Part shown: piece after piece, positions 1 to 64,000 of the stretch
How the letters are laid out: each line of letters begins with the position of its first letter
Position numbering within the stretch: the first letter of the stretch is position 1
Assembly: GCF_016907385.1 (NCBI RefSeq)
Contig: NZ_JAFBBU010000001.1
Location: 124,001 to 188,000, forward strand
Source: Subtercola frigoramans
GTDB taxonomy: Bacteria > Actinomycetota > Actinomycetes > Actinomycetales > Microbacteriaceae
DNA: 64,000 bases
Reading direction: 5' to 3'
The notes under the pieces: model-generated
What the model saw: the letters and a program-made list of their open reading frames with translations, nothing else
Told to the model about the DNA's origin: nothing
Databases searched by the model: none
Position numbers and translations under genes: made by a program

Positions 1-3000
1 CTGGCACGGCCAGACGTGGACTACGTCTCGGTCAAGGTGTCGTCGATCGCGGCAGAGCTGTCGATGTGGGCGTTCGACGAAACCGTGGAGCGGGTGGCGA
101 ACAGCCTCGTGCCGCTGTACAGGCTCGCGCTTCCGGGTGCTACCGGCGGCGGCGCCACGGGCTCCGCGAAGTTCATCAACCTCGACATGGAGGAGTATCG
201 CGATCTCGACCTCACGATCGCCGTGTTCCAGAATGTGCTCGAGCGGCCCGAGTTCCGGCACCTCGAGGCCGGGATCGTGTTGCAGGCCTACCTGCCCGAC
301 GCGCTCCGGGCGATGCGCGGCCTGCAGGCCTGGGCGGCAGCACGCGTCGCGAACGGCGGGGCGCCGATCAAGGTGCGGCTCGTCAAGGGCGCGAACCTGG
401 CGATGGAGCGGGTCGATTCGATCATCCATGGCTGGCCCTTGGCCACCTGGAGCAGCAAGCAGGAGACCGATACGAACTACAAGCGGGTGCTCGACTGGGC
501 GCTCACACCGGAGCGCGTCGATGCCGTGAAGGTCGGCATCGCCGGCCACAACCTCTTCGACATCGCCTTCGCCTGGCTCCTCGCCGAACGCAGGGGCGTC
601 ACCGGGTCGATCGACTTCGAGATGCTGCTCGGCATGGCCACGGCGCAGGCCGACGCAGTGCGGCGCCAGGTCGGCGGGCTCCTGCTCTACACGCCGGTCG
701 TGCATCCTCGGGAATTCCCCGTGGCCATCAACTACCTCGTGCGACGGCTCGAGGAGAACGCGAGCGACGAGAACTTCATGTCGGCGGTGTTCGACATCGG
801 TGCCGACCCGGCGGCCTTCGAGCGCGAGAGGGCCCGTTTCGCCGCGTCGCTGGCCGTGCTCGAGGCCGAGCTGGCGGCGCCAATGGATGATCGGGCTCCC
901 CGTTCTGCAGACGAACCCGCTGCCGCCGTCGTGCCGCTGCCGCTGCCGCGCCGAACCCAGGACCGCGCCGACCCCGAGACCCTCGAGGCACCGCCGCGGG
1001 GAGTCTTCGAGAACACGCCAGACACCGACCCCTCGCTGCCGGCCAACCGCGACTGGGCCAGGGCAATTCTGAGTGGGGTCGAATCGTCGACCCTGGGAGA
1101 ACAGACGCTCCAAGGCGTGCACTACGCCGACCCCGAGTTGCTCGACGGGCTGCTCGAGCGCGTCGCGGCGGCCGGGCGCGCGTGGGGTGCACAACCGGCC
1201 GAGGTTCGTGCCGCAGCGCTCCGACGGGCTGGCCTGGCGCTCGAGGCGAACCGCGACCTCCTGCTCGAGGTCATGGCGAGCGAGACGGGCAAGACCATCG
1301 CCGAGGGTGACCCCGAGGTCAGCGAGGCCGTCGACTTCGCCCGTTACTACAGCGTGCAGGCGAGCGAACTCGAACGAGTAGATGGCGCGACTTTCGTGCC
1401 GCCCGCACTCGTCGTCGTTGCGCCGCCGTGGAACTTTCCGGTGTCGATCCCCGCGGGGGGTGTGCTTGCCGCGCTTGCGGCCGGGGCGGGCGTGGTCTTC
1501 AAGCCTGCGCCCCAGGCGAGGCGCTGCGCCGCGGTCATCGCCGAGTCGCTCTGGCAGGCGGGCATCCCGACCGACCTGCTCGCCCTGGTCGACATCGACG
1601 AAGCGGAGCTCGGCAGCGAACTCATCACGCACCCGCTCGTCGACCGGGTCATTCTCACCGGCTCGTTCGACACCGCAGCCCTGTTCCGCTCATGGCGTCA
1701 CGACCTGCCCCTGCTCGCCGAGACGAGTGGCAAGAACGCGATCATCGTCACACCGAGCGCCGACCTCGACCTAGCGGCCGCCGACGTCGTGAAGAGCGCC
1801 TTCGGGCACGCGGGCCAGAAGTGTTCGGCCGCGAGCCTCGTGATTCTGGTGGGGTCGGTCGGCCGATCGGCCCGCTTTCGAAACCAGCTGGTCGACGCGG
1901 TCACCTCGCTCCGGGTGGGGTACCCGGCCGACGCGACGACCCAGCTGGGCCCGCTCATCGAGCCGGCTGCCGGCAAGCTTCTGGATGCCCTGACCACCCT
2001 CGGCCCCGGCGAGTCGTGGCTCGTCGAACCGCGCGCGCTCGACGCGACCGGCCGGCTCTGGACTCCAGGGGTGCGCACCGGCGTCGCCGCGGGCTCGGCC
2101 TTCCATTTCACCGAGTACTTCGGCCCAGTGCTCGGCATCATGCACGCGCCGACCCTTGCGGCGGCGGTCGAGCTGCAGAATGCGAGCGATTTCGGGCTGA
2201 CCGCGGGCATCCACTCGCTCGACTCCGACGAGATCGAGGCCTGGCTCGCGGGCGTTCAGGCGGGCAACCTGTATGTGAACCGCAGCATCACGGGCGCGAT
2301 CGTTCAGCGCCAGCCGTTCGGTGGCTGGAAGCGGTCATCGGTGGGTGCGGGCGCCAAGGCGGGTGGGCCGAACTACCTGCTGCAGCTGGGCCGCTGGGTG
2401 GACGAGCCCGGTGAGCCCGGCGACGACATCAGCCTGGCCGGCCTCGACCCGAAGGTCGTGGCACTTCTCGAGGCGTCGACCGCTGGGCTCGACTACAAGG
2501 AGTTCGAGGTGGTGCGACGGGCGGCCGTGGGTGACGAGAAGGCGTGGACCGGGTTCTTCGCGCCCAGTGACGCCTCGGCCCTCGGGGTGGAGCGCAATGT
2601 GCTGCGCTACCGACCGGTGCCTGTGGTCGTGCGGCTCTCTGAGGGCCGCCCACTCGTCGAGTTGGTTCGCGTGCTGGCCGCGGCGACCCGTGCAGGCGCG
2701 CCCCTGATGGTCAGTACGGCGCTCAAACTTCCGCGTCCGTTGCGGGCCCTGCTCAAGGAGCGCGCGGTGCGGGTGTTCGTCGAGGATGATGCCGAGTGGC
2801 TGGCGCGCGCCGTCGCCTCGGAGCCCGTCGCGCGGGCACAGGCGGGTGCAGCCGATTCCCTGGCCTCGGCTGTGATCGGCGATATTGCGGCAGGCTCCAC
2901 TGTCGGTCGCGAGTTCGGCGCGTCGTTCAGCGTCAACCGCATCCGGATGATCGGGGGAGACCCGCGGGCGCTCGCCACAGCTCTCGGCGGCACGCCCGAC

Positions 3001-3159
3001 GTGGCAGTCTATGCGGATGAGGTCACCCGCGCGCCGCGCATCGAGCTGCTGCCGTTCCTCCGTGAGCAGGCCGTGAGCATGACCAACCATCGCTTCGGCA
3101 ACCCGAGCTCGCTTGCCTCCCGCGCGCTCCCTCTCCCATCGGCCCCGCCGTTCGAGTAG
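1..3159 (+). CDS. putA: Bifunctional proline dehydrogenase / glutamate-semialdehyde dehydrogenase, 5'-truncated by window
   Basis: Oxidises proline to P5C (FAD-dependent PRODH domain), then glutamate semialdehyde to glutamate (NAD-dependent ALDH domain). The frame is open from base 1, so the true start lies upstream; 1,052 residues are visible. PRODH barrel signatures come first (VRLVKGANLAMERVDS, GIAGHNLFDIAF, FEMLLGMA). The ALDH domain follows, with PWNFPVSIPAGG, the Glu region LAETSGKNAIIV and the catalytic Cys in GHAGQKCSAASL. A C-terminal ALDH-like extension of about 230 residues is typical of actinobacterial PutA. ddaH and rocD downstream feed the same semialdehyde, which fits a catabolic island. 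Identification is firm; only the N-terminus is missing. Confidence 0.95.
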   Translation: MARPDVDYVSVKVSSIAAELSMWAFDETVERVANSLVPLYRLALPGATGGGATGSAKFINLDMEEYRDLDLTIAVFQNVLERPEFRHLEAGIVLQAYLPDALRAMRGLQAWAAARVANGGAPIKVRLVKGANLAMERVDSIIHGWPLATWSSKQETDTNYKRVLDWALTPERVDAVKVGIAGHNLFDIAFAWLLAERRGVTGSIDFEMLLGMATAQADAVRRQVGGLLLYTPVVHPREFPVAINYLVRRLEENASDENFMSAVFDIGADPAAFERERARFAASLAVLEAELAAPMDDRAPRSADEPAAAVVPLPLPRRTQDRADPETLEAPPRGVFENTPDTDPSLPANRDWARAILSGVESSTLGEQTLQGVHYADPELLDGLLERVAAAGRAWGAQPAEVRAAALRRAGLALEANRDLLLEVMASETGKTIAEGDPEVSEAVDFARYYSVQASELERVDGATFVPPALVVVAPPWNFPVSIPAGGVLAALAAGAGVVFKPAPQARRCAAVIAESLWQAGIPTDLLALVDIDEAELGSELITHPLVDRVILTGSFDTAALFRSWRHDLPLLAETSGKNAIIVTPSADLDLAAADVVKSAFGHAGQKCSAASLVILVGSVGRSARFRNQLVDAVTSLRVGYPADATTQLGPLIEPAAGKLLDALTTLGPGESWLVEPRALDATGRLWTPGVRTGVAAGSAFHFTEYFGPVLGIMHAPTLAAAVELQNASDFGLTAGIHSLDSDEIEAWLAGVQAGNLYVNRSITGAIVQRQPFGGWKRSSVGAGAKAGGPNYLLQLGRWVDEPGEPGDDISLAGLDPKVVALLEASTAGLDYKEFEVVRRAAVGDEKAWTGFFAPSDASALGVERNVLRYRPVPVVVRLSEGRPLVELVRVLAAATRAGAPLMVSTALKLPRPLRALLKERAVRVFVEDDAEWLARAVASEPVARAQAGAADSLASAVIGDIAAGSTVGREFGASFSVNRIRMIGGDPRALATALGGTPDVAVYADEVTRAPRIELLPFLREQAVSMTNHRFGNPSSLASRALPLPSAPPFE

Positions 3160-3387
3160 CCCCGCCGTTTGAGTAGCCTCGCCGTTTGAGTAGCCCCGCC
3201 GGGGCGTATCGAAACCTCCAACGCGTCGACGGCTTCGATACGCCCGCTCCTGCGGCGCAGACTACTCGACCAGCGCGCAGGAGCTGAGAGGGACATCCAG
3301 TGGATGCTCACCTCCACGCGCCAGCGCTGACGAAGCTGTGCTCGGCAGAACACCTCAGCTCCCTGATCCCTGACCGCTGTCGCTGCT
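3160..3387. repeat. Intergenic repeat cluster: palindrome family R1 plus R2 copy A
   Basis: This gap between putA and the convergent gntR gene holds no gene. At 3163-3270 there are three short direct copies around CGCCGTTTGAGTAGCC, then the palindrome GGCGTATCGAAACC...GGCTTCGATACGCC ending in ACTACTCGACCAGCG. At 3272-3346 lies R2 copy A, on the minus strand, with the stem-loop CATCCAGTGGATG. The same two families recur at 24,045-24,186 and 36,008-36,092 (R1), and at 8,555-8,630, 22,861-22,929 and 35,813-35,892 (R2). Confidence 0.75.
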
Positions 3388-3807
3388 CTACGGCGCTGAA
3401 AGCGCTGCCGCGACGATGGCAAGGGCATCCTGCTCGCTGAGGCCCAGTTCGCGGGCTCGCGAGGCATAAGCCGCCGCCGCGAGCTGCGCTTGGCGTGCCG
3501 GGCCTGTGCCCTGCGGGGCAATGGAGGTCCCGTTGCGGCCCTCGGTGGTGACGAATTCGTCGCGTTCGAGCTCGCGGTACACCTTCGCGACCGTGTTTGC
3601 GGCCAGCGACAGCTCTTCGGCGAGACGCCGCACGGCCGGCAGGCGGGTGCCGGCAACGAGATCCCCGCGCTGAACAGCGGTGATGATCTGCACGCGCAGC
3701 TGTTCAGAGACGGGCGCGGGCAGCCGGGCATCCACTTCGATGCTCACACCGGCGATGGATGCCCGGCGAACCCCTGCCGCATCACGCACGCCGCCCACCT
3801 CGCCCAT
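3388..3807 (-). CDS. GntR-family transcriptional regulator, short YtrA-like type
   Basis: A DNA-binding repressor of about 139 residues. After a short leader it carries a winged helix-turn-helix: PVSEQLRVQIITAVQRGDL, then TRLPAVRRLAEELSLAANTV and the wing ERDEFVTTEGRNG. A helical tail (ARELGLSEQDALAIVAAAL) follows. It lacks the FCD or UTRA effector domain of larger GntR proteins, as YtrA-type members do. The start is the ATG at 3807; an upstream in-frame ATG at 3906 would run into the lrp gene. YtrA-type genes often sit beside an ABC transporter, but none is here, so the target is unknown. The lrp gene lies 37 bp upstream on the same strand. Confidence 0.85.
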   Translation of the reverse strand: MGEVGGVRDAAGVRRASIAGVSIEVDARLPAPVSEQLRVQIITAVQRGDLVAGTRLPAVRRLAEELSLAANTVAKVYRELERDEFVTTEGRNGTSIAPQGTGPARQAQLAAAAYASRARELGLSEQDALAIVAAALSAP

Positions 3808-3844
3808 CGCAGCACACCGGCCCGCACACCTGCCCGCTGCCCGA

Positions 3845-4273
3845 CTACCGCTTGATGAGGTTCGACAGCACGATCGCGCTGCGGGTGTGATCGACGTTCG
3901 GTGCAATGCGAACCCGTTCGAGTGCTAGCTCGAGGCTTGGGATGTCTCGCGAACGCATGTGCACGATCGCGTCGGCGCTGCCGGTGACCGTGCCCGCGTC
4001 GACGACCTCCGGTACGCCGGAGAGGATTCGCTTGAGCTCGGCGGGGGCGACGGTGCCGCGGCAGAAGAGTTCGACGTAGGCCTCGGTGACCTTGCCGTCG
4101 AGGGAGGTGTCGAGCAGAACGGTGAAGCCGCGGATGATGCCGTCGGCGATGAGGCGGTCGATGCGGCGTTTGACGGCTGACGCCGACAGGCCGATCACTT
4201 GCCCGATGTCCCCGTAACCGGTGCGTGCGTTGAGTTTGAGCAGGTCGATGATTCGAAAGTCCAAATTGTCCAC
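3845..4273 (-). CDS. Lrp/AsnC-family transcriptional regulator
   Basis: An amino-acid-responsive regulator of about 142 residues. It has an N-terminal helix-turn-helix (NLDFRIIDLLKLNARTGYGDIGQVIGLSASAVKRRIDRL) and a C-terminal RAM effector domain (AYVELFCRGTV, then the VVDAGTVTGSADAIVHMRS segment). I chose the GTG at 4273 because the family begins a few residues before the first HTH helix; an in-frame ATG at 4333 would add 20 low-quality residues. It is divergent from ddaH-rocD, the classic layout for an Lrp protein controlling the neighbouring amino-acid operon, here probably sensing arginine or ornithine (inference). The 166-bp divergent gap would hold its operators. Confidence 0.9.
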   Translation of the reverse strand: MDNLDFRIIDLLKLNARTGYGDIGQVIGLSASAVKRRIDRLIADGIIRGFTVLLDTSLDGKVTEAYVELFCRGTVAPAELKRILSGVPEVVDAGTVTGSADAIVHMRSRDIPSLELALERVRIAPNVDHTRSAIVLSNLIKR

Positions 4274-4345
4274 TGCCCGAGCATATGCCGAATTCTTGCG
4301 GAGAGGGGCATTCCGCGCACTTTTCGTGCGCACAATGGTCGACTA

Positions 4346-4374
4346 TTGACATTACGAGCGTGCCAGACTAGGAG
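4346..4374 (+). promoter_or_regulatory. Candidate promoter for ddaH-rocD
   Basis: A perfect -35 hexamer TTGACA (4346-4351) is followed after 17 bp by TAGGAG as a weak -10, about 65 bp upstream of the chosen ddaH start. It lies in the divergent lrp/ddaH gap, where an Lrp protein would be expected to bind. Confidence 0.4.
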
Positions 4375-4439
4375 CTGGCGTGCTCCTCGGAGCCATCTAC
4401 AGGACAGTGTCCGCCATCCGTCTCTTTCGAAGGATGCCC

Positions 4440-5369
4440 ATGCCCACCCACACCACGCCCGATCTCGCCGCTGCTGCAGGTACGACTGTTGCAGACAGCG
4501 CCGCCATTCCGAATGTGAACGCCGACACCGTCACGCCGTTCGTTCGCCAGGCCACGCCGCACACATACCTCATGTGCCGCCCCGACTACTTCACTGTCAC
4601 CTACAAGATCAACCCGTGGATGGATCCGGCGATCCCCACCGACACCGCCAAGGCGCTCGCGCAGTGGCAGTCGCTCTACGACACTTACATCGCGCTCGGC
4701 CACACGGTCGAGCTGATCGACCAGATCGACGGTCTGCCCGACATGGTCTACTCGGCCAACGGCGGTTTTGTCATCGACAACATCGCGTACGGAGCCAGCT
4801 TCACCCACGCCGAGCGCCAGGCCGAGGGCCCCGCCTACATGAGGTGGTTCGCCGACCACGGCTTCCGGGTCGTCGAGCCCGAGAATGTGAATGAGGGCGA
4901 AGGGGACTTCATGCTCGTCGGAGACACGATTCTCGCCGGAACCGGCTTCCGCAGTGCATCCAACTCGCATGAAGAGGTCGCACGCATCTACGGCCGCGAG
5001 GTCGTCACCCTGAACCTCGTCAACCCGAACTTCTACCACCTCGACACCGCCATCGCCGTGCTGAACGAATCGGCGGGCCAGGCTCCGGATGCTGCGACCA
5101 TCGCCTACCTGCCGAGTGCCTTCGACGCGGCCAGCCGGGCCGAGCTCGAGCGCCGCTACCCCGATGCCATCCTCGTGAGCGAAGCCGACGCGGCGGTACT
5201 GGGGCTCAACTCGATCTCCGACGGCTACAACGTTGTCATCGCCGCCCGGGCCGTCGGTTTCGAAGCGCAACTGCGCGAACGCGGGTACAACCCGATCGGC
5301 GTCGACCTGTCGGAGCTTCTGCTCGGCGGCGGCGGAGTGAAGTGCTGCACGCTGGAGCTGCGCCGATGA
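4440..5369 (+). CDS. ddaH: Dimethylarginine dimethylaminohydrolase-family amidinotransferase-fold enzyme
   Basis: Hydrolyses the guanidino group of (methyl)arginine to give citrulline; 309 residues. Family motifs are visible: the N-terminal MCRPDYF strand, the substrate loop SANGGFVID, the acidic EGEGDFMLVGD segment, the catalytic His region NFYHLDTAIAVL and the nucleophilic Cys at the C-terminus in GGGGVKCCTLELRR. The start is the second of two close ATGs (4434, 4440) because GAAGGA at 4428-4433 gives 6-nt spacing to 4440. Its TGA overlaps the rocD ATG (ATGA), so the two are translationally coupled. Family members act on dimethylarginine or arginine; substrate cannot be told from sequence here, but pairing with rocD points to arginine use. 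Confidence 0.88.
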   Translation: MPTHTTPDLAAAAGTTVADSAAIPNVNADTVTPFVRQATPHTYLMCRPDYFTVTYKINPWMDPAIPTDTAKALAQWQSLYDTYIALGHTVELIDQIDGLPDMVYSANGGFVIDNIAYGASFTHAERQAEGPAYMRWFADHGFRVVEPENVNEGEGDFMLVGDTILAGTGFRSASNSHEEVARIYGREVVTLNLVNPNFYHLDTAIAVLNESAGQAPDAATIAYLPSAFDAASRAELERRYPDAILVSEADAAVLGLNSISDGYNVVIAARAVGFEAQLRERGYNPIGVDLSELLLGGGGVKCCTLELRR

Positions 5370-6679
5370 TCACCACCGAGCCCTCCACACCCCGAGAGCG
5401 GAGCGCAGAGCCTCTGGCCGGCGTGGGCGCAGCCGCGACCACAGCAGCGACGGCGGGTACCGTGCCGAGCGAGGTCACCGAGGCAGCCATCGCCCGCGAA
5501 GAGGCGCACGCCGCGCACAACTACCACCCGCTGCCGATCGTCGTCGAATCGGGCGACGGAGCATGGGTGACCGCGATCGACGGCCGTCGGTACCTCGACT
5601 GCCTCGCCGCGTACTCTGCCGTGAATTTCGGGCACTCGAACCCGGTGCTGCTCGATGCCGCGCGCACCCAGCTGGGGCGCATCACCCTGACCTCGCGCGC
5701 GTTCCACAACGACCAGCTCGGGCCCTTCGTCGAGTCTCTGGCGGCGCTCGCCGGCAAAGACATGGTGCTCCCCATGAACACCGGGGCAGAGGCCGTCGAG
5801 TCCGGGCTGAAGGTCGCCCGGGCCTGGGGCTACCGCGTGAAAGGCGTGCCGGAGGGGCTGGCGAACATCATCGTGATGGGCGGCAACTTCCACGGGCGCA
5901 CGATCTCGATTGTGAGCTTCTCCGACGACCCCACCGCACGCGAGGGGTTCGGCCCGTTCACGCCGGGGTTCCGCGCGGTTCCCTACGGTGACGCGTCCGC
6001 GTTTGCTGCAGCCATCGACGAGAACACCGTCGCCGTGCTCATCGAGCCGATCCAGGGCGAGGCAGGGATCATCGTGCCGCCCGCTTCGTACCTACCAGCC
6101 GTTCGCGAGATCTGCACGACGAACAACGTGCTCATGATCGCCGACGAGATCCAGTCGGGCCTCGGCCGCACGGGTGCGACCTTCGCCTGCGACCTCGTCG
6201 GAGTCGTTCCCGACCTGTACCTGCTGGGCAAGGCGCTCGGCGGAGGTATCGTTCCGGTCTCCGCCGTTGTCGGCAACTCCGACGTTCTCGGAGTGCTGCA
6301 CCCGGGCGAGCACGGCTCGACCTTCGGCGGCAACCCGCTCGCGGCCGCGGTCGGCTCGGCCGTTGTCGGCATGCTCGCGACCGGCGAATACCAGCAGCGC
6401 GCAGCGGAGCTCGGCGAACGTCTGGCCGGCCGCCTGAACGAGCTCGTCGGGCACGGCGTCGTCGCCGTGCGCACCGCGGGGCTCTGGGCCGGAATCGACA
6501 TCGACCCCGCGCTGGCCACAGGCCGCGAGGTGTGCGAGCTCCTCATGGAGCGCGGTGTTCTTGCGAAAGACACGCACGGTTCGACCATCCGGCTAGCCCC
6601 TCCCCTCGTCATCACCCCCGAAGACCTCGACTGGGCCGTCGACCAGCTCGCCGATGTCCTGGCCGCCCTCCGCACCTAG
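5366..6679 (+). CDS. rocD: Ornithine--oxo-acid aminotransferase
   Basis: A PLP-dependent class III aminotransferase converting ornithine and 2-oxoglutarate to glutamate semialdehyde and glutamate; 437 residues. It shows the PLP-binding features MNTGAEAVESGLKVARAWG, GGNFHGRTISIVSFSDD, the cofactor Asp in LMIADEIQSGLGRTG and the Schiff-base Lys in YLLGKALGGGIVPVSA, then HGSTFGGNPLAAA. The ATG overlaps the ddaH stop. The first 35 or so residues are Ala/Thr-rich and poorly conserved. Its product feeds the PutA ALDH domain encoded about 2 kb upstream. Downstream is a C-rich stretch, then a long hairpin that probably terminates the operon. Confidence 0.95.
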   Translation: MITTEPSTPRERSAEPLAGVGAAATTAATAGTVPSEVTEAAIAREEAHAAHNYHPLPIVVESGDGAWVTAIDGRRYLDCLAAYSAVNFGHSNPVLLDAARTQLGRITLTSRAFHNDQLGPFVESLAALAGKDMVLPMNTGAEAVESGLKVARAWGYRVKGVPEGLANIIVMGGNFHGRTISIVSFSDDPTAREGFGPFTPGFRAVPYGDASAFAAAIDENTVAVLIEPIQGEAGIIVPPASYLPAVREICTTNNVLMIADEIQSGLGRTGATFACDLVGVVPDLYLLGKALGGGIVPVSAVVGNSDVLGVLHPGEHGSTFGGNPLAAAVGSAVVGMLATGEYQQRAAELGERLAGRLNELVGHGVVAVRTAGLWAGIDIDPALATGREVCELLMERGVLAKDTHGSTIRLAPPLVITPEDLDWAVDQLADVLAALRT

Positions 6680-6976
6680 CCCCCTTCCCCCCCCAATCCC
6701 CCTTCCCCCCCCCAATCCCCCTGCCCCCCCGCGCCCGGCGCGAACGCGCCCATCCCGCGCGCTCGCGCCTCACTCTCCCCAACCCACCTCGTCGTGCGGG
6801 CACAAAAACGCCCAAAGTCGGGGTCTTGGGTGCTTTTTTGCCCGCACGACGCTACTCGCGCCGAGAGCGCGGGTGGGAGGGGAGGGGTGGGCCGTCGCGG
6901 TGAGAAGCATTGCGGCGCGAATCCACCGGGCGCTCACGGGTAGCTGCAGCGGGCGCGCTCTGCGAAGATACGAGGT
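6680..6976. other. Intergenic region with poly-C tract and R3 palindrome
   Basis: No gene seen. The region opens with several C-runs (6681-6738), such as TTCCCCCCCCCAATCCCCC repeated, then holds the long R3 palindrome at 6791-6850 and a G-rich stretch. The peptide-transporter start follows at 6977, with ACGAGG just upstream as a weak ribosome-binding site. Confidence 0.6.
6791..6850. terminator. R3 long palindrome, copy 1 (candidate bidirectional terminator)
   Basis: GTCGTGCGGGCA (6791-6802) pairs perfectly with TGCCCGCACGAC (6839-6850). Inside, AAAAA pairs with TTTTT and CCCAA with TTGGG, with a short GC loop. It lies downstream of rocD. Three similar palindromes occur at 25,549-25,600, 25,686-25,737 and 39,648-39,697, all just after the 3' end of a gene. 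Confidence 0.7.
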
Positions 6977-8461
6977 GTGAGCAACGTAGACACGACCGCG
7001 CAGACTGCTGCCGAGCATCCGGAGCCGTCGGGCAAGACATTCTTCGGGCAACCGCGGCAACTCGCCAACATCTTCGGCGTGGAGATGTGGGAGCGGTTCT
7101 CGTTCTACGGCATGCAGGGCATTCTGCTGCTGTACCTGTTCTATCCCGCAGCGGAGGGTGGGCTCGGCCTGCCCAAAGACACGGCAGCGGGCATCGTCGG
7201 TGCGTACGGCGGCGCCGTCTACCTCTCGACCATTCTCGGGGCGTGGATCGCCGACCGCCTGCTCGGCTCAGAGCGCGTGCTGTTCTTCAGCGCCGTTCTC
7301 ATCATGCTCGGCCACATCGCCCTTGCCCTGCTGCCTGGCGGGCTCGGCGTCGCTGTCGGGCTCGTCGCGATCGCCATCGGCAGCGGCGGACTCAAGGCGA
7401 ACGCGACCTCGATCGTCGGCACGCTCTATTCAGAGAATGATCCCCGCCGCGATGCTGGCTTCTCGATCTTCTACCTCGGCATCAACCTCGGCGCGTTCAT
7501 CGGCCCGCTGTTGACCGGTCTCGCGCAGACGACCCTCGGGTTCCACTACGGCTTCGGCCTGGCCGCGATCGGCATGGCCATCGGCCTCACCCAGTACAGC
7601 TTCGGCCGCAAGCGCCTGCCCGCGTCGTCGCGGATCGTTCCGAACGCGCTTCCGGCCGACAGGCGGCCCCGGATGATCGTGGTCGGCGCCCTGGCCGTCA
7701 TCATCATCGCCGTGGCCGTCGCCACCGGGTTGCTCAACGTCGGCAACCTCGTGACCGTGGTGATAACGCTGACCGTGGTCGCTGCGATTGCGTATTTCGC
7801 GATCATCCTGAGCAGCAAGCGCATCTCGAGTGTGGAGCGGAGCCGGGTTCTCGCGTTCATTCCGCTCTTCATCGCGAGCGTGGCGTTCTGGTCGCTGTAC
7901 CAGCAGCAGTTCACGGTGGTGACGCTCTACTCCGACAGCCAGCTGAACCGCGATCTCTTCGGTTGGCAGATGCCGGTGTCGTGGGTGCAGTCGATCAACC
8001 CGATCTTCGTGATCATCCTGTCGGGAGTGTTCGCGGCCATCTGGACGAGGCTCGGCTCCCGCCAGCCGGCCACGCCGCTGAAGTTCGCCGCGGGCACGAT
8101 CGTGATGGGGCTGGCGTTCTTCCTGTTCCTGCCGTTCGCGAACGGGGCCGACAACAGCACTCCGCTGATCGAGCTTGTGGGCATTCTGTTCGTCTTCACG
8201 GTGGCCGAGCTCTTCATCTCACCGGTGGGGCTGTCGATCTCCACGAAACTGGCCCCTGAGATCTATCGAACGCAGATGGTTGCGCTGTTCTTCCTCTCGG
8301 TTGCGCTCGGCACCGCGATCTCGGGGAAGCTCGCCGAGTTCTACGACCCCACGAACCAGGTGCCGTACTTCGGCGTGCTGGGCGCGATCGCCGTGGTGAT
8401 CGGCCTGCTGCTCGTGTTGGCGACTCCGCTCGTGCGGCGCCTCATGGCCGGGGTGCGCTGA
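6977..8461 (+). CDS. POT/PTR2-family proton-coupled oligopeptide transporter
   Basis: An inner-membrane di-/tripeptide:H+ symporter of 494 residues and about 14 hydrophobic segments. The POT signature at the start of helix 1 is clear (VEMWERFSFYGMQG, the ExxERFxYYG motif), followed by GAYGGAVYLSTILGAWIADRLLGSERVL, GSGGLKANATSIVG and FYLGINLGAFIGPLL. The GTG at 6977 is used because it places 30 soluble residues before helix 1. It appears to be a single-gene unit, and its supply of peptides would suit the amino-acid catabolism genes upstream (inference). Confidence 0.93.
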   Translation: MSNVDTTAQTAAEHPEPSGKTFFGQPRQLANIFGVEMWERFSFYGMQGILLLYLFYPAAEGGLGLPKDTAAGIVGAYGGAVYLSTILGAWIADRLLGSERVLFFSAVLIMLGHIALALLPGGLGVAVGLVAIAIGSGGLKANATSIVGTLYSENDPRRDAGFSIFYLGINLGAFIGPLLTGLAQTTLGFHYGFGLAAIGMAIGLTQYSFGRKRLPASSRIVPNALPADRRPRMIVVGALAVIIIAVAVATGLLNVGNLVTVVITLTVVAAIAYFAIILSSKRISSVERSRVLAFIPLFIASVAFWSLYQQQFTVVTLYSDSQLNRDLFGWQMPVSWVQSINPIFVIILSGVFAAIWTRLGSRQPATPLKFAAGTIVMGLAFFLFLPFANGADNSTPLIELVGILFVFTVAELFISPVGLSISTKLAPEIYRTQMVALFFLSVALGTAISGKLAEFYDPTNQVPYFGVLGAIAVVIGLLLVLATPLVRRLMAGVR

Positions 8462-8554
8462 AGCGTCCCTGTGCGAGCCGCTTTGGGGACGTCTGGCCGC
8501 ACCCGCAGGTTTGGCCGCACCCGCAGGAGCGGGCCGGGCGGCGGGCGTGATACC

Positions 8555-8630
8555 GCCGAAGCACAGCTTCGACGGCGCTGGCGTCGCGGCGAGCATCCAC
8601 TGGATGCTCGCTCATAGCTCCAGCGCGCGG
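8555..8630 (+). repeat. R2 structured repeat, copy B
   Basis: The unit reads CGAAGCACAGCTTCG, then GGCGCTGGCGTCGCGG, then the stem-loop GAGCATCCACTGGATGCTC, then AGCTCCAGCGCGCGG. Its right end overlaps the last codons of lldD, which stops at 8612, so the repeat supplies the lldD C-terminus. Related copies are at 3,272-3,346 (minus), 22,861-22,929 (minus) and 35,813-35,892. Confidence 0.75.
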
Positions 8631-9859
8631 GCCCTGGGAATGAGGCGCTCGAGCTGGGTCACATGCGAGGGGGTCAGCTCCTCGAGCGAGTTCACGCCGA
8701 GCAGGCGCATGGTGCGGATGATCTCACCCGAGAGAATCGCGATCATGCGGTCGACTCCCTCACGCCCGCCCGCCATGAGCCCATAGAGGTAGGCGCGCCC
8801 CACCAGGGTGAAGCGGGCGCCGAGCGCCACGGCCGCCACGATGTCGGCACCCGACATGATGCCCGTGTCGAGGTGCACTTCATACTCGGATCCGACTTCG
8901 CGCACGACCTCGGGTAGCAGGTGGAACGGGATCGGCGCGCGGTCGAGCTGGCGGCCGCCGTGGTTGGAGAGCACGACACCGTCGACGCCCAGATCGGCGA
9001 GTCGCCGGGCATCCGCCACGTTCTGAACGCCTTTGACGACGATCTTGCCCGGCCACTGCGCCTTGATCCACGCGAGGTCGTCGAAAGTGACCGTCGGGTC
9101 GAACATGGAGTCGAGCAGCTCACCGACCGTGCCAGACCAGCGGTCGAGCGAGGCGAACGCGAGGGGCTCGGTGGTGAGGAAGTTGATCCACCACTCCGGG
9201 CGGGGCAGGGCGTTGATGACGGTGCCGAACGTGAGCTGCGGGGGAATGGAGAACCCGTTGCGCTTGTCGCGGAGCCGGGCCCCGGCCACAGGCACGTCGA
9301 CGGTCACCAACAGTGTGTCGAACCCGGCCGTGGCCGCCCTGTCAACCAGCGCCATAGAGCGCTCGCGGTCCTTCCACATGTACAGCTGGAACCAGTTGCG
9401 GCCGTTCGGGTTCACTGCCTTGACGTCTTCGATGGCCGTGGTTCCCATCGTCGAGAGCGAGAAGGGGATGCCCGCTGCGGCGGCCGCGCCGGCTCCCGCG
9501 ATCTCACCCTCGGTCTGCATCATGCGGGTGAAGCCCGTGGGGGCGATGCCGAACGGCATCGAGACGGGCGCGCCGAGCACATCCCACCCGGTGGTGACCT
9601 TCGACACATCGCGCAGGATCGACGGCGTGAACTGGATGTCTTCGAAGGCCTGTCGGGCGCGCGCGAGGCTGATCTCGCCCTCTGCGGCACCCTCGGTGTA
9701 GTCGAAAGCCGCCTTGGGCGTGCGTCGCTTGGCGATGGTACGCAGGTCGGCGATGGTGAGTGCGCCCTCGAGGCGGCGGCGCTTCGCATTCAGGTCGGGC
9801 GTCTTGAAATGCATGAGCGGTGCGAGGTCGCGTACCTTCGGCATTCTGCGGTCAACCAT
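8612..9859 (-). CDS. lldD: FMN-dependent L-lactate dehydrogenase / alpha-hydroxy-acid oxidase
   Basis: Oxidises L-lactate to pyruvate with electrons passed to the respiratory chain or oxygen; 415 residues. It is a TIM barrel with the flavin-binding start [14 protein letters not shown], the substrate and FMN residues in [32 protein letters not shown], Lys in KIVVKGVQ, and the diagnostic catalytic His/Arg motif SNHGGRQLD. The start is ATG 9859, with AAAGGA at 8-nt spacing; the ATG at 9901 lacks one. The last codons fall inside repeat R2-B. It follows lldR on the same strand with a 78-bp gap, so the pair is probably one lactate-inducible operon. Confidence 0.93.
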
Positions 9860-9937
9860 GGGTGTGTCCTTTCGGGAGGGGGTGGGGAGGACTGGCGGCA
9901 AGCGGGCATCGTGAGGTCTCTGCCGGGTCGTAAGACG

Positions 9938-10774
9938 TCACTTCGGATTCGGCGAGGTGGCCGTAGGGCTCCCGAGAGGTGTCGGCTGACCGAAGCCCGC
10001 CTCGGCGTAGTAACCGGTGATGTGGCCGGTGACAGCTGTGCGGGCCGCGTGCGAGTCGCCCGCCTCGATGGCCCGGATGATCGACCGATGCTCGCGCTTC
10101 AACCTCGTTGCCGTGCTCGACCACGAGGCCAGGTTGCGCGCGCCGGCGATCGAGTAGCCCTCGATCGAGTTGCGGAGCCCCGTCATCATCGCGGCGATCA
10201 CGTCATTTCCCGCGGCTTCGGCGAGCGAGAAGTGGAACTGCGCGTCGAGCGCCAGGAACTCCGGCGAAGTCGGCTCGCGCTCGCCCGTCGCCTCCATCGC
10301 GTCGAGGATCTCGGTCGCTGCAGTGAGATCGATCGACGCGGCGCCGGCCAGGGCGACGCGCTCGGCCAGCTGCGCGGCGACGGCGGTCTCGAGAATGAGG
10401 CGGGTGCTCACCACATCATCGACCCGAAAGCCCTGGGCTGCGACCTGCAGGCGCAAGAGCGACGACATGCCGCCAGAGGGCCGGGCGATGATGATCGCGC
10501 CGGATTCGGGCCCTGACCCCGCCTGCGTGCGCAGAAGCCCGAGCACTTCGAGCACGCGCAGTGCTTCGCGAACGGATGATCGGCTCACCCCGAGCCCCGA
10601 CGCGAGCGTTCGCTCAGAGGGCAGGTGGTCGCCGGGTGCGAGGTCGCCCGAGACGAGCCGCGACTCGATGTGGGCGAGAACGTCTTCCCAGGCGCGGGGC
10701 GAGGTGGCGGCGGAGCCGTCCGCCGGCGGGGAGGCGGGCACGGGTGTGGCGAGCGGGCGTGTGGTGTGCGACAT
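9938..10774 (-). CDS. lldR: FCD-domain GntR regulator, likely controlling lactate oxidation
   Basis: A FadR-type regulator of about 278 residues. It has an N-terminal winged helix (VLAHIESRLVSGDLAPGDHLPSERTLASGLGVSRSSVREALRVLE) and a C-terminal all-helical FCD ligand domain. The metal-binding Asp/His residues are seen in FLALDAQFHFSLAEAAGN and in the HITGYY region. The start is uncertain: ATGs at 10,774 and 10,795 have no strong Shine-Dalgarno; 10,864 is too far out and overlaps the operator. The lldD neighbour suggests lactate as effector, by analogy with known LldR proteins. A double TGGTnnnACCA palindrome upstream fits autoregulation of the operon. Confidence 0.82.
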   Translation of the reverse strand: MSHTTRPLATPVPASPPADGSAATSPRAWEDVLAHIESRLVSGDLAPGDHLPSERTLASGLGVSRSSVREALRVLEVLGLLRTQAGSGPESGAIIIARPSGGMSSLLRLQVAAQGFRVDDVVSTRLILETAVAAQLAERVALAGAASIDLTAATEILDAMEATGEREPTSPEFLALDAQFHFSLAEAAGNDVIAAMMTGLRNSIEGYSIAGARNLASWSSTATRLKREHRSIIRAIEAGDSHAARTAVTGHITGYYAEAGFGQPTPLGSPTATSPNPK

Positions 10775-10812
10775 TGCGGGGCCCCGGTCATCCATTCGCT
10801 CGGTGGTGCACA

Positions 10813-10838
10813 TGTGGTAGGACCACATGGTCTGACCA
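10813..10838. promoter_or_regulatory. Double GntR/FCD-type operator upstream of lldR-lldD
   Basis: TGTGGTAGGACCACA (10,813-10,827) is a perfect palindrome with a 3-bp spacer, followed directly by TGGTCTGACCA (10,828-10,838). Both match the TGGTnnnACCA consensus known for FadR/LldR-type GntR regulators. Their centres are 13 bp apart and they lie 40-60 bp before the lldR start. Confidence 0.75.
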
Positions 10839-10967
10839 CAGGCTACCCCATGATCGGCGAACACGAAAGTGTGGCCGGATTGGCCTCGCAGCCGGGCCTC
10901 GCATGCTCATAGGCGAGTCATAGCGAACCGAAAGACCGTTGCGAGGCCGAGGAGGGAGAGTCTTTCC

Positions 10968-12314
10968 ATGACCCCGCATGGCTCCCCCCTCGCCCTGGAC
11001 GTCGTGGTGCCCGTCTACAACGAGCAGTTCGCTCTCGACGCCAGCATCCGCCGTCTCGCTGCCTACCTCTCCGACGAGATGTCGACGACGTGGCAGATCA
11101 CCATCGCCGACAACGCCAGTACCGATGGCACGCCGCAGATCGCCGACCGACTGGCCGACGAGATCGACGGCGTGCGTGTCATTCACACCGGGCGCAAGGG
11201 CCGCGGTCACGCGCTGAAGCTGGCGTGGGGTGCGTCGAACGCTGAGGTGCTCGCGTACGTCGATGTCGACCTCTCAACCGACCTCGCAGCGCTGCCTCCG
11301 CTTGTCGCGCCGTTGCTCTCCGGGCATTCAGACGTGGCGATCGGCACGCGGCTCTCCCGGTCGTCGCGAGTGGTGCGCGGCGGCAAGCGGGAATTCATCT
11401 CCCGCAGCTACAACGTTCTGCTGCACGGCGCCCTGGGTGTGAGTTTCTCTGACGCACAGTGCGGCTTCAAGGCGATTCGCTCCGATGTGGCCGCCCGTCT
11501 GTTGCCCCTGGTTCAGGATGATGCGTGGTTCTTCGACACCGAACTGCTGGTGATCGCGCAGCGCAGCGGGCTTCGCATCCACGAGGTACCGGTCGACTGG
11601 ATCGACGACACGGACTCGCGCGTGGAGATCATGCCGACCATCAGGGAGGATCTGCGAGGTGTGTACCGCGTCGGGCGTGACCTTGCCCGAGGTGCGATAC
11701 CGGTGCAGTCGATCTACGCCGAACTCGGCCGCACGCCGATCGGGCCTGCAGCCCGGCCGTCGTTCCTGGGCCAGGTTCTGCGGTTCGGAATCGTCGGCGC
11801 ACTCTCGACCGCGGCCTATGCGGTGCTGTACCTGCTTCTGCAGGGGGTGCTCGGCGCCCAGGCCGCGAACTTCAGCGCGCTTCTCATCACCGCTGTGGCG
11901 AACACCTGGGCGAACCGCCGTTTCACCTTCGCGATCAGGGGGCCGGCGAAGGCTGCGACCCACCAGTTCCAGGGGTTGATCGTGTTCGGGCTGGCCTGGG
12001 GCATCACATCGGGCTCGCTCGTCGCGCTCGATGCCCTGGCGCCGAACGCCGGCACCGTGGCCGAGCTGGTCGTGCTCACGGTGGCCAACCTCGTGGCCAC
12101 CGTGCTGCGCTTCGTGCTTCTGCGCCGCTGGGTGTTCCGTACCCCGAAACCGGTCGAGATCGATATCTCTCACCTCTCCCTCACCTCGGGTCAGGAGCCC
12201 GCGCTCTCCACAGTCTCGGTGGGCGCAGTCTCCCAGGGCCAGAGCGCAGCGGAGACTCTCAGTGCGACACCGACGGCCGACCAGAACTCTTCACAGAAAG
12301 CGAGCGCAGCCTGA
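10968..12314 (+). CDS. Family 2 glycosyltransferase fused to GtrA-like membrane domain
   Basis: A polyprenyl-phosphate sugar transferase-like protein of 448 residues. The N-terminal GT-A domain begins LDVVVPVYNEQFALDASI, has the nucleotide-binding ITIADNASTDGT and the DxD-type YVDVDLSTDL, and ends in FFDTELLVIAQRSGLRIHEVPVDW, typical of dolichyl-phosphate mannose synthase-like enzymes. A GtrA domain of about four membrane helices follows (LRFGIVGALSTAAYAVLYLLL; ANTWANRRFTF). The ATG at 10,968 has GAGGAGGGAGAG upstream. Its TGA shares a base with the next ATG (TGATG). It probably makes a lipid-linked sugar that the downstream GT39 protein uses. Confidence 0.88.
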   Translation: MTPHGSPLALDVVVPVYNEQFALDASIRRLAAYLSDEMSTTWQITIADNASTDGTPQIADRLADEIDGVRVIHTGRKGRGHALKLAWGASNAEVLAYVDVDLSTDLAALPPLVAPLLSGHSDVAIGTRLSRSSRVVRGGKREFISRSYNVLLHGALGVSFSDAQCGFKAIRSDVAARLLPLVQDDAWFFDTELLVIAQRSGLRIHEVPVDWIDDTDSRVEIMPTIREDLRGVYRVGRDLARGAIPVQSIYAELGRTPIGPAARPSFLGQVLRFGIVGALSTAAYAVLYLLLQGVLGAQAANFSALLITAVANTWANRRFTFAIRGPAKAATHQFQGLIVFGLAWGITSGSLVALDALAPNAGTVAELVVLTVANLVATVLRFVLLRRWVFRTPKPVEIDISHLSLTSGQEPALSTVSVGAVSQGQSAAETLSATPTADQNSSQKASAA

Positions 12315-14476
12315 TGACCAGCAGCACTCTTCCCCGGCCGTCCGCGCCCAGCGCCGGCGCAGCCAACCCCGTGCCAGCTGCGGTCGGCGGCAGAATCCGC
12401 TCCTTCGGGCACTGGCTCGTGCGCGGCCGTTCGACCAACGCCGTGTGGGAGCGCCCGGCCCTCATCGGCCTGCTCCTCGTTACTGCAGTGGCCTACCTCT
12501 ACAACCTCACGAGCAGCGGCTATGCAAACGAGTTCTACTCTGCCGCCGTGCAAGCGGGGTCGCAGAACTGGGAGGCCTTCCTCTTCGGCTCCTCCGATGC
12601 GGGCAACTCGATCACCGTCGACAAACCGCCGGCCAGCCTCTGGGTCATGGCGATCTCGGTGCGGCTCTTCGGCCTGAGTTCGATGTCGATCCTTCTTCCG
12701 GAGGTGATCATGGGCGTCGTCACGGTGGCCCTGGTCTACGTCATCGTGAGGCGCCACTTCTCGCCAGGCGCCGCGTTGCTGGCGGGTGGGGTGCTTGCGA
12801 GCACCCCGGTGGCCGCCCTGATGTTCCGGTTCAACAACCCCGACGCCCTGCTCGTTCTGCTCATGACGGCTTCGGTCTACTTCACCCTGCGGGCAATCGA
12901 GAGTGGCCGAGTGCGCTGGTTGCTGCTGGCGGGCGCCATGATCGGGTTCGGGTTCCTGACGAAACAGCTCCAGGCATTCGTCATCCTCCCGCCGCTCGCG
13001 CTCGCGTACGCCTGGGCAGGCCCGGTGACCTTCGGCAAGCGTCTGCTGCACCTGCTCGCCGCATTCGGCGCGGTGATCGTCTCTGCGGGGTGGTGGGTCG
13101 CACTGGTCGAACTTGTTCCGGCCTCACTCCGACCCTATGTCGGCGGGTCCCAGAACAACGACTTCCTCGAACTGACCTTCGGATACAACGGCTTCGGTCG
13201 CCTCACCGGCGCTGAGACCGGCAGCGTCACGGGTGGTGCCGGCACCGCCACCACCGGCGGAGGCCAGTGGGGTTCGACAGGAATCACGCGTCTCCTCGAC
13301 GGCGAGTTCGGGGGCCAGATCGCATGGCTCATCCCGGCGGCCCTTGTGTTGCTGGTGGTGTCGTTCTTCCTGCTCCGGCGCCAGAAGCGAACGGATGCCC
13401 GGCGAGCCATCTTCGTCATGTTCGGCGGCTGGCTCGTTCTCACCGGTCTCATCTTCAGTTTCATGTCGGGCATCTTCCACGCCTACTACACCGTGGCGTT
13501 GGCGCCTGCGATCGCTGGGGTCGTCGGGGCTGGGGCCGTGATGCTCTGGAACACGCGGCGTCACCTCTGGGCTCGGCTCCTGTCGGCCGCCCTCGTTCTG
13601 GGCACGGGTGTCTGGGCCTTCGCGCTCCTCACGCGGGCCACAGACTGGCTGCCCTGGCTCAAGTTCGTGGTGCTCGCTGCCGCCATCGTCGGGGCACTCC
13701 TGCTCGCGTTCCGATGGAGGAGACGAGCGCTTCGGGTCACCACGGTCGTCGTCTCGCTGGTTGCTGTGCTGCTCGCGCCGACGGCCTACACGCTCCAGAC
13801 GATCTCGACCGGGCACACCGGCTCGATCGTCACTGCCGGGCCGACCGTTGCGTCGTCCACGGGCTTCGGAGGAGGTGGCGGCTTCGGTCGCGGTGGTGGC
13901 GCAGGCGGTGGGGGCACTCCGCCCGGCGGAATAGCCGGCGGCCCCGGCACCGCGGGCGGGTTGACACCACCCGTTGGCGCAGGCCAGGCCGGTACGGGTG
14001 CTGCCGGTGGAACCGCGGGCGGTGCAGCTGGAGGCGGAACGACAGCAGGCGGCGCCGGTGGTGCGGCTGCCGCTGGCACCCGCGGCGGCGGAATGGGCGG
14101 CGGTGGTCTCCTCGTGGGTGCGACCGTGAGCGCGCAGGTCAGCGCCCTGCTGTCGGCCAATGCGTCGAGTTACACCTGGGCTGCGGCGGCGGTGGGCTCG
14201 CAGAACGCCGCGAGCTACCAGCTGGCCAGCCAGGCGGCAGTGATGCCCCTGGGTGGGTTCAACGGCAGCGACCCGTCACCGACGCTGGAGCAGTTCCAGG
14301 CCTACGTCGCATCGGGCCAGATCCACTATTTCATCTCCTCAGGCAACATCGGGGCGTCGAACGGTGGCAGCTCGGCTTCGTCGAGTATTGCGACCTGGGT
14401 CGTGGCGAACTACACGGCCACCACGGTCGACGGCACCACGCTGTACGACCTGACCACTGCAGCTGCCACGAGCTGA
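12314..14476 (+). CDS. ArnT/PMT-like (GT39) membrane mannosyl/aminoarabinosyl transferase
   Basis: A polytopic glycosyltransferase of 720 residues that uses a polyprenyl-phosphate sugar on the outer face of the membrane. The first periplasmic loop shows SSGYANEFYSAAVQAGSQNW and SITVDKPPASLWVMA, with the acidic catalytic residues typical of YkcA/YkcB-like GT39 proteins; FNNPDALLVLLM and FHAYYTVALAPAIAG also fit. There are about 11-12 helices, then an exposed Gly/Ala-rich stretch (roughly residues 515-590), then a conserved C-terminal domain (SSYTWAAAAVGSQNAASYQLAS, YFISSG). Translation is coupled to the upstream GT2 gene. Acceptor is unknown. Confidence 0.88.
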   Translation: MTSSTLPRPSAPSAGAANPVPAAVGGRIRSFGHWLVRGRSTNAVWERPALIGLLLVTAVAYLYNLTSSGYANEFYSAAVQAGSQNWEAFLFGSSDAGNSITVDKPPASLWVMAISVRLFGLSSMSILLPEVIMGVVTVALVYVIVRRHFSPGAALLAGGVLASTPVAALMFRFNNPDALLVLLMTASVYFTLRAIESGRVRWLLLAGAMIGFGFLTKQLQAFVILPPLALAYAWAGPVTFGKRLLHLLAAFGAVIVSAGWWVALVELVPASLRPYVGGSQNNDFLELTFGYNGFGRLTGAETGSVTGGAGTATTGGGQWGSTGITRLLDGEFGGQIAWLIPAALVLLVVSFFLLRRQKRTDARRAIFVMFGGWLVLTGLIFSFMSGIFHAYYTVALAPAIAGVVGAGAVMLWNTRRHLWARLLSAALVLGTGVWAFALLTRATDWLPWLKFVVLAAAIVGALLLAFRWRRRALRVTTVVVSLVAVLLAPTAYTLQTISTGHTGSIVTAGPTVASSTGFGGGGGFGRGGGAGGGGTPPGGIAGGPGTAGGLTPPVGAGQAGTGAAGGTAGGAAGGGTTAGGAGGAAAAGTRGGGMGGGGLLVGATVSAQVSALLSANASSYTWAAAAVGSQNAASYQLASQAAVMPLGGFNGSDPSPTLEQFQAYVASGQIHYFISSGNIGASNGGSSASSSIATWVVANYTATTVDGTTLYDLTTAAATS

Positions 14477-14485
14477 GAGGCGCAC

Positions 14486-14524
14486 CCAGGCGTGCGGGGA
14501 GGATCGTTCTCTCCGCACGCCTGG
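14486..14524 (+). terminator. Hairpin after the GT39 gene
   Basis: CCAGGCGTGCGG pairs with CCGCACGCCTGG across a GGAGGATCGTTCTCT loop, 10 nt after the stop codon at 14,476. No U-run follows, so it may be a non-canonical terminator or an RNA-end stabiliser. Confidence 0.6.
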
Positions 14525-14651
14525 AATGCATGCCCCAGCACACACGCTGAGACCGCACGAGCTGAGACCGCACGCATCAGAAGCGCACTAATCAGGCCCC
14601 TCGCTTAGGCTGGGGGGCGTCCGAACGGTTCGGCACAGGCAGGAGTCGCTC

Positions 14652-15620
14652 ATGGGTCGTGTGTTCGTGCTGGGGTCTGTGAACGTCGACTCCGTCGTGA
14701 GAGTCGGGAGGCACCCCCTTCCTGGTGAGACTCTCCGCGGGGGCGACGTCGCGACGTTCTGGGGTGGCAAAGGCGCGAACCAAGCCGTCGCAGCCGCCGA
14801 AGCAGGTGCCGACGTCGTCTTCATCGGCCGGGTCGGCGATGACGGCGAGGGCCATGACTACCGCACGCGCCTCGCCTCCAGATCGATCGATGTTCGCCCG
14901 CTCGCCGTCACGAAGGGCGTCACCACGGGTCACGCGATGATCGCCGTCGATGCCCACGGGGAGAACACGATCATCGTGTCGCCCGGCGCCAATGCCCGCG
15001 TCTCGCTTTCCGATCTGTCGTTGCTGCGCGGTGAATCCGCGGCGCGTAACGGTGGCCGGATCGCGGCGAAGGGCGAAACCGATGCTGCGGTCGAACCCGA
15101 TGGTGATGACGCCGTTTCAGCGGATCTGACCACCGGTTCGTCACTGCACACGACCGACACGGTCTACGACTCCGAGCCGTCGCCCCTCACCGACGGTGAC
15201 GTGCTCCTCGTCTCACTGGAGCTCGATCTCGACGTCGTGTGCCAGGCGATCCGCTGGGCTTCGGTGACAGGAGCGCGAATCGTGCTGAACCTGGCGCCGT
15301 TCGCTCAACTCCCGGCCGAGGTGCTGGCGCTGGCCGACCCCGTGATTGTGAATGAGCACGAAGCGGCGGAGCTCCGGGCATCCGGTGTCGAACCCGACTC
15401 CCTCCTCGTCACGCTCGGCCCCGACGGCTCACGCTGGGCTGACATCACCGTGCCGGGTTCGCCCATTTCAGACGTGGTCGATACGACGGGCGCGGGCGAC
15501 ACGTACTGCGGAACCCTCGCGGCACGGCTGGCGCGCGGCGACACTCATCGACAAGCGATGGAAGCTGCCAGTGCTGCAGCGGCACGGTCAGTGCGGTGGC
15601 TCGGGGCGCAGCCGGCCTGA
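14652..15620 (+). CDS. rbsK: Ribokinase-like PfkB-family sugar kinase
   Basis: Phosphorylates ribose or a related sugar with ATP; 322 residues. PfkB signature 1 region is WGGKGANQAVAAAEAGADVVFIGRVG, and the anion-hole/catalytic base motif is DTTGAGDTYCGTLAARLA near the C-terminus. LNLAPFAQLP and NEHEAAEL match ribokinase. Oddly, between ANARVS and DVLLVSLEL there is a 60-residue polar insertion rich in Asp, Thr and Ser not seen in typical ribokinases; it lies in a surface region after strand beta-6. The start is ATG 14,652 with CAGGAG upstream. No ribose transporter is adjacent. Confidence 0.85.
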   Translation: MGRVFVLGSVNVDSVVRVGRHPLPGETLRGGDVATFWGGKGANQAVAAAEAGADVVFIGRVGDDGEGHDYRTRLASRSIDVRPLAVTKGVTTGHAMIAVDAHGENTIIVSPGANARVSLSDLSLLRGESAARNGGRIAAKGETDAAVEPDGDDAVSADLTTGSSLHTTDTVYDSEPSPLTDGDVLLVSLELDLDVVCQAIRWASVTGARIVLNLAPFAQLPAEVLALADPVIVNEHEAAELRASGVEPDSLLVTLGPDGSRWADITVPGSPISDVVDTTGAGDTYCGTLAARLARGDTHRQAMEAASAAAARSVRWLGAQPA

Positions 15621-15629
15621 CCGCCCTTG

Positions 15630-16040
15630 CTACTTCGCGCGCCGCCGGTTCAGCCAGGCGCCCGTGCTCCAGAGCGCCCAGAGCACCAGCACGGGCTGGA
15701 AGATCAGCCGCACGGCCCGCTTCCTGTCGGTGTCGAGACCGAATGCATCGCGGTGATTCACGAGCTGGGCGATGTTCCCCGGGAAGATCGCTGTGAAGAA
15801 GGCCGCAGCGACCCATCCGACGGTGCTGCGGTGTTTTCGCGAGAGCAGCAGTGCCGAACCGAGGGAGATCTCGACCACCCCTGAGGCGAGAACGGTGGCG
15901 TCGGGTGAGAGCGGTACGAAGTCGGGAACCTGCGCCTGAAAGTCCTTTCGCGCGAATGTCAGGTGGCTCGTCCCCGCGAACACGAGAATGCTGCCCAGCA
16001 GCACCCGTGCGATCGTGCGGCCGGGCATCCGCCACTTCAT
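15630..16040 (-). CDS. DoxX-family small membrane protein
   Basis: About 136 residues with four hydrophobic helices: IARVLLGSILVFAGTSHLTF, VLASGVVEISLGSALLL, VGWVAAAFFTAIFPGNIAQL and IFQPVLVLWALWSTGAWL. The conserved DoxX features are the GTSHLTF region after helix 1 and the GNIAQLVNHRDAFGLDTD loop. The function of this subgroup is not established; some DoxX proteins take part in thiosulfate or redox metabolism. Convergent with rbsK (9-bp gap) and divergent from the ATP-grasp gene. Start at 16,040 or 16,028; 16,097 would overlap the divergent gene. Confidence 0.8.
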   Translation of the reverse strand: MKWRMPGRTIARVLLGSILVFAGTSHLTFARKDFQAQVPDFVPLSPDATVLASGVVEISLGSALLLSRKHRSTVGWVAAAFFTAIFPGNIAQLVNHRDAFGLDTDRKRAVRLIFQPVLVLWALWSTGAWLNRRRAK

Positions 16041-16095
16041 GACCTGCGCGTGGCCAGAAACACACCCGCAACAACCCAGCGCTAGGCTCGCAGGC

Positions 16096-17868
16096 ATGGT
16101 TGACCTGTTCGCCGGCTATGGCGCCACCCTCTTGCCTCGCAAGCCCATCAAGGGCGCGAGCGCATACGACGAGATGTTCCCCGAACCAGACTCGTCGTCT
16201 CCTGTTGAAGCACGTGCGGCGTACAAAGACATCTACAACGCGCTCGCACGCATGACGCAAGAAGAGCTGCGGGGGCGCACCGACGCCCTGGCCAGCTCCT
16301 ATCTGGCGCAGGGAGTGACGTTCGACTTCGCCGGTGAGGAGCGCCCGTTCCCGCTCGACGCGGTGCCCCGTGTCATCGAGCAGAAGGAATGGGTCGGCGT
16401 CGAGAAGGGCATCAAGCAGCGGGTCAGGGCACTCGAGGCCTTCCTCTCCGACATCTACGGCTCGCAGAATGCCATTCGCGACGGCGTCATCCCCGCGGGG
16501 CTCGTCAGCTCGTCGAGCCACTTCCACCGCGAGGCGGCGGGAATCGTGAGCGCCAACGGTGTGCGAATCCAGGTCTCGGGCATCGACCTGATCCGCGACG
16601 AGAAGGGCGCGTGGCGGGTGCTCGAAGACAACGTTCGCGTGCCCTCCGGCGTGAGCTACGTCATATCGAACCGCCGGGTCATGGCGCAGACGCTGCCCGA
16701 GCTGTTCGTTTCGATGAGGGTGCGCCCGGTCGGCGACTACCCCAACAAGCTCCTGCAGGCCCTCCGCGCGTCTGCCCCCGAAGGCGTCGAAGACCCGAAC
16801 GTGGTCGTGCTCACTCCGGGTGTCTACAACTCCGCTTACTTCGAACACACTCTGCTGGCCCGACTGATGGGCATCGAACTCGTCGAAGGCCGTGACCTCT
16901 TCTGCTCCGGTGGCCGGGTCTGGATGCGCACGACGGCAGGGCCGACGCGCGTCGACGTGATCTACCGGCGCGTCGACGACGAGTTCCTCGACCCATTGCA
17001 GTTCCGTGCGGATTCGATGCTGGGTTCGCCGGGCATCCTGCTCGCTGCACGCCTCGGCAACGTCACCATCGCGAACGCGGTCGGCAACGGCGTCGCCGAC
17101 GACAAGCTCGTCTACACCTATCTGCCCGACCTGATCCGGTACTACCTGTCAGAAGAGCCGCTCATCCCGAACGTCGACACCTGGCGCCTCGAAGACCCGG
17201 GTGCGCTCGAAGAGGTGCTCGATCGGCTCGACGAACTCGTCGTGAAGCCCGTCGACGGCTCGGGCGGCAAGGGGCTGGTCGTGGGGCCCGCCGCTTCGGC
17301 CAAAGAGCTCGAGGCTCTTCGCAAGAGGTTGATCAAAGACCCGCGTGGGTGGATCGCCCAGCCGGTCATCCAGTTGTCGACCATACCGACCCTCGTCGAA
17401 GACGGCATGCGCCCGCGGCACGCCGACCTCCGCCCGTTCGCAGTGAACGATGGCAAAGACGTGTGGGTGCTGCCCGGCGGCCTGACCCGCGTCGCGCTGC
17501 CCGAGGGTGAGCTCGTGGTGAACTCGTCGCAGGGCGGCGGATCGAAAGACACCTGGGTCGTCGGGTTCCCGGGCGGGTTCTCGCCGATCGACGGCACTGC
17601 TGTTGTCGCGCAGAACATCCAGGGACTCGTCGCCGACCAGGCAGCGAACACCCAGGCGATCCCCATCGTGGGGCACACGCCAGACCATTCGCCGTACGAC
17701 AAGCCGCGCTCGCACCAGGACCAGCAGGAGCAGCAGCAACAACAGCGACTGGTGCCGGATGCCCGGACCTTCGCCTCGCGATCGCTCGACCTTCCCCTGC
17801 CCGCCCCCCGCGCGGTCAACGCCGACGCCCTGCCCGCCGCGCGAACCGAAGGAGCAGCACAATGCTGA
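16096..17868 (+). CDS. Circularly permuted ATP-grasp type 2 protein (DUF404/407)
   Basis: A predicted peptide/amide-bond-forming ligase of 590 residues. It starts MVDLFAGYGATLLP, with the family's ERPFPLDAVPRVI, DIYGSQNAIRDGVIPAGLVSSSSHF, RVLEDNVRVPSGVSYV and PGVYNSAYFEHTLLARLMGIELVEG, and the glycine-rich ATP site VVKPVDGSGGKGLVVGP. The C-terminus has a Gln-rich stretch (about residue 535) and is poorly conserved. It is followed by an alpha-E protein (7-nt overlap) and a transglutaminase-like protein (4-nt overlap). This three-gene set is widespread; its product and role are unknown. Confidence 0.9.
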   Translation: MVDLFAGYGATLLPRKPIKGASAYDEMFPEPDSSSPVEARAAYKDIYNALARMTQEELRGRTDALASSYLAQGVTFDFAGEERPFPLDAVPRVIEQKEWVGVEKGIKQRVRALEAFLSDIYGSQNAIRDGVIPAGLVSSSSHFHREAAGIVSANGVRIQVSGIDLIRDEKGAWRVLEDNVRVPSGVSYVISNRRVMAQTLPELFVSMRVRPVGDYPNKLLQALRASAPEGVEDPNVVVLTPGVYNSAYFEHTLLARLMGIELVEGRDLFCSGGRVWMRTTAGPTRVDVIYRRVDDEFLDPLQFRADSMLGSPGILLAARLGNVTIANAVGNGVADDKLVYTYLPDLIRYYLSEEPLIPNVDTWRLEDPGALEEVLDRLDELVVKPVDGSGGKGLVVGPAASAKELEALRKRLIKDPRGWIAQPVIQLSTIPTLVEDGMRPRHADLRPFAVNDGKDVWVLPGGLTRVALPEGELVVNSSQGGGSKDTWVVGFPGGFSPIDGTAVVAQNIQGLVADQAANTQAIPIVGHTPDHSPYDKPRSHQDQQEQQQQQRLVPDARTFASRSLDLPLPAPRAVNADALPAARTEGAAQC

Positions 17869-18794
17869 GCCGCATCGCCGAGTCACTGTTCTGGATCGGC
17901 CGCTACATTGAGCGCAGTGACGGCACCGCCCGCATCCTCGACGTGCACCTCCAGTTGCTGCTCGAAGACCCGTGGATCGAGGAGAACCTCGCCTGCCGCT
18001 CGCTCCTCGCGGTCATGGGCAGTGAGATCCCACCGGATGATCACGAATTGACTCGTGCCGACGTGCTGGCGATCCTCGCCGTCGACCGCACGCAGCCCGC
18101 CTCGATCGCCTACTCGCTCGGCGCCGCCCGCGAGAACGCCCGGCGCGCTCGCGAGATCGTGTCGACAGAGTTGTGGGAGTGCCTCAACACCACGCGTGCC
18201 CGTATGCCGCGCAAGATCGCCGTCGAGAAGACCCACGAGTTCTTCGCCTGGGTGCGCGAGCGCTCGGCGCTTGCCGTCGGAATCCAGGAGTCGGCGGCCA
18301 GCCGAGACGAGGCCTGGCACTTCTTCACCCTCGGCCGCAGCCTCGAACGGGCCGACATGACGGCCCGCCTGCTCGCCACCCGCAGCCTCACCGAGGCCAG
18401 CGGCCCGTCCTGGACGACGATTCTCCGCTCCTGTGGTGCCTACGAGTCGTACCTGCGCACCTACCGCGGTGTTCCGAGCGCCCGCAATGCCGCCGAGTTC
18501 CTGCTGCTTGACCGGCTCTTTCCCCGCTCGATCCTCTTCTCGGTCACCCGCGCCGAGCAGAGCCTTCGCGACATCGAACCCCGAAACACCCGGCTCGCCG
18601 TCACCGACCAGGCCCAGCGCCTGCTCGGCCAGATCCGCAGCCAACTGGAGTACCGACCGATCATGGACATCCTGCACGACCTGCCCCACCACATGGACCT
18701 GGTGCAAGAAGCGACGAGTGAGGCATCCGAGGCGATCCGCCAGCGGTACTTCCCCACCAACGCGGCACCGAGCTGGGTGGGTGAGAAGGTATGA
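17862..18794 (+). CDS. Alpha-E domain protein (DUF403)
   Basis: A predicted all-helical protein of 310 residues. It begins MLSRIAESLFWIGRYIERSDGTARILDVHL, the hallmark of the alpha-E family, and keeps SLGAARENARRAREIVSTELWECLN, FFTLGRSLERADMTARLL and WTTILRSCGAYESYLRTYRG. No catalytic residues are known; it is thought to assist the ATP-grasp partner. The start overlaps the ATP-grasp stop by 7 nt, and its own stop overlaps the next ATG (ATGA), so all three genes are translationally coupled. Confidence 0.9.
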   Translation: MLSRIAESLFWIGRYIERSDGTARILDVHLQLLLEDPWIEENLACRSLLAVMGSEIPPDDHELTRADVLAILAVDRTQPASIAYSLGAARENARRAREIVSTELWECLNTTRARMPRKIAVEKTHEFFAWVRERSALAVGIQESAASRDEAWHFFTLGRSLERADMTARLLATRSLTEASGPSWTTILRSCGAYESYLRTYRGVPSARNAAEFLLLDRLFPRSILFSVTRAEQSLRDIEPRNTRLAVTDQAQRLLGQIRSQLEYRPIMDILHDLPHHMDLVQEATSEASEAIRQRYFPTNAAPSWVGEKV

Positions 18795-19636
18795 CCCGCC
18801 TGCGCATCAAGCACACCACCGGCTATCGTTACGAGGGCGAAGTCCAGGCCTCCTACAACGAGGCACGGATGCTCCCCGTGAGTTCCGACGGACAGTTCGT
18901 GTTGTTCTCCAACCTCGACATCACGCCTCTGTCGTCGAACCATACCTACGTGGACTACTGGGGGACCAGGGTCAGCTCGTTCGAGGTGCTGACGGGCCAC
19001 AAAGAGCTGGCTCTCACGGCGAACTCGCTGATCGAGGTACGGCCCCGCGAGCATCCGCCGCATGATCTCAGCTGGGAGGGGCTCGCTGAGGCCTCGGCGA
19101 AGGTGACGTCGACTGTCGAGCAGATCAAGCAGACCGGCCTCACCGAACCGCCTGCCGAGGTCGCAGCCCTTGCTGCCGAGATCGCGGGCCGGTTCGACAG
19201 TACCTGCGATGCCGCTCTGGAGATCTGCAGCGAGATCGGGCGGCAGGTCGAGTACATGACTGGCGTCACCGGCGTGCACACGAACGCGCGCGAGGCGTGG
19301 GTCGAGAAGAAGGGTGTCTGCCAGGACATCACGCACATCGCGCTCGGCGCCCTTCGTTCGGTCGGCATTCCGGCACGCTACGTCTCGGGCTACCTGCACC
19401 CGAAGCCCTCCGCTCAGATCGGTGAGACCGTGACGGGCGAATCGCACGCCTGGGTCGAGTGGTTCTGCGGGGAGTGGCGCGGGTTCGACCCGACGAACTC
19501 CATCGACATCGGCGACCGCCACGTCACCGTGGGTCGCGGGCGCGACTACAACGATGTCGCTCCGCTGCGCGGGGTGTACGCCGGCCCGTTCGGCTCGCGC
19601 CTGTTCGTCTCGGTGGAGATCACCCGGGAGGCCTGA
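18791..19636 (+). CDS. Transglutaminase-like cysteine peptidase
   Basis: A 281-residue protein with an N-terminal bacterial transglutaminase-like beta domain (LRIKHTTGYRYEGEVQASYNEARMLP) and a papain-fold core. The catalytic triad is visible: Cys in KKGVCQDITHIALGALRSVGIPARYVSGYL, His in GESHAWVEWFCG and Asp in WRGFDPTNSIDIGDRHV. The ending DYNDVAPLRGVYAG is usual for the family. Coupled to the alpha-E gene by a 4-nt overlap. It may hydrolyse or form an isopeptide bond on the ATP-grasp product; this is inference. Confidence 0.9.
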   Translation: MTRLRIKHTTGYRYEGEVQASYNEARMLPVSSDGQFVLFSNLDITPLSSNHTYVDYWGTRVSSFEVLTGHKELALTANSLIEVRPREHPPHDLSWEGLAEASAKVTSTVEQIKQTGLTEPPAEVAALAAEIAGRFDSTCDAALEICSEIGRQVEYMTGVTGVHTNAREAWVEKKGVCQDITHIALGALRSVGIPARYVSGYLHPKPSAQIGETVTGESHAWVEWFCGEWRGFDPTNSIDIGDRHVTVGRGRDYNDVAPLRGVYAGPFGSRLFVSVEITREA

Positions 19637-19708
19637 CGCACCACGGCTGTCGCGCTCTGCTGTCGCGCAGTGACGGCGTCACACGTACCGTCACTGCGCG
19701 TCCCAGGC

Positions 19709-21688
19709 CTACTGCACGTGCACGGTCACGGTCACCGGATCACTGTGTGCTCCCTGCGGCCCGCCGAGGCGATATCGGAAGGTATCGTCGCCGTGGAACC
19801 CCGCGTGCGGTGTGTACCGGATGCTCCCATCGGCATTCACCTGCACGTCGCCGTTCGCGGGCGGGTTACCTGCCTCGACCATCCAGCCCTCGCGCCCGGC
19901 GGGGAACACATCGTTCGCCGTCAACCCGGTGCCTGCACCAGCAACGTTCAAAGAGCCGCCGCTGGTCACCGTGAATTCGTCGGCGACCGCGGTGGCCGGG
20001 GGTGCGATTTTCACGGCAATCGCGCTGGGCGCACTCGTGCGGCCAGCCGAATCAATCGCGACCACGTAGGCCGTGTCGTCCCCGCTGTAACTGGTGTCTC
20101 TGGCTCGGTAGAACAGTGCACCGCTGGGTTTGACCGTGAGCTGACCGTGGGCCTCGGGGTGGTAGACATCGCTGAGTCGCGAACCGGCCGCAACGGAACA
20201 CGAGAGTGCATCGAGCTGCACCTGTGCCGCGCGATTCTGCACGACGGCATTGCCGGTGCACACCGGAGCATCCGGCTGGATCGTCACGGTGTCGGTCTTG
20301 GCCGGTGCGTCATTCACCGAAGACAAGACACTCGCGGTGTTGCTCGTGCCCGAGAGCCTGAAGTGCAGAGAGAGTGACCTGATGTCACCCACGTTCATGA
20401 ACGATCCCTTGTAGGTGATCGTCGTTCCGTCGAGCGACCCCGACCGCACCCAGCCCGCGGGAACGGCCGCCTCAGACGCGTTTGCCAGGCCATTCACGTT
20501 GAGCTTCACCGTCGGCGTACCCGCGGATGTCGCCCGCAGAGTCACGCCGTAGGTCACGTCAGCTCCCGCCGCTGGCGCGTGCCCTGGCGTGATGAAACTT
20601 GTCGTGTCCATCGACCCGTTGAAGGGCGAAACCCGTCCGTGGGAGAGGTTGTAGCTTGCTCCAACGGCATGAGAGCCGACAAGTCCGTGCACGGAGGCTA
20701 TCGAGACCAGGTCGGCTGACGAATTCGGGGTCGGCTTTGCCGTGACAAGGAACGTGAAGACTCCCGATGAGTTCGCTGCCATGGGGTCGACCACGCACCG
20801 AAGTGCCAGCCCACTCGCGCTCGGGCAGGAACCACCGGGCGGCATCGCCGCGACCTTGGTGACGGTGAACGCCGATTCGTCGACTTCGAGGCTCAACGGT
20901 CTCGCGGTCGAGTGGGTGTTCTTCACCTCCACGCTGTAGGTGAACTCGTTCGTTCCCCCTGCGACGGGAGTGAGGCTGGCGCTGGAGACCGGCGGTTCGC
21001 TCGAATGTGCCGGTGGAGTGCTTGTGGGTGAGGGGCTGGGGGTTGCCGTCGGCGAAGGGCCGACGACATATTCATCGACGTCGACATTGTTCGTGTCGAT
21101 CAGGGATTGGAGCCATCCTGTTCGGTTCAGGCAGTCGAGCTGCCACTTGACCATCAGCCCGTTGCCGAGGGAGAAGTCCCTGATCGTGATGGTGTCGCGG
21201 CCGCCGGTGTCGCCGTCGCCGTTGAGGTCGAAGATGTCGCGTTGGGCGAAGAACTTGCCGTCTCGGTAGTAGTACGTCGACGCGGTTCCGTTGGCTTAGG
21301 AATATGACTCTGCCGTGACCGTGCCTCTGGCGTAGAGCTCCTCGGGCATCGACGGCGCTTCATTGACGCAGTACGACGACATCGTGCCCGGCGCAACGGC
21401 GCCTCCTGGCATGAAGGCACTGCTGAACCCGCCGGGGCCGGCCGTGCTGACGAACCCGCCACGGGTGCCTACCTGGCAATCGATGCCGTTGCGCGCAGCG
21501 TAGTCGCCCAGTCCCGGCGTGTAGGCGCAGTCGATCGAGAGAGCAGAGGCCGTGGTCGCCGGAATCACCACCAACCCGCTCATGACGGCAAGCGCCGCGA
21601 GTGCCGAAACAAGAAGTCGTCGCCTGCGCCGCCTCCGGCCCGGTGTGTGGTGAGCCCCCAGGCCATCGATGCTGACAGGTGACGACAC
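19709..21688 (-). pseudogene. Secreted multi-domain protein interrupted by an in-frame TAA
   Basis: One continuous frame of 660 codons, broken by a single TAA at 21,296-21,298. The first part (from ATG 21,688) has an Arg-rich n-region and a signal peptide (LLVSALAALAVMSGLVV...ATTASA). After the stop the same frame goes on without loss: a Tyr-rich stretch, a dockerin/EF-hand-like DLNGDGDTGGRDT at about 21,205-21,240, a Pro/Thr/Ser linker, two or three Ig-like domains and a C-terminal cadherin/Big-type repeat ending TFRYRLGG..GAHSDPVTVTVHV. The C-terminus resembles the products of 31,858-32,955 and 33,078-34,679. Without readthrough a 130-residue secreted stub forms. It may be a recent pseudogene or a base error. 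Confidence 0.8.
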
Positions 21689-21746
21689 GTTTCAGTCCTT
21701 TCAATCATGAGAAAACGTCAGCATACATCATCCTGGATCACGCAGG

Positions 21747-22619
21747 GTGCAGAATGAGCATGTGCCAACCTTCAACGACGAACACGGCGTCACCATCACG
21801 TACTACGAGTGGCTCATCGCAAACCCCCGCGCGATCATCCAGATCTCTCACGGCCTCGGCGAGTATGCCGAGCGCTACGACCAGATCGCGCGCGAGCTGA
21901 ACGCAGCCGGCTACTCGGTCTACGCCAACGACCACCGCGGCCACGGCCAGACGGGTCTCGACCAGTACCGCGGCGACCACACCCAACTCGGCCATCTCGG
22001 CGCAGGGGGCCTGCGCGCCACAATCGCGGGCATCCGGCAGTTCACCGAGATCATCAGGGCCAAACACCCCGGCATGCCGATCGTGCTGCTGGCCCAGAGC
22101 TGGGGATCGCTCATGGTGCAGAAGCTCCTCAACGCCTCGTCTGCCGGGTACGCGGGCGCGGTGCTGGTGGGCACGGCCTACCGGATGCCCGGCTCAATGG
22201 ACGGCGGAGACCTCAGCAGGCGCCACCGGCCACCCGGCGGCGGGGGAACCGGTTACGAATGGCTGAGTCGTGACGTGGCCGTGCAGACGAAAGCCGCTGC
22301 CGATGAACTCATGTTCGAGGCGAAGGTGCTCAAGCTGTTCGGGCTGGCGGACGGCTTGCGGCTCTTCGGACGCCCGGCGAAGTCGTTCGCCACCGACATC
22401 CCGATCCTCATCCTCGCGGGCACCGACGACATCCTCGGCGGGGAGCGCAGCGTGCAGAAGCTGGCTGATGCGTACCGCAAGGCCCAGTTGCACGACGTGA
22501 CCGTCAAGCTGTATCCGGATGCCCGGCACGAGGTTCTGCGCGAGACGAACCGCGACGAAGTGCTCGGCGACCTGATCGCGTGGCTCGACCAGCGTCTCGT
22601 GGTGCCGACCTCGCGCTGA
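21747..22619 (+). CDS. Alpha/beta-hydrolase, monoacylglycerol-lipase-like
   Basis: A serine hydrolase of about 290 residues of the Hydrolase_4 group. The oxyanion region is IQISHGLGEYAERYDQIARELNAAGYSVYANDHRGHGQT. The nucleophile elbow is AQSWGSLM (Ser), the acid is Asp in ILILAGTDDILGG, and the base is His in KLYPDARHEVLRE. The elbow has Gln in place of the usual His/Tyr of GHSxG. There is no signal peptide, so it is cytosolic. The start is GTG 21,747 or GTG 21,762; neither has a strong ribosome-binding site. Substrates are probably short acylglycerols or similar esters. Confidence 0.85.
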   Translation: MQNEHVPTFNDEHGVTITYYEWLIANPRAIIQISHGLGEYAERYDQIARELNAAGYSVYANDHRGHGQTGLDQYRGDHTQLGHLGAGGLRATIAGIRQFTEIIRAKHPGMPIVLLAQSWGSLMVQKLLNASSAGYAGAVLVGTAYRMPGSMDGGDLSRRHRPPGGGGTGYEWLSRDVAVQTKAAADELMFEAKVLKLFGLADGLRLFGRPAKSFATDIPILILAGTDDILGGERSVQKLADAYRKAQLHDVTVKLYPDARHEVLRETNRDEVLGDLIAWLDQRLVVPTSR

Positions 22620-22969
22620 CTCACTCGCCCTGCTTCTGTCCGCGACACGCGGCCGCTCGGCAGTCACGGCGACCCTGGGCCCACCGCCGCAGGTGACTTC
22701 GGGCGGAGCACGCGCCACATCCCCGCCCCATGGACGGCGCGTGGGCTGTGCTCCGCCCAAGGTCCCGATCCCTGCCGGTCCTGTCTCTACACCCACCGAC
22801 GTACCCGCGCGCGGGCCCCCGCTCACGACTTCTGGTCGTTGGTTAGGCTTGAGTCCTGCATGCGCGCTGGAGCTGTGGCGATTGCATCGCAATCGCGCGA
22901 CGCCAGCGCCGGCGGGGCTGTGCCTCGACGTGCAACGTGGGAATGAACAACCGATTGTTAGGGAATCAA
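22620..22969. other. Intergenic region containing R2 repeat copy D
   Basis: I see no gene here. A GC-rich stretch is followed at 22,861-22,929 by R2 copy D on the minus strand. Its central stem-loop GATTGCATCGCAATC differs in sequence from the other copies but keeps the pairing, and the flanks TGCGCGCTGGAGCT and CGCCAGCGCCGGCGGGGCTGTG match the family. Confidence 0.6.
22861..22929 (-). repeat. R2 structured repeat, copy D (compensated stem)
   Basis: Read on the minus strand, it keeps CACAGC, GGCGCTGGCGTCGCG and AGCTCCAGCGCGCA in the same order as copies B and C. The central hairpin, however, is GATTGCGATGCAATC in place of AGCATCCACTGGATGCT. The stem is kept while the bases change, which suggests selection on structure. 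Confidence 0.7.
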
Positions 22970-24019
22970 GTGCACGGAGAATACAAAGTCCCGGGTGGCA
23001 AGCTCGTCGTCGTCGACCTCGACGTGGTCGACGGAGCCTTCGCCGACTTTCGGCTGGCCGGCGACTTCTTTCTCGAACCCGACAGCGCGCTTGCTGACAT
23101 CGATGACGCCGTGAACGGCCTCTCTGCCGAGAGCGATGCCGCGTCGATCGCCGCAGCCATCAAGGCCGCGCTGCCGAAGGATGCCACGCTGCTGGGTTTC
23201 TCGCCGGAGGGCGTTGCGGTGGCGATTCGGCGTTCGCTTGCCAAGGCGACGAGCTGGCGCGACTACGACTGGCAGATCATCCATTCGAAGGCCGTGCCGC
23301 CTGTGATGCAGATGGCGTTGGACGAGGTGCTGGCCGTCGAAGTGGGGGAGGGCCGTCGCGCACCCACACTGCGCATTTGGGAATGGGATTCACCGGCCGT
23401 TGTCATCGGCAGCTTCCAGTCGCTGAAGAACGAGGTCGACCCCGAGAACGCCGCAAAGTACGGCTTCGACGTGGTTCGTCGGGTCAGCGGTGGCGGGGCC
23501 ATGTTCATGGAGGCCGGATCGGTCGTCACCTACTCGATCTACGCTCCGGCCGACCTGGTGCAGGGCCTCAGCTTCGCCGACTCGTACGCCTTTCTCGACG
23601 AGTGGGTTCTGGTCGCCCTCAAGTCGCTCGGCATCGACGCGAGCTACGTTCCGTTGAACGACATCGCCAGCCCGACCGGCAAGATCGGCGGGGCCGCTCA
23701 GAAGCGGCTTGGCAACGGTGCAGTGCTTCACCACGTGACCATGAGCTACGACATCGATGGCGAGAAAATGGTGCAGGTGCTGCGCATCGGCCGCGAGAAG
23801 ATGAGCGACAAGGGCACCAAATCGGCAGCCAAGCGAGTCGACCCACTGCGCAGCCAGACCGGGCTGAGTCGCGCCGAGATCATCGACCGCATGAAGGCGA
23901 CGTTCACCTCGCTCTACGGCGCGACGCCCGGCGATATCACCGACGACGAGTACGCCAAGGCCCAGCAGCTCGTCGACGAGAAGTTCAGCACGAGGGAGTG
24001 GATCGAGCGCGTTCCGTGA
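22970..24019 (+). CDS. lplA: Lipoate--protein ligase A-like protein with N-terminal accessory domain
   Basis: Attaches lipoate (or octanoate) to E2 and H proteins; about 349 residues. The catalytic domain is C-terminal: QMALDEVLAVEVGEGRRAPTLRIWEWDSPAVVIGSFQ, VVRRVSGGGAMFMEAGSVVTYSIY and the Lys region PTGKIGGAAQKRLGNGAVLHHVTMSYD. The first 85 residues (HGEYKVPGGKLVVVDLDV..DFFLEPDSALADID) match the accessory domain that most LplA enzymes carry at the C-terminus, so the domain order is swapped. I chose GTG 22,970, preceded by AGGGAA; a GTG at 22,937 would add 11 residues. Confidence 0.85.
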   Translation: MHGEYKVPGGKLVVVDLDVVDGAFADFRLAGDFFLEPDSALADIDDAVNGLSAESDAASIAAAIKAALPKDATLLGFSPEGVAVAIRRSLAKATSWRDYDWQIIHSKAVPPVMQMALDEVLAVEVGEGRRAPTLRIWEWDSPAVVIGSFQSLKNEVDPENAAKYGFDVVRRVSGGGAMFMEAGSVVTYSIYAPADLVQGLSFADSYAFLDEWVLVALKSLGIDASYVPLNDIASPTGKIGGAAQKRLGNGAVLHHVTMSYDIDGEKMVQVLRIGREKMSDKGTKSAAKRVDPLRSQTGLSRAEIIDRMKATFTSLYGATPGDITDDEYAKAQQLVDEKFSTREWIERVP

Positions 24020-24044
24020 CGCCCGATGACTGGTCGCGCAGACG

Positions 24045-24186
24045 CCGCCGATTGAGTAGTCGCGTAGTCGCCGCCGGTTGAGTAGTCGCGTAGCGACGCC
24101 GCCGGTTGAGTAGTCGCGTAGCGACGTATCGAAACCCGCCCCGAACCCGGGTTTCGACACGCCAGCAAGCGGGCTACTCAACCAGC
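24045..24186. repeat. R1 palindromic repeat, copy 2
   Basis: Three direct copies of GCCGCCGGTTGAGTAGTCGCG-like units (24,045-24,125) lead into a palindrome: GTAGCGACGTATCGAAACCC, short loop, GGGTTTCGACACGCCAGC and GGCTACTCAACCAGCG. GGTTGAGTAG pairs with CTACTCAACC over the whole unit. It lies between the convergent lplA and GNAT genes. Confidence 0.75.
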
Positions 24187-24221
24187 GGGGCGGTCATTCA
24201 GCGAGTGAGGCAACCAGCTTG

Positions 24222-24509
24222 TCAGCCGCGCTCGACCAGTTCGTGGTACTCGGGGTGGGTGTCGATCCAGTCCGCAACAAACGGGCACTGCGCAACAACC
24301 TTCAGCGTGGTGGACGTTCGCACATCATCCAGGGCAGCCTTGACGAGCGTGCTGGCGAGGCCCCCCTGCCGTTTCGCCGGGTCGACCTCGGTGTGCGTGA
24401 AGACGATTTCGTCGCCCTGGATGCGGTAGTCGGCGAGGCCGGCCTCCCGATCATCCACCAGCAGCATGTAACGGTTCTTGTCGGGCTCGTGCTTTGTTTC
24501 GGTACTCAT
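24222..24509 (-). CDS. YjdJ/NATD1-like small GNAT N-acetyltransferase
   Basis: A single-domain acetyltransferase of 95 residues. It begins MSTETKHEPDKNRYMLLVDDREAGLADYRIQGDEIVFTHTEVDP and has the acetyl-CoA-binding loop AKRQGGLASTLVKAALDDVR (GNAT motif A), then LKVVAQCPFVADWIDTHPEYHELV, all typical of this family. The start ATG 24,509 matches family length; the frame extends upstream without homology. Substrate unknown. Divergent from the methyltransferase gene, 71 bp apart. Confidence 0.85.
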   Translation of the reverse strand: MSTETKHEPDKNRYMLLVDDREAGLADYRIQGDEIVFTHTEVDPAKRQGGLASTLVKAALDDVRTSTTLKVVAQCPFVADWIDTHPEYHELVERG

Positions 24510-24580
24510 GATCTGATCGAGGCTACAGCCCTGCTCCTGCACAGTGCCACCGATTGACGCGCTGCTGTCACAATGAGAAC

Positions 24581-25510
24581 ATGCCCGTCTCGCCGCTCTC
24601 CCCGAACGCACAGCGCGAGCTGGGGGCGCCGGCAGACGCGGTTCGGGGTCCGGATGATCGGCCCGAGTCGGCACCGACGAATCCCAACCGTGTGCTCCAC
24701 GCCGACAACCTCGAGGTGCTCCCGGCCCTCGCCGACGCCTCTTTCACGCTGATCTACCTCGACCCGCCCTTCAACACGGGGCGCGTGCAGCGGCGCCAGG
24801 GAACAACCGCCGTCCGGGCATCCGCCGGCACCGGCACCATCACCGGTTTCAAGGGCAACAGCTACGAGCGGATCAAGGGCGACCTGCTGCGGTACGACGA
24901 CGTCTTCGAGAACTACTGGGAGTTCCTCGAGCCGCGCCTGCTCGAGGCGTGGCGGCTGCTCGCCGACGACGGCACGCTGTACCTGCACCTCGACTACCGC
25001 GAGGCGCACTATGCGAAAGTGCTGCTCGACGCGTTGTTCGGCCGCGAGAGTTTTCTGAACGAGATCATCTGGGCGTACGACTACGGCGCGAAGTCGAAGT
25101 CGAAGTGGCCGACGAAGCACGACACGATCCTGGTCTACGTGAAGAACCCCGAGACGTACTACTTCAACTCGGAGGAGGTCGATCGAGAGCCGTACATGGC
25201 TCCGGGCCTCGTCTCGGCCGAGAAGGTCGCGCGCGGCAAGCTGCCGACCGACGTCTGGTGGCACACGATCGTCTCGCCCACCGGGAAGGAGAAGACGGGG
25301 TACCCCACGCAGAAGCCCGAGGGCGTGCTGCGCCGCATCGTGCAGGCGTCCACCCGCCAGGGCGACTGGGTGCTCGACTTCTTCGCCGGCAGCGGCACCA
25401 CCGGGGCCGTCGCCGCGTCGCTCGGGCGCAACTTCGTGCTCATCGACCAGAACCCCGAGGCGATCGCCGTCATGCGCAAACGCCTCCCTGCAGCCACCGT
25501 CTTCGAGTAG
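24581..25510 (+). CDS. Orphan beta-class adenine/cytosine-N4 DNA methyltransferase
   Basis: A site-specific DNA aminomethyltransferase of 309 residues. Catalytic motif IV LDPPFNTG (near residue 62) comes before the SAM-binding motif I DFFAGSGTTGAVA (near residue 273), the beta-class order. A region with KSKSKWPTKHDTILVYVKN and YPTQKPEGVLRRIVQ lies between. No restriction endonuclease is adjacent, so it is a solitary methyltransferase in core DNA, perhaps regulatory or protective. Recognition site cannot be read from sequence. ATG 24,581 has no strong ribosome-binding site. Confidence 0.88.
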   Translation: MPVSPLSPNAQRELGAPADAVRGPDDRPESAPTNPNRVLHADNLEVLPALADASFTLIYLDPPFNTGRVQRRQGTTAVRASAGTGTITGFKGNSYERIKGDLLRYDDVFENYWEFLEPRLLEAWRLLADDGTLYLHLDYREAHYAKVLLDALFGRESFLNEIIWAYDYGAKSKSKWPTKHDTILVYVKNPETYYFNSEEVDREPYMAPGLVSAEKVARGKLPTDVWWHTIVSPTGKEKTGYPTQKPEGVLRRIVQASTRQGDWVLDFFAGSGTTGAVAASLGRNFVLIDQNPEAIAVMRKRLPAATVFE

Positions 25511-25548
25511 CCGCCGACCTGCTCGCGTCCCGGCCTCTGAACTTCACG

Positions 25549-25600
25549 GGTGCGCGCAATCGTCCCGAAAGGCTGGGGCTTGGGGACGTTTCCGCGCACC
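25549..25600. terminator. R3 palindrome, copy 2
   Basis: GGTGCGCG pairs with CGCGCACC, and inside CGTCCC pairs with GGGACG. It lies 39 nt after the methyltransferase stop and shares the R3 layout with copy 3 only 86 bp further on; the pair occupies the convergent gap before the exporter gene. Confidence 0.6.
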
Positions 25601-25685
25601 GAGCGATGAGTGTGAGTTTCGAGTCTGTGAGGCGATCGCTGCCGACAACCCCGAGCATCCTGTCGGCCGACACGTGCACCGCGCG

Positions 25686-25737
25686 GGTGTGCAAAAACGT
25701 CCCCAAAACGTGAGTCTTGGGGACGTTTTCGCGCACC
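25686..25737. terminator. R3 palindrome, copy 3 (convergent gene ends)
   Basis: GTGTGCAAAAACGTCCCCAA pairs with TTGGGGACGTTTTCGCGCAC with few mismatches. It has A-rich and T-rich arms on both strands, so it can act as a bidirectional terminator. It sits 20 nt from the stop of the exporter gene at 25,757. Confidence 0.7.
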
Positions 25738-25756
25738 TGAAGTGGCGCGTCCGAGG

Positions 25757-27589
25757 TCAGGCGTGGCGTGGTGCGTCTGGGCCGGTGGCTGCGGCGACGG
25801 CGGGGGCCGCGTCCGGGTCGAGCTGCTCGCTCGAGGTGCCGGGTTCGATCATGGCGCCGGTGAGGTTGGCCGCAGCGAGGGCTTCGGCCGCCAGCACATC
25901 GTCGCGGGCATCCAGATCGCTTGCCTCCTGCATGGCCGACTTCGCACGCAGCGGGGGAGCCTTGAGGAAGAGGGCCAGCACGAAGGCCACCAGGATGACG
26001 GCGAGCGTGATCCAGAAGACCGAGGCGATCGCGTAGGAGAAGCCGCTGAGGAACGGGTACGCCAGGCGCGGGTCGATGACGCTCAGGAAGGCGGTGTCGC
26101 CGTTGAGCGCAGAGCCGATCGCCGCGACATCCTGGTTCTGGATCCAGCCGAGCACCTGCGTGTTCGCCGGGTTGCCCGTCACGGCCGGGTCGGTCGCCGC
26201 TGCGGCGATGCCCTGTTGCGTCGACGTCCAGCTGAACGCGTCGGCGACGGTCGTGGGCAGGCGAGTGAAGATGAACGAGAAGACGACCGCGGTGCCCAGC
26301 GTTCCACCGATCTGCCGGAAGAAGGTCGACGCGCTCGTCGCCACGCCGATGTCGCGCGGGCCGACCGAGTTCTGCGACGCGATGGTGAGCGTCTGCATCA
26401 TCTGCCCGAGGCCCAGGCCGATCATGAACATCGCGATCATCACGAAGTACAGGGGCTTGTCGACGGTGAGGTACGTCATCAGGTAGAAGCCGACGGCCAT
26501 GAACGCGGTGCCCATGACCGGGAATTTCTTGTACCGGCCGGTGCGAGCGATCATCTGCCCGCTCACGATCGACGAGATCATGAGCCCGAGAATCATCGGC
26601 AGCATCAGGAAGCCCGACTCGGTGGGCGTGCGGCCCTGAACGATCTGCAGGTAGAGCGGAATCGTCATCATGGCACCGAACATGCCGAAACCGACGAGAA
26701 CACCGAGCACGGTCGCCATCGAGAAAGTGGATGATCTGAAGAGCTTCAGCGGAATGAGTGCGTCATCGCCCATCCGGCGCTCGGCGACGATGAACGCGGC
26801 GATGCCGACGGCCGAGAGCACGTAGCAGAGCCATGCGCCGGCAGAACCCCAGCCCCACTCGCGGCCCTGCTCGGCGACGAGGAGCAGCGGAACGAGCGCG
26901 AGCACGACCATGGCCGCGCCCCACCAGTCGATGCGAACCGTGCGCTTCGTGTGGGGCAGGTGCAGGAACTTCAGCACGACAGCGAGGGCGACGATTCCGA
27001 TCGGCAGGTTGATCAGGAAGACCCAGCGCCACCCAGTGATACCGAGAATCTCGTTCGACCCGGCGAGCAGGCCGCCGAGCAGCGGGCCGATGACGCTGGC
27101 GATACCGAACGTGGCCAGAAAATAGCCCTGGTACTTGGCGCGCTCACGCGGGGCGAGCATATCGCCCATGATCGCGAGAGGCAGCGCCATCAGGCCACCG
27201 GCACCGAGGCCCTGGATGCCGCGGAAGACCGCCAGCTCGTACATCGACGTCGAGATGCCGGCCAGCAGCGAGCCCACCAGAAAGATGGTGATCGCGATGA
27301 TGAACAGCGGTCGACGTCCGAAGATGTCGGAGAGCTTGCCGTAGATCGGCGTGCTGATCGTCGACATGATCAGGTAGGCCGTCGTCACCCAGGCCTGCAG
27401 GCTCAGGCCGTGCAGGTCGTCGGAGATGGTGCGCATCGAGGTGCCGACGATGGTCTGGTCGAGGGCGGCGAGGAACATGCCCGCCATCAACGCGAAGATG
27501 ATGACCATGATCTGCCGGTGCGACATGACGCCGCCGGCATCCTTGATCGATTGGGCCCGGGCTTTGCCGGAAGTGCTGGCGCGAGACAT
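25757..27589 (-). CDS. DHA2-family (EmrB/QacA) 14-helix drug exporter
   Basis: A proton-driven efflux pump of 610 residues. It shows MFS motif D1/A: LDQTIVGTSMRTISDDLHG in helix 1, and YLIMSTISTPIYGKLSDIFGRRPLF, then FRGIQGLGAGGLMALPLAIMGDMLAPRERAKYQG (motifs B and C region). About 14 helices are visible. The C-terminal tail of about 60 residues is acidic and cytosolic. The start is ATG 27,589, with AGAGGA upstream. It converges with the methyltransferase gene. No TetR or MarR regulator is adjacent, so substrate and control are unknown. Confidence 0.9.
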   Translation of the reverse strand: MSRASTSGKARAQSIKDAGGVMSHRQIMVIIFALMAGMFLAALDQTIVGTSMRTISDDLHGLSLQAWVTTAYLIMSTISTPIYGKLSDIFGRRPLFIIAITIFLVGSLLAGISTSMYELAVFRGIQGLGAGGLMALPLAIMGDMLAPRERAKYQGYFLATFGIASVIGPLLGGLLAGSNEILGITGWRWVFLINLPIGIVALAVVLKFLHLPHTKRTVRIDWWGAAMVVLALVPLLLVAEQGREWGWGSAGAWLCYVLSAVGIAAFIVAERRMGDDALIPLKLFRSSTFSMATVLGVLVGFGMFGAMMTIPLYLQIVQGRTPTESGFLMLPMILGLMISSIVSGQMIARTGRYKKFPVMGTAFMAVGFYLMTYLTVDKPLYFVMIAMFMIGLGLGQMMQTLTIASQNSVGPRDIGVATSASTFFRQIGGTLGTAVVFSFIFTRLPTTVADAFSWTSTQQGIAAAATDPAVTGNPANTQVLGWIQNQDVAAIGSALNGDTAFLSVIDPRLAYPFLSGFSYAIASVFWITLAVILVAFVLALFLKAPPLRAKSAMQEASDLDARDDVLAAEALAAANLTGAMIEPGTSSEQLDPDAAPAVAAATGPDAPRHA

Positions 27590-27780
27590 GAAATTCCTCT
27601 GAAAGGGAGTGCGTGAGTGCGGGAGGGAGCTGCCGAAGAAAGTTTGCGTAGACTGCAAAGTTACACCTCATGAAAGACTCGTGCAACCCGAGGACTGCCT
27701 GCCTTCGCGCGCATGATTTTCTCTGCTCCCCCTTTCGGGGCACACATGTAATTCATAGATGCGAATGATGTTCTGGAGAT

Positions 27781-28665
27781 ATGCCTTCTCGTCGTGCCGT
27801 ACTTTTCTATGCCGGTGGCTCCAGCCTGATGGCCGTCGTCGGGGGTGTTGCCCTGCGCGCAACCGCAGAAGACGCGCGCCTCTCGGCAACCCCGAGCCCC
27901 ACGCCCACTCCCGTGCCTGCGGTGACCGACGCGAGCGTCGTCTCCGGTCCGCTCCTCGGCGGGGCATCGGTTGTGCTCTCGGGCTCCGATCTGGGCAAGA
28001 CGGTGTCGGTGCTCTTCGGTGGCGTGCCTGCGGAGTCGTTCTCGCTGGTGGGTGAATCACAGATCAGCGTGGTCACACCCGCGGCCGCCGACTACCAGCC
28101 GGCAACTGTCTCGATCACGCTCGCGCAGTCCGACGGCACCACCGTCGACGCTGCCCCGCAGTTCACTTACGAGGCAGTCACTGGAGTCGACCGCCAACTC
28201 CAGTACGCCTTCACGTATTGGCAGAACTACAACCTCGACGAGTGGGGCAGGTTCCCCGACAACGACTGCGGCAACTTCGTGAACCAGACCCTGCTCGCCC
28301 GCGGCTGGGAGCAGAACGACGACTGGTACAGCGACTACGCGACGACAGGTGACTACAGCTACAGCTGGATCCGCGGCAACGAGATGGACGACTACCTCGC
28401 CTCCCGGCCCGACACCACCCGACTCGAGCTGAGCGACCGGGCCAAGGTGAAGGGCGGCGATGTCGTCATGTTCGACTGGGATCCCCAGAACGGAAACGGG
28501 GTCGACCACACGATGCTCGTCTCGGGGGTGCTCACCAATGCCGATGGCAGCACCTCGATCAAGCTGGTCGGGCACACCGTCGATGCGCAGTTCCGTGACC
28601 TCGACGAAGCTATCACCGTGAGCAACCCGGGGGGCACGGCGCACTTCTTCAGCATCGCTGCGTGA
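27781..28665 (+). CDS. Exported protein with IPT/TIG-like and amidase (Amidase_6-like) domains
   Basis: A 294-residue predicted surface protein. The N-terminus (SRRAVLFYAGGSSLMAVVGGVALRATAEDARLSA) resembles a signal peptide, then a Pro/Thr linker. An Ig-like IPT/TIG fold follows (VSGPLLGGASVVLSGSDLGKTVSVLFGGVPAESF). The C-terminal half has WQNYNLDEWGRFPDNDCGNFVNQTLLARGW (putative nucleophile Cys) and DVVMFDWDPQNGNGVDHTMLVSGV (His), the pattern of NlpC/P60-like Amidase_6 domains. It probably acts in the cell wall. Divergent from the exporter gene. Confidence 0.82.
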   Translation: MPSRRAVLFYAGGSSLMAVVGGVALRATAEDARLSATPSPTPTPVPAVTDASVVSGPLLGGASVVLSGSDLGKTVSVLFGGVPAESFSLVGESQISVVTPAAADYQPATVSITLAQSDGTTVDAAPQFTYEAVTGVDRQLQYAFTYWQNYNLDEWGRFPDNDCGNFVNQTLLARGWEQNDDWYSDYATTGDYSYSWIRGNEMDDYLASRPDTTRLELSDRAKVKGGDVVMFDWDPQNGNGVDHTMLVSGVLTNADGSTSIKLVGHTVDAQFRDLDEAITVSNPGGTAHFFSIAA

Positions 28666-28754
28666 GAGAAATCGCCGTCGTCGGCGTCACAATCGCCAGC
28701 CCTGAGCACCTATTAGCTGGCTAGTGGCACAGTCGACCGCTTTACACTTGGCGA

Positions 28755-29747
28755 GTGGCAACCGACAACCCGCAGGCTCCGGATGATCGTGCCCCCGCAC
28801 CCCGGCGGCGCGACGCCCGCTCTGCGAGCCGTTCCCCCGAAAGCCCCGGCTCGCCAGAAGCCCGGCGAGCCCTTGTCAGGCGCCGCGTCATCGCCGTCTC
28901 GACCATCGTGATCGTCTTGTCGTTGTTCGTCGGCGGCACCGTCGCGGCCGTGCTCATCGCTGCCCCGCGCATCCTGCCGCCCGTGGCGAACGTCGCCGGC
29001 ACGACAACCACAGTCGCATCGCCCGGTGCAACGTCGGATGCGCCTGCCCCTGCAGTTTCACCCGTGACGCCGGCGTCACCCTCACCCTCAGCCGCCCCGT
29101 TCACGCCGCCTCCACCGCCAGGCTTCGACAAGACCCAGCTGTCGATCGACGACCCGAACAGCTACTGGTTCGTTGTGAACAAGCAGCGCCCGATCCCCGA
29201 TGCCGAGAATTTCGTGCCGAACGAGCTCACCGACCTGCCGCCTGACATGCCCAACCCGAACGGGTACCAACTGCGGCTCACGCCGATGGCGGCTCTGGCT
29301 GCCATGTTCGCCGCCGACAAGAATGAGGTCGGCACGCAGCTCGTGGCGCAAAGTGGGTACCGCGATTACAGCGTGCAGGTGAGGGCGTACCAGTACTACG
29401 TAGGGGTCGACGGCGTCGCCGGCGCAGACAAAACCAGCGCCCGCCCCGGGTTCAGCGAGCACCAGACCGGCCTCGCTATGGACATTCTCGACACGACCAG
29501 CGGGTGCACGACGGACTTCGACTGCTTCGGCAAGACCGCCTCGGGCAAGTGGCTGGCCGCCAACGCCTACCGCTTCGGCTACATTCTGCGGTACCCCGCC
29601 GACAAGACCGCCATCACGGGCTACGAGTACGAGCCCTGGCACTTCCGCTACGTCGGGACGGAGCTCTCCAACGAAATGCACAACACCGGAGTCGAGACGC
29701 TCGAAGAGTTCTTCGGCCTCCCCGCTGCTCCCGACTACGGCGGCTGA
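28755..29747 (+). CDS. VanY-type D-alanyl-D-alanine carboxypeptidase (M15B)
   Basis: A membrane-anchored cell-wall peptidase of 330 residues. A basic cytosolic start is followed by one membrane helix (VIAVSTIVIVLSLFVGGTVAAVLIAA), a Pro/Ser/Thr linker and the LAS metallopeptidase domain. Zinc ligands and catalytic residues are seen in FSEHQTGLAMDILDT (His, Asp) and EPWHFRYVG (His), with SGYRDYSVQVRAYQYYV as the Arg-containing substrate loop. It trims the terminal D-Ala of peptidoglycan stems. The GTG at 28,755 gives the usual type II anchor. The adjacent amidase-like gene has a related cell-wall role. Confidence 0.9.
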   Translation: MATDNPQAPDDRAPAPRRRDARSASRSPESPGSPEARRALVRRRVIAVSTIVIVLSLFVGGTVAAVLIAAPRILPPVANVAGTTTTVASPGATSDAPAPAVSPVTPASPSPSAAPFTPPPPPGFDKTQLSIDDPNSYWFVVNKQRPIPDAENFVPNELTDLPPDMPNPNGYQLRLTPMAALAAMFAADKNEVGTQLVAQSGYRDYSVQVRAYQYYVGVDGVAGADKTSARPGFSEHQTGLAMDILDTTSGCTTDFDCFGKTASGKWLAANAYRFGYILRYPADKTAITGYEYEPWHFRYVGTELSNEMHNTGVETLEEFFGLPAAPDYGG

Positions 29748-30081
29748 GCGACGGCCGTGAGCGCCGGTCAGGGTCTACCCACCCCGGCTGCCGCACGTGA
29801 GTCGGTTGTGCCGAACTGAGTCGGGTGTGCCGGCCTCATCGCGGCGCCGGCGACTCACTCTCCGTGGTGAAGGTCGGCGCGCAGGCGTGTCGCGCCGCGG
29901 CCGCGGGTTGAGCGGTAGTCAACCCGCACCGGTAAGGGGCTACTCACATTGGCCGCCGCCCGTGAGCCGATGGCGCCGCAGTGAGACAGGTGTAGCGGAC
30001 TCATTGCGGCGCGGGCGACTCACTTCTCGCGTGAGCCGTGGGCGCGAGGGTCTGGGGCCGCCGCCGCAGCCGCAGTCTCGG
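29748..30081. repeat. Intergenic region with two 63-bp direct repeats
   Basis: Between the convergent vanY-like and pgm genes there is no gene. Copies at 29,796-29,858 and 29,961-30,023 share CGTGAG, a GGTGTGCCGGC/GGTGTAGCGGA core, CTCATCGCGGCGC or CTCATTGCGGCGC and the end GCGACTCAC. Each copy is flanked by GTGAG and CTCAC, so each can fold as a long hairpin. Confidence 0.6.
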
Positions 30082-31707
30082 CTAGGCGCCGAGAGCGCCG
30101 TCGACGATGAGCTTGGCCTCGGCCTGCACCTGCTTCAGGTGTTCGGCCCCGAGGAACGACTCAGCGTAGATCTTGTAGACGTCTTCGGTGCCCGACGGGC
30201 GAGCCGCGAACCAGGCGTGCTCGGTGGTCACCTTGACGCCGCCGACTGCCGCGTCGTTGCCGGGTGCCCGTGACAGCTTCGCCGTGATCGGTTCGCCGGC
30301 CAGCGAGGTTGCCGGGATCGCATCACCGTCGAGCTTGGCCAGCTCTGCCTTCTGTGCTTTCGTTGCGGCGGCATCGATGCGCTCGTAGACAGGATCGCCG
30401 AACTCTGCCACCAGCTCTGCGTAGTGCTGCGACGGCGTCTTACCTGTCACCGCGAGGATCTCCGAGGCGAGCAGCGCGAGGATGATGCCGTCTTTGTCGG
30501 TCGTCCACACGCTGCCGTCGAACCGCAGGAACGACGCCCCCGCCGACTCCTCCCCACCGAACGCGACACTACCGTCGATCAGCCCGGGTACGAACCACTT
30601 GAATCCGACGGGCACCTCCCAGAGGGTGCGGCCGAGCGAGGTTGCAACCCGGTCGATCATGGAGCTGGAGACGAGCGTCTTGCCGATCGCAGCATCCGCC
30701 CGCCAGTCGGTGCGGTGCGTGTAGAGGTACTGGATCGCGACCGCGAGGTAGTGGTTCGGGTTCATGATGCCGGCGTCGGGCGTGACGATGCCATGGCGGT
30801 CGGCATCGGCGTCGTTGCCCGTTGATATGTCGTATGCGTCTTTGTTCGCCACGAGCGAGGCCATGGCATAGGGGGAGGAGCAGTCCATGCGGATCTTGCC
30901 GTCCCAGTCGAGCGTCATGAACGCCCACTGTGGGTCAACCGTGGTGTTGACCACGTCGAGGTTGAGCCCGTACCGCTCGCCGATCAGCTCCCAGTACTCG
31001 ACGCTCGCGCCCCCAAGAGGGTCTGCGCCGATGTGGATGCCCGACTCGGCGATCTTCGTCACGTCGATCACCCTCGACAGGTCTGACACGTAGTTCTCGC
31101 GGAAGTCGTAGGTGTCTGTCGGAGTCGCCTCACCGCGCTGCACGTCGACGAGCCCGGCCGCGATGATCTCATTGGCCCGGTTCGCAATCCAGCCGGTGGC
31201 GTCGGAGTCGGCCGGCCCGCCGTGGGGCGGGTTGTACTTGAAGCCGCCGTCGCGCGGAGGGTTGTGGCTCGGCGTGATCACGATGCCGTCGGCCTGGTCG
31301 AAGTGGCCGGCTTCGGCGTGGTTGTAACGAAGGATCGCATGGGAGACAGCAGGCGTGGGAGTCCATGAACCGCGCGAGTCGGTCCAGACGGTGACGCCGT
31401 TGGCGTTCAGCACCTCAAGCGCGGTGTCTTCGGCGGGCTTCGACAGCCCGTGGGTGTCGCGACCGATGAAGAGGGGCCCGGTGATGCCCTGCAGGGCCCG
31501 GTACTCCACGATCGCCTGAGTGATCGCCAGGATGTGGGTCTCGTTGAACGCGGTGTCGAGCGACGAGCCGCGGTGGCCGCTCGTGCCGAAGATGACCTTC
31601 TGCTCGGGATTCGTCACGTCTGGCGTGAGCTCGTAGTAGGCGCTCACCAGAGCATCGATGTCGACCAGGTCTTCGGGGAGGGCTCGCAGCCCGGCGCGCT
31701 CATTCAT
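30082..31707 (-). CDS. pgm: Phosphoglucomutase, alpha-D-glucose-specific
   Basis: Interconverts glucose-1- and glucose-6-phosphate; 541 residues, the normal length. Visible motifs are the N-terminal [27 protein letters not shown], the phospho-Ser loop [22 protein letters not shown], the Mg-binding [12 protein letters not shown], the sugar loop [13 protein letters not shown] and the phosphate-binding [16 protein letters not shown]. The start ATG 31,707 matches the family N-terminus ([16 protein letters not shown]); the frame upstream is spurious. It is monocistronic. Provides precursors for glycan and glycogen metabolism. Confidence 0.96.
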
Positions 31708-31857
31708 GGCACCAGTCTGGCATCTCCGCCCACCCTCGGCGAGGTCTTGCACTCCCTGTTGAAAAACTTCACCAGGGGGACTGCCTGTGGAGGAGCAGCC
31801 GTGCTCATCTCGACGAGCATTCGCTCCTCGGGATCGAGACGGGTCACCAATTCGGGG

Positions 31858-32955
31858 TCACGAAGTGATGTGGATGACCGCCTGCACCACGTTGCTGTGG
31901 GCGCCGGATGCTCCGCCGAGGCGGTAGCGGAAGGTGACGTCGCCGGTGTAGCCGGGCTCCGGCGTGAACGTCAGGGCACCGTCGGCTCGAACATCAAGGG
32001 CGCCGTGGGCGGGTGGATACCCGGATTCGACGGACCAGCCGTCTCGCCCGAATGGGAGGGAGTCGTTCGCCATGACGCCGTGCCGGGCATCCATCGTCAG
32101 TGTTGTGTCGGGCGCGACCGTGTATTCGTCGGTCACTGCGGTGGCCGCTGGAACAACGGCGACGGTGATCGGTATGGAGTCGCTTCGGTCGCCTCTGCCA
32201 TCCCTTGCAAAGAGGTAGATGGTGTCGGGGCCGGTGAAGGTTGCATCGTAGCTGCGGTAGGCGAGCTTTCCGTCGGTGAGGGGGACGATCTCGCCATGAC
32301 TCGCCGTCGCGTCTTCGCCGAGACGAGTGCCTGCGGGAGCGAGGCACGTCACACCCTCGAGTGTTGTGGTGGCACCGGCGCCGGACTGCGCGGGCATGAG
32401 TTCCTTGAGCCCCGTGCACGCTGGGGCGGGTGGCACAACGTCGACGTGTTCAGTGGTGCTCGGGCCACCAGCGAGGGTCGCTTTAACGAGGTTGTCGTTC
32501 GAATAGACGGTGAAATGCAGCGAGAGCGAGACGATGTCGCCCTCGTTCAAGTAGGGAATGTTGTACCAGATGAGCCGGTGCGCCGCCGAGCCGGTGAGGT
32601 CGCCGTGGCGGATCCATTCGCGCGGGACGGATGAGTCGGAGACCGACTCCATGCCGTCGATCACCAGGGTGAGTGCCGCCGTGCCGGCTTTCGTGGCGCG
32701 GAGTGTGACCCCGTAGGTGGCACTGTCGCCCGCGACGGCGGTGCGCCCGGGGCTGATGAAGCTGGTGATCACCGATTCGCCGACGATAGTCGCGGGCGGA
32801 GAATCGTCGGCCCGAGCGGCCGTTGCGCCACCGAGAGCGAGCATCGCGGACAAGCCGACCGTGGCAACACTTGCGATGAGGCTAGTGGGTGATGCGTGGC
32901 GGCCGCGGCCGCGGGTGGTTGTGACACTATTGCCTGTGATTCTGAACATATTCAT
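31858..32955 (-). CDS. Secreted protein with Big/cadherin-like C-terminal domain (paralogue 2)
   Basis: A 365-residue exported protein. It has a signal peptide (SLIASVATVGLSAMLALGGATAARA), then an Ig-like domain (VITSFISPGRTAVAGDSATYGVTLRATKAGTAALTLVIDG), a second beta domain, and a C-terminal Ig-like domain ending FRYRLGGASGAHSNVVQAVIHIT. Both flanking domains align by eye with those of 33,078-34,679 and 19,709-21,688. AAAGGATG lies 6 nt before ATG 32,955. No anchor is seen, so it is probably released or wall-bound. Function is unknown; the layout suggests adhesion or matrix. Confidence 0.8.
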   Translation of the reverse strand: MNMFRITGNSVTTTRGRGRHASPTSLIASVATVGLSAMLALGGATAARADDSPPATIVGESVITSFISPGRTAVAGDSATYGVTLRATKAGTAALTLVIDGMESVSDSSVPREWIRHGDLTGSAAHRLIWYNIPYLNEGDIVSLSLHFTVYSNDNLVKATLAGGPSTTEHVDVVPPAPACTGLKELMPAQSGAGATTTLEGVTCLAPAGTRLGEDATASHGEIVPLTDGKLAYRSYDATFTGPDTIYLFARDGRGDRSDSIPITVAVVPAATAVTDEYTVAPDTTLTMDARHGVMANDSLPFGRDGWSVESGYPPAHGALDVRADGALTFTPEPGYTGDVTFRYRLGGASGAHSNVVQAVIHITS

Positions 32956-33077
32956 GGCACATCCTTTTGCGCTCATGGAACAGGCCCCCATCGAGCCTTC
33001 TATGAAGAGACTCGACGGAGGCCGATCCATTACGCGACTTCAGAAAATGTGCAAGAGGGGGTAAATGCTTGCCTTCG

Positions 33078-34679
33078 TTACGGAGTCACGTGCATCGTCA
33101 CCGTGACCACGCCACTGTGCGAGCCGTTACGGCCGCCCAGGCGATAGCGGAAGGTGTCGTCACCTGTGAAGCCGGCTTTCGGCGTGTACGTCAGCGAACC
33201 GTCGGCACGGATGTCGAGCGAACCGTTGGCGGGTGCGTTACCCGCCTCCACGTACCAACCGTCGGGGCCAGCAGCGAACTGGTCGTTCGCGATGACGCCG
33301 TGTGCTGCATCCAGCGTCAGGGTCTGGCCCGCGGCGACGGTGAACGTGTCGGCGAGTGCGGTGGCCGGCGGAACGACGTTGATGTCGATGAACGTGGGTT
33401 CTGCGCTCTGGCCATTGTCGTTGACGGCCCAGACGGCAGTGCGCGCTTTGCCGGTGAACTTCGGGTCGTCTGCCTTGTAGACCAGAGAACTTCCTCCGAC
33501 GATGGTCACCACGCCATGGGTGTCAGGGTGCGCGCGAGTCTCGAGGTGCGTGCCTGCAGGAACATGGCAATTTACGTCGTAAAGCGTCGTCTGTTCGCCA
33601 CCGACGGGGACGACTGCTCCGGTTGCGGGTACGTCACAGGCGGGAGCATCGGGTCGCAGGTCTACTGCGGCGCGAGTTTTCGCCTGCGAGTTGACGTCTG
33701 CGTCGATCGCGACGTTCTCGGTGCCGTTGCTCGTGAAGTGCAGTGAGAGTGACTTGATCTCGCCGGCATTCATGTAGGGAACGAGATACTTGACGATCGA
33801 CGGATTTCCCGTGCCGTAGCGCACCCACGAGTCGGGGACGACAGCTTCTGTCAGACCTTCGACGCCGTGAGTATTCAGAGTCACGACGGCAGAGCCGGAC
33901 TGGGTCGCGGTCAGTGTGACGCCGTAGGTGACATCGGTACCGGCAGGAAGGGCCGTGAAGCTCTTGCCCGGGCTCACAAAGCTCGTGACGTTCATTGATC
34001 CCGCTGGCACCATGTCTGCCGCGGGATCACTTCCGGTGAGGAAGTGTGTGGAGGTGCCGATCATCGTGCCGTCCTTCTTCATCCACACGACATCCGGTTC
34101 CTTCAGAAGTCCGGTAGACGTGTCCCAGCGATAGACCGCGGTGGCGATGTACTGCGGGAAAGTGAAGGTGGCAGTGAAACACGAGGATACGCCGAGGAAC
34201 GCACAGTCAGAGGTTTCGTCCTGGGTCCAGCTCACGACGTCTCCGCGGTAGGCGTACTGCCCCAACTGGTTGACGGTCGCCCCGGGCTTGCCTTGATTCG
34301 GTGCCGCCGCGGTGCTCCGGTCGCATACCAGCGAGCCGTTGTCTGCAGTGATGCAGGTGAAACCCGAGTTGCTCTGGGGAAAGAGGCGAGGGTTCTTGAG
34401 CGCGTTGAAGGCGCTGAAGTCTTTCGCGTCCGAGTAGTAGGTCTGGTCCCAGCCGAACGTGACTCCGCCTGTCTTGCCGCCACCGAAGGGGTGATAATCA
34501 CAGCCACTCTCAAGCTGAAGGCCACTACCACCTCCACGCATGCAGGCGAGAGGCTGATGATCTTTGAATGGCCCCGTCAGATCCTTGGCGGAAGCCGCCG
34601 TGGCCCCCATCGTGGCCACAAGCCCTGCAGCCAAAAGCAAGGCCATGACCGGCCCCGCAACCTTCTTCGATACTCGCAC
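33078..34679 (-). CDS. Secreted protein with Big/cadherin-like C-terminal domain (paralogue 3)
   Basis: A 533-residue exported protein. The signal peptide is VAGPVMALLLAAGLVATMGATAASA. A unique N-terminal region of about 180 residues follows (ACMRGGGSGLQLESGCDYHPFGGG, then a Cys-containing segment), then the same Ig-like units as paralogue 2: NVTSFVSPGKSFTALPAGTDVTYGVTLTATQSG near the middle and TFRYRLGGRNGSHSGVVTVTMHVTP at the end. The start is GTG 34,679, with AAGGGAG and 6-nt spacing. It lies in tandem with paralogue 2 (122-bp gap), and a third member lies 12 kb away, consistent with duplication. Confidence 0.8.
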   Translation of the reverse strand: MRVSKKVAGPVMALLLAAGLVATMGATAASAKDLTGPFKDHQPLACMRGGGSGLQLESGCDYHPFGGGKTGGVTFGWDQTYYSDAKDFSAFNALKNPRLFPQSNSGFTCITADNGSLVCDRSTAAAPNQGKPGATVNQLGQYAYRGDVVSWTQDETSDCAFLGVSSCFTATFTFPQYIATAVYRWDTSTGLLKEPDVVWMKKDGTMIGTSTHFLTGSDPAADMVPAGSMNVTSFVSPGKSFTALPAGTDVTYGVTLTATQSGSAVVTLNTHGVEGLTEAVVPDSWVRYGTGNPSIVKYLVPYMNAGEIKSLSLHFTSNGTENVAIDADVNSQAKTRAAVDLRPDAPACDVPATGAVVPVGGEQTTLYDVNCHVPAGTHLETRAHPDTHGVVTIVGGSSLVYKADDPKFTGKARTAVWAVNDNGQSAEPTFIDINVVPPATALADTFTVAAGQTLTLDAAHGVIANDQFAAGPDGWYVEAGNAPANGSLDIRADGSLTYTPKAGFTGDDTFRYRLGGRNGSHSGVVTVTMHVTP

Positions 34680-34839
34680 TGACGTCTCCCTTTGCAATTG
34701 GCACCGTACTCGGTGAAGGAACCTTCGAATCGTGTAATCACGTGTTCCTATGAAGAGAGAGTCGGCGGGGCGGTTTCCCTTACGCGGGATGGCAGAATTC
34801 CCAGAAAATCTCGCAGCCGTCTCGCAGTAGGCTCGGGGC

Positions 34840-35802
34840 ATGCCAGCCGCACCCCCGCTCACTGACGACACCCCGCGCACCTACAGCTACCTCGGCCCCT
34901 CCGGCACCTTCACTGAAGCGGCCCTCGCGCAGGTGCCTGAGGCCGCCGGCCAGACCTGGCGCAGCGTCAACAACGTGGGTGAGGCGCTCGACGACGTCGT
35001 GTCGGGCCGCAGCGTGGCCGCGATGATCGCGATCGAGAACTCAGTGGAGGGCGGGGTGAGTGCTACGCAAGACGCGCTGGCGAGCATCCCGAACCTGCGG
35101 ATCATCGGCGAGTACCTCGTGAAGGTGCAGTTCGCGCTGGTGGCCCGGCCCGGCATCGAGCTCGAAGACGTGCACGTGGTGAACGCGCATCCGGTGGCGT
35201 ATGCGCAGTGCCGCAACTGGCTCGAGGCGAACCTGCCGACGCACGGGCACATTCCGTCGACGTCGAACGTGGCCAGCGCGCTCAACCTGTTCGACAGCGA
35301 CCTGGCCGATGCCGCCATCGCCCCGGCGCGCATCGTCTCGCATCACGAGCTGCAGATTCTGGCAGACAACATCGGCGACAATCAGAACGCCGTGACGCGC
35401 TTCGTGCTCGTCAGCCGCAGCACCACCCTGCCTGCGCCCACTGGCGCCGACAAGACGAGCATCATCGCCGAGCTGCCGGATGATCGCTCGGGCGCCCTGC
35501 TGGAACTGCTGGAGCAGTTCTCCACCCGCGGGGTGAACCTGAGCCTGCTGCAGTCTCGCCCGATCGGCGATGCCCTCGGCCGCTACCGCTTCGTGATCGA
35601 CGCCGACGGGCACGTTCTGGACGAGCGCGTGGCCGATGCGCTGATGGGACTTCGACGGTTCAGCCCGAACGTCATCTTTCTCGGGTCGTATCCGCGTGCC
35701 GACCACGCGCCGGTGGAGTACGTCGACCGTTACGACGACGAGGTGTTCATCGAGGCGCGCGACTGGCTGCGCGGGCTGGTGAGTGGCGAGCCCGAGGCGT
35801 AG
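34840..35802 (+). CDS. pheA: Prephenate dehydratase
   Basis: Converts prephenate to phenylpyruvate in phenylalanine synthesis; 320 residues. It has the N-terminal YSYLGPSGTFTEAAL, the substrate site IAIENSVEGGVSATQDAL, NAHPVAYAQCRNWL and the catalytic TRF motif in NAVTRFVLVS. A regulatory ACT domain follows (SGALLELLEQFSTRGVNLSLLQSRPIGDALGRYRFVIDADGH), so the enzyme is probably feedback-inhibited by phenylalanine. No chorismate mutase domain is fused, the usual actinobacterial form. Divergent from the secreted-protein gene. Confidence 0.95.
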   Translation: MPAAPPLTDDTPRTYSYLGPSGTFTEAALAQVPEAAGQTWRSVNNVGEALDDVVSGRSVAAMIAIENSVEGGVSATQDALASIPNLRIIGEYLVKVQFALVARPGIELEDVHVVNAHPVAYAQCRNWLEANLPTHGHIPSTSNVASALNLFDSDLADAAIAPARIVSHHELQILADNIGDNQNAVTRFVLVSRSTTLPAPTGADKTSIIAELPDDRSGALLELLEQFSTRGVNLSLLQSRPIGDALGRYRFVIDADGHVLDERVADALMGLRRFSPNVIFLGSYPRADHAPVEYVDRYDDEVFIEARDWLRGLVSGEPEA

Positions 35803-35812
35803 TTCGGGCCGG

Positions 35813-35892
35813 GGGAAGCGCAGCTTCGTCAGCATTGGGCCCACGCCACGGCGAGCATCCACTGGATGCCCGCTTTCAGCTCCAGCGCGCGG
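35813..35892 (+). repeat. R2 structured repeat, copy C
   Basis: The unit GGAAGCGCAGCTTCG, CCCACGCCACGGC, GAGCATCCACTGGATGCCC, CTTTCAGCTCCAGCGCGCGG begins 11 nt after the pheA stop. It matches copies at 8,555-8,630 and, inverted, 3,272-3,346. Confidence 0.75.
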
Positions 35893-36007
35893 TTTCGACC
35901 AATCGTCGGCCCTGGGGCAAACCGACGCACTATTTGCGGAGGATTGACTGAGGGCCGACGATTGAGTTATTGACGATTGAGTTATTTCTGAGGCGCAGCA
36001 CCGTCGC

Positions 36008-36092
36008 TGGTTGAGTAGCGCGGCGAAGCCACGCGCATCGAAAGCCCCGCGCGTTCCGGTTTCGATACGCTGCTACCGCTGCTACTCAACCA
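36008..36092. repeat. R1 palindromic repeat, copy 3
   Basis: GGTTGAGTAGCGCGGCGAAG (36,008) pairs overall with GCTGCTACTCAACCAGCG (36,075-36,092), and CGCATCGAAAGCC pairs with GGTTTCGATACG. It lies between the convergent pheA and lipid-kinase genes. Between R2-C and this copy (35,893-36,007) I see nothing but the short direct repeat GACGATTGAGTTATT. Confidence 0.75.
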
Positions 36093-36095
36093 GCG

Positions 36096-37115
36096 TCAGA
36101 CGCGAACGCGCAGGGCGCCAGGTTCGATCCACATTTCGACCCCGTCGGCCAGGCCGAACTCGTCGCCGTCGAGCTGGATCTCCTGAGGTTCCTCCAGCCT
36201 GAGTCGCAGGTCGAGGCCCTTGCGGTAGACCACATCATTGCCCTTCGGCGTGAGCTCGAGCAAACGGCGGCCCGCGGCTGACTTCAACAGCACGCCGTTC
36301 TCGAACGTCAGCTTGTTCCAGACCCGCACCCAGCCGAACAGCCCGTGGGGCCGTAGGGCGATGAAGTCGAGCACCCCGTCGTCGAGCTTCGCCTCGGGGA
36401 TCAGCTCGATCCCCCCGGGCAGCAGCCCGCAGTTGCCCGCCATGACCGAGTGCGCACTGACGCTCCGCCACTTCTCGTTGTCGATACTGACCTTCATCTT
36501 GATCGGCCGCAGCTGGGGGAGCGCCCGCATCGTGCCGTCGATGTAAGCCAGCCAGCCGAAGGTCTTCTTCAGCTTGTCATTCGTGTTCGCGATCATCTTG
36601 GCGTCGATGCCGAGGCCGGCGATCACCAGGAAGACGTGTGTCGACTCGGCCGCATCCATTCGGTGCACGGTGATGAGCCCGAGATCGATCGACCGGTCGT
36701 AGCCCGTGAACATCAGCCCGACAGCCGACTCGAAGTCGAGCGTCAGGTCGAGGTTTCGCGCCAGGAGGTTGCCCGTGCCCGACGCGAGGAGGGCCATCGG
36801 CACACCGGTTGCCCTGAGGGATTCGGCGACAGCGCGAACGGTTCCGTCGCCCCCGGCGGCGAGCACCACACTTGCCCCGTCGGCAACCGCTGCCCGCGTC
36901 ACACCTTGGCCGGCGTCTTCGACGCTCGTCTCGTACCAGCGAGTCTCGCCCCACCCGGCGGCCGCCTCGTGCGAGGTCACCGACTTCTTCAGCCGATCGA
37001 CATCGACTTTCGTCGGGTTGTAGACGACTGCGGCGCGCTTCACCGCGGCAGTCACCCCGGTCGGTTGCTGAGCGTTGGCCACATTCTCAAACGTAGGGCA
37101 TCGCAGCCGCCGCAT
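36096..37115 (-). CDS. Diacylglycerol/sphingosine-kinase-family lipid kinase
   Basis: About 339 residues with the DAGK catalytic fold. The nucleotide-binding GGDGT motif is in VVLAAGGDGTVRAVAESLRATGVPMALLASGTGNLLARNL, and the C-terminal beta domain shows GIELIPEAKLDDGVLDFIALRP and EIQLDGDEFG. Family members phosphorylate diacylglycerol or act in phosphatidylinositol mannoside/lipid synthesis. The start may be ATG 37,115 (AAAGG at 10 nt) or GTG 37,079. Divergent from serS. Substrate is not resolved. Confidence 0.85.
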   Translation of the reverse strand: MRRLRCPTFENVANAQQPTGVTAAVKRAAVVYNPTKVDVDRLKKSVTSHEAAAGWGETRWYETSVEDAGQGVTRAAVADGASVVLAAGGDGTVRAVAESLRATGVPMALLASGTGNLLARNLDLTLDFESAVGLMFTGYDRSIDLGLITVHRMDAAESTHVFLVIAGLGIDAKMIANTNDKLKKTFGWLAYIDGTMRALPQLRPIKMKVSIDNEKWRSVSAHSVMAGNCGLLPGGIELIPEAKLDDGVLDFIALRPHGLFGWVRVWNKLTFENGVLLKSAAGRRLLELTPKGNDVVYRKGLDLRLRLEEPQEIQLDGDEFGLADGVEMWIEPGALRVRV

Positions 37116-37365
37116 GCATCGAACGCCTTTCGCTCACTCCGGCAGCAGCCTGCTCGCTGCGCGGTCCACCCACCTCGCGCGGCCCTCAGGCGGCAGGCCG
37201 GGGCAGTGGGCCGTCCACAGAATCGTCCACACGTCACTCGGCGTGCAGAGTGCACGCGGCAGGCCGCTGTGACTGTTCGCCCGCGCTCCGTCATGAGCGC
37301 GCTCACCCTGCGAGCCAGCCGCTTCGCCGAGTGCCACCCCGGGCGCACGCCCTAGGATTGCTTAG

Positions 37366-38643
37366 GTGATCGATCCAGTACTTCTGCGCGAGAATCCCGA
37401 GGCCATCAAGCAGTCGCAAGCAGCCAGGGGTGACTCCGTCGAACTCGTCGACCAGGCGCTCGCCGCCGACGTCGAACGACGCGCGGCCATCACCGACTTC
37501 GAGAACCTGCGCGCCTCGCAGAACACCTTCGGCAAGCGCGTCGCCAAGGCCGCTCCCGACGAGAAGAAGGCTCTCGTGGCCGAAGCCCAGTCGCTGGCCG
37601 CCGAGGTGAAGGCCGCGGGCCAGAGGGCGACGGATGCTGAGCAGCAGTTCCTCGACCTCGTCGGCTCCATCGCCAACCCCATCCTCCCGGGGGTGCCCTC
37701 GGGCGGCGAAGAGAACTTCATCACGCTCCGCGAGGTGGGAACGCGCCCCACCTTCGATTTCGAACCCCGCGACCACGTCGAACTCGGCGAGCTGATCGGC
37801 GCCTTCGACCTGCAGCGCGGCGCCAAGGTCAGCGGCGCACGCTTCTACTTTCTCACCGGCATCGGCGCCCGCCTCGAGCTCGCCCTCATGAACCTGGCCT
37901 TGCAGAAGGCCATCGACTCGGGCTTCACCCCGATGATCACCCCCACCCTCGTGCGCCCCGAGATCATGCGCGGCACCGGTTTCCTCGGCGAACACGCCGA
38001 CGAGATCTACTACCTGCCCGCCGACGACCTCTACCTCACCGGCACCAGCGAGGTGGCGCTCGCCGGCTACCACTCCGACGAGATCCTCGACCTCACCGAG
38101 GGCCCGTATCGCTACGCCGGCTGGTCGACGTGCTACCGCCGCGAGGCGGGGTCGGGCGGCAAGGATACGCGGGGCATCCTGCGCGTTCACCAGTTCAACA
38201 AGCTCGAGATGTTCTCGTACGTTCTGCCCGAAGAGGCCGAGGCCGAGCATCTGAAACTGCTCAGCTACCAGGAAGACCTTCTGACCTCGCTCGGCCTCAA
38301 CTACCGCGTCATCGATGTTGCCGCTGGCGACCTCGGCTCGAGCGCCGCGCGCAAGTACGACATCGAGGCGTGGGTTCCGACGCAGGGCACCTTCCGCGAG
38401 CTCACCTCGACCTCGAACTGCACCACGTACCAGGCACGCCGGTTGGATGCCCGGTACCGCACCGAGTCGGGCAAGACCGCTCCTGTTTCGACCCTCAACG
38501 GCACTCTCGCCACCACCCGCTGGATCGTCGCCATCCTCGAGACGCACCAGCGCGCCGACGGTTCGGTGCTCGTGCCCGAGCCGCTTCGCCCGTACCTCGG
38601 TGGCCTCGAGGTCATCGAACCGCTGAACGGCCGACGCCCGTGA
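37366..38643 (+). CDS. serS: Seryl-tRNA synthetase
   Basis: Class II synthetase of 425 residues that charges all tRNA-Ser. It has the N-terminal antiparallel coiled-coil tRNA-binding arm (about residues 25-110), motif 2 ([32 protein letters not shown]) and motif 3 ([17 protein letters not shown]), with [10 protein letters not shown] and [12 protein letters not shown]. The start is GTG 37,366. Its TGA overlaps the next GTG (GTGA), so it is coupled to the HAD phosphatase. A tRNA-Ser gene lies only 1.2 kb downstream, and the mobile element uses that tRNA as its target. Confidence 0.97.
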
Positions 38644-39596
38644 GTGCCGAAACGTCAGGCTTCAGTGCTGCTGGCGACTTCAGTGCGGGCGACGTCGATG
38701 CAGGCGACTTCGACGCGTTGCCCGGGGAGGTGCCGGAAGGCGCAGAGATCCCAGCCGATGCACTTGCTCACGCACCGGGCGCTGCCGGGCGTCCGGTCGA
38801 CCGCTGGCTCGTCACGCTCGACATTGACGGCACGATTCTGCACGAAGACGGGTCGATCACCCCGGCCGTGATCGACCAGGTTGCCCGTCTCACCGGCCTC
38901 GGCCACGAAGTCATGCTCGCCACCGGCCGCTCGGTCGCCGCGACCCTGCCTGTGCTCGACCTGCTCGGCATCACTCCCACGTACGTCGTGTGCTCGAACG
39001 GTGCCATCACGCTGCAACGCGACCCGGATGCCCCGCTCGGCTATCGGCGCGAGATCGTCGAGACCTTCAATCCGGCCGCGGTGCTCACCCAGATTCGCTC
39101 GCACCTCGCCAAAGCGCACTACGCCGTCGAAGACGAAGAGGGCTACTTTCGCTACACCGGCGATTTCCCGAGCGACTCGATGGGCGTCGGCGGCGAGCAG
39201 GTCGCGTTCGAAGACCTCCTGTCGATCGACGCCACCCGCGTGGTCGTCATCTCGCCCGGGCACGACATGGAGGACTTTCTCGCGATCGTCGAGACCATGG
39301 GCCTGCACCGCGTCTCGTATTCGGTCGGGTGGACGGCCTGGCTCGACATCGCGCCCGACGGCGTCAACAAGTCGACCGGGCTTGAACGCGTGCGACAACT
39401 GCTGGGCATCCCCTCGTCGCGGCTGTTCGCGGTGGGCGACGGGCGCAACGACATCGAGATGTTCGAGTGGGCCGGTGCCGATGGCCGGGCTGTCGCCATG
39501 GGCCAGGCTCCCGATGACGTGAAGGCGGCGGCCACCGAGGTGACGTCGTCGGTGCACGCCGACGGGCTCGCGCACGCGCTCGCGACGCTGGGCTAG
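38640..39596 (+). CDS. Cof-type HAD-superfamily phosphatase
   Basis: A 318-residue hydrolase of the HAD IIB type. Motif I is [14 protein letters not shown], motif II is [11 protein letters not shown], the conserved Lys is in [14 protein letters not shown], and motif III/IV is [17 protein letters not shown]. The first 50 residues are acidic, Gly-rich and not part of the fold. GTG 38,640 overlaps the serS stop by 4 nt. Cof-type enzymes act on sugar or nucleotide phosphates. Substrate is not identifiable. Confidence 0.9.
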
Positions 39597-39647
39597 CCCG
39601 GGCGTTTCGTGCTTCTGCCGCGAGTGCGCAGCGCCGTACGTTCGAGC

Positions 39648-39697
39648 GCGGGCAGAAATACACCCAAATCTGCGCTTATGGGTGTTTTTCTGCCCGC
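39648..39697. terminator. R3 palindrome, copy 4
   Basis: GCGGGCAGAAATACACCCA pairs with TGGGTGTTTTTCTGCCCGC around a short loop, 51 nt after the HAD stop. It has a T-run in the 3' arm, fits terminator use, and matches the R3 layout of the copies at 6,791, 25,549 and 25,686. Confidence 0.7.
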
Positions 39698-39797
39698 ACA
39701 ACGGCGGCCGGTAGTCAGGCAACGCGCGCGTTCGTGCGGTTGTACCCCCGTCGGGTAGGATCGACTCCTGTCTGCTGGCGTCTGACGCCGCAGGCAT

Positions 39798-39882
39798 GGA
39801 GGGCTGTCCGAGTGGCCGATGGAGCCAGTCTTGAAAACTGGTGGGCGGAAACGTCTCGTGAGTTCGAATCTCACGCCCTCCG
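39798..39882 (+). tRNA. tRNA-Ser (anticodon TGA)
   Basis: Acceptor stem GGAGGGC/GCCCTCC, D-arm TCCGAGTGGCCGATGGA, anticodon stem CCAGT/ACTGG with loop CTTGAAA (anticodon TGA, reads UCA), a long class II variable arm (GGGCGGAAACGTCTC) and T-arm GTGAGTTCGAATCTCAC. Total 85 nt, with discriminator G and no encoded CCA. The tRNA is intact; the integrase gene ends 40 bp downstream, so the 3' half is the likely attachment site. Confidence 0.97.
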
Positions 39883-39922
39883 CATAGTAGTGGGGTATGC
39901 GATCCCCGTAATCATGCGGATC
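39850..39922. other. Likely left attachment site (att) of the integrative element
   Basis: Tyrosine integrases of this kind recombine in the 3' half of tRNA genes and restore the tRNA. Here the T-arm and 3' acceptor strand of tRNA-Ser (39,850-39,882) lie next to the integrase stop at 39,923. The exact core cannot be set because the right junction is outside the window. Confidence 0.6.
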
Positions 39923-41047
39923 TCAGGGGGTGGGACGACCTTGGGATTCATCTCGTGCCCACATTTTGCCCACAACTGATTTACGAGCAGCCTCATTCAG
40001 GCCCTCTGCAAGCGTGTCCAGGTCAGCATCAAACAGGTCAGCGTATACGTCTAGAGTCATGGCAGCGGAGGCGTGGCCGAGCATTCGCTGGACCGCTTTG
40101 ACGTTTCCGCCGGAACTGACTGCGAGACTCGCGGCGGTGTGCCGAAGATCGTGGAGGGTCATGGGTTGAAGCTCAGCTGCTTTGAGAGCGGACTTGAACC
40201 ATGTCCTGGTTCCACGCGTTGCTCGACGTAAATGCCCACCTTGCTCGCCCGGGAAGACAAGATCGTCTTGCGTCTTACCGCGGAGTTGTTCGCGTAAGGC
40301 AGGCTCGAGAAATTCAGGAAAGGCGACGATACGCCGTTTGTGGCTCTTTGGCGTTCCGACAAAGATCTCGGTTCCTACTTCGACGGCATTGACCGACACC
40401 CGGATGCGGCGGCGATCGAAATCCACATCGGACGCTCGCATCCCGATCGCTTCTCCCCACCGGAGGCCCGTATAGGCAAGTACGAAGATGAGGGTTTCAT
40501 AGTCACCCGACTTCGCCGCGAGATCGTGCACCTGTTGATGGGTCAGGTATTGGTGCTCTTTAGCTACTTTCCTTGGAAGGTTGACGCCTCGAGCCGGGTT
40601 GGACGGAAGTCGTCTGTCCCTGACGGCTGAGTCCAAGATCGCAGCCAGTACTCCGTATGCCCGGATAACAGTTGTTGCGCCCCGCTTCTTTGAGAGTTCC
40701 GAAACCCAGTTTTGGACATCGGTATGACGGACATCTCCAACCGATACGGTGCCCCAAACTGGATTGACGTGCACGCGCCACGCGATCTCAGCGGGTCGGA
40801 GGGACGATGGTTTCAAGTGGGTCTGGGTCGCCAGCCACCCGATGCCCAGCTCATTTACGGTGACGCGTGATGCTGATGCCTCGATGTATTCGCCGCGCGC
40901 CATAGACATTTCGACTGAGGCAGCGAAAAGCTCCGCTTCGCGTTTGGTTTTGAAACCTCGCTTATCCGTCTGAGACTTGTCCGGCCTTCGATAACGGACC
41001 CGATATCGCCTGCCCTCTGCCGTCTGATAGGAGGAGATCGACCCCAT
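39923..41047 (-). CDS. int: Tyrosine-recombinase integrase
   Basis: A 374-residue site-specific recombinase. It has an N-terminal Arm-type domain (GSISSYQTAEGRRYRVRYRRPDKSQTDKRGFKTKREAE), a core-binding SAM-like domain and the catalytic domain: Arg in AYTGLRWGEAIGMR, His/Arg in LHDLRHTAAS, the LGHAS motif and the Tyr nucleophile in MTLDVYADLFD. It integrates and, with an excisionase, excises the element at tRNA-Ser. The stop faces the tRNA. The XRE gene upstream (3-bp gap) is on the same strand and could share its transcript, linking int expression to the regulator. Confidence 0.95.
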   Translation of the reverse strand: MGSISSYQTAEGRRYRVRYRRPDKSQTDKRGFKTKREAELFAASVEMSMARGEYIEASASRVTVNELGIGWLATQTHLKPSSLRPAEIAWRVHVNPVWGTVSVGDVRHTDVQNWVSELSKKRGATTVIRAYGVLAAILDSAVRDRRLPSNPARGVNLPRKVAKEHQYLTHQQVHDLAAKSGDYETLIFVLAYTGLRWGEAIGMRASDVDFDRRRIRVSVNAVEVGTEIFVGTPKSHKRRIVAFPEFLEPALREQLRGKTQDDLVFPGEQGGHLRRATRGTRTWFKSALKAAELQPMTLHDLRHTAASLAVSSGGNVKAVQRMLGHASAAMTLDVYADLFDADLDTLAEGLNEAARKSVVGKMWARDESQGRPTP

Positions 41048-41050
41048 CGA

Positions 41051-41653
41051 TTACGCCGCCCAGCCGTCGAGTTCCCATCCTGCTGAGGTCAGGTAGGTCT
41101 GGAGTTGGTCGATGCGGCGTTGCACGTTGGTGATGCGTTCGCTGGTTGACTCCCACGCTTGTTCGTTGAGCTGTGTCTCGGTGAGGGGGTCCTCGTTTTC
41201 GATCTCGAGGATGCTGCGCAGTCGTGCGCGTTCTTGGAGTTGGGTTTGGAGTTCGCGCATGGCTTGGAGTTCGCCGCGTTCGGCGCGTTCGTCTTTGGTT
41301 TTCCATCGGTAGGCGCCGTCGCTTGCTCCGGAGAGCCATGCGTCGAATTCGACTGTTGTCATTTCTGCGATGTCGCTGCTGAGGTTGGGCACGTCGGGTC
41401 CGTGGAGCGGCAGTCCGATGGGTGCCAGTAGCACGATAGGTGGTACTCGGAGGGCCGCTGCGATGTTGAGTAGTTGGCTGACGGAGAGTTCCGCTTTGCG
41501 GCCGGCTTCGATGTTTTGGATGACTGATTCGCTGAGGGCGTCGAGAGGGATGGCGTCGGCGAGGTCTCGCGCGGTGAGAAGTCCGCGTTGTCGCCTGAGC
41601 GCTTTGATGCGTCGGCCGATATCTTTCTCGGTTCGAAAATCTGTCACATGCAC
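41051..41653 (-). CDS. XRE-family helix-turn-helix regulator with coiled-coil tail
   Basis: A 200-residue probable repressor. The HTH is KDIGRRIKALRRQRGLLTARDLADAIPLDALSESVIQNIEAGRKAELSVSQLLNIAAALRV. A helical tail (about residues 115-190: ERAERGELQAMRELQTQLQERARLRSILE..SERITNVQRRIDQLQTYL) looks like a coiled coil. Placement between int and xis, divergent from xis, fits an element-state switch like CI/Cro. The ATG at 41,653 lies next to palindromic sites in the divergent gap. Confidence 0.88.
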   Translation of the reverse strand: MHVTDFRTEKDIGRRIKALRRQRGLLTARDLADAIPLDALSESVIQNIEAGRKAELSVSQLLNIAAALRVPPIVLLAPIGLPLHGPDVPNLSSDIAEMTTVEFDAWLSGASDGAYRWKTKDERAERGELQAMRELQTQLQERARLRSILEIENEDPLTETQLNEQAWESTSERITNVQRRIDQLQTYLTSAGWELDGWAA

Positions 41654-41672
41654 AGATTAGCAAACTGAGGCT

Positions 41673-41741
41673 TGTCAATCTAGGAAGTGATGTGTACTGT
41701 GATTTTCACAGAGCAGTTGAATCACAGTTACAAGATTGACA
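41673..41741. promoter_or_regulatory. Operator region between the XRE regulator and the excisionase
   Basis: TGTCAATCT (41,673-41,681) is matched by AGATTGACA (41,733-41,741), a perfect 9-bp inverted pair. Between them is the perfect palindrome CTGTGATTTTCACAG (41,697-41,711) and an extra half site AATCACAG (about 41,720). TTGTCA and TTGACA resemble -35 boxes on the two strands. The arrangement fits a repressor-controlled divergent promoter. Confidence 0.6.
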
Positions 41742-41749
41742 GGTAGATC

Positions 41750-41956
41750 ATGGAAGATGAATTTATTACCCCAGCCGCCGTGAGCACGTTGACCGGCGTC
41801 AGCGTTGCCGCGCTCGCTCAACTCCGGTATCGCGGCATCGGGCCGACGTTCTACAAGCCCACCCCCAAAACCGTTCTTTACAAGCGGTCCCAGGTGCTGG
41901 CCTGGGTTGAAGCGGCAGCCCAGCAGCGCACTCTGCCACGGACCCGCACGGCGTGA
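41750..41956 (+). CDS. xis: Excisionase-like helix-turn-helix protein
   Basis: A 68-residue MerR/AlpA-like winged-helix protein: EDEFITPAAVSTLTGVSVAALAQLRYRGIGPTFYKPTPKTVLYKRSQVLAWVEAAAQQ. This is the HTH_17 pattern of recombination directionality factors, with the wing residues YKRSQVLAWVE. It sits divergent from the XRE gene, a common place for excisionases of actinobacterial elements. It could instead be a transcription activator. The gap to the next gene (41,957-42,055) holds nothing recognised. Confidence 0.82.
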   Translation: MEDEFITPAAVSTLTGVSVAALAQLRYRGIGPTFYKPTPKTVLYKRSQVLAWVEAAAQQRTLPRTRTA

Positions 41957-42055
41957 CGGACCTCCGGCCACAACAACCGGACCATCGTCGTCGCCGCTGC
42001 ATCGAGTCGCCCGGCGCCGATATTGGTAAGCGATTCCGCTAGCGCGAAGGAGGCG

Positions 42056-42463
42056 ATGGTGGGACTGTACGCCGCAAAGAACGCCGTCCTCGTCGCAGCC
42101 CAGCTCGACCTCGGCCACGCGGCCACGCGCCTGTTCTTACACATGGCGTTGGAGTGCTGGGACGACTGGGATAACCCCGGCGGCATGGCACCCCGACGCT
42201 ACTTCGCCGGCCGTGAATCGTCGGCTATCGCCCTCGGATTCTTGGCTCCCGACAACGGGTCAGATCGCGCCTTCCAGGTCGTGAAACGCACAGTCAAGGA
42301 GCTGCTCACGAAGGGTGCGATCGAGCGAGTGCGATCAGGCCATGCGGGACAGACCGCGGAGTTCGAATTGCTCGTGGACAGCTCGCGCCCACCCGCGGTC
42401 CGGAGGCGGCTAAACCCGGTGGTTGACCTCGCTTCTAAGCGTGAGAAGGGGGTCAATTTCTGA
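42056..42463 (+). CDS. Small winged-helix-like protein upstream of iterons, possible replication initiator or regulator
   Basis: About 135 residues, no family recognised with certainty. It reads VGLYAAKNAVLVAAQLDLGHAATRLFLHMALECWDDWDNPGG, then a helix-rich region (AFQVVKRTVKELLTKGAIERVRSGHAGQTAEFELLV) that looks like a winged helix with a beta hairpin. AAGGAGG (42,047-42,053) is very close to ATG 42,056 and better spaced for GTG 42,059. The last codons overlap the first of four palindromic repeats (from 42,450). A DNA-binding protein encoded beside its repeats would fit an iteron-binding replication protein; this is inference. Confidence 0.65.
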   Translation: MVGLYAAKNAVLVAAQLDLGHAATRLFLHMALECWDDWDNPGGMAPRRYFAGRESSAIALGFLAPDNGSDRAFQVVKRTVKELLTKGAIERVRSGHAGQTAEFELLVDSSRPPAVRRRLNPVVDLASKREKGVNF

Positions 42464-42540
42464 CCACCACAGAGGGTCACTTTCTGACCCCCTCAGGGTG
42501 TCAGTTTCTGACCACCAGTGGGGGTCACCCAGTGACCCCC
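42450..42540. repeat. Four GGTCA/TGACC palindromic repeats with exact 24-bp period (candidate iterons)
   Basis: Units GGGTCAATTTCTGACC, GGGTCACTTTCTGACC, TGTCAGTTTCTGACC and GGGGGTCACCCAGTGACC each have a 5-bp spacer between inverted GGTCA/TGACC halves. The TGACC halves start at 42,461, 42,485, 42,509 and 42,533, exactly 24 bp apart. A short AT-rich stretch (AGTAATTAACAAAATTGGA, about 42,556-42,574) follows. Likely protein-binding sites: iterons of an origin or an operator array. Confidence 0.75.
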
Positions 42541-43158
42541 CTAACAGGAAGAACCAGTAATTAACAAAATTGGACCAGTACGCGAAACGCAGAAGACGCC
42601 TGTGGATAACCCACCCCGCAAAGCCGACCGGCTCCTCGCACCTCCCCGGGCGTGGGCTTCCGAGGCGACGCCGTCAACCTCATCGAGATGGCGGAGCATC
42701 GACGAGGTACTCGCTGCCTCGACGCCAGATTGCGAGGTCGCCTCGTCGGCCAGAGGGGTTTCCGCGAACGCGGCTCAGAGAATGCAGATGACGGCGTGGA
42801 GCGAGGTGCGCATCAGTTCTGCATATCGGGATTTTCGACACGCAGAACCCGCTACCCCCGTTCGGGGGGTTCCCGTGCCTATTCTTTTGCTACTTCCCGG
42901 AGCGGGAATAGGTAAAGGAAGTAGTACGGCCTGTTTTTCCCTGTCCCACTGCCACCCCCGCGGAGGCCGCGCTTCCCAACCTCCCGCACTCACCACTGGT
43001 TTCATGAGGGAGGTTGGGAAGTAAAGGGCTAACAGTGGGACAGGGAAAAACAGAAGAAGAAAAAGGAAAAAGAAGAGAGAAATAGAAGTAGAAGAAAAAA
43101 CAAAAAGAAACAAAAACAAAGAACAGAAGTTGGCAGTGAAGTTGTTGTGTGACGGTTT
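42541..43158. other. Non-coding candidate origin region: nested hairpins and purine tract
   Basis: No convincing gene. The outer 21-bp perfect inverted repeat joins 42,931-42,951 with 43,033-43,053; within it a 14-bp perfect repeat joins 42,972-42,985 (CTTCCCAACCTCCC) with 43,008-43,021, and CGCGG-AGG-CCGCG lies at 42,959-42,971. Right after comes an 80-nt A/G-only-like tract (43,053-43,133), very unlike the GC-rich surroundings. With the iterons upstream, this looks like an origin of replication or transfer, or a structured RNA with a terminator-like end. Confidence 0.6.
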
Positions 43159-43908
43159 GTGAGGTTCGTGATGGTGCAGGTGACGGAGAGAGACGAGGCC
43201 ATGTTGGAGTGGCTGACGGTGGTTCGGATCGCAGATATTGAAGGGGTCCGGTGGGCGCTGGGTGCGACGTCTGGTCGGGATCAGCCGGTGACGATCCGGC
43301 GGGCGAACCAGTGGGTCACGAGGCTCGCGAAACTGGGATGGGTAGATAGGGCACGTCCGACGTTCCGTGATGGATCGATCATCTGGGCCACTCACCAGGC
43401 CATCGGGAAAACACCGCCGAACCTGTTCAAACAGACCACCAGACACGAGGTCGCGGTCGCCCTCGTGTCCGCACGCTACCTTGCTGCCGGGTACGCGTGG
43501 CGGCGCGATCGGAAGCCCGCCGGGATGCTCGATCATCAGGTCGACGGGGTCGCCCAGAAGGGTGACCGGGTCGAGCTTGTCGAGGTCGAACTGACTCCGA
43601 AAACGTGGCAGCGGTACAAGCAGATTTGCGACAATCACGTGTTCCGTTTGGACCGCGAAAACGTCGCCCGCGTCGCCTACTTCTGCACCGCCGATGCGGC
43701 CCGGATCGTGGACCGGGAAGCGGACAAGTTCATCTTCCGAACCGAACGCCACAAGCTCACCGCTGTGACTGCGTTCGACGTGAAAGGGCACTGGATCGCC
43801 GGCGACGCTCCCGTCGCCGAGACCGTCGTAACGGCTGGTCCGGAGAGTGTGAGCTCGGTGCTTCAGGGCGCAGCGGGATGGGGTGCACCAGGGCAGGTCG
43901 AGCCATGA
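43159..43908 (+). CDS. Replication-relaxation family protein
   Basis: A 249-residue protein matching the actinobacterial Replic_Relax type. The N-terminal half is a winged helix (VTERDEAMLEWLTVVRIADIEGVRWALGA..TIRRANQWVTRLAKLGWVDRARP). The C-terminal half resembles a PD-(D/E)XK-like fold (GMLDHQVDGVAQKGDRVELVEVELTPKTWQRYKQICDNH). Family members sit next to coupling ATPase genes on plasmids and ICEs and are linked to transfer or replication. Its TGA overlaps the next ATG (ATGA). The start is GTG 43,159 or ATG 43,171. It follows the candidate origin directly. Confidence 0.8.
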   Translation: MRFVMVQVTERDEAMLEWLTVVRIADIEGVRWALGATSGRDQPVTIRRANQWVTRLAKLGWVDRARPTFRDGSIIWATHQAIGKTPPNLFKQTTRHEVAVALVSARYLAAGYAWRRDRKPAGMLDHQVDGVAQKGDRVELVEVELTPKTWQRYKQICDNHVFRLDRENVARVAYFCTADAARIVDREADKFIFRTERHKLTAVTAFDVKGHWIAGDAPVAETVVTAGPESVSSVLQGAAGWGAPGQVEP

Positions 43909-45791
43909 CCGCCACCCAAGCATCACGGTCTCAAACGCAGCAACCCGTCTCCGACCCGGTCACCGACCTCGCGGGTGCTGCCATCAAGGTAGTCGTGGTG
44001 GCCCTGATCGTTCTGATCGCGTTACCGCTTCTGATCCCGGTCGGGGCGTCCCGACTGACGGGGGACGTGCTGGCGACGAAGTCACGATTCTGGACCGTCA
44101 CCCGTTGGCAGTGGCTGATCAACACCCTCGGCATTCTGATCGTGCTCGCCCTCCTGACAGTCGAAGGCATCCTCCTCGCTGGATGGGTCAGCTCGGGCGC
44201 TGCTGCGGCGTTCGTGACGGCGGACGGGTGGCAGTGGCAGCTGCTGCCGATGTTCGGGCCGTGGGCCTTGGTGAACTTCCTCTTCGGCGTTCTGCTGCTT
44301 CCGGCGGCGTGGTCGCTGAGCCGTCGACGGATCGCCCGGCTCGTTCGAACCAGACGCATCTCGGACGTGGTGCGGCAGGAGCGCATCGAAGCGGCCCGCA
44401 AACGCGCCTCCGATAGCAGCGCTGCGAGGCGCATCGGTGTGAAACTCGAAGGTGACACCGGCCGGATCGTCGGTGCCAGCAAGCGCATCACCACCGGGCC
44501 GTTGCCGGTCGGTGGGGGCCGTCAGGCGTTCGGGATCGTCAACCGAGTCACCGTGCGAACGTTCGCTGACCGCTTCTACGACGTCCGCCGAGTCAGGGAC
44601 TGGGTCGACGACACCGGCCGGCACCTTGTCCTCCCGACGACCTCGTCGGCCGTTCGGGCGCTGCTGATCGCAGAGTCCGGCTCCGGCAAGACGGTGCTGA
44701 TCAACGATCTCGTGCTCTGCGCGCTCGAGTACGGATGGCCCGTTTTCGTCATCGACGCGAAAGGCGACCCGGCCGACGCCGAAGACCTCGTGAACGTTGC
44801 CCGCAGCTACGGCCGCACCGCCGTCGCCGGGGGCGTGTGGGATCTGTTCAACGGCACCGCCGACCAGGTCACCGCGAAACTCATGAGGCTGATGCCCGTC
44901 CCGGACGGCGCGAACCAGCACTACCTCGACGAGATCCGCGGCGTCCTCCAAGCCGTGCAAGACCAAACCCCAATCCGGTCCGTCCCGGACCTCCGTGACC
45001 GGCTCACGAACCCCGCCCCGCACGTCCGGGACCAATACGATCTCGGCATGGTGAACAAGGCCGTCGACCGCGCCACCGGCGCCACCGCAGGCGCCCGCGC
45101 CCTGCAGAGTTTGCTGGTTGCGCTTCGCCCGCTGGAGCGGTGGCTCGGTGAGGACGGCTGGTCCTACGACAAACCCAAAGCCGACGTCACCGTTATCCCC
45201 CTCACCCCCGTGGACGACGCCCAAGCCCGACTCGGTGACCTGCTGTTGCTCGATCTGCGGAACTTCCTCTCCACCAGGCTCGAACGCCGGGACAAGTACC
45301 CGGTCGTCGTGATCGTTGACGAGTTCCCGCAGCTGGTCACCGGTGCGCAGGACCCGGGCGACACCGCCGGGAGCCTGTTCGAGACCGCCCGCAGCGCAGG
45401 CGTCGGCCTCGTGCTTGCCACGCAGAGTCCCGCCGGTCTGTCCAACGATGAGGTTCGCAGGCGTCGTGCCTTGACGTCCGGGGCGGCGCTGATCTTTGGT
45501 CGGTCCAAGGACCCGGAAGACGTCGTCAAGTACGCCGGCACTGTCATCCGGATGGAATCCTCGGGCCTTGCAACCGGCGAGGAACTCGGCACCGCCCGCG
45601 CCCAGCACTCCTACCTCATCCCACCCCAAGACGTCCGAGAAGCGGCCGACGGAGCATTCTGGCTGGTCCAAGGCGGCGCGATCGCACCGTTCCGTGCCCT
45701 GCCCAACCGAAAAGTCGACCGGCAACGCGACCCCGTCGTCGACGATGCCGAAGTAGCTGACACGCTCGACCCCGATCAGGCCGCGGACTGA
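43905..45791 (+). CDS. VirD4/TraD/FtsK-like coupling ATPase
   Basis: A membrane-anchored DNA-pumping ATPase of 628 residues. Two N-terminal membrane segments are AAIKVVVVALIVLIALPLLIPV and WLINTLGILIVLALLTVEGILLAGW, with a third near residues 105-125. Walker A is LLIAESGSGKTVLINDLVL, Walker B is YPVVVIVDEFPQLV, and the sensor-like VGLVLATQSPAGLSNDEVRRR is typical of type IV coupling proteins. The VirB6-like protein encoded downstream implies single-stranded transfer by T4SS. Coupled to the replication-relaxation gene. This was one backbone block before the cargo at 45,792-49,889 was inserted (inference). Confidence 0.9.
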   Translation: MTATQASRSQTQQPVSDPVTDLAGAAIKVVVVALIVLIALPLLIPVGASRLTGDVLATKSRFWTVTRWQWLINTLGILIVLALLTVEGILLAGWVSSGAAAAFVTADGWQWQLLPMFGPWALVNFLFGVLLLPAAWSLSRRRIARLVRTRRISDVVRQERIEAARKRASDSSAARRIGVKLEGDTGRIVGASKRITTGPLPVGGGRQAFGIVNRVTVRTFADRFYDVRRVRDWVDDTGRHLVLPTTSSAVRALLIAESGSGKTVLINDLVLCALEYGWPVFVIDAKGDPADAEDLVNVARSYGRTAVAGGVWDLFNGTADQVTAKLMRLMPVPDGANQHYLDEIRGVLQAVQDQTPIRSVPDLRDRLTNPAPHVRDQYDLGMVNKAVDRATGATAGARALQSLLVALRPLERWLGEDGWSYDKPKADVTVIPLTPVDDAQARLGDLLLLDLRNFLSTRLERRDKYPVVVIVDEFPQLVTGAQDPGDTAGSLFETARSAGVGLVLATQSPAGLSNDEVRRRRALTSGAALIFGRSKDPEDVVKYAGTVIRMESSGLATGEELGTARAQHSYLIPPQDVREAADGAFWLVQGGAIAPFRALPNRKVDRQRDPVVDDAEVADTLDPDQAAD

Positions 45792-45959
45792 GCAGCTATT
45801 TCGAACTGATCTGTGGCTCCCGACGTGTTCGCCGTGAGCCACAGTGCGATGAGTCGTCAGCGACCCGAACGCGGAGCCTCCCTGCCTCCCGGAGTACCAA
45901 TGCTTGGAGCAGACACCATTACACGACTCCGAAATGAACGAGCGGTGAACGCGCCTCCG

Positions 45960-47043
45960 TCAGCTTTCCTTCCGGGCCGACGACTGCAGCACAGTTCCGA
46001 TGTGGTCCAGGTCCAGCGACGGGACGAACCCTGGATCCTCATACAGCGCCTGAAGGGCTCCGGTCGCGATAGCGCTCACGTCTGTTGTGGCGCGGAGTTT
46101 GGTGTCGCCTTTGGCGGCGTTCCACGCGCTTTGCCACACCATCGCAAGCGTGAGTGCGCCGTCGGCGAAAAGGCCAACAGTCTGTTGGCCAAATTGCGCC
46201 CACAACGCATCCGTGACCTTCACGCTGCTGTCGCCCTTCTTCATCGCCACGGCCGCGTACGCGAGGACGAGGGTTTTCGGGTCGATGGCTTTCGCAGACC
46301 GGTCCATCAGGTTCACGATCTCGACAGCGACCTGCTGCCCCGTCGTAACTGTCGGGTGCGGGTCGGCGTTCTTAAGGGCAGTGGTGAGGGCGGTGAGGAT
46401 GTCGGTGTCGTGCCGGTCGACCATTGTGGATTCGTACGCCGAGTGCACCCCAGACCCGGTGCCGTCCGGGAGCCCGTCGGCGAGGTAGGAACCGTGCAGC
46501 GGTTGACAGGCGTCGCCGACATAGTGCGCGACAAGTCCCGCTGCCGCGACGTACCGGGTGAGGTTCTTGGCTTTGATGGCGGCGACCATTTCGTCGAAGA
46601 ACTGCCACACCCGAAACGGCAACAACCCCCGGTCGCCGGGGTCGGTGTGGCCGAGGCTGGTGTAGTACTCCTGCCACACCGCCACGTTCACATTCGCCGG
46701 ATCCTGCATGCACAGCTCCCGGATGGTCTTTTGATCCGAGGGGCGTGGTTGGTCGGCGTCGGCGAAGTGCGTGGTGTGTTCCGGACCGGTCCGGAACGCC
46801 GTATCTCGGCCGCCCTTCACCGCCGAGGGCAGGTTCTTCCAGACCAGATCGGGAACGTCCGCGAGCGGGATGAACCCGCCAGCCTTCTTCCCGGCAATGG
46901 TCCCGTTGTTGATGTCGGTGGCAACGAGGTCGCGGAGGGCGAAACTGATCCGATCCACATTGCTGGTCATCAAGGTCTGGAGGGTGGGGGAGGTGAGGTG
47001 TTCGGTGGCGTAGGACGCGATCGTGTAGTGTCCGGTTTCCCCC
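45960..47043 (-). CDS. S1/P1-like zinc nuclease domain (3' part of a frameshifted fusion)
   Basis: About 360 residues resembling S1/P1 nucleases. The frame that starts upstream of 47,043 is not the true start; restoring one G in the G5 run (47,039-47,043 on the coding strand) joins this frame to the protease gene and creates WGETGHYTIAS. Zinc motifs are W-G-x-x-G-H, HFAD in PEHTTHFADAD, HYVGDACQPLHG and the HSAYES region. S1/P1 enzymes cleave single-stranded DNA and RNA; zinc-dependent phospholipase C has a related fold, so lipid cleavage is possible. In S1/P1 the Trp of WG is the mature N-terminus and binds zinc. Confidence 0.72.
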
Positions 47044-48226
47044 AGAACGGTTGCGCACCGGTGTTGTAGTCCACGACGAGCTCGACGTTCAAGATCCGGA
47101 GGATGTTGGTGAGGCTGGTCGCGAGGGTGAAGTTGTAGTTCTTCCCCGTCGAAGCGAGAAACGATTGTCCGCCCCACTGCAACGCGATCGGCCGCAACGG
47201 CTGCCCGTCCGCTTGCACGAGGTGCCAGAGGGTGCCGGAGTCCCCGGGCCGGCTGTCGGGGGTGCCGGGCGTGGGGGAGATGAGGAAGTCGGTGACGTCG
47301 TCGTACCCACCCACACTCCGGTACCGGTAAAACAGAGCGGTAATCCGGCCGGAGAGATTCCCGGAAGCGGCACCGAACGCGCGGACTTCGGCGCCGATCA
47401 GGCGGACGCTGATGTTCTGCTCGTTCAGATCCGCAAGCTCACCCACTTTCGGCAACCCGTAGCCCTGCGACGTCCACGCGGTGACGTCATCGACCTCGAT
47501 AAGACCGGCATCGAGGGTGAGGTAGGTGCGGCGGCCGGGGAAGTCCGTGTACACGTCGGAGAACGGCAACCTTGTGATCTGGTTCGCAGCCGAGCGTCCG
47601 ATGGGGGTTTCGGTGCCGTCCGCGACGCTCGACACGACCGTCCCCGCAGGGCCGGTCACGTGACGGCTGGTCAGCGCGAACACGGTATGTCCGTCGGTCA
47701 CGAGGGTCCCGACGGACGCGACGTTCTGCACGCCCTGGACTTCGCACAGCAGCGGGAACCCGCCCCCGATCCGGCCGGCTGGCCACGTCCGAGGCGGCAG
47801 CACCGAGTCGTCCGGTGCGGACCGTTCGACGAGGACGACGCAGACCGGGACGGTGCGGCCGTCGGGGAGGTAGAGGGTTTTCGGGACGACTTGGTCGGGG
47901 GAGGTTTGCCCGTCGCCGAGACCGAACTTGTCAGCGTCCAACCACTCATCGACGAGGACGAGGATGCACGGCCAGGAGTAGTCTCGGATTTCGGAGTTCT
48001 CGAACGTCCGCGCTGGTTTCACCGTCATCGCCCGCCGCGCCGAAAACACCCTTTCAGAGGCCTCGGGTTGTGGGTCGGTGGTGCGGATAAGGTACCGGCC
48101 GACCGCGGTGCCGACGACGTTCTTCTTGTTCAGCAGATGCCAGTGATACTGATCCCTAGCCTCGAGCAGGTCCGCTGTCGACAGGCTCGCGAAATCACTA
48201 TCTGCACCCAACACATCCACCACCAC
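46970..48226 (-). CDS. Trypsin-like serine protease domain protein (5' part of a frameshifted fusion)
   Basis: About 418 residues in this frame; coding quality is lost after 47,039. The N-terminal domain (VVVVDVLGADSDFASLSTADLLEARDQYHWHLLNKKNVVGT) is unknown. The protease domain has the His in FALTSRHVTGPAGTVV, an Asp candidate in YLTLDAGLIEVDDV and the Ser in DSRPGDSGTLWHLV. There is no signal peptide, so the enzyme would act in the cytosol. The chosen start is GTG 48,226 (a GTG cluster after GGGGG). Its last in-frame conserved residues are NTGAQPFWG, where the nuclease frame takes over. Accessory gene; a defence or toxin role is inference. Confidence 0.72.
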   Translation of the reverse strand: MVVDVLGADSDFASLSTADLLEARDQYHWHLLNKKNVVGTAVGRYLIRTTDPQPEASERVFSARRAMTVKPARTFENSEIRDYSWPCILVLVDEWLDADKFGLGDGQTSPDQVVPKTLYLPDGRTVPVCVVLVERSAPDDSVLPPRTWPAGRIGGGFPLLCEVQGVQNVASVGTLVTDGHTVFALTSRHVTGPAGTVVSSVADGTETPIGRSAANQITRLPFSDVYTDFPGRRTYLTLDAGLIEVDDVTAWTSQGYGLPKVGELADLNEQNISVRLIGAEVRAFGAASGNLSGRITALFYRYRSVGGYDDVTDFLISPTPGTPDSRPGDSGTLWHLVQADGQPLRPIALQWGGQSFLASTGKNYNFTLATSLTNILRILNVELVVDYNTGAQPFWGKPDTTRSRPTPPNTSPPPPSRP

Positions 48227-48486
48227 AACCCCCAAGCCTCGGCACCGCGCCAAGCGGGCGCTAGTACCTTCGATCGCGTTCTGACGGCAGAATACACTCC
48301 ACCCTCCGACACCGAAAGAGACGCGTGGTGAACTCGCGGGGTGCAGCATCACACGCTGCCGACCACCTTGGCTCTGGGCACGATGGTGCCGGAACTGGCA
48401 CGAAGGGCCGCGTCGCTTTAATCGAACATATGTACTGGGTATCTGCTTCACTGAAGTGAGGCTAAAGAGGCGATACTCTAGGGCTT

Positions 48487-49005
48487 ATGAGCGTGCTGAT
48501 ATCTGTCGTGGGCGGTCTGGCGATTGTATTCGTGATCATGATCGCGATCGCAGGACCGAGCCAGATGCGATTTAGAACCCTGCAACGCAGGCGCCCGACG
48601 GCACTCATTCTCACGGCAGTGACCCCGCGCGGGTCACAAGCCGCCGGTCAGGAGTTGATGCGGGTCTACTCGCCGCAGTCGAGGTCGCGGCTGCCCACGT
48701 GGATGGCCGTGAGCGTCGATTCAGACGCGCTCCGTTTTTGGTCTGGAGGCATCAACCCAAAGCAACTATTTGAAGCGACCTTGCATCAGATCGTGAGCGT
48801 TAACTCCGCGATTGTTCAAGAGTCGGAACGATCTGACCGTGCGCTTGAGCTTGAGTTCGCTCTCGAACGCGGCAACGTCAAATATCCGATGGTGATTCTC
48901 GGTCGCGGCTTCCTCGGGCTATTCCCGAAGTCGGATGCCGAGCTTGCAGAAATCAGCATCGAATTGAAAAAAAGAATCGGAGCCGCTGGAGCCGTCGAGG
49001 CGTAG
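48487..49005 (+). CDS. Unknown protein with one N-terminal membrane helix
   Basis: A 172-residue protein of no family I recognise. One N-terminal helix (SVLISVVGGLAIVFVIMIAIAG) is followed by a basic stretch (SQMRFRTLQRRRPTAL) and a cytosolic alpha/beta region (WMAVSVDSDALRFWSGGINPKQLFEATLHQIVSVNSAIVQESERSDRALELEFALERG). Bases and codon use here are less GC-rich than the flanks, which suggests a separate origin. It lies between the frameshifted protease-nuclease gene (opposite strand) and the transposase gene. No ribosome-binding site is obvious before ATG 48,487. Confidence 0.65.
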   Translation: MSVLISVVGGLAIVFVIMIAIAGPSQMRFRTLQRRRPTALILTAVTPRGSQAAGQELMRVYSPQSRSRLPTWMAVSVDSDALRFWSGGINPKQLFEATLHQIVSVNSAIVQESERSDRALELEFALERGNVKYPMVILGRGFLGLFPKSDAELAEISIELKKRIGAAGAVEA

Positions 49006-49028
49006 GCGTATCGGGAGGCGTTGGGCAA

Positions 49029-49952
49029 TCAGTCAAACTGCGCGCCAACGATAAGGTCGCTGAGCGGCTGAGGTCCCGTGTTTACCGCCTGCTCGAGCAG
49101 TCGGTAGAACAGCAGACCTCGACTTGCGGCGGTTCGACGGTTGAAACGAAACACGAATTCGTCGAGGTAATAGGCAAGATGGTCGCTGGACGCGCCGTAG
49201 TGCAGCGTGCCGGTCAGCCACCGTTTCAGAAGTGAAGCGACCATGTGTACGCCAGGCAGGTCGACATGAGCGGGAACGGACGAGCCGAGTTGAGTGAAGT
49301 AGGTGTGGTCATAACCGAGCCCCGATAGCCGTCGAAGTTCCCGAGCGCCGTCTGTTCTGACCTTTGAGGCGGGCGCTACGACGCGCTGGGTGAACTCGAT
49401 CAATGCCAGCCCGCCCGTAGGGGTCGGTTCCAGACGCACTCGGCCGAGTTTGCGGGCGGTCACCATTTCCGCTGCGAACATTACCCCTAATTTGTCGCTC
49501 GAACGGCCTGCGTTGCCTCGGCTGATACCGCCGACATAGGTCTCATCCACCTCCACGACGCCAGACAGCACGTCGCGATTGGGGACAACCATCGCGCGTC
49601 GAAGTTTGTGCATCCAAGCCCAAGCGGTTTCATAGGACTTCAGCCCGAGCACGCGTTGAAGGCCAAGTGCAGAAACTCCGTTCTTCTGCGCCATCGCGAA
49701 CCACACCGCCGCGAACCAGGTACGGAGAGGTGAGCGAGTGCCCTCAAAGATCGTTCCCGCGGTAACCGACGTTCGGCGAGAGCAGCTTTGACACATCCAA
49801 AGCTTTGAGGAGGTTCGCCAGAACGTCATTCCGGAGCAGGCAGGGCAAACGAAACCAGCAGGCCATCGCAATTTCGCGAGGTAGTCAAAGCATGCCTCAC
49901 CAGGCCCCAACCCGCCACCCTGACACCGGAAGAACTCGACCTCGAACGCCAC
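49029..49952 (-). CDS. IS1595/ISXO2-like transposase, N-terminus uncertain
   Basis: About 307 residues. A zinc ribbon (FVCPACSGMTFWRTSSKLWMCQSC) and SVTAGTIFEGTRSPLRTWFAAVWFAMAQKNGVSALGLQRVLGLKSYETAWAWMHKLRRAM precede the catalytic domain: Asp in GVVEVDETYVGG, Asp in KVRTDGARELRRL and an acidic C-terminal YYLDEFVFRFNRR. The usual N-terminal phrase before ACFDYLAKLRWPAGF (a helix ending in EEACLDYL) is missing; instead there is FFRCQGGGLGPGE. I could not find terminal inverted repeats, so the copy may be 5'-truncated or recombined. It marks the right edge of the cargo island. Confidence 0.8.
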   Translation of the reverse strand: MAFEVEFFRCQGGGLGPGEACFDYLAKLRWPAGFVCPACSGMTFWRTSSKLWMCQSCSRRTSVTAGTIFEGTRSPLRTWFAAVWFAMAQKNGVSALGLQRVLGLKSYETAWAWMHKLRRAMVVPNRDVLSGVVEVDETYVGGISRGNAGRSSDKLGVMFAAEMVTARKLGRVRLEPTPTGGLALIEFTQRVVAPASKVRTDGARELRRLSGLGYDHTYFTQLGSSVPAHVDLPGVHMVASLLKRWLTGTLHYGASSDHLAYYLDEFVFRFNRRTAASRGLLFYRLLEQAVNTGPQPLSDLIVGAQFD

Positions 49953-49955
49953 CCG

Positions 49956-50141
49956 GTGAAAGCCGCGGAGCAACCCATTCGGGTCAAGGCGTGGGTGCGG
50001 TTCCCGGAAGCCGTGATCCGCGCCGACGCGGAAGCGTTCGAATGGACTGACCGGGCCGTGCACATCCGCTGGACAGCAGCCGATGGCGCTCCTCGGCAGG
50101 CCTGGGTCTGGGCATCCTCAGTCGACCGACTCCAACCATGA
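49956..50141 (+). CDS. Small unknown protein, perhaps truncated at the IS boundary
   Basis: From GTG 49,956 it reads 61 residues: KAAEQPIRVKAWVRFPEAVIRADAEAFEWTDRAVHIRWTAADGAPRQAWVWASSVDRLQP. The open frame continues upstream without a stop to about 49,863 (ATLTPEELDLERHP before the GTG), so the natural start may have been lost or replaced when the transposase gene arrived. The strong pattern of charged and aromatic residues suggests a real backbone gene of the element. It is next to the redoxin leader. Function unknown. Confidence 0.5.
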   Translation: MKAAEQPIRVKAWVRFPEAVIRADAEAFEWTDRAVHIRWTAADGAPRQAWVWASSVDRLQP

Positions 50142-50176
50142 ACCACAACAGCACGGTGGGATGGCGCGACTGGCCC

Positions 50177-50337
50177 GTTTCGGGGACCTTTCCGGGTGCC
50201 GATCGTACTTCCCGGGCACCAACTGCGCACCGACCGGTCGGGACGCGCCCCCAAGGGCTTATTTCGCCCAGACCAGCCGGAACTCCGCCGGCTCCCCGTC
50301 GCCCTGACGCGCCCTGCCGGAAAGGCACCACCGAAAC
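50177..50337 (+). ncRNA. Structured leader L1 upstream of the redoxin gene
   Basis: The closing stem GTTTCGG (50,177-50,183) pairs with CCGAAAC (50,331-50,337), and CCTTTCCGG (50,187-50,195) with CCGGAAAGG (50,317-50,325). Inside are GGTGCC/GGCACC, GGGC-TTATTTC-GCCC and AGCCGG/CCGGCT hairpins. It ends 20 nt before the ATG at 50,357. Architecture shared with leaders at 53,189-53,335 and 57,846-57,996. Confidence 0.65.
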
Positions 50338-50356
50338 CACCGAAAGGACCCCCATC

Positions 50357-50584
50357 ATGACCACCGTGACACTGTTCTCCAAGCCAGGCTGCGTCCAGTG
50401 CACCGCCACCAAACGCGCTCTCACCGACCGGAGCATCGACGCCGAGATCATCGATATCACTCAAGACCCAGCTGCCCTCGAGCACGTCAAGGGACTCGGC
50501 TACCTGCAAGTTCCCGTCGTCGAAACACCGACCACGACCTGGGTAGGATTCCGGCCCGACCTGATCGCCACCCTCGTCCTCTGA
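50357..50584 (+). CDS. NrdH/glutaredoxin-like redoxin
   Basis: A 75-residue thioredoxin-fold protein: MTTVTLFSKPGCVQCTATKRAL, with the redox motif CVQC, then IIDITQDPAALEHVKGLGYLQVPVVETP (cis-Pro region) and TWVGFRPDLIATL. NrdH proteins supply electrons to class Ib ribonucleotide reductase; on conjugative elements they may support dNTP supply during DNA synthesis. AAAGGA at 50,343-50,348 gives 8-nt spacing to the ATG. It follows leader L1. No nrdEF genes are adjacent in this window. Confidence 0.9.
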   Translation: MTTVTLFSKPGCVQCTATKRALTDRSIDAEIIDITQDPAALEHVKGLGYLQVPVVETPTTTWVGFRPDLIATLVL

Positions 50585-50620
50585 TGGCGTCACGTCGTGG
50601 GCGGGTTCTAGGCTGACCGG

Positions 50621-51307
50621 ATGATGCGGCTTCTTCTCATCCGGCACGGTCAAACCCCAGCTAACGTCCTCGGCCAACTCGACACTCACGCGCCTGGTCC
50701 CGGCCTCACCGATATCGGCTTCCAACAAGCCGCGGCCATCCCGCGGGCTCTCCGCGACCAACCAGTCGACGCCATTTATGCCTCGACGCTGGTCCGCACC
50801 CAGCTCACCGCGCAGCCCCTCGCAAGTGAGCTCGGTCTCGCCACCACGGTTTTGGACGGGCTCCGCGAGATTGAAGCCGGCACCCTCGAAGACCGAACCG
50901 ACCCCGCCTCGGTCGACACCTATCTGACCACATCATTCTTATGGGCCGAGGGCCACCTCGACGAACGAATCCCGGGCGGTCCCGATGGAAACGAGTTCTT
51001 CGACCGCTACGACGACGCCATCGCCCACATCCAAGCGAACGGGGACGAGGTCGTCGCGGTGTTCAGTCACGGCACGGCCATCCGGACGTGGGCGGCTGCA
51101 CGAGTGGCGAACATCGACGGAAGCTACGCATCCACCCACCAACTCGACAACACCGGCATGGTCACCCTGCAACGCGAGAACGAAGACGACCCGTGGGAGC
51201 TCGTGACGTGGCTGGAAACCCCGCTCGGCGGGAGCAAACTTGCCGACGCTCGTGCGGTCGACCCAGCTGGCGATACCTTGCTCGGCGCTCGCGCCAGACA
51301 GGTCTGA
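50621..51307 (+). CDS. Histidine phosphatase (phosphoglycerate-mutase-like) protein
   Basis: A 228-residue phosphatase. The phospho-His motif is LLIRHGQTPANVLGQ. The second Arg and catalytic acid are in YASTLVRTQLTAQPLA and LREIEAGTLEDRT, and the second His is in VAVFSHGTAIRTWAAARVA. The substrate is unknown; many such proteins act on small phosphate esters. It lies 36 bp after the redoxin gene on the same strand. A perfect palindrome at its stop codon may terminate the transcript. Accessory on the element; role in transfer not evident. Confidence 0.87.
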   Translation: MMRLLLIRHGQTPANVLGQLDTHAPGPGLTDIGFQQAAAIPRALRDQPVDAIYASTLVRTQLTAQPLASELGLATTVLDGLREIEAGTLEDRTDPASVDTYLTTSFLWAEGHLDERIPGGPDGNEFFDRYDDAIAHIQANGDEVVAVFSHGTAIRTWAAARVANIDGSYASTHQLDNTGMVTLQRENEDDPWELVTWLETPLGGSKLADARAVDPAGDTLLGARARQV

Positions 51308-51321
51308 CCGATCGGTCAGAC
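51302..51321. terminator. Perfect 20-bp palindrome at the phosphatase stop
   Basis: GTCTGACCGATCGGTCAGAC overlaps the TGA at 51,305-51,307 and, on the other strand, the stop of a small reverse frame at 51,316. It can fold as a hairpin (8-bp stem) for both strands, or be a regulator's site. No U-run follows. Confidence 0.5.
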
Positions 51322-51432
51322 TCCGACGATCGGCGCGTCGGCCAGCCCGACCCGGAATCGGTACTCGCCTCGGGCGCCCTTACAAAGTTCGAATTTTCCA
51401 ACCATCAGACGACCCGCTTCCGCTACGCGCAT
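51316..51432 (-). pseudogene. Fragment resembling DUF1508 (YegP-like)
   Basis: Reads MVGKFELCKGARGEYRFRVGLADAPIVGV at its end, close to the usual start of DUF1508 units (GKFELYK..GEFRFRLKA), then stops at 51,316. Only part of one unit remains, without the ILSSEGY segment. The frame runs upstream without a clear start to a TGA near 51,525. Short, so could be chance. Confidence 0.35.
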
Positions 51433-51564
51433 GGCGTCGTTGCCCTGCAACTGCTTGACCGCGTACTGCGCGGCAACGGGTTCGGTGGAAGACCAGTCCT
51501 GGCTCCCGGGTCAGGTGATCTGTAGCCCGAGTAAGCCTCGAGCGGGATTCGTTGGGGCTGGAAG

Positions 51565-51735
51565 TCAGGCTCCGGCCAGTGCCGACCGTTCGTGCAGTGC
51601 GCAGACCGCGTACTCAACGAGGACGCCACTCTCATTCACGACCATCGTCCGGTCAGGTGCTTCATGGCAGTCGCCGATCATGCACTCGATGCGTTCGCCC
51701 ACGCGCAAACCATACTCCTTACGAGCAGACCTCAT
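51565..51735 (-). CDS. Small unknown protein (56 aa)
   Basis: Reads MRSARKEYGLRVGERIECMIGDC, then HEAPDRTMVVNESGVLVEYAVCALHE and a short tail. The Cys residues (C..C....C), charged pattern and beta-like spacing suggest a compact fold, perhaps metal-binding. AGGAG lies 9 nt before the ATG. It sits upstream of the reverse-strand DUF1508 fragment and downstream of the ssb1/dprA genes. No family recognised; supported by ribosome-binding site and composition only. Confidence 0.5.
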   Translation of the reverse strand: MRSARKEYGLRVGERIECMIGDCHEAPDRTMVVNESGVLVEYAVCALHERSALAGA

Positions 51736-51813
51736 AAGAGCTGACTCCTAGCGCGATTGGCGACATTGAGCAGGTGGGCGCGGGCATCTTGCCTCGCGCC
51801 CACCACTGGTTGC

Positions 51814-52179
51814 TCAGCTACCGTCGTCGCCGCGGGTGACTCGGCGGACCTGGGCGACGGCGCGGGAAAGATTAACACCGATGGCCTCGGCATGGATTAC
51901 CCGCCCGTATTGGCGGTTGTCGTCGGCTCCCCAGGTTTCGGTCTGCTCGCGTCCGATGATGATGACGGAGTCGCCCTTGTGGAGGGTAGCGGCAGCGTTC
52001 TCGCCGAGTTCGAAGCGAGCTTCAACGAAGTGCGTCGTCGCCGAGGGGTGGGCGTGCCAGGTGCCTGCGCGGTATTCGCCGGTGTTCTCGATGACGCGAA
52101 TTTTGGTGATGGTGATGCAGCCGGCCTGGACGATTTCGGGGTCGGCGGCGAGGTTCCCGGTGATGGTTCGTGTGGACAT
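51814..52179 (-). CDS. Single-stranded DNA-binding protein (element copy 1)
   Basis: A 121-residue OB-fold protein of the SSB type: TRTITGNLAADPEIVQAGCITITKIRVIENTGEYRAG, HFVEARFELGENAAATLHKGDSVIIIGREQTETW, ending in VRRVTRGDDGS. It lacks the long flexible tail and the canonical DDDLPF tip of housekeeping SSB, and so probably does not recruit the usual partners. SSBs on conjugative elements coat incoming single strands and limit the SOS response. It lies 51 bp after the dprA gene on the same strand and is likely in the same transcript. Confidence 0.85.
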   Translation of the reverse strand: MSTRTITGNLAADPEIVQAGCITITKIRVIENTGEYRAGTWHAHPSATTHFVEARFELGENAAATLHKGDSVIIIGREQTETWGADDNRQYGRVIHAEAIGVNLSRAVAQVRRVTRGDDGS

Positions 52180-52230
52180 GATTTGTGTTCTCCTATCTAG
52201 GTTGTGCCGGGGTGGCGTTGTGTTGGGTTG

Positions 52231-53154
52231 TTAGAGCCAGTCGGCGTCGGTGATGGTGGTGATGGGGACGGCGCCGTGGTTGCGGATGAGGGTGTTGCAG
52301 CCGACGCTCTGCGGGCTGATGATCATTCCGGGGACTGCGCCGATGCCGCGGCCGAGTTCTTTGGCGATGAGTGCGGTCGAGAGAGCGCCGACGGTGTCCT
52401 CGGCCTCGATCACAATTGTTTTCTCGGCCAGCGCGGCGGTGAGCCGGTTCCGTTGCTGGAACCGGGCCGGCGGGGTGCCGGGCGGCAGCTCGCTGACGAG
52501 CGCACCGGTCTTGGCGATGCGGCTGAGCATGAGCTGGTTCCCGGTCGGGTAGAACTGATCGACCCCGCCGGCGAGCACCGCGATCGTCGGGCAGTCCAGG
52601 GCCAGTGCGGCGCGGGCCGCGTACGTGTCGATCCCGTACGAGGCGCCGGTGACGATGGTGTAACCGCGCTGCGCTAGCCCGCTGGCAAGTTCAAGGCAGA
52701 CATGCCGCCCGTACGTCGTGCAGGCCCTCGACCCGGTCACGGTCACCGGGCCCCGGTTGAAGAGGGTGGTATCGCCGCGGACCCAGAGCGCGTGGGGCAT
52801 CGCGAACCCCAACCCTTCGACGAGCTCCGGCCAGCCGGCCCGCTCTGGGGTGAGGAGCGTGTACCCCTTCCGTTGGGTCGCGTTGATCGCGCGGACCGCG
52901 TTCTTCACCGAGAACCGTTCGGAGGCAACCTTCCGGATGTGCGTGAGCGGGATGCCAGCAGCAAAGTCACCGGTGCTGTTCAGGAGGATCTCGAGGGCGT
53001 ATTCGTGGCCGACGGTCTGGGTGAGCGCCCCGGCAAGGGTATCGCCCGGATTGGCGATCCCGGCCCACACGATCCTCGCGACCGTGTTCGCGGAGTGGTG
53101 CGTATTGGTGGTGTGTTGAAGGGCTTCGACGAGGGTTCGGTTTGTCTGGGCCAT
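52231..53154 (-). CDS. DprA/Smf-like DNA-processing protein
   Basis: A 307-residue Rossmann-fold protein. It has an N-terminal helical region, then VTVTGSRACTTYGRHVCLELASGLAQRGYTIVTGASYGIDTYAARAALALDCPTIAVLAGGVDQFYP, SELPPGTPPARFQQRNRLTAALAEKTIVIEAEDTVGALSTALIAKELGRGIGAVPG and NTLIRNHGA, the complete DprA core. DprA loads RecA on incoming single-stranded DNA in transformation; on a conjugative element it may act on the transferred strand. It is transcribed away from the ardC-like gene, and leader L2 precedes it. ATG 53,154 has AGAGAGG upstream. Confidence 0.9.
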   Translation of the reverse strand: MAQTNRTLVEALQHTTNTHHSANTVARIVWAGIANPGDTLAGALTQTVGHEYALEILLNSTGDFAAGIPLTHIRKVASERFSVKNAVRAINATQRKGYTLLTPERAGWPELVEGLGFAMPHALWVRGDTTLFNRGPVTVTGSRACTTYGRHVCLELASGLAQRGYTIVTGASYGIDTYAARAALALDCPTIAVLAGGVDQFYPTGNQLMLSRIAKTGALVSELPPGTPPARFQQRNRLTAALAEKTIVIEAEDTVGALSTALIAKELGRGIGAVPGMIISPQSVGCNTLIRNHGAVPITTITDADWL

Positions 53155-53188
53155 GAGCCTGTTTTTTCCTCTCTGAACAACAATTTTT

Positions 53189-53335
53189 GTTTGCCTTCCG
53201 GCGAGAGAAACGTGAACGAGCGAGAGGGCCTGGAGTGCCCAGAATCTCGGGCGAAATAAGCCCGCAGGGCGCGTCCGTGAATCTGGGAACGCAAGGGCTG
53301 AAGCGAGTTAGGTTCGTCAGCCGGAAAGGTCAAAC
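53189..53335 (-). ncRNA. Structured leader L2 upstream of dprA
   Basis: On the minus strand GTTTG...CCTTTCCGGC pairs with GCCGGAAGG...CAAAC, closing about 147 nt. Inside, CCCAGATTC pairs approximately with the GATTCTGGG segment, enclosing GACGCGCCCTGCGGGC and TTATTTCGCCC. About 90% identical to L4 at 57,846-57,996. It ends 35 nt before the dprA ATG. Confidence 0.7.
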
Positions 53336-53488
53336 AAGACCCCAAACATCCCCATCGGCACAGCGTCGCGCAGCGGCACCGTTCAGACGCTTGTTGAGCT
53401 GCGAACGCAGCTCCCCGCACTAACTCGAGCAGGTTCTGACGGAGCGCCGTCGGGAACGGACCGCCCAGGAAACAGCGCAACAGCAGGG

Positions 53489-53507
53489 TGATATCAGGGT
53501 GCTATCA
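53489..53507. promoter_or_regulatory. Inverted TGATATCA / TGCTATCA site
   Basis: GGTGATA and TATCACC flank a 9-bp centre (53,487-53,509). The same octamers recur as TGATAGCA, CGATAGCA, TGATATCA and TGCTATAA at 58,569-58,627 before parA. Candidate binding site of the ParA/RHH or another element regulator. Confidence 0.5.
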
Positions 53508-53559
53508 CCGTGGACACGTCGAAACCAGCCCTCGCCCCGCAGCCCGCAGCCGAGGCCTC

Positions 53560-53852
53560 GGCCCAACGGCTCCGCTGTCGCCCTCTTTTGTCTGATTTGA
53601 GCGGCTTCGCGGCGCTGTAGCCGCCCCTGGTCGGGGCATGTTGGTTTGGCCGTGAATCCTTCGGAAGCGTACGGGCCCGCCCGTTTCGCGCAAGCAGCTG
53701 CGCTGCCGGCTCCGCCGAGATTTCCGGCACGCGGTCGCTGCGCTTCCTCATTTCGTGCCGGAAATCTCTCCCCCACCGCCCTCCGGGTGGCGCTTTACGG
53801 CCTGTCCCTAGCGGCGGTGAACCGCCTTCACGGCAAAACAACGTGGAGGAGA
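53560..53852 (+). ncRNA. Structured leader L3 upstream of ardC
   Basis: GCCGTGAA (53,649-53,656) pairs with TTCACGGC (53,827-53,834). Inside, GAGATTTCCGGCACG (53,717-53,731) pairs perfectly with CGTGCCGGAAATCTC (53,754-53,768), with CATTTCG in its 3' part. A GGCCCAACGGCT... extension reaches back to 53,560. It is a direct repeat of L5 (55,371-55,665) and ends about 34 nt before the ardC ATG. Confidence 0.7.
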
Positions 53853-53867
53853 GAAGGAGAACAGACC

Positions 53868-54800
53868 ATGACCACCGCAACCGCCACCCGCACCAGCACG
53901 ACCCGCACCCCCGTTAAGACGGCCGAGAAGAAAAAAGCGCAAGCGGAGGCGCTGCAGCAGTCGATCACCCATCAGGTCGAGACGTTGCGCGACTCCGGCC
54001 GATGGGAAGCGTTCCTCGACTTCGCGCAAGCGTTCCACGCGTACTCGCTGAACAACGTTTTGTTGATCCTCTCTCAGATGCCCGAAGCGTCGCAGATCGC
54101 GGGGTTCCGGAAGTGGCAGGCCCTGAACCGGCAGGTTCGGAAGGGCTCGAAGGCGATCCGCATTTTCGGGTACTCGACCAACAAGGTCACCGAGGAAGAC
54201 GCCAACGGCGACGAGGTAGAGAAGAAGATCTCCCGGTTCCCGATCCTGTCAGTGTTCGATGTCAGCCAGGCAGACCTCATCGACCCCGACCAGGGCGACC
54301 CCAGCACCCTCACCACGCTCCTCACCGGCGCGGACGATCACGGCATCGTGGACGCCCTCAGCTCCTACCTGATCGGTGAGAGCTGGGCTGTCGAGCGCTG
54401 GCCCCTGCCGGGCAGCATGAACGGTGTCACCCGGCCTCAGGAGATGACGGTGGTTATCGACTCTGATCTGTCGCCGGAGGCGGCGGCGAAGACGATGATC
54501 CACGAGTGCGCGCACATCCTGTTGAGCCACATTGACGACTTGGCCGAGTACGCCCAGCACCGCGGCCTGCTGGAGACCGAGGCCGAGAGCGTCGCCTACG
54601 TCGTCGCCGGAATGGTCGGGTTCGATACTTCCGCGTACTCGGTGGGCTATATCGCCGGATGGGCGAACGCAGACACCGACCTCATCAAATCCACCGCCGC
54701 CCGGGTGCTCCGCACCGCGCACCAGATCGCCGGAATCCTCACCCCCGAAGACGAAGCAACAGACGACCCTGCAGACGAAACCGCAAACGCCGCCGCCTGA
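53868..54800 (+). CDS. ArdC-like antirestriction protein with zinc-peptidase domain
   Basis: A 310-residue protein. The N-terminal ArdC/DUF1738 single-strand-binding region is QVETLRDSGRWEAFLDFAQAFHAYSLNNVLLILSQMPEASQIAGFRKWQALNRQVRKGSKAIRIFG. The C-terminal metallopeptidase domain shows the zinc motif MIHECAHILLSH (HExxH) and LLETEAESVAYVVAGMVGFD (third ligand Glu). ArdC proteins protect incoming DNA from restriction. The ATG at 53,868 follows GGAGGAGAGAAGGAG. Leader L3 lies upstream, matching early expression in a recipient (inference). Confidence 0.9.
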   Translation: MTTATATRTSTTRTPVKTAEKKKAQAEALQQSITHQVETLRDSGRWEAFLDFAQAFHAYSLNNVLLILSQMPEASQIAGFRKWQALNRQVRKGSKAIRIFGYSTNKVTEEDANGDEVEKKISRFPILSVFDVSQADLIDPDQGDPSTLTTLLTGADDHGIVDALSSYLIGESWAVERWPLPGSMNGVTRPQEMTVVIDSDLSPEAAAKTMIHECAHILLSHIDDLAEYAQHRGLLETEAESVAYVVAGMVGFDTSAYSVGYIAGWANADTDLIKSTAARVLRTAHQIAGILTPEDEATDDPADETANAAA

Positions 54801-54864
54801 CCTCACCACCGCGGGGGTGGCAGGATCGCCGTCCCCGCCCGAACCCCGGAAGGGAAGCAAGATC

Positions 54865-55275
54865 ATGATCATCACCTATCAGCGCCCCGACACTCTCGGC
54901 CACGAGCTCGACCCCGAAGCCCCGAATGCTTGCCGCAGTGTCGATGGCTCCGAGTGCGGAGCCGAAACCATCGACACAGATGGGATCCAGTGGCGCTGCA
55001 CCCGCGCCCCACACCCTGGGCAGGACGAACACCGTGCCGCGTACGAAAGGGACGGCGACGGCCCCGACGGTGCCGTAGCGATCGCCTGGACTTACCAATA
55101 CGCCATCGAAGACCAGACCGGCGGAGACACCGACAACGCAGCCCCCGTGCACACCATCACGGTCTCGTTCCCTGACCGGGCATGCGGCGTCGACGCCGAG
55201 AAGATCCGCAATGCGATTCTCGACCTGTTCTGGGAAGGCGACGCCGACGACGTACAGATCATCGTCTCGACCTGA
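54865..55275 (+). CDS. Unknown element protein (136 aa)
   Basis: Reads MIITYQRPDTLGHELDPEAPNACRSVDGSECGAETIDTDGIQWRCTRAPHPGQDEHRAAYERDGDGP, with four Cys in the first half, then FPDRACGVDAEKIRNAILDLFWEGDADDVQIIVST. Acidic overall; the C-terminus looks like a small alpha/beta unit. It lies 64 bp after ardC on the same strand, with GGAAGGGAAG before the ATG, so it probably belongs to the ardC transcript. Family not recognised. Confidence 0.75.
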   Translation: MIITYQRPDTLGHELDPEAPNACRSVDGSECGAETIDTDGIQWRCTRAPHPGQDEHRAAYERDGDGPDGAVAIAWTYQYAIEDQTGGDTDNAAPVHTITVSFPDRACGVDAEKIRNAILDLFWEGDADDVQIIVST

Positions 55276-55370
55276 ACACGCAACGCCTCCAGGAACAAGC
55301 GACGCCCGCCCGAAGCACCGGGCGGGCGTCGCTGTCGTGATCATGACCGGAACAACGGGGTGCGAGTAGT

Positions 55371-55665
55371 GGCCCAACGGCTTCGCCGTCGACCTTCTTC
55401 TCTGGATGGAGCCGCTTCGCGGCGCTGTTGTCGCCCCTGGCCGGGGCTCGTTGTTTGCCGTGAATCCTTCGGAAGCGTACGGGCCTATCCGTTCCGCGCA
55501 AGCAGCTGCGCTGCCGGCTCCGCCGAGATTTCCGGCACGCGTTCACCCTTCGGGCTCTCTTATTTCGTGCCGGAATTCTCTCCCCGCCGCCCTCCGGGTT
55601 GCACTGCACGGCCAGTCCCTAGCGGCGGTAAACCGCCTTCACGGCAAAACAACGAAGAGGAGATA
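55371..55665 (+). ncRNA. Structured leader L5 upstream of the DUF3846 gene
   Basis: TTGTTTGCCGTGAA (55,451-55,464) pairs with TTCACGGCAAAACAA (55,638-55,652). Inside, GAGATTTCCGGCACG (55,525-55,539) pairs with CGTGCCGGAATTCTC (55,566-55,580), one mismatch, with TTATTTCG just before it. It is a direct repeat of L3. It ends about 18 nt before ATG 55,670. The remaining 55,276-55,370 holds an inverted pair GGCGTCGCT / GCGACGCC that may terminate the preceding gene. Confidence 0.7.
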
Positions 55666-55669
55666 TGAA

Positions 55670-56041
55670 ATGACTGAACACATTACCGGGATCCGGATCG
55701 ACAACGACGGGGCACTGTCCACCGTCTGCATCGACGCCACCAACACCCACACCCGCCTGCTGGGCATGTACCAGCACATCGGCTGCACCACCGTCGACGT
55801 CATCGGGCTGGAAGGCAGCATCGATGCGTGGGTCGACGACGAAGGCCTGTACACGCAGGAACCGAACCCGACCCTCACGTTGATGCTGCGGCTCACCCGC
55901 CCGTTCCAGACGCACCTGTCCGGTCCCGGCTTGTTCCTCAGGTCGAACGAGGACGGCGACACCGTCAGCCTCACCCCGGAGCAGACCGCGACGGTCATTG
56001 AGTGGTGGCAGTTCGCGAACGCCATCGTCCCTATCCAGTAA
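55670..56041 (+). CDS. DUF3846-like protein
   Basis: A 123-residue protein: HITGIRIDNDGALSTVCIDATNTHTRLLGMYQHIGCTTVDVIGLEGSIDAWVDDEGLYTQEPNPTLTLMLRL, then LSGPGLFLRSNEDGDTVSLTPEQTATVI. This matches the DUF3846 pattern (WVDDEGL, the GD..SLT end), common on actinobacterial plasmids and phages. Its role is unknown. AGAGGAGATATGAA precedes the ATG. Follows leader L5. Confidence 0.82.
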   Translation: MTEHITGIRIDNDGALSTVCIDATNTHTRLLGMYQHIGCTTVDVIGLEGSIDAWVDDEGLYTQEPNPTLTLMLRLTRPFQTHLSGPGLFLRSNEDGDTVSLTPEQTATVIEWWQFANAIVPIQ

Positions 56042-56059
56042 CACCAACCCAACAAAAAA

Positions 56060-56100
56060 GGTCGGGAACCGAAGCAAGTGAAGTGCCTCGGTTCCCGACC
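56060..56100 (+). terminator. Strong hairpin between DUF3846 and the ParB-like gene
   Basis: GGTCGGGAACCGA (56,060-56,072) pairs perfectly with TCGGTTCCCGACC (56,088-56,100), with an AAAAAA run before it. It lies 19 nt after the DUF3846 stop and 33 nt before the next GTG. Either a terminator or a leader hairpin of the next gene. Confidence 0.65.
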
Positions 56101-56132
56101 GACCCAACCACACTACCAAGAAGGAAAACATC

Positions 56133-57611
56133 GTGACCAAGAACAACACCACCCCGGCAGCCGACAACAGCACAGCCGCCCCGGACCTCGCTGCGAGCCT
56201 CGCAGCAGGCACCGTCACCATCGAATCTGTTGACCCGCAGAAGGTCGAGCTTGACCCGAACATCCGCACAAACCCCGTCCTGCCCCCGGAGTTCGTGGAC
56301 TCGATCCGCGCCGAGGGAGTCCGAGAGCCAGTCCTCGCGCGTCGGGGTGAGGACGGCATCACGTACGTCTATGACGGACAACGCCGCTTGCTCGCGGCCC
56401 GAGAAGCGTGGCTTAGCTCGATGCTGGCCGTGTTCGGTATCGCGGACACTACGGGCACCGCGTCTGGCCGGATCCTTGATCAGCTGCGGACCTTCGCCCG
56501 CACCGAACTGACCCTCACGGACCGGATTGCCGCGTACGAGCAACTGGCCCTTGACGGGATCAGTGTGGACAAGATCGCCAAATCCGCCGGAGCAGACAAA
56601 GCCACCGTCACCGGGGCATTGAGCATCGGTCAGAGCAAAGCCGCGACGCAGTACGCCGGTTACGGCACGGTTTCTTTTGACCGGCTACTCCTGATCGCAG
56701 AGTTCGACGGGAACGAGGACGCCATCGCCGCCATCACCGACTGCGACGACGAAGACCTCAACTATGCCGCGCAGGAATGCCGCGACGAAACCGCCCGCCA
56801 AACCCGACAGACTGAGGTCGTGACCGTTCTCGAGGCCGAGGGTCTGACCGTGGTTACGAAGTGGGACTACTCGACGATGGCGCACCTATCCCGACTGACG
56901 AACGCCGCCGAGGATGCTGACGAGCGTCCTGCGTTGGATGCGGTGGCGCACAGGGGGTGTGAGGGTCACGCGGTGTTCGTGACGGTGAACGGGCTCGGTG
57001 AGGACGACACTGAAGTGGTGCCGCTCTGCACGAAGCCGGAATTGCATCAGCCCATCTATCGCGGCTACCGCCAGCAAGCGACAGCGCCGGTTGAACTGTC
57101 CGAGGAAGAAGCCGACGCCCAGGCCGAAACCAAGCGCGCAGAACGGCGAACGCTGATCGCGAATAACAAGGCGTGGGACACAAGTGAGACGGTCAGGAAA
57201 GGCTGGATCACAGAGTTTCTGACGCGGAAGAAGCTCCCTGCAGATGCGGCCGCGTTCGTCGCGGTGACCCTGACCCGGCACTCGTATGACGTGACCGGCG
57301 ACAACAGCGGCGGCGCCGCAGTGTTCCTCGGCCACGAAGGTTACGCGGCACGCGAGGCTCTCGCCGTGATGGTCGAGGCAACCCCGACGAAGGCCGGATA
57401 TGTGAGTCTCGCGGTCGCGTTGTCCGCGCGGGAGAACCGGACCAGCCGGGAGTCATGGCGGAACCCGAACCCATCGGATGAGGCCTACCTTTTGCAGATC
57501 GAAAAATGGGGCTATCACCTCTCCGTCGTCGAACGGATCGCGGCAGGCTGCCCAGAAGCGGAAGCGGACGCGGACGCGACTGCAGAAGACGCAGAAACGG
57601 ACACCGAGTAA
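56133..57611 (+). CDS. ParB/Spo0J-like partition-type protein
   Basis: A 492-residue protein. The ParB N-terminal domain is VELDPNIRTNPVLPPEFVDSIRAEGVREPVLARRGEDGITYVYDGQRRLLAAREAW, followed by an HTH region LTLTDRIAAYEQLALDGISVDKIAKSAGADKATVTGAL. The long C-terminal part has an acidic/coiled-coil-like stretch (EEADAQAETKRAERRTLIANNKAW) and a unique domain. The ParB domain typically binds CTP and clamps DNA. It may act with ParA at 58,648, although a separate small RHH protein follows ParA. GTG 56,133 has AAGAAGG upstream. Confidence 0.87.
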   Translation: MTKNNTTPAADNSTAAPDLAASLAAGTVTIESVDPQKVELDPNIRTNPVLPPEFVDSIRAEGVREPVLARRGEDGITYVYDGQRRLLAAREAWLSSMLAVFGIADTTGTASGRILDQLRTFARTELTLTDRIAAYEQLALDGISVDKIAKSAGADKATVTGALSIGQSKAATQYAGYGTVSFDRLLLIAEFDGNEDAIAAITDCDDEDLNYAAQECRDETARQTRQTEVVTVLEAEGLTVVTKWDYSTMAHLSRLTNAAEDADERPALDAVAHRGCEGHAVFVTVNGLGEDDTEVVPLCTKPELHQPIYRGYRQQATAPVELSEEEADAQAETKRAERRTLIANNKAWDTSETVRKGWITEFLTRKKLPADAAAFVAVTLTRHSYDVTGDNSGGAAVFLGHEGYAAREALAVMVEATPTKAGYVSLAVALSARENRTSRESWRNPNPSDEAYLLQIEKWGYHLSVVERIAAGCPEAEADADATAEDAETDTE

Positions 57612-58026
57612 CACCTCGGAGGGGTGGGCCGCGCGCAACACGGCCCGCCCCTCACCTACACCAGTTCGGAGATCACCTCACCGCCGCAGATGGGTGTGTG
57701 CGCCGGCCCTCCCGGGGCCGGCGGCGAAAGGGAATAGGCGGTTCGATTCCGCGCTTTCTTCTCAGCGTTCAGATGGTCGCCGGCACGGAGGCCGGCGACG
57801 GGGAAAGCGGAGCCGCCCGGTGGGCGGCGCAGTGCTGATGGTGCTGTTTGTGACCTTTCCGGCGGACGAAGCTAACTCGCTCCGGGCCTTGCGTTCCCAG
57901 ATTCACTGACGCGCCCTGCGGGCTTATTTCGCCCGCGAATCTGGGCACTCCAGGCCCTCCAGCTCGTTCACGTTTCTCTCGCCGGAAGGCACAAACAGAA
58001 TGTCGATCCCTAAGGAGAAAAGCACA
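57612..58026. other. Intergenic region with leader L4 and flanking hairpins
   Basis: No gene seen. Ahead of leader L4 (57,846-57,996) there are GCCGGCCCTCCCGGGGCCGGC (57,702-57,722 region) and CGCCGGC/GCCGGCG hairpins (57,779-57,798 region). AAGGAG at about 58,010 is the ssb2 ribosome-binding site. Confidence 0.5.
57846..57996 (+). ncRNA. Structured leader L4 upstream of ssb2
   Basis: GTTTGTG...CCTTTCCGGCG pairs with CGCCGGAAGG-CACAAAC. Compared with L2, the extra pairs GTG/CAC appear in both arms together. Inside, CCCAGATTC pairs with GAATCTGGG around GCGGGC-TTATTTC-GCCCGC. It ends 31 nt before the ATG at 58,027. Confidence 0.7.
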
Positions 58027-58437
58027 ATGAACGACACCATCACCGTCACCGGAATTATCGCGACCACCCCGAGGAGCATCACCACCGACGAGGGCCTTGC
58101 GATTAGCTCGTTCCGGTTGGCGTCCATGCAACGCCGCTACAACTCGGCCAGCAAAGAAGCCCGCGAAGAAACCAACTGGTACACCGTCACCACCTTCCGG
58201 GCCCTCGCCGAACACGTCGCTGCGTCCTTGAACAAGGGCGATCACGTCATCGTCACCGGCAGCGTGCACATCCGAGACTGGGACAACGACGGCAAGACCG
58301 GAACCACCGTCGAGATCGAAGCCAACAACGCAGGCCCCGACCTCGTCTTCGGCACCAGCCTCTACACCAAAACCCCCACAGCCAATGGGGACACCGTGGG
58401 GGCCGAGCCGGTCGGTGACAGCGACAACCCCTTCTAA
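58027..58437 (+). CDS. ssb: Single-stranded DNA-binding protein (element copy 2)
   Basis: A 136-residue OB-fold SSB: DTITVTGIIATTPRSITTDEGLAISSFRLASMQRRYNSASKEAREETNWYTVTTFRALAEHVAASLNKGDHVIVTGSVHIRDWDNDGKTGTTVEIEANNAG. It ends in DSDNPF, close to the DDDLPF/PF tip that docks SSB partners, unlike ssb1. AAGGAG before ATG 58,027 fixes the start; an ATG at 58,000 lies inside the leader region. Follows leader L4. Likely coats the transferred strand in the recipient. Confidence 0.92.
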   Translation: MNDTITVTGIIATTPRSITTDEGLAISSFRLASMQRRYNSASKEAREETNWYTVTTFRALAEHVAASLNKGDHVIVTGSVHIRDWDNDGKTGTTVEIEANNAGPDLVFGTSLYTKTPTANGDTVGAEPVGDSDNPF

Positions 58438-58568
58438 CCACCATGCGGGGGTGCCGAACCTTGGTCCGGCACCCCCGCCCTTCCTCACAGCAAGGGGCTA
58501 AGAAGCCATGAGCCGCTCAATTGATGACACGCGGTCGCGCCCTATCGACGAATGGTGTCGGTGGGGCG

Positions 58569-58627
58569 TGATAGCAAGGGGCAATTAAACCGATAGCAGT
58601 TGGCAGACTGATATCAGGCTGCTATAA
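58569..58627. promoter_or_regulatory. Cluster of GATAGCA-type octamers upstream of parA (candidate parS/operator)
   Basis: TGATAGCA (58,569), CGATAGCA (58,591), TGATATCA (58,609) and inverted TGCTATAA (58,620) lie within 60 bp, 20-80 bp before the parA GTG. ATAGCAG and CTGCTAT form an inverted pair. The same octamers are at 53,489-53,507. Candidate centromere or autoregulatory site for ParA and the RHH protein. Confidence 0.55.
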
Positions 58628-58647
58628 GAAAGAGCTAGGAGCATAGT

Positions 58648-59283
58648 GTGATCATCCTTGTCGGAAGCGAAAAGGGCGGCCCCGGTAAAACCACCGTCGC
58701 CATCAACCTCAGTGCCGAGTTCGCGCGCCTGGGCCGGGACGTGGTCCTCGTTGACGCGGACGCGCAACGCTCCGCCGCCCGCTGGCACGCCGACCGAGAA
58801 GAAGCCCGGATCACCCCGGTCATCGCGTCGGTTGAGAAACTCGGTAACGTCCGCGACACCCTGCTGGACCTCGACCACCGCTACGACATCGTCGTTGTCG
58901 ACGTCGCGGGGAAAGACAGCAAAGAAATGCGCACTGGGATGACCGCCGCGCACAAGATGATCGTCACCGTCCGCCCCTCCCAACTTGACCTCGACACCCT
59001 CCCGCACATGAAAGACCTCGTCGACCAAGCACGCGACTTCAACCCGAACCTTGACGTCCGCGCCCTGCTCACCCAAGTCCCCACCAACGCCAACGGCACC
59101 GAGCACGAAGACGCCGCCGACTACCTCGCCGATTACCCCGAACTGAACCCGATGCGCACCGTCATCCACGAACGGAAGGCATACCGTGACGTGGTCGGGG
59201 AAGGCCGCGGCGTCGTGGAATGGAACAACCCCAAAGCCCGCGCTGAGATCCAAGAACTCGCCGGGGAGCTGATGGCCAAATGA
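58648..59283 (+). CDS. parA: ParA-family partition ATPase
   Basis: A 211-residue small (type Ib) ParA with no N-terminal HTH. The deviant Walker A is SEKGGPGKTTVAINLSAEFARLGRDVVLVDADAQRSAARW, and Walker A'/B parts are YDIVVVDVAGKDSKEM and VTVRPSQLDLDTLPHMKDLV. ParA drives segregation of plasmid DNA; an ICE that carries it may replicate as a plasmid for a time. The start is GTG 58,648, with AGGAG upstream. Its TGA overlaps the next ATG (ATGA), pairing it with the RHH protein. Confidence 0.92.
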   Translation: MIILVGSEKGGPGKTTVAINLSAEFARLGRDVVLVDADAQRSAARWHADREEARITPVIASVEKLGNVRDTLLDLDHRYDIVVVDVAGKDSKEMRTGMTAAHKMIVTVRPSQLDLDTLPHMKDLVDQARDFNPNLDVRALLTQVPTNANGTEHEDAADYLADYPELNPMRTVIHERKAYRDVVGEGRGVVEWNNPKARAEIQELAGELMAK

Positions 59284-59546
59284 GCATCAAGAAACGCCCC
59301 GCCGCCACTTCTCGGGACGCCGAAATCGAGGCATTCGGCGCTGCCGCCGAAACACCCACCCCACTCCTCGAGCCGGTCTTGCCTGCTAAAGCGCGGCCGC
59401 CGGCGCAGACGAAAGCAATCCTGCTCCGACTGACCGCTGAACAGCACGCTCTGCTAGCGGACGTCGCGGCCAGCGACGGTCGCAGCATGAACGCCATGAT
59501 CCTGCGCATCCTCATCCCCGAACTCGAACGCCGCGCCACGCGTTAG
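59280..59546 (+). CDS. Ribbon-helix-helix-like partner of ParA
   Basis: An 88-residue protein. The first half is flexible and Pro/Ala-rich; the second half AQTKAILLRLTAEQHALLADVAASDGRSMNAMILRILIPELERRA has the beta-strand, helix, helix pattern of ribbon-helix-helix/Arc-type DNA-binding proteins. Type Ib partition systems use such a small RHH protein as centromere binder and repressor. Translationally coupled to parA by a 4-nt overlap. GATAGCA octamers upstream of parA may be its site. Confidence 0.8.
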   Translation: MSIKKRPAATSRDAEIEAFGAAAETPTPLLEPVLPAKARPPAQTKAILLRLTAEQHALLADVAASDGRSMNAMILRILIPELERRATR

Positions 59547-59578
59547 GAGCACCCGCGGCGTCGGGCCCGGGGGATCTG

Positions 59579-59905
59579 TTAGCCGAGAAGGAACCGGAAG
59601 GTCTCGGCGAGGTCCTCGACGACGACGCGGCGGTCGACAAAGAACGTCGCACCGCTGGATTTTCGAAGTCGCCCCTCAGGCGAATCGGACCCGATGTAGC
59701 CCATCCGCTCGAGATCGTTCAGGCCCTCCCGAACCGACGCGGGACTCATGTCCACCAAGTCCCGGAGCTCGGGAAACGTCATCGGCCGATCCAGCAGATG
59801 TCGGAGCAGAACCACGCGGGAGCGTGCGGAGTACATCTCCTGAAAGCACACCACCCGCTCGGGCACGCCGGCCATCATGCTGTCTGCTCTGGACATGCCC
59901 CACAT
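59579..59905 (-). CDS. ArsR/MarR-type winged-helix regulator
   Basis: A 108-residue winged-helix protein: MYSARSRVVLLRHLLDRPMTFPELRDLVDMSPASVREGLNDLERMGYIGSDSPEGRLRKSSGATFFVDRRVVVEDLAETFRFLLG. The recognition helix SPASVREGLNDLE and wing fit ArsR/MarR-like fold; no metal-binding Cys pair is seen. It converges with the RHH gene and diverges from the T4SS operon, so it may control transfer-gene expression (inference). Start alternatives at ATG 59,878 or 59,875 are possible. Confidence 0.82.
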   Translation of the reverse strand: MWGMSRADSMMAGVPERVVCFQEMYSARSRVVLLRHLLDRPMTFPELRDLVDMSPASVREGLNDLERMGYIGSDSPEGRLRKSSGATFFVDRRVVVEDLAETFRFLLG

Positions 59906-60200
59906 TCTGGGACAAAATACTTCACGCTGTCAGCAGCGACGCGCCGAATCTGACGATCCGTCGCCAATCAGGACGAGATTAAACAGAAATTCCCTACAAT
60001 CCGCAGAAAACCAAGGAACACCCATTCCGAGCCGATGTGATCGGACAGCACTGAAACACCCCCGTTTCGGCCTTCAAGGGCAAATTCGGGCCGCGACACA
60101 CCCCCCGAATGGGGTTGAAAACGGTATTTGAGAGTTGCAAACTATCTCCAACAGACCGGCACCGGTAGCTGGTTCCGGTCGCTAAAACAGTTCGGAGAGG
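59906..60200. other. Divergent gap before the transfer operon
   Basis: No gene seen. The stretch is less GC-rich (AGATTAAACAGAAATTCCCTACAATCC near 59,970-59,998) and should hold the promoters of the winged-helix gene and the T4SS operon. I could not settle on a clear -35/-10 pair. Confidence 0.4.
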
Positions 60201-61415
60201 GTGACGGTTCAAATGGTGGATTCAGTGACGGAAAATGTTCGAACTGTTCACGTCTTCCCCGGCGCAAGCAGCGCCGACGAGTACACCGAAGACGACTTCA
60301 CCCCGCACGACCACCCCACCCCGCACGTCGCCCCAGCATCCGAGCTAACGGCACCTGAAGACGTCAGCACGTCGGAGTTCGCGGACGAAGTGCCGCGTTC
60401 GGCCGATACCGACGGGTCGGCGGCTGTCCGCAGCTCGATCTTCGACAACCCAGCCGCGGGACTCACCGCGGCAGCGCACACACCGACCGTCCCGGCCGCA
60501 ACCACGGGTGTGCGCGGGCTGCTCAGCCGGCTCGGCATCCGCATGGCACCCAGCGCCCACGAACTCGCCGAACTCGGGCGGGCCGACGCTCGCCGCCAAG
60601 ACGAAACCGTTGTCCGCCAGGCAACCTGGACCCGCGCCGTGTCCGTGCTCGTCGCCAACCCGAAAGGCGGCACGGGGAAAACACCGACCGCGCTCATCCT
60701 CGGCGGCGTCCTCGCCTCGATCCGCGGCGGTTCCGTCGCCGTCGTCGAAGTCGCCGACGACCCCGGCGCGCTCACCTTCCGCGCCGAAGGAAACCCCGCC
60801 CTCGGGCTTGGCGACCTGATGCGAGACGTCGACCAGATCACCAACGCCGGACAACTCGCCGGCTACACCGCCCCACAAACCTCCTTCGCCGCTGTTATCG
60901 GGTCGACCGGGCGCAGGCCGCGCCTCACCGGCGAAGCGGTCGTCGACATCTCCCGCGTCATCGACGAGTTCTACGCCATCCGGGTCATGGACTCCGGTAA
61001 CCAACCCACCTCCTCAGCGTTCCAAGGAGCCGTGTCCGTTGCCGACGCGCTCGTCATCCCCGTCATGAACGCCGGAGACTCCACCCTCGAAGCCATCCGG
61101 CTCCTCACCGAACTCCGCGCCGCCGGCGGCCCCGCAGCCGCCCTCGCCAACAGGGCCATCGCCATCCGACTCATCGACGGCCGACCCGAAAACGCTGCCG
61201 TCACCGACGAAGTCACCAGACTCCTCACCGAAGCCGGAATCAGCACCATCCACGACATCCCCTACGACCGGCACATCGCCGAACGCGGCCAAATAACCCT
61301 CGCCACCCTCACCCCCGCAACAGCCGACGCGTTTACTTCAGCGGCGGCAACGGTCGTGAAGACATTGCAAACGGCAGCACGAACCACCACCAATACCAGA
61401 AAGGTCTCGGCATGA
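60201..61415 (+). CDS. ParA/MinD-like ATPase of the conjugation operon
   Basis: A 404-residue protein. The first 130 residues are acidic and low complexity. The ATPase domain has VLVANPKGGTGKTPTALILGGVLASIRGGSVAVVEVADDPGALTF (deviant Walker A, with Pro after GKT), IRVMDSGNQPTSSAFQGAVSVADALVIPVMNAGDSTLEAI and the C-terminal IHDIPYDRHIAERGQITLATL. Such proteins are encoded at the head of actinobacterial T4SS operons and may place the machinery or DNA. The start is GTG 60,201 with CGGAGAG upstream. Its stop overlaps the pilin-like ATG (ATGA). Confidence 0.85.
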   Translation: MTVQMVDSVTENVRTVHVFPGASSADEYTEDDFTPHDHPTPHVAPASELTAPEDVSTSEFADEVPRSADTDGSAAVRSSIFDNPAAGLTAAAHTPTVPAATTGVRGLLSRLGIRMAPSAHELAELGRADARRQDETVVRQATWTRAVSVLVANPKGGTGKTPTALILGGVLASIRGGSVAVVEVADDPGALTFRAEGNPALGLGDLMRDVDQITNAGQLAGYTAPQTSFAAVIGSTGRRPRLTGEAVVDISRVIDEFYAIRVMDSGNQPTSSAFQGAVSVADALVIPVMNAGDSTLEAIRLLTELRAAGGPAAALANRAIAIRLIDGRPENAAVTDEVTRLLTEAGISTIHDIPYDRHIAERGQITLATLTPATADAFTSAAATVVKTLQTAARTTTNTRKVSA

Positions 61416-61738
61416 CCGGCATCACCCTCCGCGCGGCAGCATACGTCGCCTCCATCGACAACCCACTCAACGGGATCCTGCCGGACTTCTCCATCTTCGG
61501 CGTCCAATTCACCGAGCTCTGGCAGAAACTCGTCGCCGGAATTTGGGCGATCGCAATCGTCATCGCCGTTATCTACCTCATCATGGGTGTCGGCTCCATG
61601 GCCTCCGCGTCCGGCGTCAACGCCAACCCCATGGCCCACGCCGAAGGACGAAAAAAAGCAACCAACGCCGCCATCGCCCTCGGCATCCTCGCCGCCCTCG
61701 CCGTCATCGTAGGAGCAATCCTCGCCGTTGTCAGCTGA
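61412..61738 (+). CDS. VirB2/TrbC-like pilin-type membrane protein
   Basis: A 108-residue protein with two hydrophobic helices: VAGIWAIAIVIAVIYLIMGVGSMASASG and NAAIALGILAALAVIVGAILAVVS, joined by a short basic loop (NPMAHAEGRKKAT). This size and layout are those of T4SS pilins, though without a long signal peptide. It lies in the operon between the ParA-like gene (4-nt overlap) and the NTF2-like gene. It might form the pore or surface fibre in Gram-positive transfer. Assignment is from layout and position. Confidence 0.75.
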   Translation: MTGITLRAAAYVASIDNPLNGILPDFSIFGVQFTELWQKLVAGIWAIAIVIAVIYLIMGVGSMASASGVNANPMAHAEGRKKATNAAIALGILAALAVIVGAILAVVS

Positions 61739-61762
61739 GCCAACCAGAGGCACCCTTTACCT

Positions 61763-62488
61763 ATGCAGACCTACACCGCATCCGGACGCAGCCGCTGGCC
61801 CTGGATCATCGGCGGGGCCGTCATCCTCATCGCCGTCATCGTCGCGATCATCTACGGCACCAGCCACGGAACCACCACCACCGCAGACCCCACCACGACA
61901 GCTTCCCCTTCCGCCAGCCCCAGTGCGACGGCAACAACGCAACCGACCCAAGGCGGAAGCGACGGTAACGACGACGCCGCACCAACCGGATGCCTCGGCG
62001 GAGCAAACAGGGATGCTGACATGGTCCTCGCCGCACAGAAAGCAGCTCCACACACGACCTCTGGAGCGGTCGAGGTCGCAGCAGCATTCTTTAGATGGGC
62101 AATCCGATATCCCTATCCAGCGACCGATGAGGCCGACGCCATGAGCGCGACGATCATGTCCGCTAACGCTCCAGCCTCATTCAAAGACATCGCGGGTGCC
62201 TACGCACATGGGAATGACATCTCAGGGGGACAAGTTCCAGAAGGAACGGATTTCTATCTGTCTACTGTTCCAGGCCGGTGGCTAGTCGAAAGCAGTTCAA
62301 CTTCCGACCAGATAACCGTCGATGTAAGCGCGGCCTTCGTTGTCGCGGATGCGCTGAGTCCAACGAAGTCAGCTTCCGAGGCTTTCATCATGGTCTGGGA
62401 GGACGGCGGCTGGAAGGTCGACCGCGAGCAGCAGGCCGACACTGCCGCCCTTGCCGCGGGCGGAACTCTATTCACCGCTGGCTGCTGA
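61763..62488 (+). CDS. Membrane-anchored NTF2-like conjugation protein
   Basis: A 241-residue protein. One N-terminal membrane helix (WPWIIGGAVILIAVIVAIIYGT) is followed by a Thr/Ser-rich exterior linker and a globular domain (SGAVEVAAAFFRWAIRYPYPATDEADAMSATIM..FYLSTVPGRWLVESSSTSDQITVDVSAAFVV..FIMVWEDGGWKVD) that fits an NTF2/VirB8/TcpC-like fold. VirB8-like proteins assemble the T4SS at the membrane. The predicted topology is cytoplasm-in, domain-out. Starts at ATG 61,763. Confidence 0.75.
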   Translation: MQTYTASGRSRWPWIIGGAVILIAVIVAIIYGTSHGTTTTADPTTTASPSASPSATATTQPTQGGSDGNDDAAPTGCLGGANRDADMVLAAQKAAPHTTSGAVEVAAAFFRWAIRYPYPATDEADAMSATIMSANAPASFKDIAGAYAHGNDISGGQVPEGTDFYLSTVPGRWLVESSSTSDQITVDVSAAFVVADALSPTKSASEAFIMVWEDGGWKVDREQQADTAALAAGGTLFTAGC

Positions 62489-62505
62489 GCCAGAAAGGAC
62501 ACGCT

Positions 62506-63945
62506 ATGCCAGTCGAGCTGTCGATTTCGTCACTCACGGATAATTCTGGTTCTTGCACCGATCTCGTCTCGTGCGTTGCCGCAGGAGCGGGGAACGTAAT
62601 CGGGGGCGCTGCGGGTGTCGTTAACTTTTGGACTGATCCTTGGGGTAACACTTTCAAGGCACTGCAGGATTCGGCGCGCAACTTGGCACAGTCGGTGATC
62701 CCCACGGTGACTCACGCGACGCTTCCGGATCTGAACGCGGACTGGTTCCTTAAGGCGTACGCTGTCGCTTTCGCCTTGGCAATCTTTGCGGCGGTGATCA
62801 TTCTGATTCCGCAGACTCTGCGAACTGCGCGGGGTAAGCAGGCTGGAAGCGAGCTGCTGGAATCCATCGGAATGTACTTCCCCCTCTTCCTGGTCGGTGC
62901 AATGTTTGGGCCGGCGTTCGGCGCGGTCCTGGTGCGCTTCTTCGCCGCTTTGACCGATCTCATTGCTGGTTGGGGAATCACCGCTAGTGCGGACACCATC
63001 ACGACGAAGTTCCAGGACATGCTCAATGCTGGCGAAGCGACAGGCATCGCCGGGGGCGCGCCGGTCGGCGTTGTCCTCATGCTGCTGATGATCGTCGGCC
63101 TGCTTCTCGTCGTCCTCATGCTCATCGTGCAGTTGCTCACCCTCTACTTCACCGGCGTTCTTCTACCTCTGGGTCTGATGTGGATTATCGACCCGACGAA
63201 ACGCCAGTTCGGTTTGGCGATCATTGGGATTTGGGTCGGGGTGTTGGCCGCCCATCCGTTGTTGTTCTTCCTGCTCTCGTTCGCGTACCTCATGGTCAGC
63301 TCCAACGTTGATGCCTTCGGCTCGGGCAGCAGCCTGGAGAAAACAGTGCAACTCGTCGTTTCATTGCTTTCACTGTTCGTTGCGGGTCTCGCACCTCTTG
63401 TCTTGATGAAGCTCGCCCCGGTGCTTCCCATTGGTAACGGCGGTGGCCGTGGTCCACAATTCGCGGGGCCGGATATCGGTGCGCGGAATATGACCGACGC
63501 AAACAATCGGTATGGATCTTCCATGCCCGATTCGGGCTCGCCGTTCGGAAGCGGCCCCAGCGCACAGGCAACTTCCGTGCCTTCCTATGCCGGTGGCGGT
63601 GAGGGGCAGCCGATGGGTGCCAGCCACCTCATGGATGCCGCATCGGCGGGCTCTAAGTCGGGGGCGGCCGCCAGCGAGTCGGCGTCCGTCGGAAGTAGCG
63701 CTGCGGGTGCGGGCGTGGCGGCGGGAGAAGGCGCGGTCGCCGCCGAAGGAGGCCTTGCTGCCGCGGGCGCCGCCGAGTCATCGACCGGTGTCGGCGCCGT
63801 CATCGGCGTTCCCACCCTGATCGCCGCGGGCGCGGCAAAGGGATACGGAGTCGCGAAAGATGCCGCGAACACCGTCGGCAGTCATGCCGCGGCTCCGATC
63901 GATGATCACGAGGAGACCTACGGAAAGGATCCGTTCAATGAGTGA
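62506..63945 (+). CDS. VirB6/TrbL-like polytopic T4SS protein
   Basis: A 479-residue membrane protein. After an N-terminal segment (DLVSCVAAGAGNVIGGAAGVVNFWTDPWGNTF) there are at least six helices: AYAVAFALAIFAAVIILI, FPLFLVGAMFGPAFGAVLVRFF, GVVLMLLMIVGLLLVVLMLIVQLLTLYFTGVLLPLGLMWI, FGLAIIGIWVGVLAAHPLLFFLLSFAYL and LVVSLLSLFVAGLAPLVLM. A Gly/Ser/Ala-rich cytosolic tail of 140 residues follows. This is the pattern of TrbL/VirB6 channel proteins. AGAAAGGA precedes ATG 62,506. The stop overlaps the next gene start by 8 nt. Confidence 0.87.
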   Translation: MPVELSISSLTDNSGSCTDLVSCVAAGAGNVIGGAAGVVNFWTDPWGNTFKALQDSARNLAQSVIPTVTHATLPDLNADWFLKAYAVAFALAIFAAVIILIPQTLRTARGKQAGSELLESIGMYFPLFLVGAMFGPAFGAVLVRFFAALTDLIAGWGITASADTITTKFQDMLNAGEATGIAGGAPVGVVLMLLMIVGLLLVVLMLIVQLLTLYFTGVLLPLGLMWIIDPTKRQFGLAIIGIWVGVLAAHPLLFFLLSFAYLMVSSNVDAFGSGSSLEKTVQLVVSLLSLFVAGLAPLVLMKLAPVLPIGNGGGRGPQFAGPDIGARNMTDANNRYGSSMPDSGSPFGSGPSAQATSVPSYAGGGEGQPMGASHLMDAASAGSKSGAAASESASVGSSAAGAGVAAGEGAVAAEGGLAAAGAAESSTGVGAVIGVPTLIAAGAAKGYGVAKDAANTVGSHAAAPIDDHEETYGKDPFNE

Positions 63946-64000
63946 CAGTTCAGGGGTCACCCGCTATCTCGGCGGTGAGGCCGGTCACCGCTCCTTCTTC
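63938..64000 (+). CDS. Start of the next conjugation gene (cut by window edge)
   Basis: Only 21 codons are visible: SDSSGVTRYLGGEAGHRSFF. The ATG overlaps the VirB6-like stop by 8 nt and has GGAAAGGA upstream. In actinobacterial T4SS operons a SCO6880-like membrane protein often follows the VirB6-like gene, but that name is inference from order. Confidence 0.6.
   Translation, partial: MSDSSGVTRYLGGEAGHRSFF

Follow-up and report, generated by a model that had tools for sequence, protein, structure and literature searches.

Folded leaders ahead of establishment genes in a mobile element of Subtercola frigoramans as probable promoters in single-stranded DNA

Single-stranded promoters have been documented for enterobacterial plasmids (PMC9849209, PMC11541004). 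The Frpo/ssi promoters of F and ColIb-P9 are described upstream of leading-region genes that include ssb and anti-restriction genes; the folded single strand rebuilds the −10 and −35 elements, the genes are directed towards oriT, and F has two copies (PMC9849209, PMC11541004). The main text of PMC11541004 contains no word starting with 'actino'. A Gram-positive case is EGeRS1 of the Bacillus pLS20-family plasmids, where conserved, structured regions of 400-600 bp precede the ribosome-binding sites of establishment genes, ardC among them, and where no strong housekeeping promoter was found (PMC8708921). Single-stranded DNA promoters were considered for EGeRS1 and judged highly unlikely, the nicked strand being the non-template strand and its fold lacking a promoter (PMC8708921). 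A third system is the STAXI motif (Rfam RF01728) of Enterobacteriales, which is built from tandem pseudoknots, frequently with UUCG loops, and is located close to ssb and anti-restriction genes; its authors considered single-stranded DNA and held RNA more likely (PMC2864571).

The window analyzed here is a stretch of 64,000 nucleotides from S. frigoramans (contig NZ_JAFBBU010000001.1, positions 124,001 to 188,000). A first-pass annotation had noticed five leaders in it, L1 to L5, and had proposed a common mode of control for them, by an RNA element or by a promoter fold in single-stranded DNA. The five leaders do form one related class, beyond chance expectation, each at or near the position given earlier, and the evidence presented below favors the second option. 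Two sub-types are distinguished: type B, with L1, L2 and L4, and type A, with L3 and L5. L1 (50177..50337, plus strand), a divergent type B copy that scores 92.2 bits with the type B model (R1; E 3e-20), lies ahead of a glutaredoxin (NrdH-like) gene (50357..50584, plus; Pfam PF00462, E 7e-13). L2 (53187..53337, minus; 139.4 bits), whose direction is opposite to that of the other four, precedes a dprA-like gene (52231..53154, minus; PF02481, E 1e-55), with ssb1 downstream of the latter (51814..52179, minus; PF00436, E 6e-8). L3 (53640..53848, plus), with a core at 53689-53793 that scores 117.6 bits in the type A model (R2), precedes an ardC-like gene (53868..54800, plus; ArdcN, PF08401, E 2e-12). 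L5 (55449..55662, plus; core 55497-55604, 106.1 bits) is followed by a DUF3846 gene (55670..56041, plus; PF12957, E 2e-13), and L4 (57846..57996, plus; 132.3 bits) by ssb2 (58027..58437, plus; PF00436, E 7e-19). Pfam thus agrees with the redoxin, dprA, ardC, DUF3846 and ssb2 assignments made at first sight.

A ParB-like gene of the same element (56133..57611, plus; NCBIfam TIGR00180, E 6e-6, below cut-off, and without a Pfam match) has no leader here. Relatives of this gene that belong to other elements come with a leader of their own.

As described in the first-pass annotation, L2 and L4 are near-identical inverted copies (92.9% identity over 141 nt) and L3 and L5 are direct copies (87.2% over 211 nt). 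The extents of L3 and L5 had to be corrected: both leaders are present, but their conserved part begins about 80 nt later than proposed, around 53640 and 55449, a separate GC-rich hairpin is found in the ~80 nt ahead of it, and the closing stems end near 53843 and 55653. The proposed distance of 18-35 nt between leader and start codon does not hold for L3 (15 nt) or L5 (4 nt) when counted from the leader ends of that annotation. The apical loop is CTTATTTCG in type B and in most type A copies examined, and CTCACATCG in two type A copies; the ATTTCG motif that had been placed near an internal hairpin sits within this loop. When the 3.68-Mb genome was searched with R1 (150 of 2186 first-look candidates scored), six matches were obtained at E ≤ 1, all inside the window element. 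A sixth leader, a decayed type B copy, lies beyond the window, at window coordinate 68354-68514.

The models match 115 (B) and 51 (A) copies in the loci collected, some records being counted twice, and the hosts are Microbacteriaceae (the family of the window) and plasmids of that family, with up to five leaders per element. In samples searched with stricter filters, which lose weak matches, 3 of 297 genomes were positive at the order level, all three Microbacteriaceae, and 1 of 296 at the phylum level, namely the S. frigoramans genome. Genes found directly after leaders are ardC, parB-like, dprA, DUF3846, glutaredoxin and ssb. A Pfam census of 121 of the 166 downstream ORFs (doubtful ones and most repeats were omitted by hand) yielded ArdC 22, ParB_N 19, DUF3846 16, glutaredoxin 15, DprA 12 and SSB 5. 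The remark that no described family matches also stood: Rfam gave no match at the gathering threshold in the window, nor at E ≤ 1 in 49900-58700, and no described actinobacterial case was found in the literature covered, which lies outside most subscription journals.

Like Frpo/ssi, the leaders stand directly ahead of establishment genes that include ssb and anti-restriction genes; like EGeRS1, they are structured and immediately precede ribosome-binding sites, with ardC among the genes; and like STAXI, from which they differ by the absence of an Rfam match, they fold and lie close to ssb and anti-restriction genes.

Folding of single sequences gave z-scores of −7.2 for L4, −4.4 for L5, −3.6 for L3, −2.5 for L2 and −1.9 for L1. 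Because their own z-scores are weak, L1 and L2 are convincing through homology only. Two-sided changes were found at 46 of 48 pairs in type B and at 21 of 33 pairs in the type A core. Alignment cells with a two-sided change numbered 806 in B against a shuffled mean of 245, and 95 in A against 18, and none of 500 shuffles reached either value; for further pair types in A, 65 of 500 shuffles reached the value observed. Covariation in homologues, on which the first-pass annotation had staked its proposal, is therefore strong.

Covarying pairs, a conserved apical loop and a location just ahead of the ribosome-binding site (the gap between leader and gene is 15-40 nt in 81 of 108 type B cases) would suit a cis-regulatory RNA, in which the leader would be transcribed in the direction of the gene and the RNA fold would control termination or translation. 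The strand that folds better speaks against it. With a single representative retained for rows at least 90% identical (94 of 115 rows in B, 30 of 51 in A), the opposite, non-gene strand was the more stable one in 93/94 B and 29/30 A leaders with RNA energies, and in 93/94 and 30/30 with DNA energies. Of this energy difference, base composition accounts for roughly half in B and for most in A; the stability excess of the opposite strand over 10 shuffles per sequence, produced with a home-made shuffle, had p values of 1e-15 (B) and 0.007 (A).

Helix mismatches point in the same direction. On the gene strand, the tolerance of G-U above A-C that is typical of RNA is absent from both sub-types: with the rows reduced at 90% identity as above, A.C mismatches outnumber G.T in type B (193 vs 140) and in type A (25 vs 5). 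In B the excess shrinks after stricter thinning, to less than 70% identity (61 vs 50, p 0.34), and in A the unpaired columns show a similar tilt (A/(A+G) 0.51, T/(T+C) 0.45). TPP riboswitches of relatives, used as a control (29 of 30 loci, one not being orientable; three of the 30 were below the family cut-off), show the RNA pattern, with G.T 25 vs A.C 3, and 5 of the 29 have the more stable fold on the opposite strand. In the Frpo regions of F the opposite strand folds better in 2 of 2 cases (RNA energies, without shuffle control), as it does in the leaders. Most likely, then, the leader fold is one of single-stranded DNA rather than RNA.

A further signal was detected on the opposite strand. 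A TANNNT hexamer with variable middle bases occupies one fixed column in 89 of 93 type B copies, not counting one row that is gapped there; in the other well-filled columns of type B, on either strand, TANNNT does not exceed 3.3%. In type A, 19 of 30 copies share the position of an opposite-strand TANNNT, and the arrangement TTGNNN-N14-20-TANNNT is present on that strand in 21 of 30, compared with 2 of 389 background windows, with a spacer of 16 in 18 of the 21. Type B has no convincing −35: a TTG-like hexamer is missing, and the most that appears at a suitable distance is a weak GGNACG block. In the window, the predicted −10 elements are TACGAT for L1 (50202..50207, minus), in the class-wide column; TAGGTT for L2 (53309..53314, plus), on the strand opposite to dprA; TACGCT for L3 (53666..53671, minus), preceded on that strand by TTGCGC at 16 nt; TACGCT for L5 (55474..55479, minus), again with TTGCGC 16 nt before; and TAGCTT for L4 (57869..57874, minus, opposite to the gene). 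The opposite-strand −10 occupies the only combination of strand and arm that would give polymerase an exit towards the gene: in the folded strand it faces from the hairpin towards the gene, and in double-stranded DNA it is directed away.

Because a −10 on the opposite strand (and the −35 of type A) can also be read in duplex DNA, the leader could be an ordinary double-stranded promoter that serves a divergent gene or an antisense RNA and fires in the direction opposite to the gene behind the leader. Of 25 annotated genes that precede a leader, 7 lie on the opposite strand. In the other 18 the preceding gene is co-oriented, however, and the product would run against it; besides, a long covarying fold upstream of the start would be needless. 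We regard this as the least probable of the explanations considered. Another one is a double-stranded inverted repeat bound by a protein of the element (ParB-like or SSB, for example), or a cruciform, as might be thought of a long imperfect palindrome that occurs in several copies per element with ParB-like genes close by. Such a site would, however, give equal A.C and G.T counts, no preferred strand and no fixed one-sided TANNNT, and the observations make it highly improbable.

In the direction of the gene, TANNNT within 60 nt upstream is not enriched (5/94 B, 1/30 A), unlike in the riboswitch control, where 20 of 29 loci have it against a shuffled expectation of 8.6. Compared with mononucleotide shuffles, which give an expectation of 17.9 of 94, upstream TANNNT in type B is low in the gene direction (5) as well as on the other strand (8), and the observation is therefore an absence of enrichment, not selection against a gene-direction −10. 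Nor did the leaders and their surroundings show a gene-direction −10 at a constant position: in B the frequency is at most 3.3%, and the best position in A, 19 nt before the core, reaches 5/30. The RNA explanation can still draw on the 20 of 94 type B leaders that have gene-direction TANNNT within 200 nt upstream. Nevertheless, with a strand bias contrary to RNA, no enrichment of an upstream promoter signal, a fixed −10 on the other strand and riboswitches that behave in the reverse manner, the RNA-leader reading is disfavored and we consider it unlikely.

At the 19 loci with a relaxase or mobC match of at least 100 bits (L110, by its length the same record as L014, and L113, near-identical to L007, are omitted), 35 of 36 leaders lie on the strand of relaxase/mobC and are directed at it, for MOBP and MOBF alike. 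At four of these loci (L090, L100, L103 and L106) the agreement is trivial because the leader immediately precedes the relaxase operon. An oriT-like motif was found on the fitting side in 23 of 23 cases (8 loci, one near-identical to another), a count that is not independent because the motif was derived by aligning seven mobC loci of the same set; known nic motifs ahead of mobC gave scattered matches only. The window element has neither this motif nor a detectable relaxase or mobC. Gene order and the oriT-like motif suggest that the transferred strand may be the template strand of the leader genes. Of the 44 loci with several leaders, 16 have them in both directions, among them the window (L063 and L064 overlap); this counts against a single-stranded promoter, as one transferred strand cannot serve both directions.

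Altogether, it seems probable that each leader is a Frpo-like promoter that exists only in single-stranded DNA. We prefer this reading to RNA because of opposite-strand folding, the fixed opposite-strand −10, the lack of upstream gene-direction −10 enrichment and the reversed riboswitch control. The transferred strand, assumed to be the template of the leader genes, would enter the recipient and the leader would fold back. The arm nearer the 3' end of the strand would then act as the non-template side of a local duplex and present the −10 (in type A, also the −35), and RNA polymerase might bind, initiate near the hairpin base and continue onto the single strand, that is, into the gene; for L4 the RNA would start near 57982. 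Anti-restriction, single-stranded DNA-binding, partition and redox genes would be the source of early products. Synthesis of the complementary strand would then leave this −10 facing away from the gene, and expression would cease. The strand transferred, its use by polymerase, the start site and the shut-off are what we infer within this model.

The promoter geometry would be identical if polymerase primed complementary-strand synthesis on the folded transferred strand, gene expression being secondary. The title of a 1997 paper by Masai and Arai names both transcription and primer synthesis for Frpo. However, up to five copies per element, most of them 15-40 nt before a gene start, suit expression better, and a primer start site seems very unlikely.

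The folded strand of the leaders resembles Frpo/ssi in having a predicted, productively oriented −10 (89/93 B; 19/30 A at one position). The leaders differ from Frpo in size (about 150-205 nt), GC-richness, occurrence in Actinomycetota, a −10 of the TANNNT type and up to five copies per element. R2 does not match F Frpo; R1 gave two weak matches in F (18.9 bits, E 0.002, and 16.1 bits, E 0.01, with rough calibration), both inside the Frpo repeats. A simple consensus scan for −10 and −35 in F Frpo returned nothing at the threshold used, and the comparison therefore rests on published descriptions and fold strength. From EGeRS1 the leaders are set apart by size and by the strand presumed to be transferred: strand bias, −10 and gene direction fit the template strand here. 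We lean, if only slightly, towards an actinobacterial family of single-stranded DNA promoters that lacks clear homology to Frpo. In such a family the opposite-strand −10 would flip the direction of the promoter with the state of the DNA, up to five copies per element would make up an entry-only regulon, and copies before relaxase or integrase operons would extend that regulon to integration and onward transfer.

If this is true, the leader would be a built-in switch for early expression, placed at the genes on which a mobile element depends first after reaching a new host. The existence of such a family in Actinomycetota would suggest early expression from the entering single strand to be a general phenomenon. 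The combination of an opposite-strand −10 and a mismatch bias would offer a strand-resolved sequence test to find further cases. The leaders would also flag the genes that an element needs first, including those of unknown function such as DUF3846.

The five structured leaders of the window, which precede the genes for glutaredoxin (L1), DprA (L2), ArdC (L3), a second SSB (ssb2, L4) and DUF3846 (L5), are relatives, as the first-pass annotation had claimed. L2 and L4 are inverted copies with 92.9% identity over 141 nt, L3 and L5 are direct copies with 87.2% identity over 211 nt, and L1 belongs with L2 and L4 as a more remote relative. We call leaders of about 150 nt type B (L1, L2, L4) and those of about 205 nt type A (L3, L5). 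Shared by both types are a closing stem, ANNNTA within the left arm, ACGCG and a similar apical loop; the type B model also matches type A leaders in their apical part. A sixth type B leader, decayed (36.6 bits), is found at window coordinate 68354-68514 (L008:5354-5514), and the glutaredoxin-like stretch behind it is apparently frame-broken. Each type A leader of the window has a separate GC-rich hairpin immediately 5' of it (53623-53637 and 55433-55447), as do many type A relatives; this hairpin may provide insulation against upstream transcription.

No Rfam family matched the leaders. With BLAST at two settings, 66 and 71 plasmid records contained relatives of type A, mostly from Clavibacter, Curtobacterium and Microbacterium, and 9 and 10 contained relatives of type B, mostly from Cryobacterium and Herbiconiux; there was also one match in Arthrobacter, and partial ones in Dietzia and others. 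Covariance models of type B leaders (R1) and of the type A core (R2) matched 48 and 30, respectively, of 299 genomes of the Microbacteriaceae. Matches in an order-wide sample were confined to 3/297 genomes, all from this same family, and the single match in a phylum-wide sample of 296 was the genome under study. In total, 115 type B and 51 type A copies were gathered from 88 sources, each searched with both models, some records being duplicated.

The leader fold is real. The covariation looked for in homologues was found: both sides changed at 46/48 model pairs in type B (806 such cells vs a shuffled value of 245) and at 21/33 in the type A core (95 vs 18), counts that come from model-fitted alignments and are inflated by kinship between rows. 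None of 500 shuffles equalled the counts of either type, while a measure of further pair types in type A was equalled by 65/500. When pairing partners were slid by 1-3 columns, the type B score fell from 0.35 to 0.07 or less.

Two explanations had been offered: an RNA element, or a fold in single-stranded DNA that acts as a promoter. An RNA fold of the gene strand would tolerate G-U pairs there, not A-C. Contrary to this expectation, gene-strand helices contain more A.C than G.T: in structures computed without G-U pairs, 34 vs 15 in type B (16 sequences) and 11 vs 2 in type A (8 sequences). In the large alignments, after removal of rows at least 90% identical, the counts were 193 vs 140 in type B, an excess that weakens under stricter thinning (130 vs 90 below 80%, 61 vs 50 below 70%), and 25 vs 5 in type A, where unpaired columns lean slightly the same way. 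Fold energy was also lower on the opposite strand in 93/94 type B and 29/30 type A copies; base composition accounts for about half of this difference in type B and for most of it in type A, and the part left unexplained is still significant (p = 1e-15 and 0.007, respectively), with rows that are not independent. TPP riboswitches from relatives (29), used as a control, behaved as RNA should in the same kind of test, with G.T 25 vs A.C 3 and a better opposite strand in only 5/29. In the F plasmid, single-stranded promoter activity has been published for Frpo regions (PMC9849209), and in both of these regions the opposite strand folds better, as in the leaders.

A promoter signal is found on the same strand. 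When TANNNT was scanned on both strands at every well-filled column of the type B alignment, an opposite-strand TANNNT was detected at one column in 89 of the 93 copies with letters there, and at no more than 3.3% in all remaining columns on either strand. Its inner bases vary (TACGAT 61, TACGGT 16, TAGGTT 5, others), which fits a -10 rather than a fixed RNA motif. In type A, 19/30 copies carry the same opposite-strand signal 23 nt before the core, and 21/30 have TTGNNN-N14-20-TANNNT (spacer 16 in 18 of the 21), compared with 2/389 background windows; no good -35 candidate was found in type B. TANNNT is the -10 of actinobacterial housekeeping promoters, a reading supported by the riboswitch control, in which a gene-direction TANNNT lies within 60 nt upstream in 20/29, mostly 8-12 nt before the RNA. 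Upstream of the leaders, gene-direction TANNNT was not enriched: it occurred within 60 and 200 nt in 5/94 and 20/94 type B copies and in 1/30 and 4/30 type A copies. Mononucleotide shuffles predict more for type B (17.9 and 51.9), and the other strand is likewise low (8 and 27), so that our claim is limited to the absence of gene-direction enrichment. Hence, the A.C excess, the lack of enrichment of an upstream promoter signal and the reversed behavior of the riboswitch control leave the RNA element unsupported, while the folding preference and the -10 of the opposite strand support the single-stranded-DNA promoter.

In a self-folded opposite strand, the left arm (in gene orientation) would serve as non-template strand and the right arm as template. 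Polymerase bound at TANNNT would then head to the hairpin base and exit onto the template strand of the gene; of the four strand-and-arm places, this location would, by such reasoning, be the sole productive one. In folds of 89 type B copies, mismatches are common near the -10 and again 6-10 nt past its first T; a firm stem of about 15 nt follows. The distance from that T to the hairpin base is 25-31 nt, which would place the base at about +13 to +19 if RNA started 12 nt on.

Pfam analysis of 121 proteins chosen from ORFs behind 166 leaders yielded ArdC (22), ParB_N (19), DUF3846 (16), glutaredoxin (15), DprA (12), SSB (5) and DUF3560 (2). The gap between leader and gene was 15-40 nt in 81/108 type B cases, some gaps being wrong because start codons were set by a simple rule. 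A relaxase or mobC match of at least 100 bits was present in 19 loci, five of which had supplied queries; of the 36 leaders in these loci, 35 share the strand of the matched gene and point at it, the relaxases including MOBP and MOBF (TrwC) types. Such pointing is trivial in L090, L100, L103 and L106, where the leader directly precedes a small ORF and then a relaxase-like gene (TrwC in L100 and L106, the two scanned). Small ORFs directly behind leaders (L088:7727-8047, L089:6955-7350, L100:7465-7758, L106:7587-7859) begin MRVF(I/V)IDT or MRVFVIDA, and the gene after them encodes a phage-type integrase in L088 and L089 and the TrwC relaxase in L100 and L106; the L090 member had no Pfam match and the L088 member no NCBIfam match. 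Upstream of mobC, a conserved AGCAAGCTRT with an inverted repeat (L005:21618, L007:18401, L012:32646, L061:9624, L070:13298, L112:776, L130:1963) probably serves as oriT in these MOBP elements. The motif is consistent with the opposite strand being transferred, although it was derived from the same loci. F shows the same arrangement, with leading genes followed by the oriT region and then the tra genes.

Some observations do not fit. Leaders run in both directions in 16/44 multi-leader loci, and several of these have ardC one way and the small MRVF ORF the other, with the integrase gene after it in L088 and L089. In the window, dprA-ssb1 with L2 is opposed to the remaining leader genes, whereas in L070, a same-genus relative, ardC, DUF3846, dprA, mobC and relaxase all run in one direction. 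Recombination between inverted leader copies could cause such rearranged regions.

The window element resides in a 3.68-Mb, single-contig genome. Its integrase gene (39923-41047) adjoins a tRNA-Ser gene. The element also has a SCO6880-family gene (window coordinate 63860-65578), with weak VirB4-like matches behind that gene and at 43605-45791. An IS1595-type transposase gene occupies 49029-50063; genes of the IS110 and IS21 types lie past the right edge of the window. Adjoining minus-strand ORFs at 45960-48451 matched S1/P1 nuclease (weakly) and Nal1_C. Operator-like repeats TGATATCAG / TGCTATCA were seen at about 53488-53510, between dprA and ardC, and at 58560-58630, before a ParA-like gene at 58648. 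No relaxase was detected in the element by tblastn or by TrwC and Relaxase profiles, and the sole TrwC match of the genome is 2.1 Mb away.

Altogether, the leaders are most likely a family of single-stranded-DNA promoters of actinobacterial conjugative elements that would work like Frpo. Given the opposed direction of L2 and the relaxase result, the copy in the window may be one that has been rearranged or is immobile, within a class that functions in other elements.
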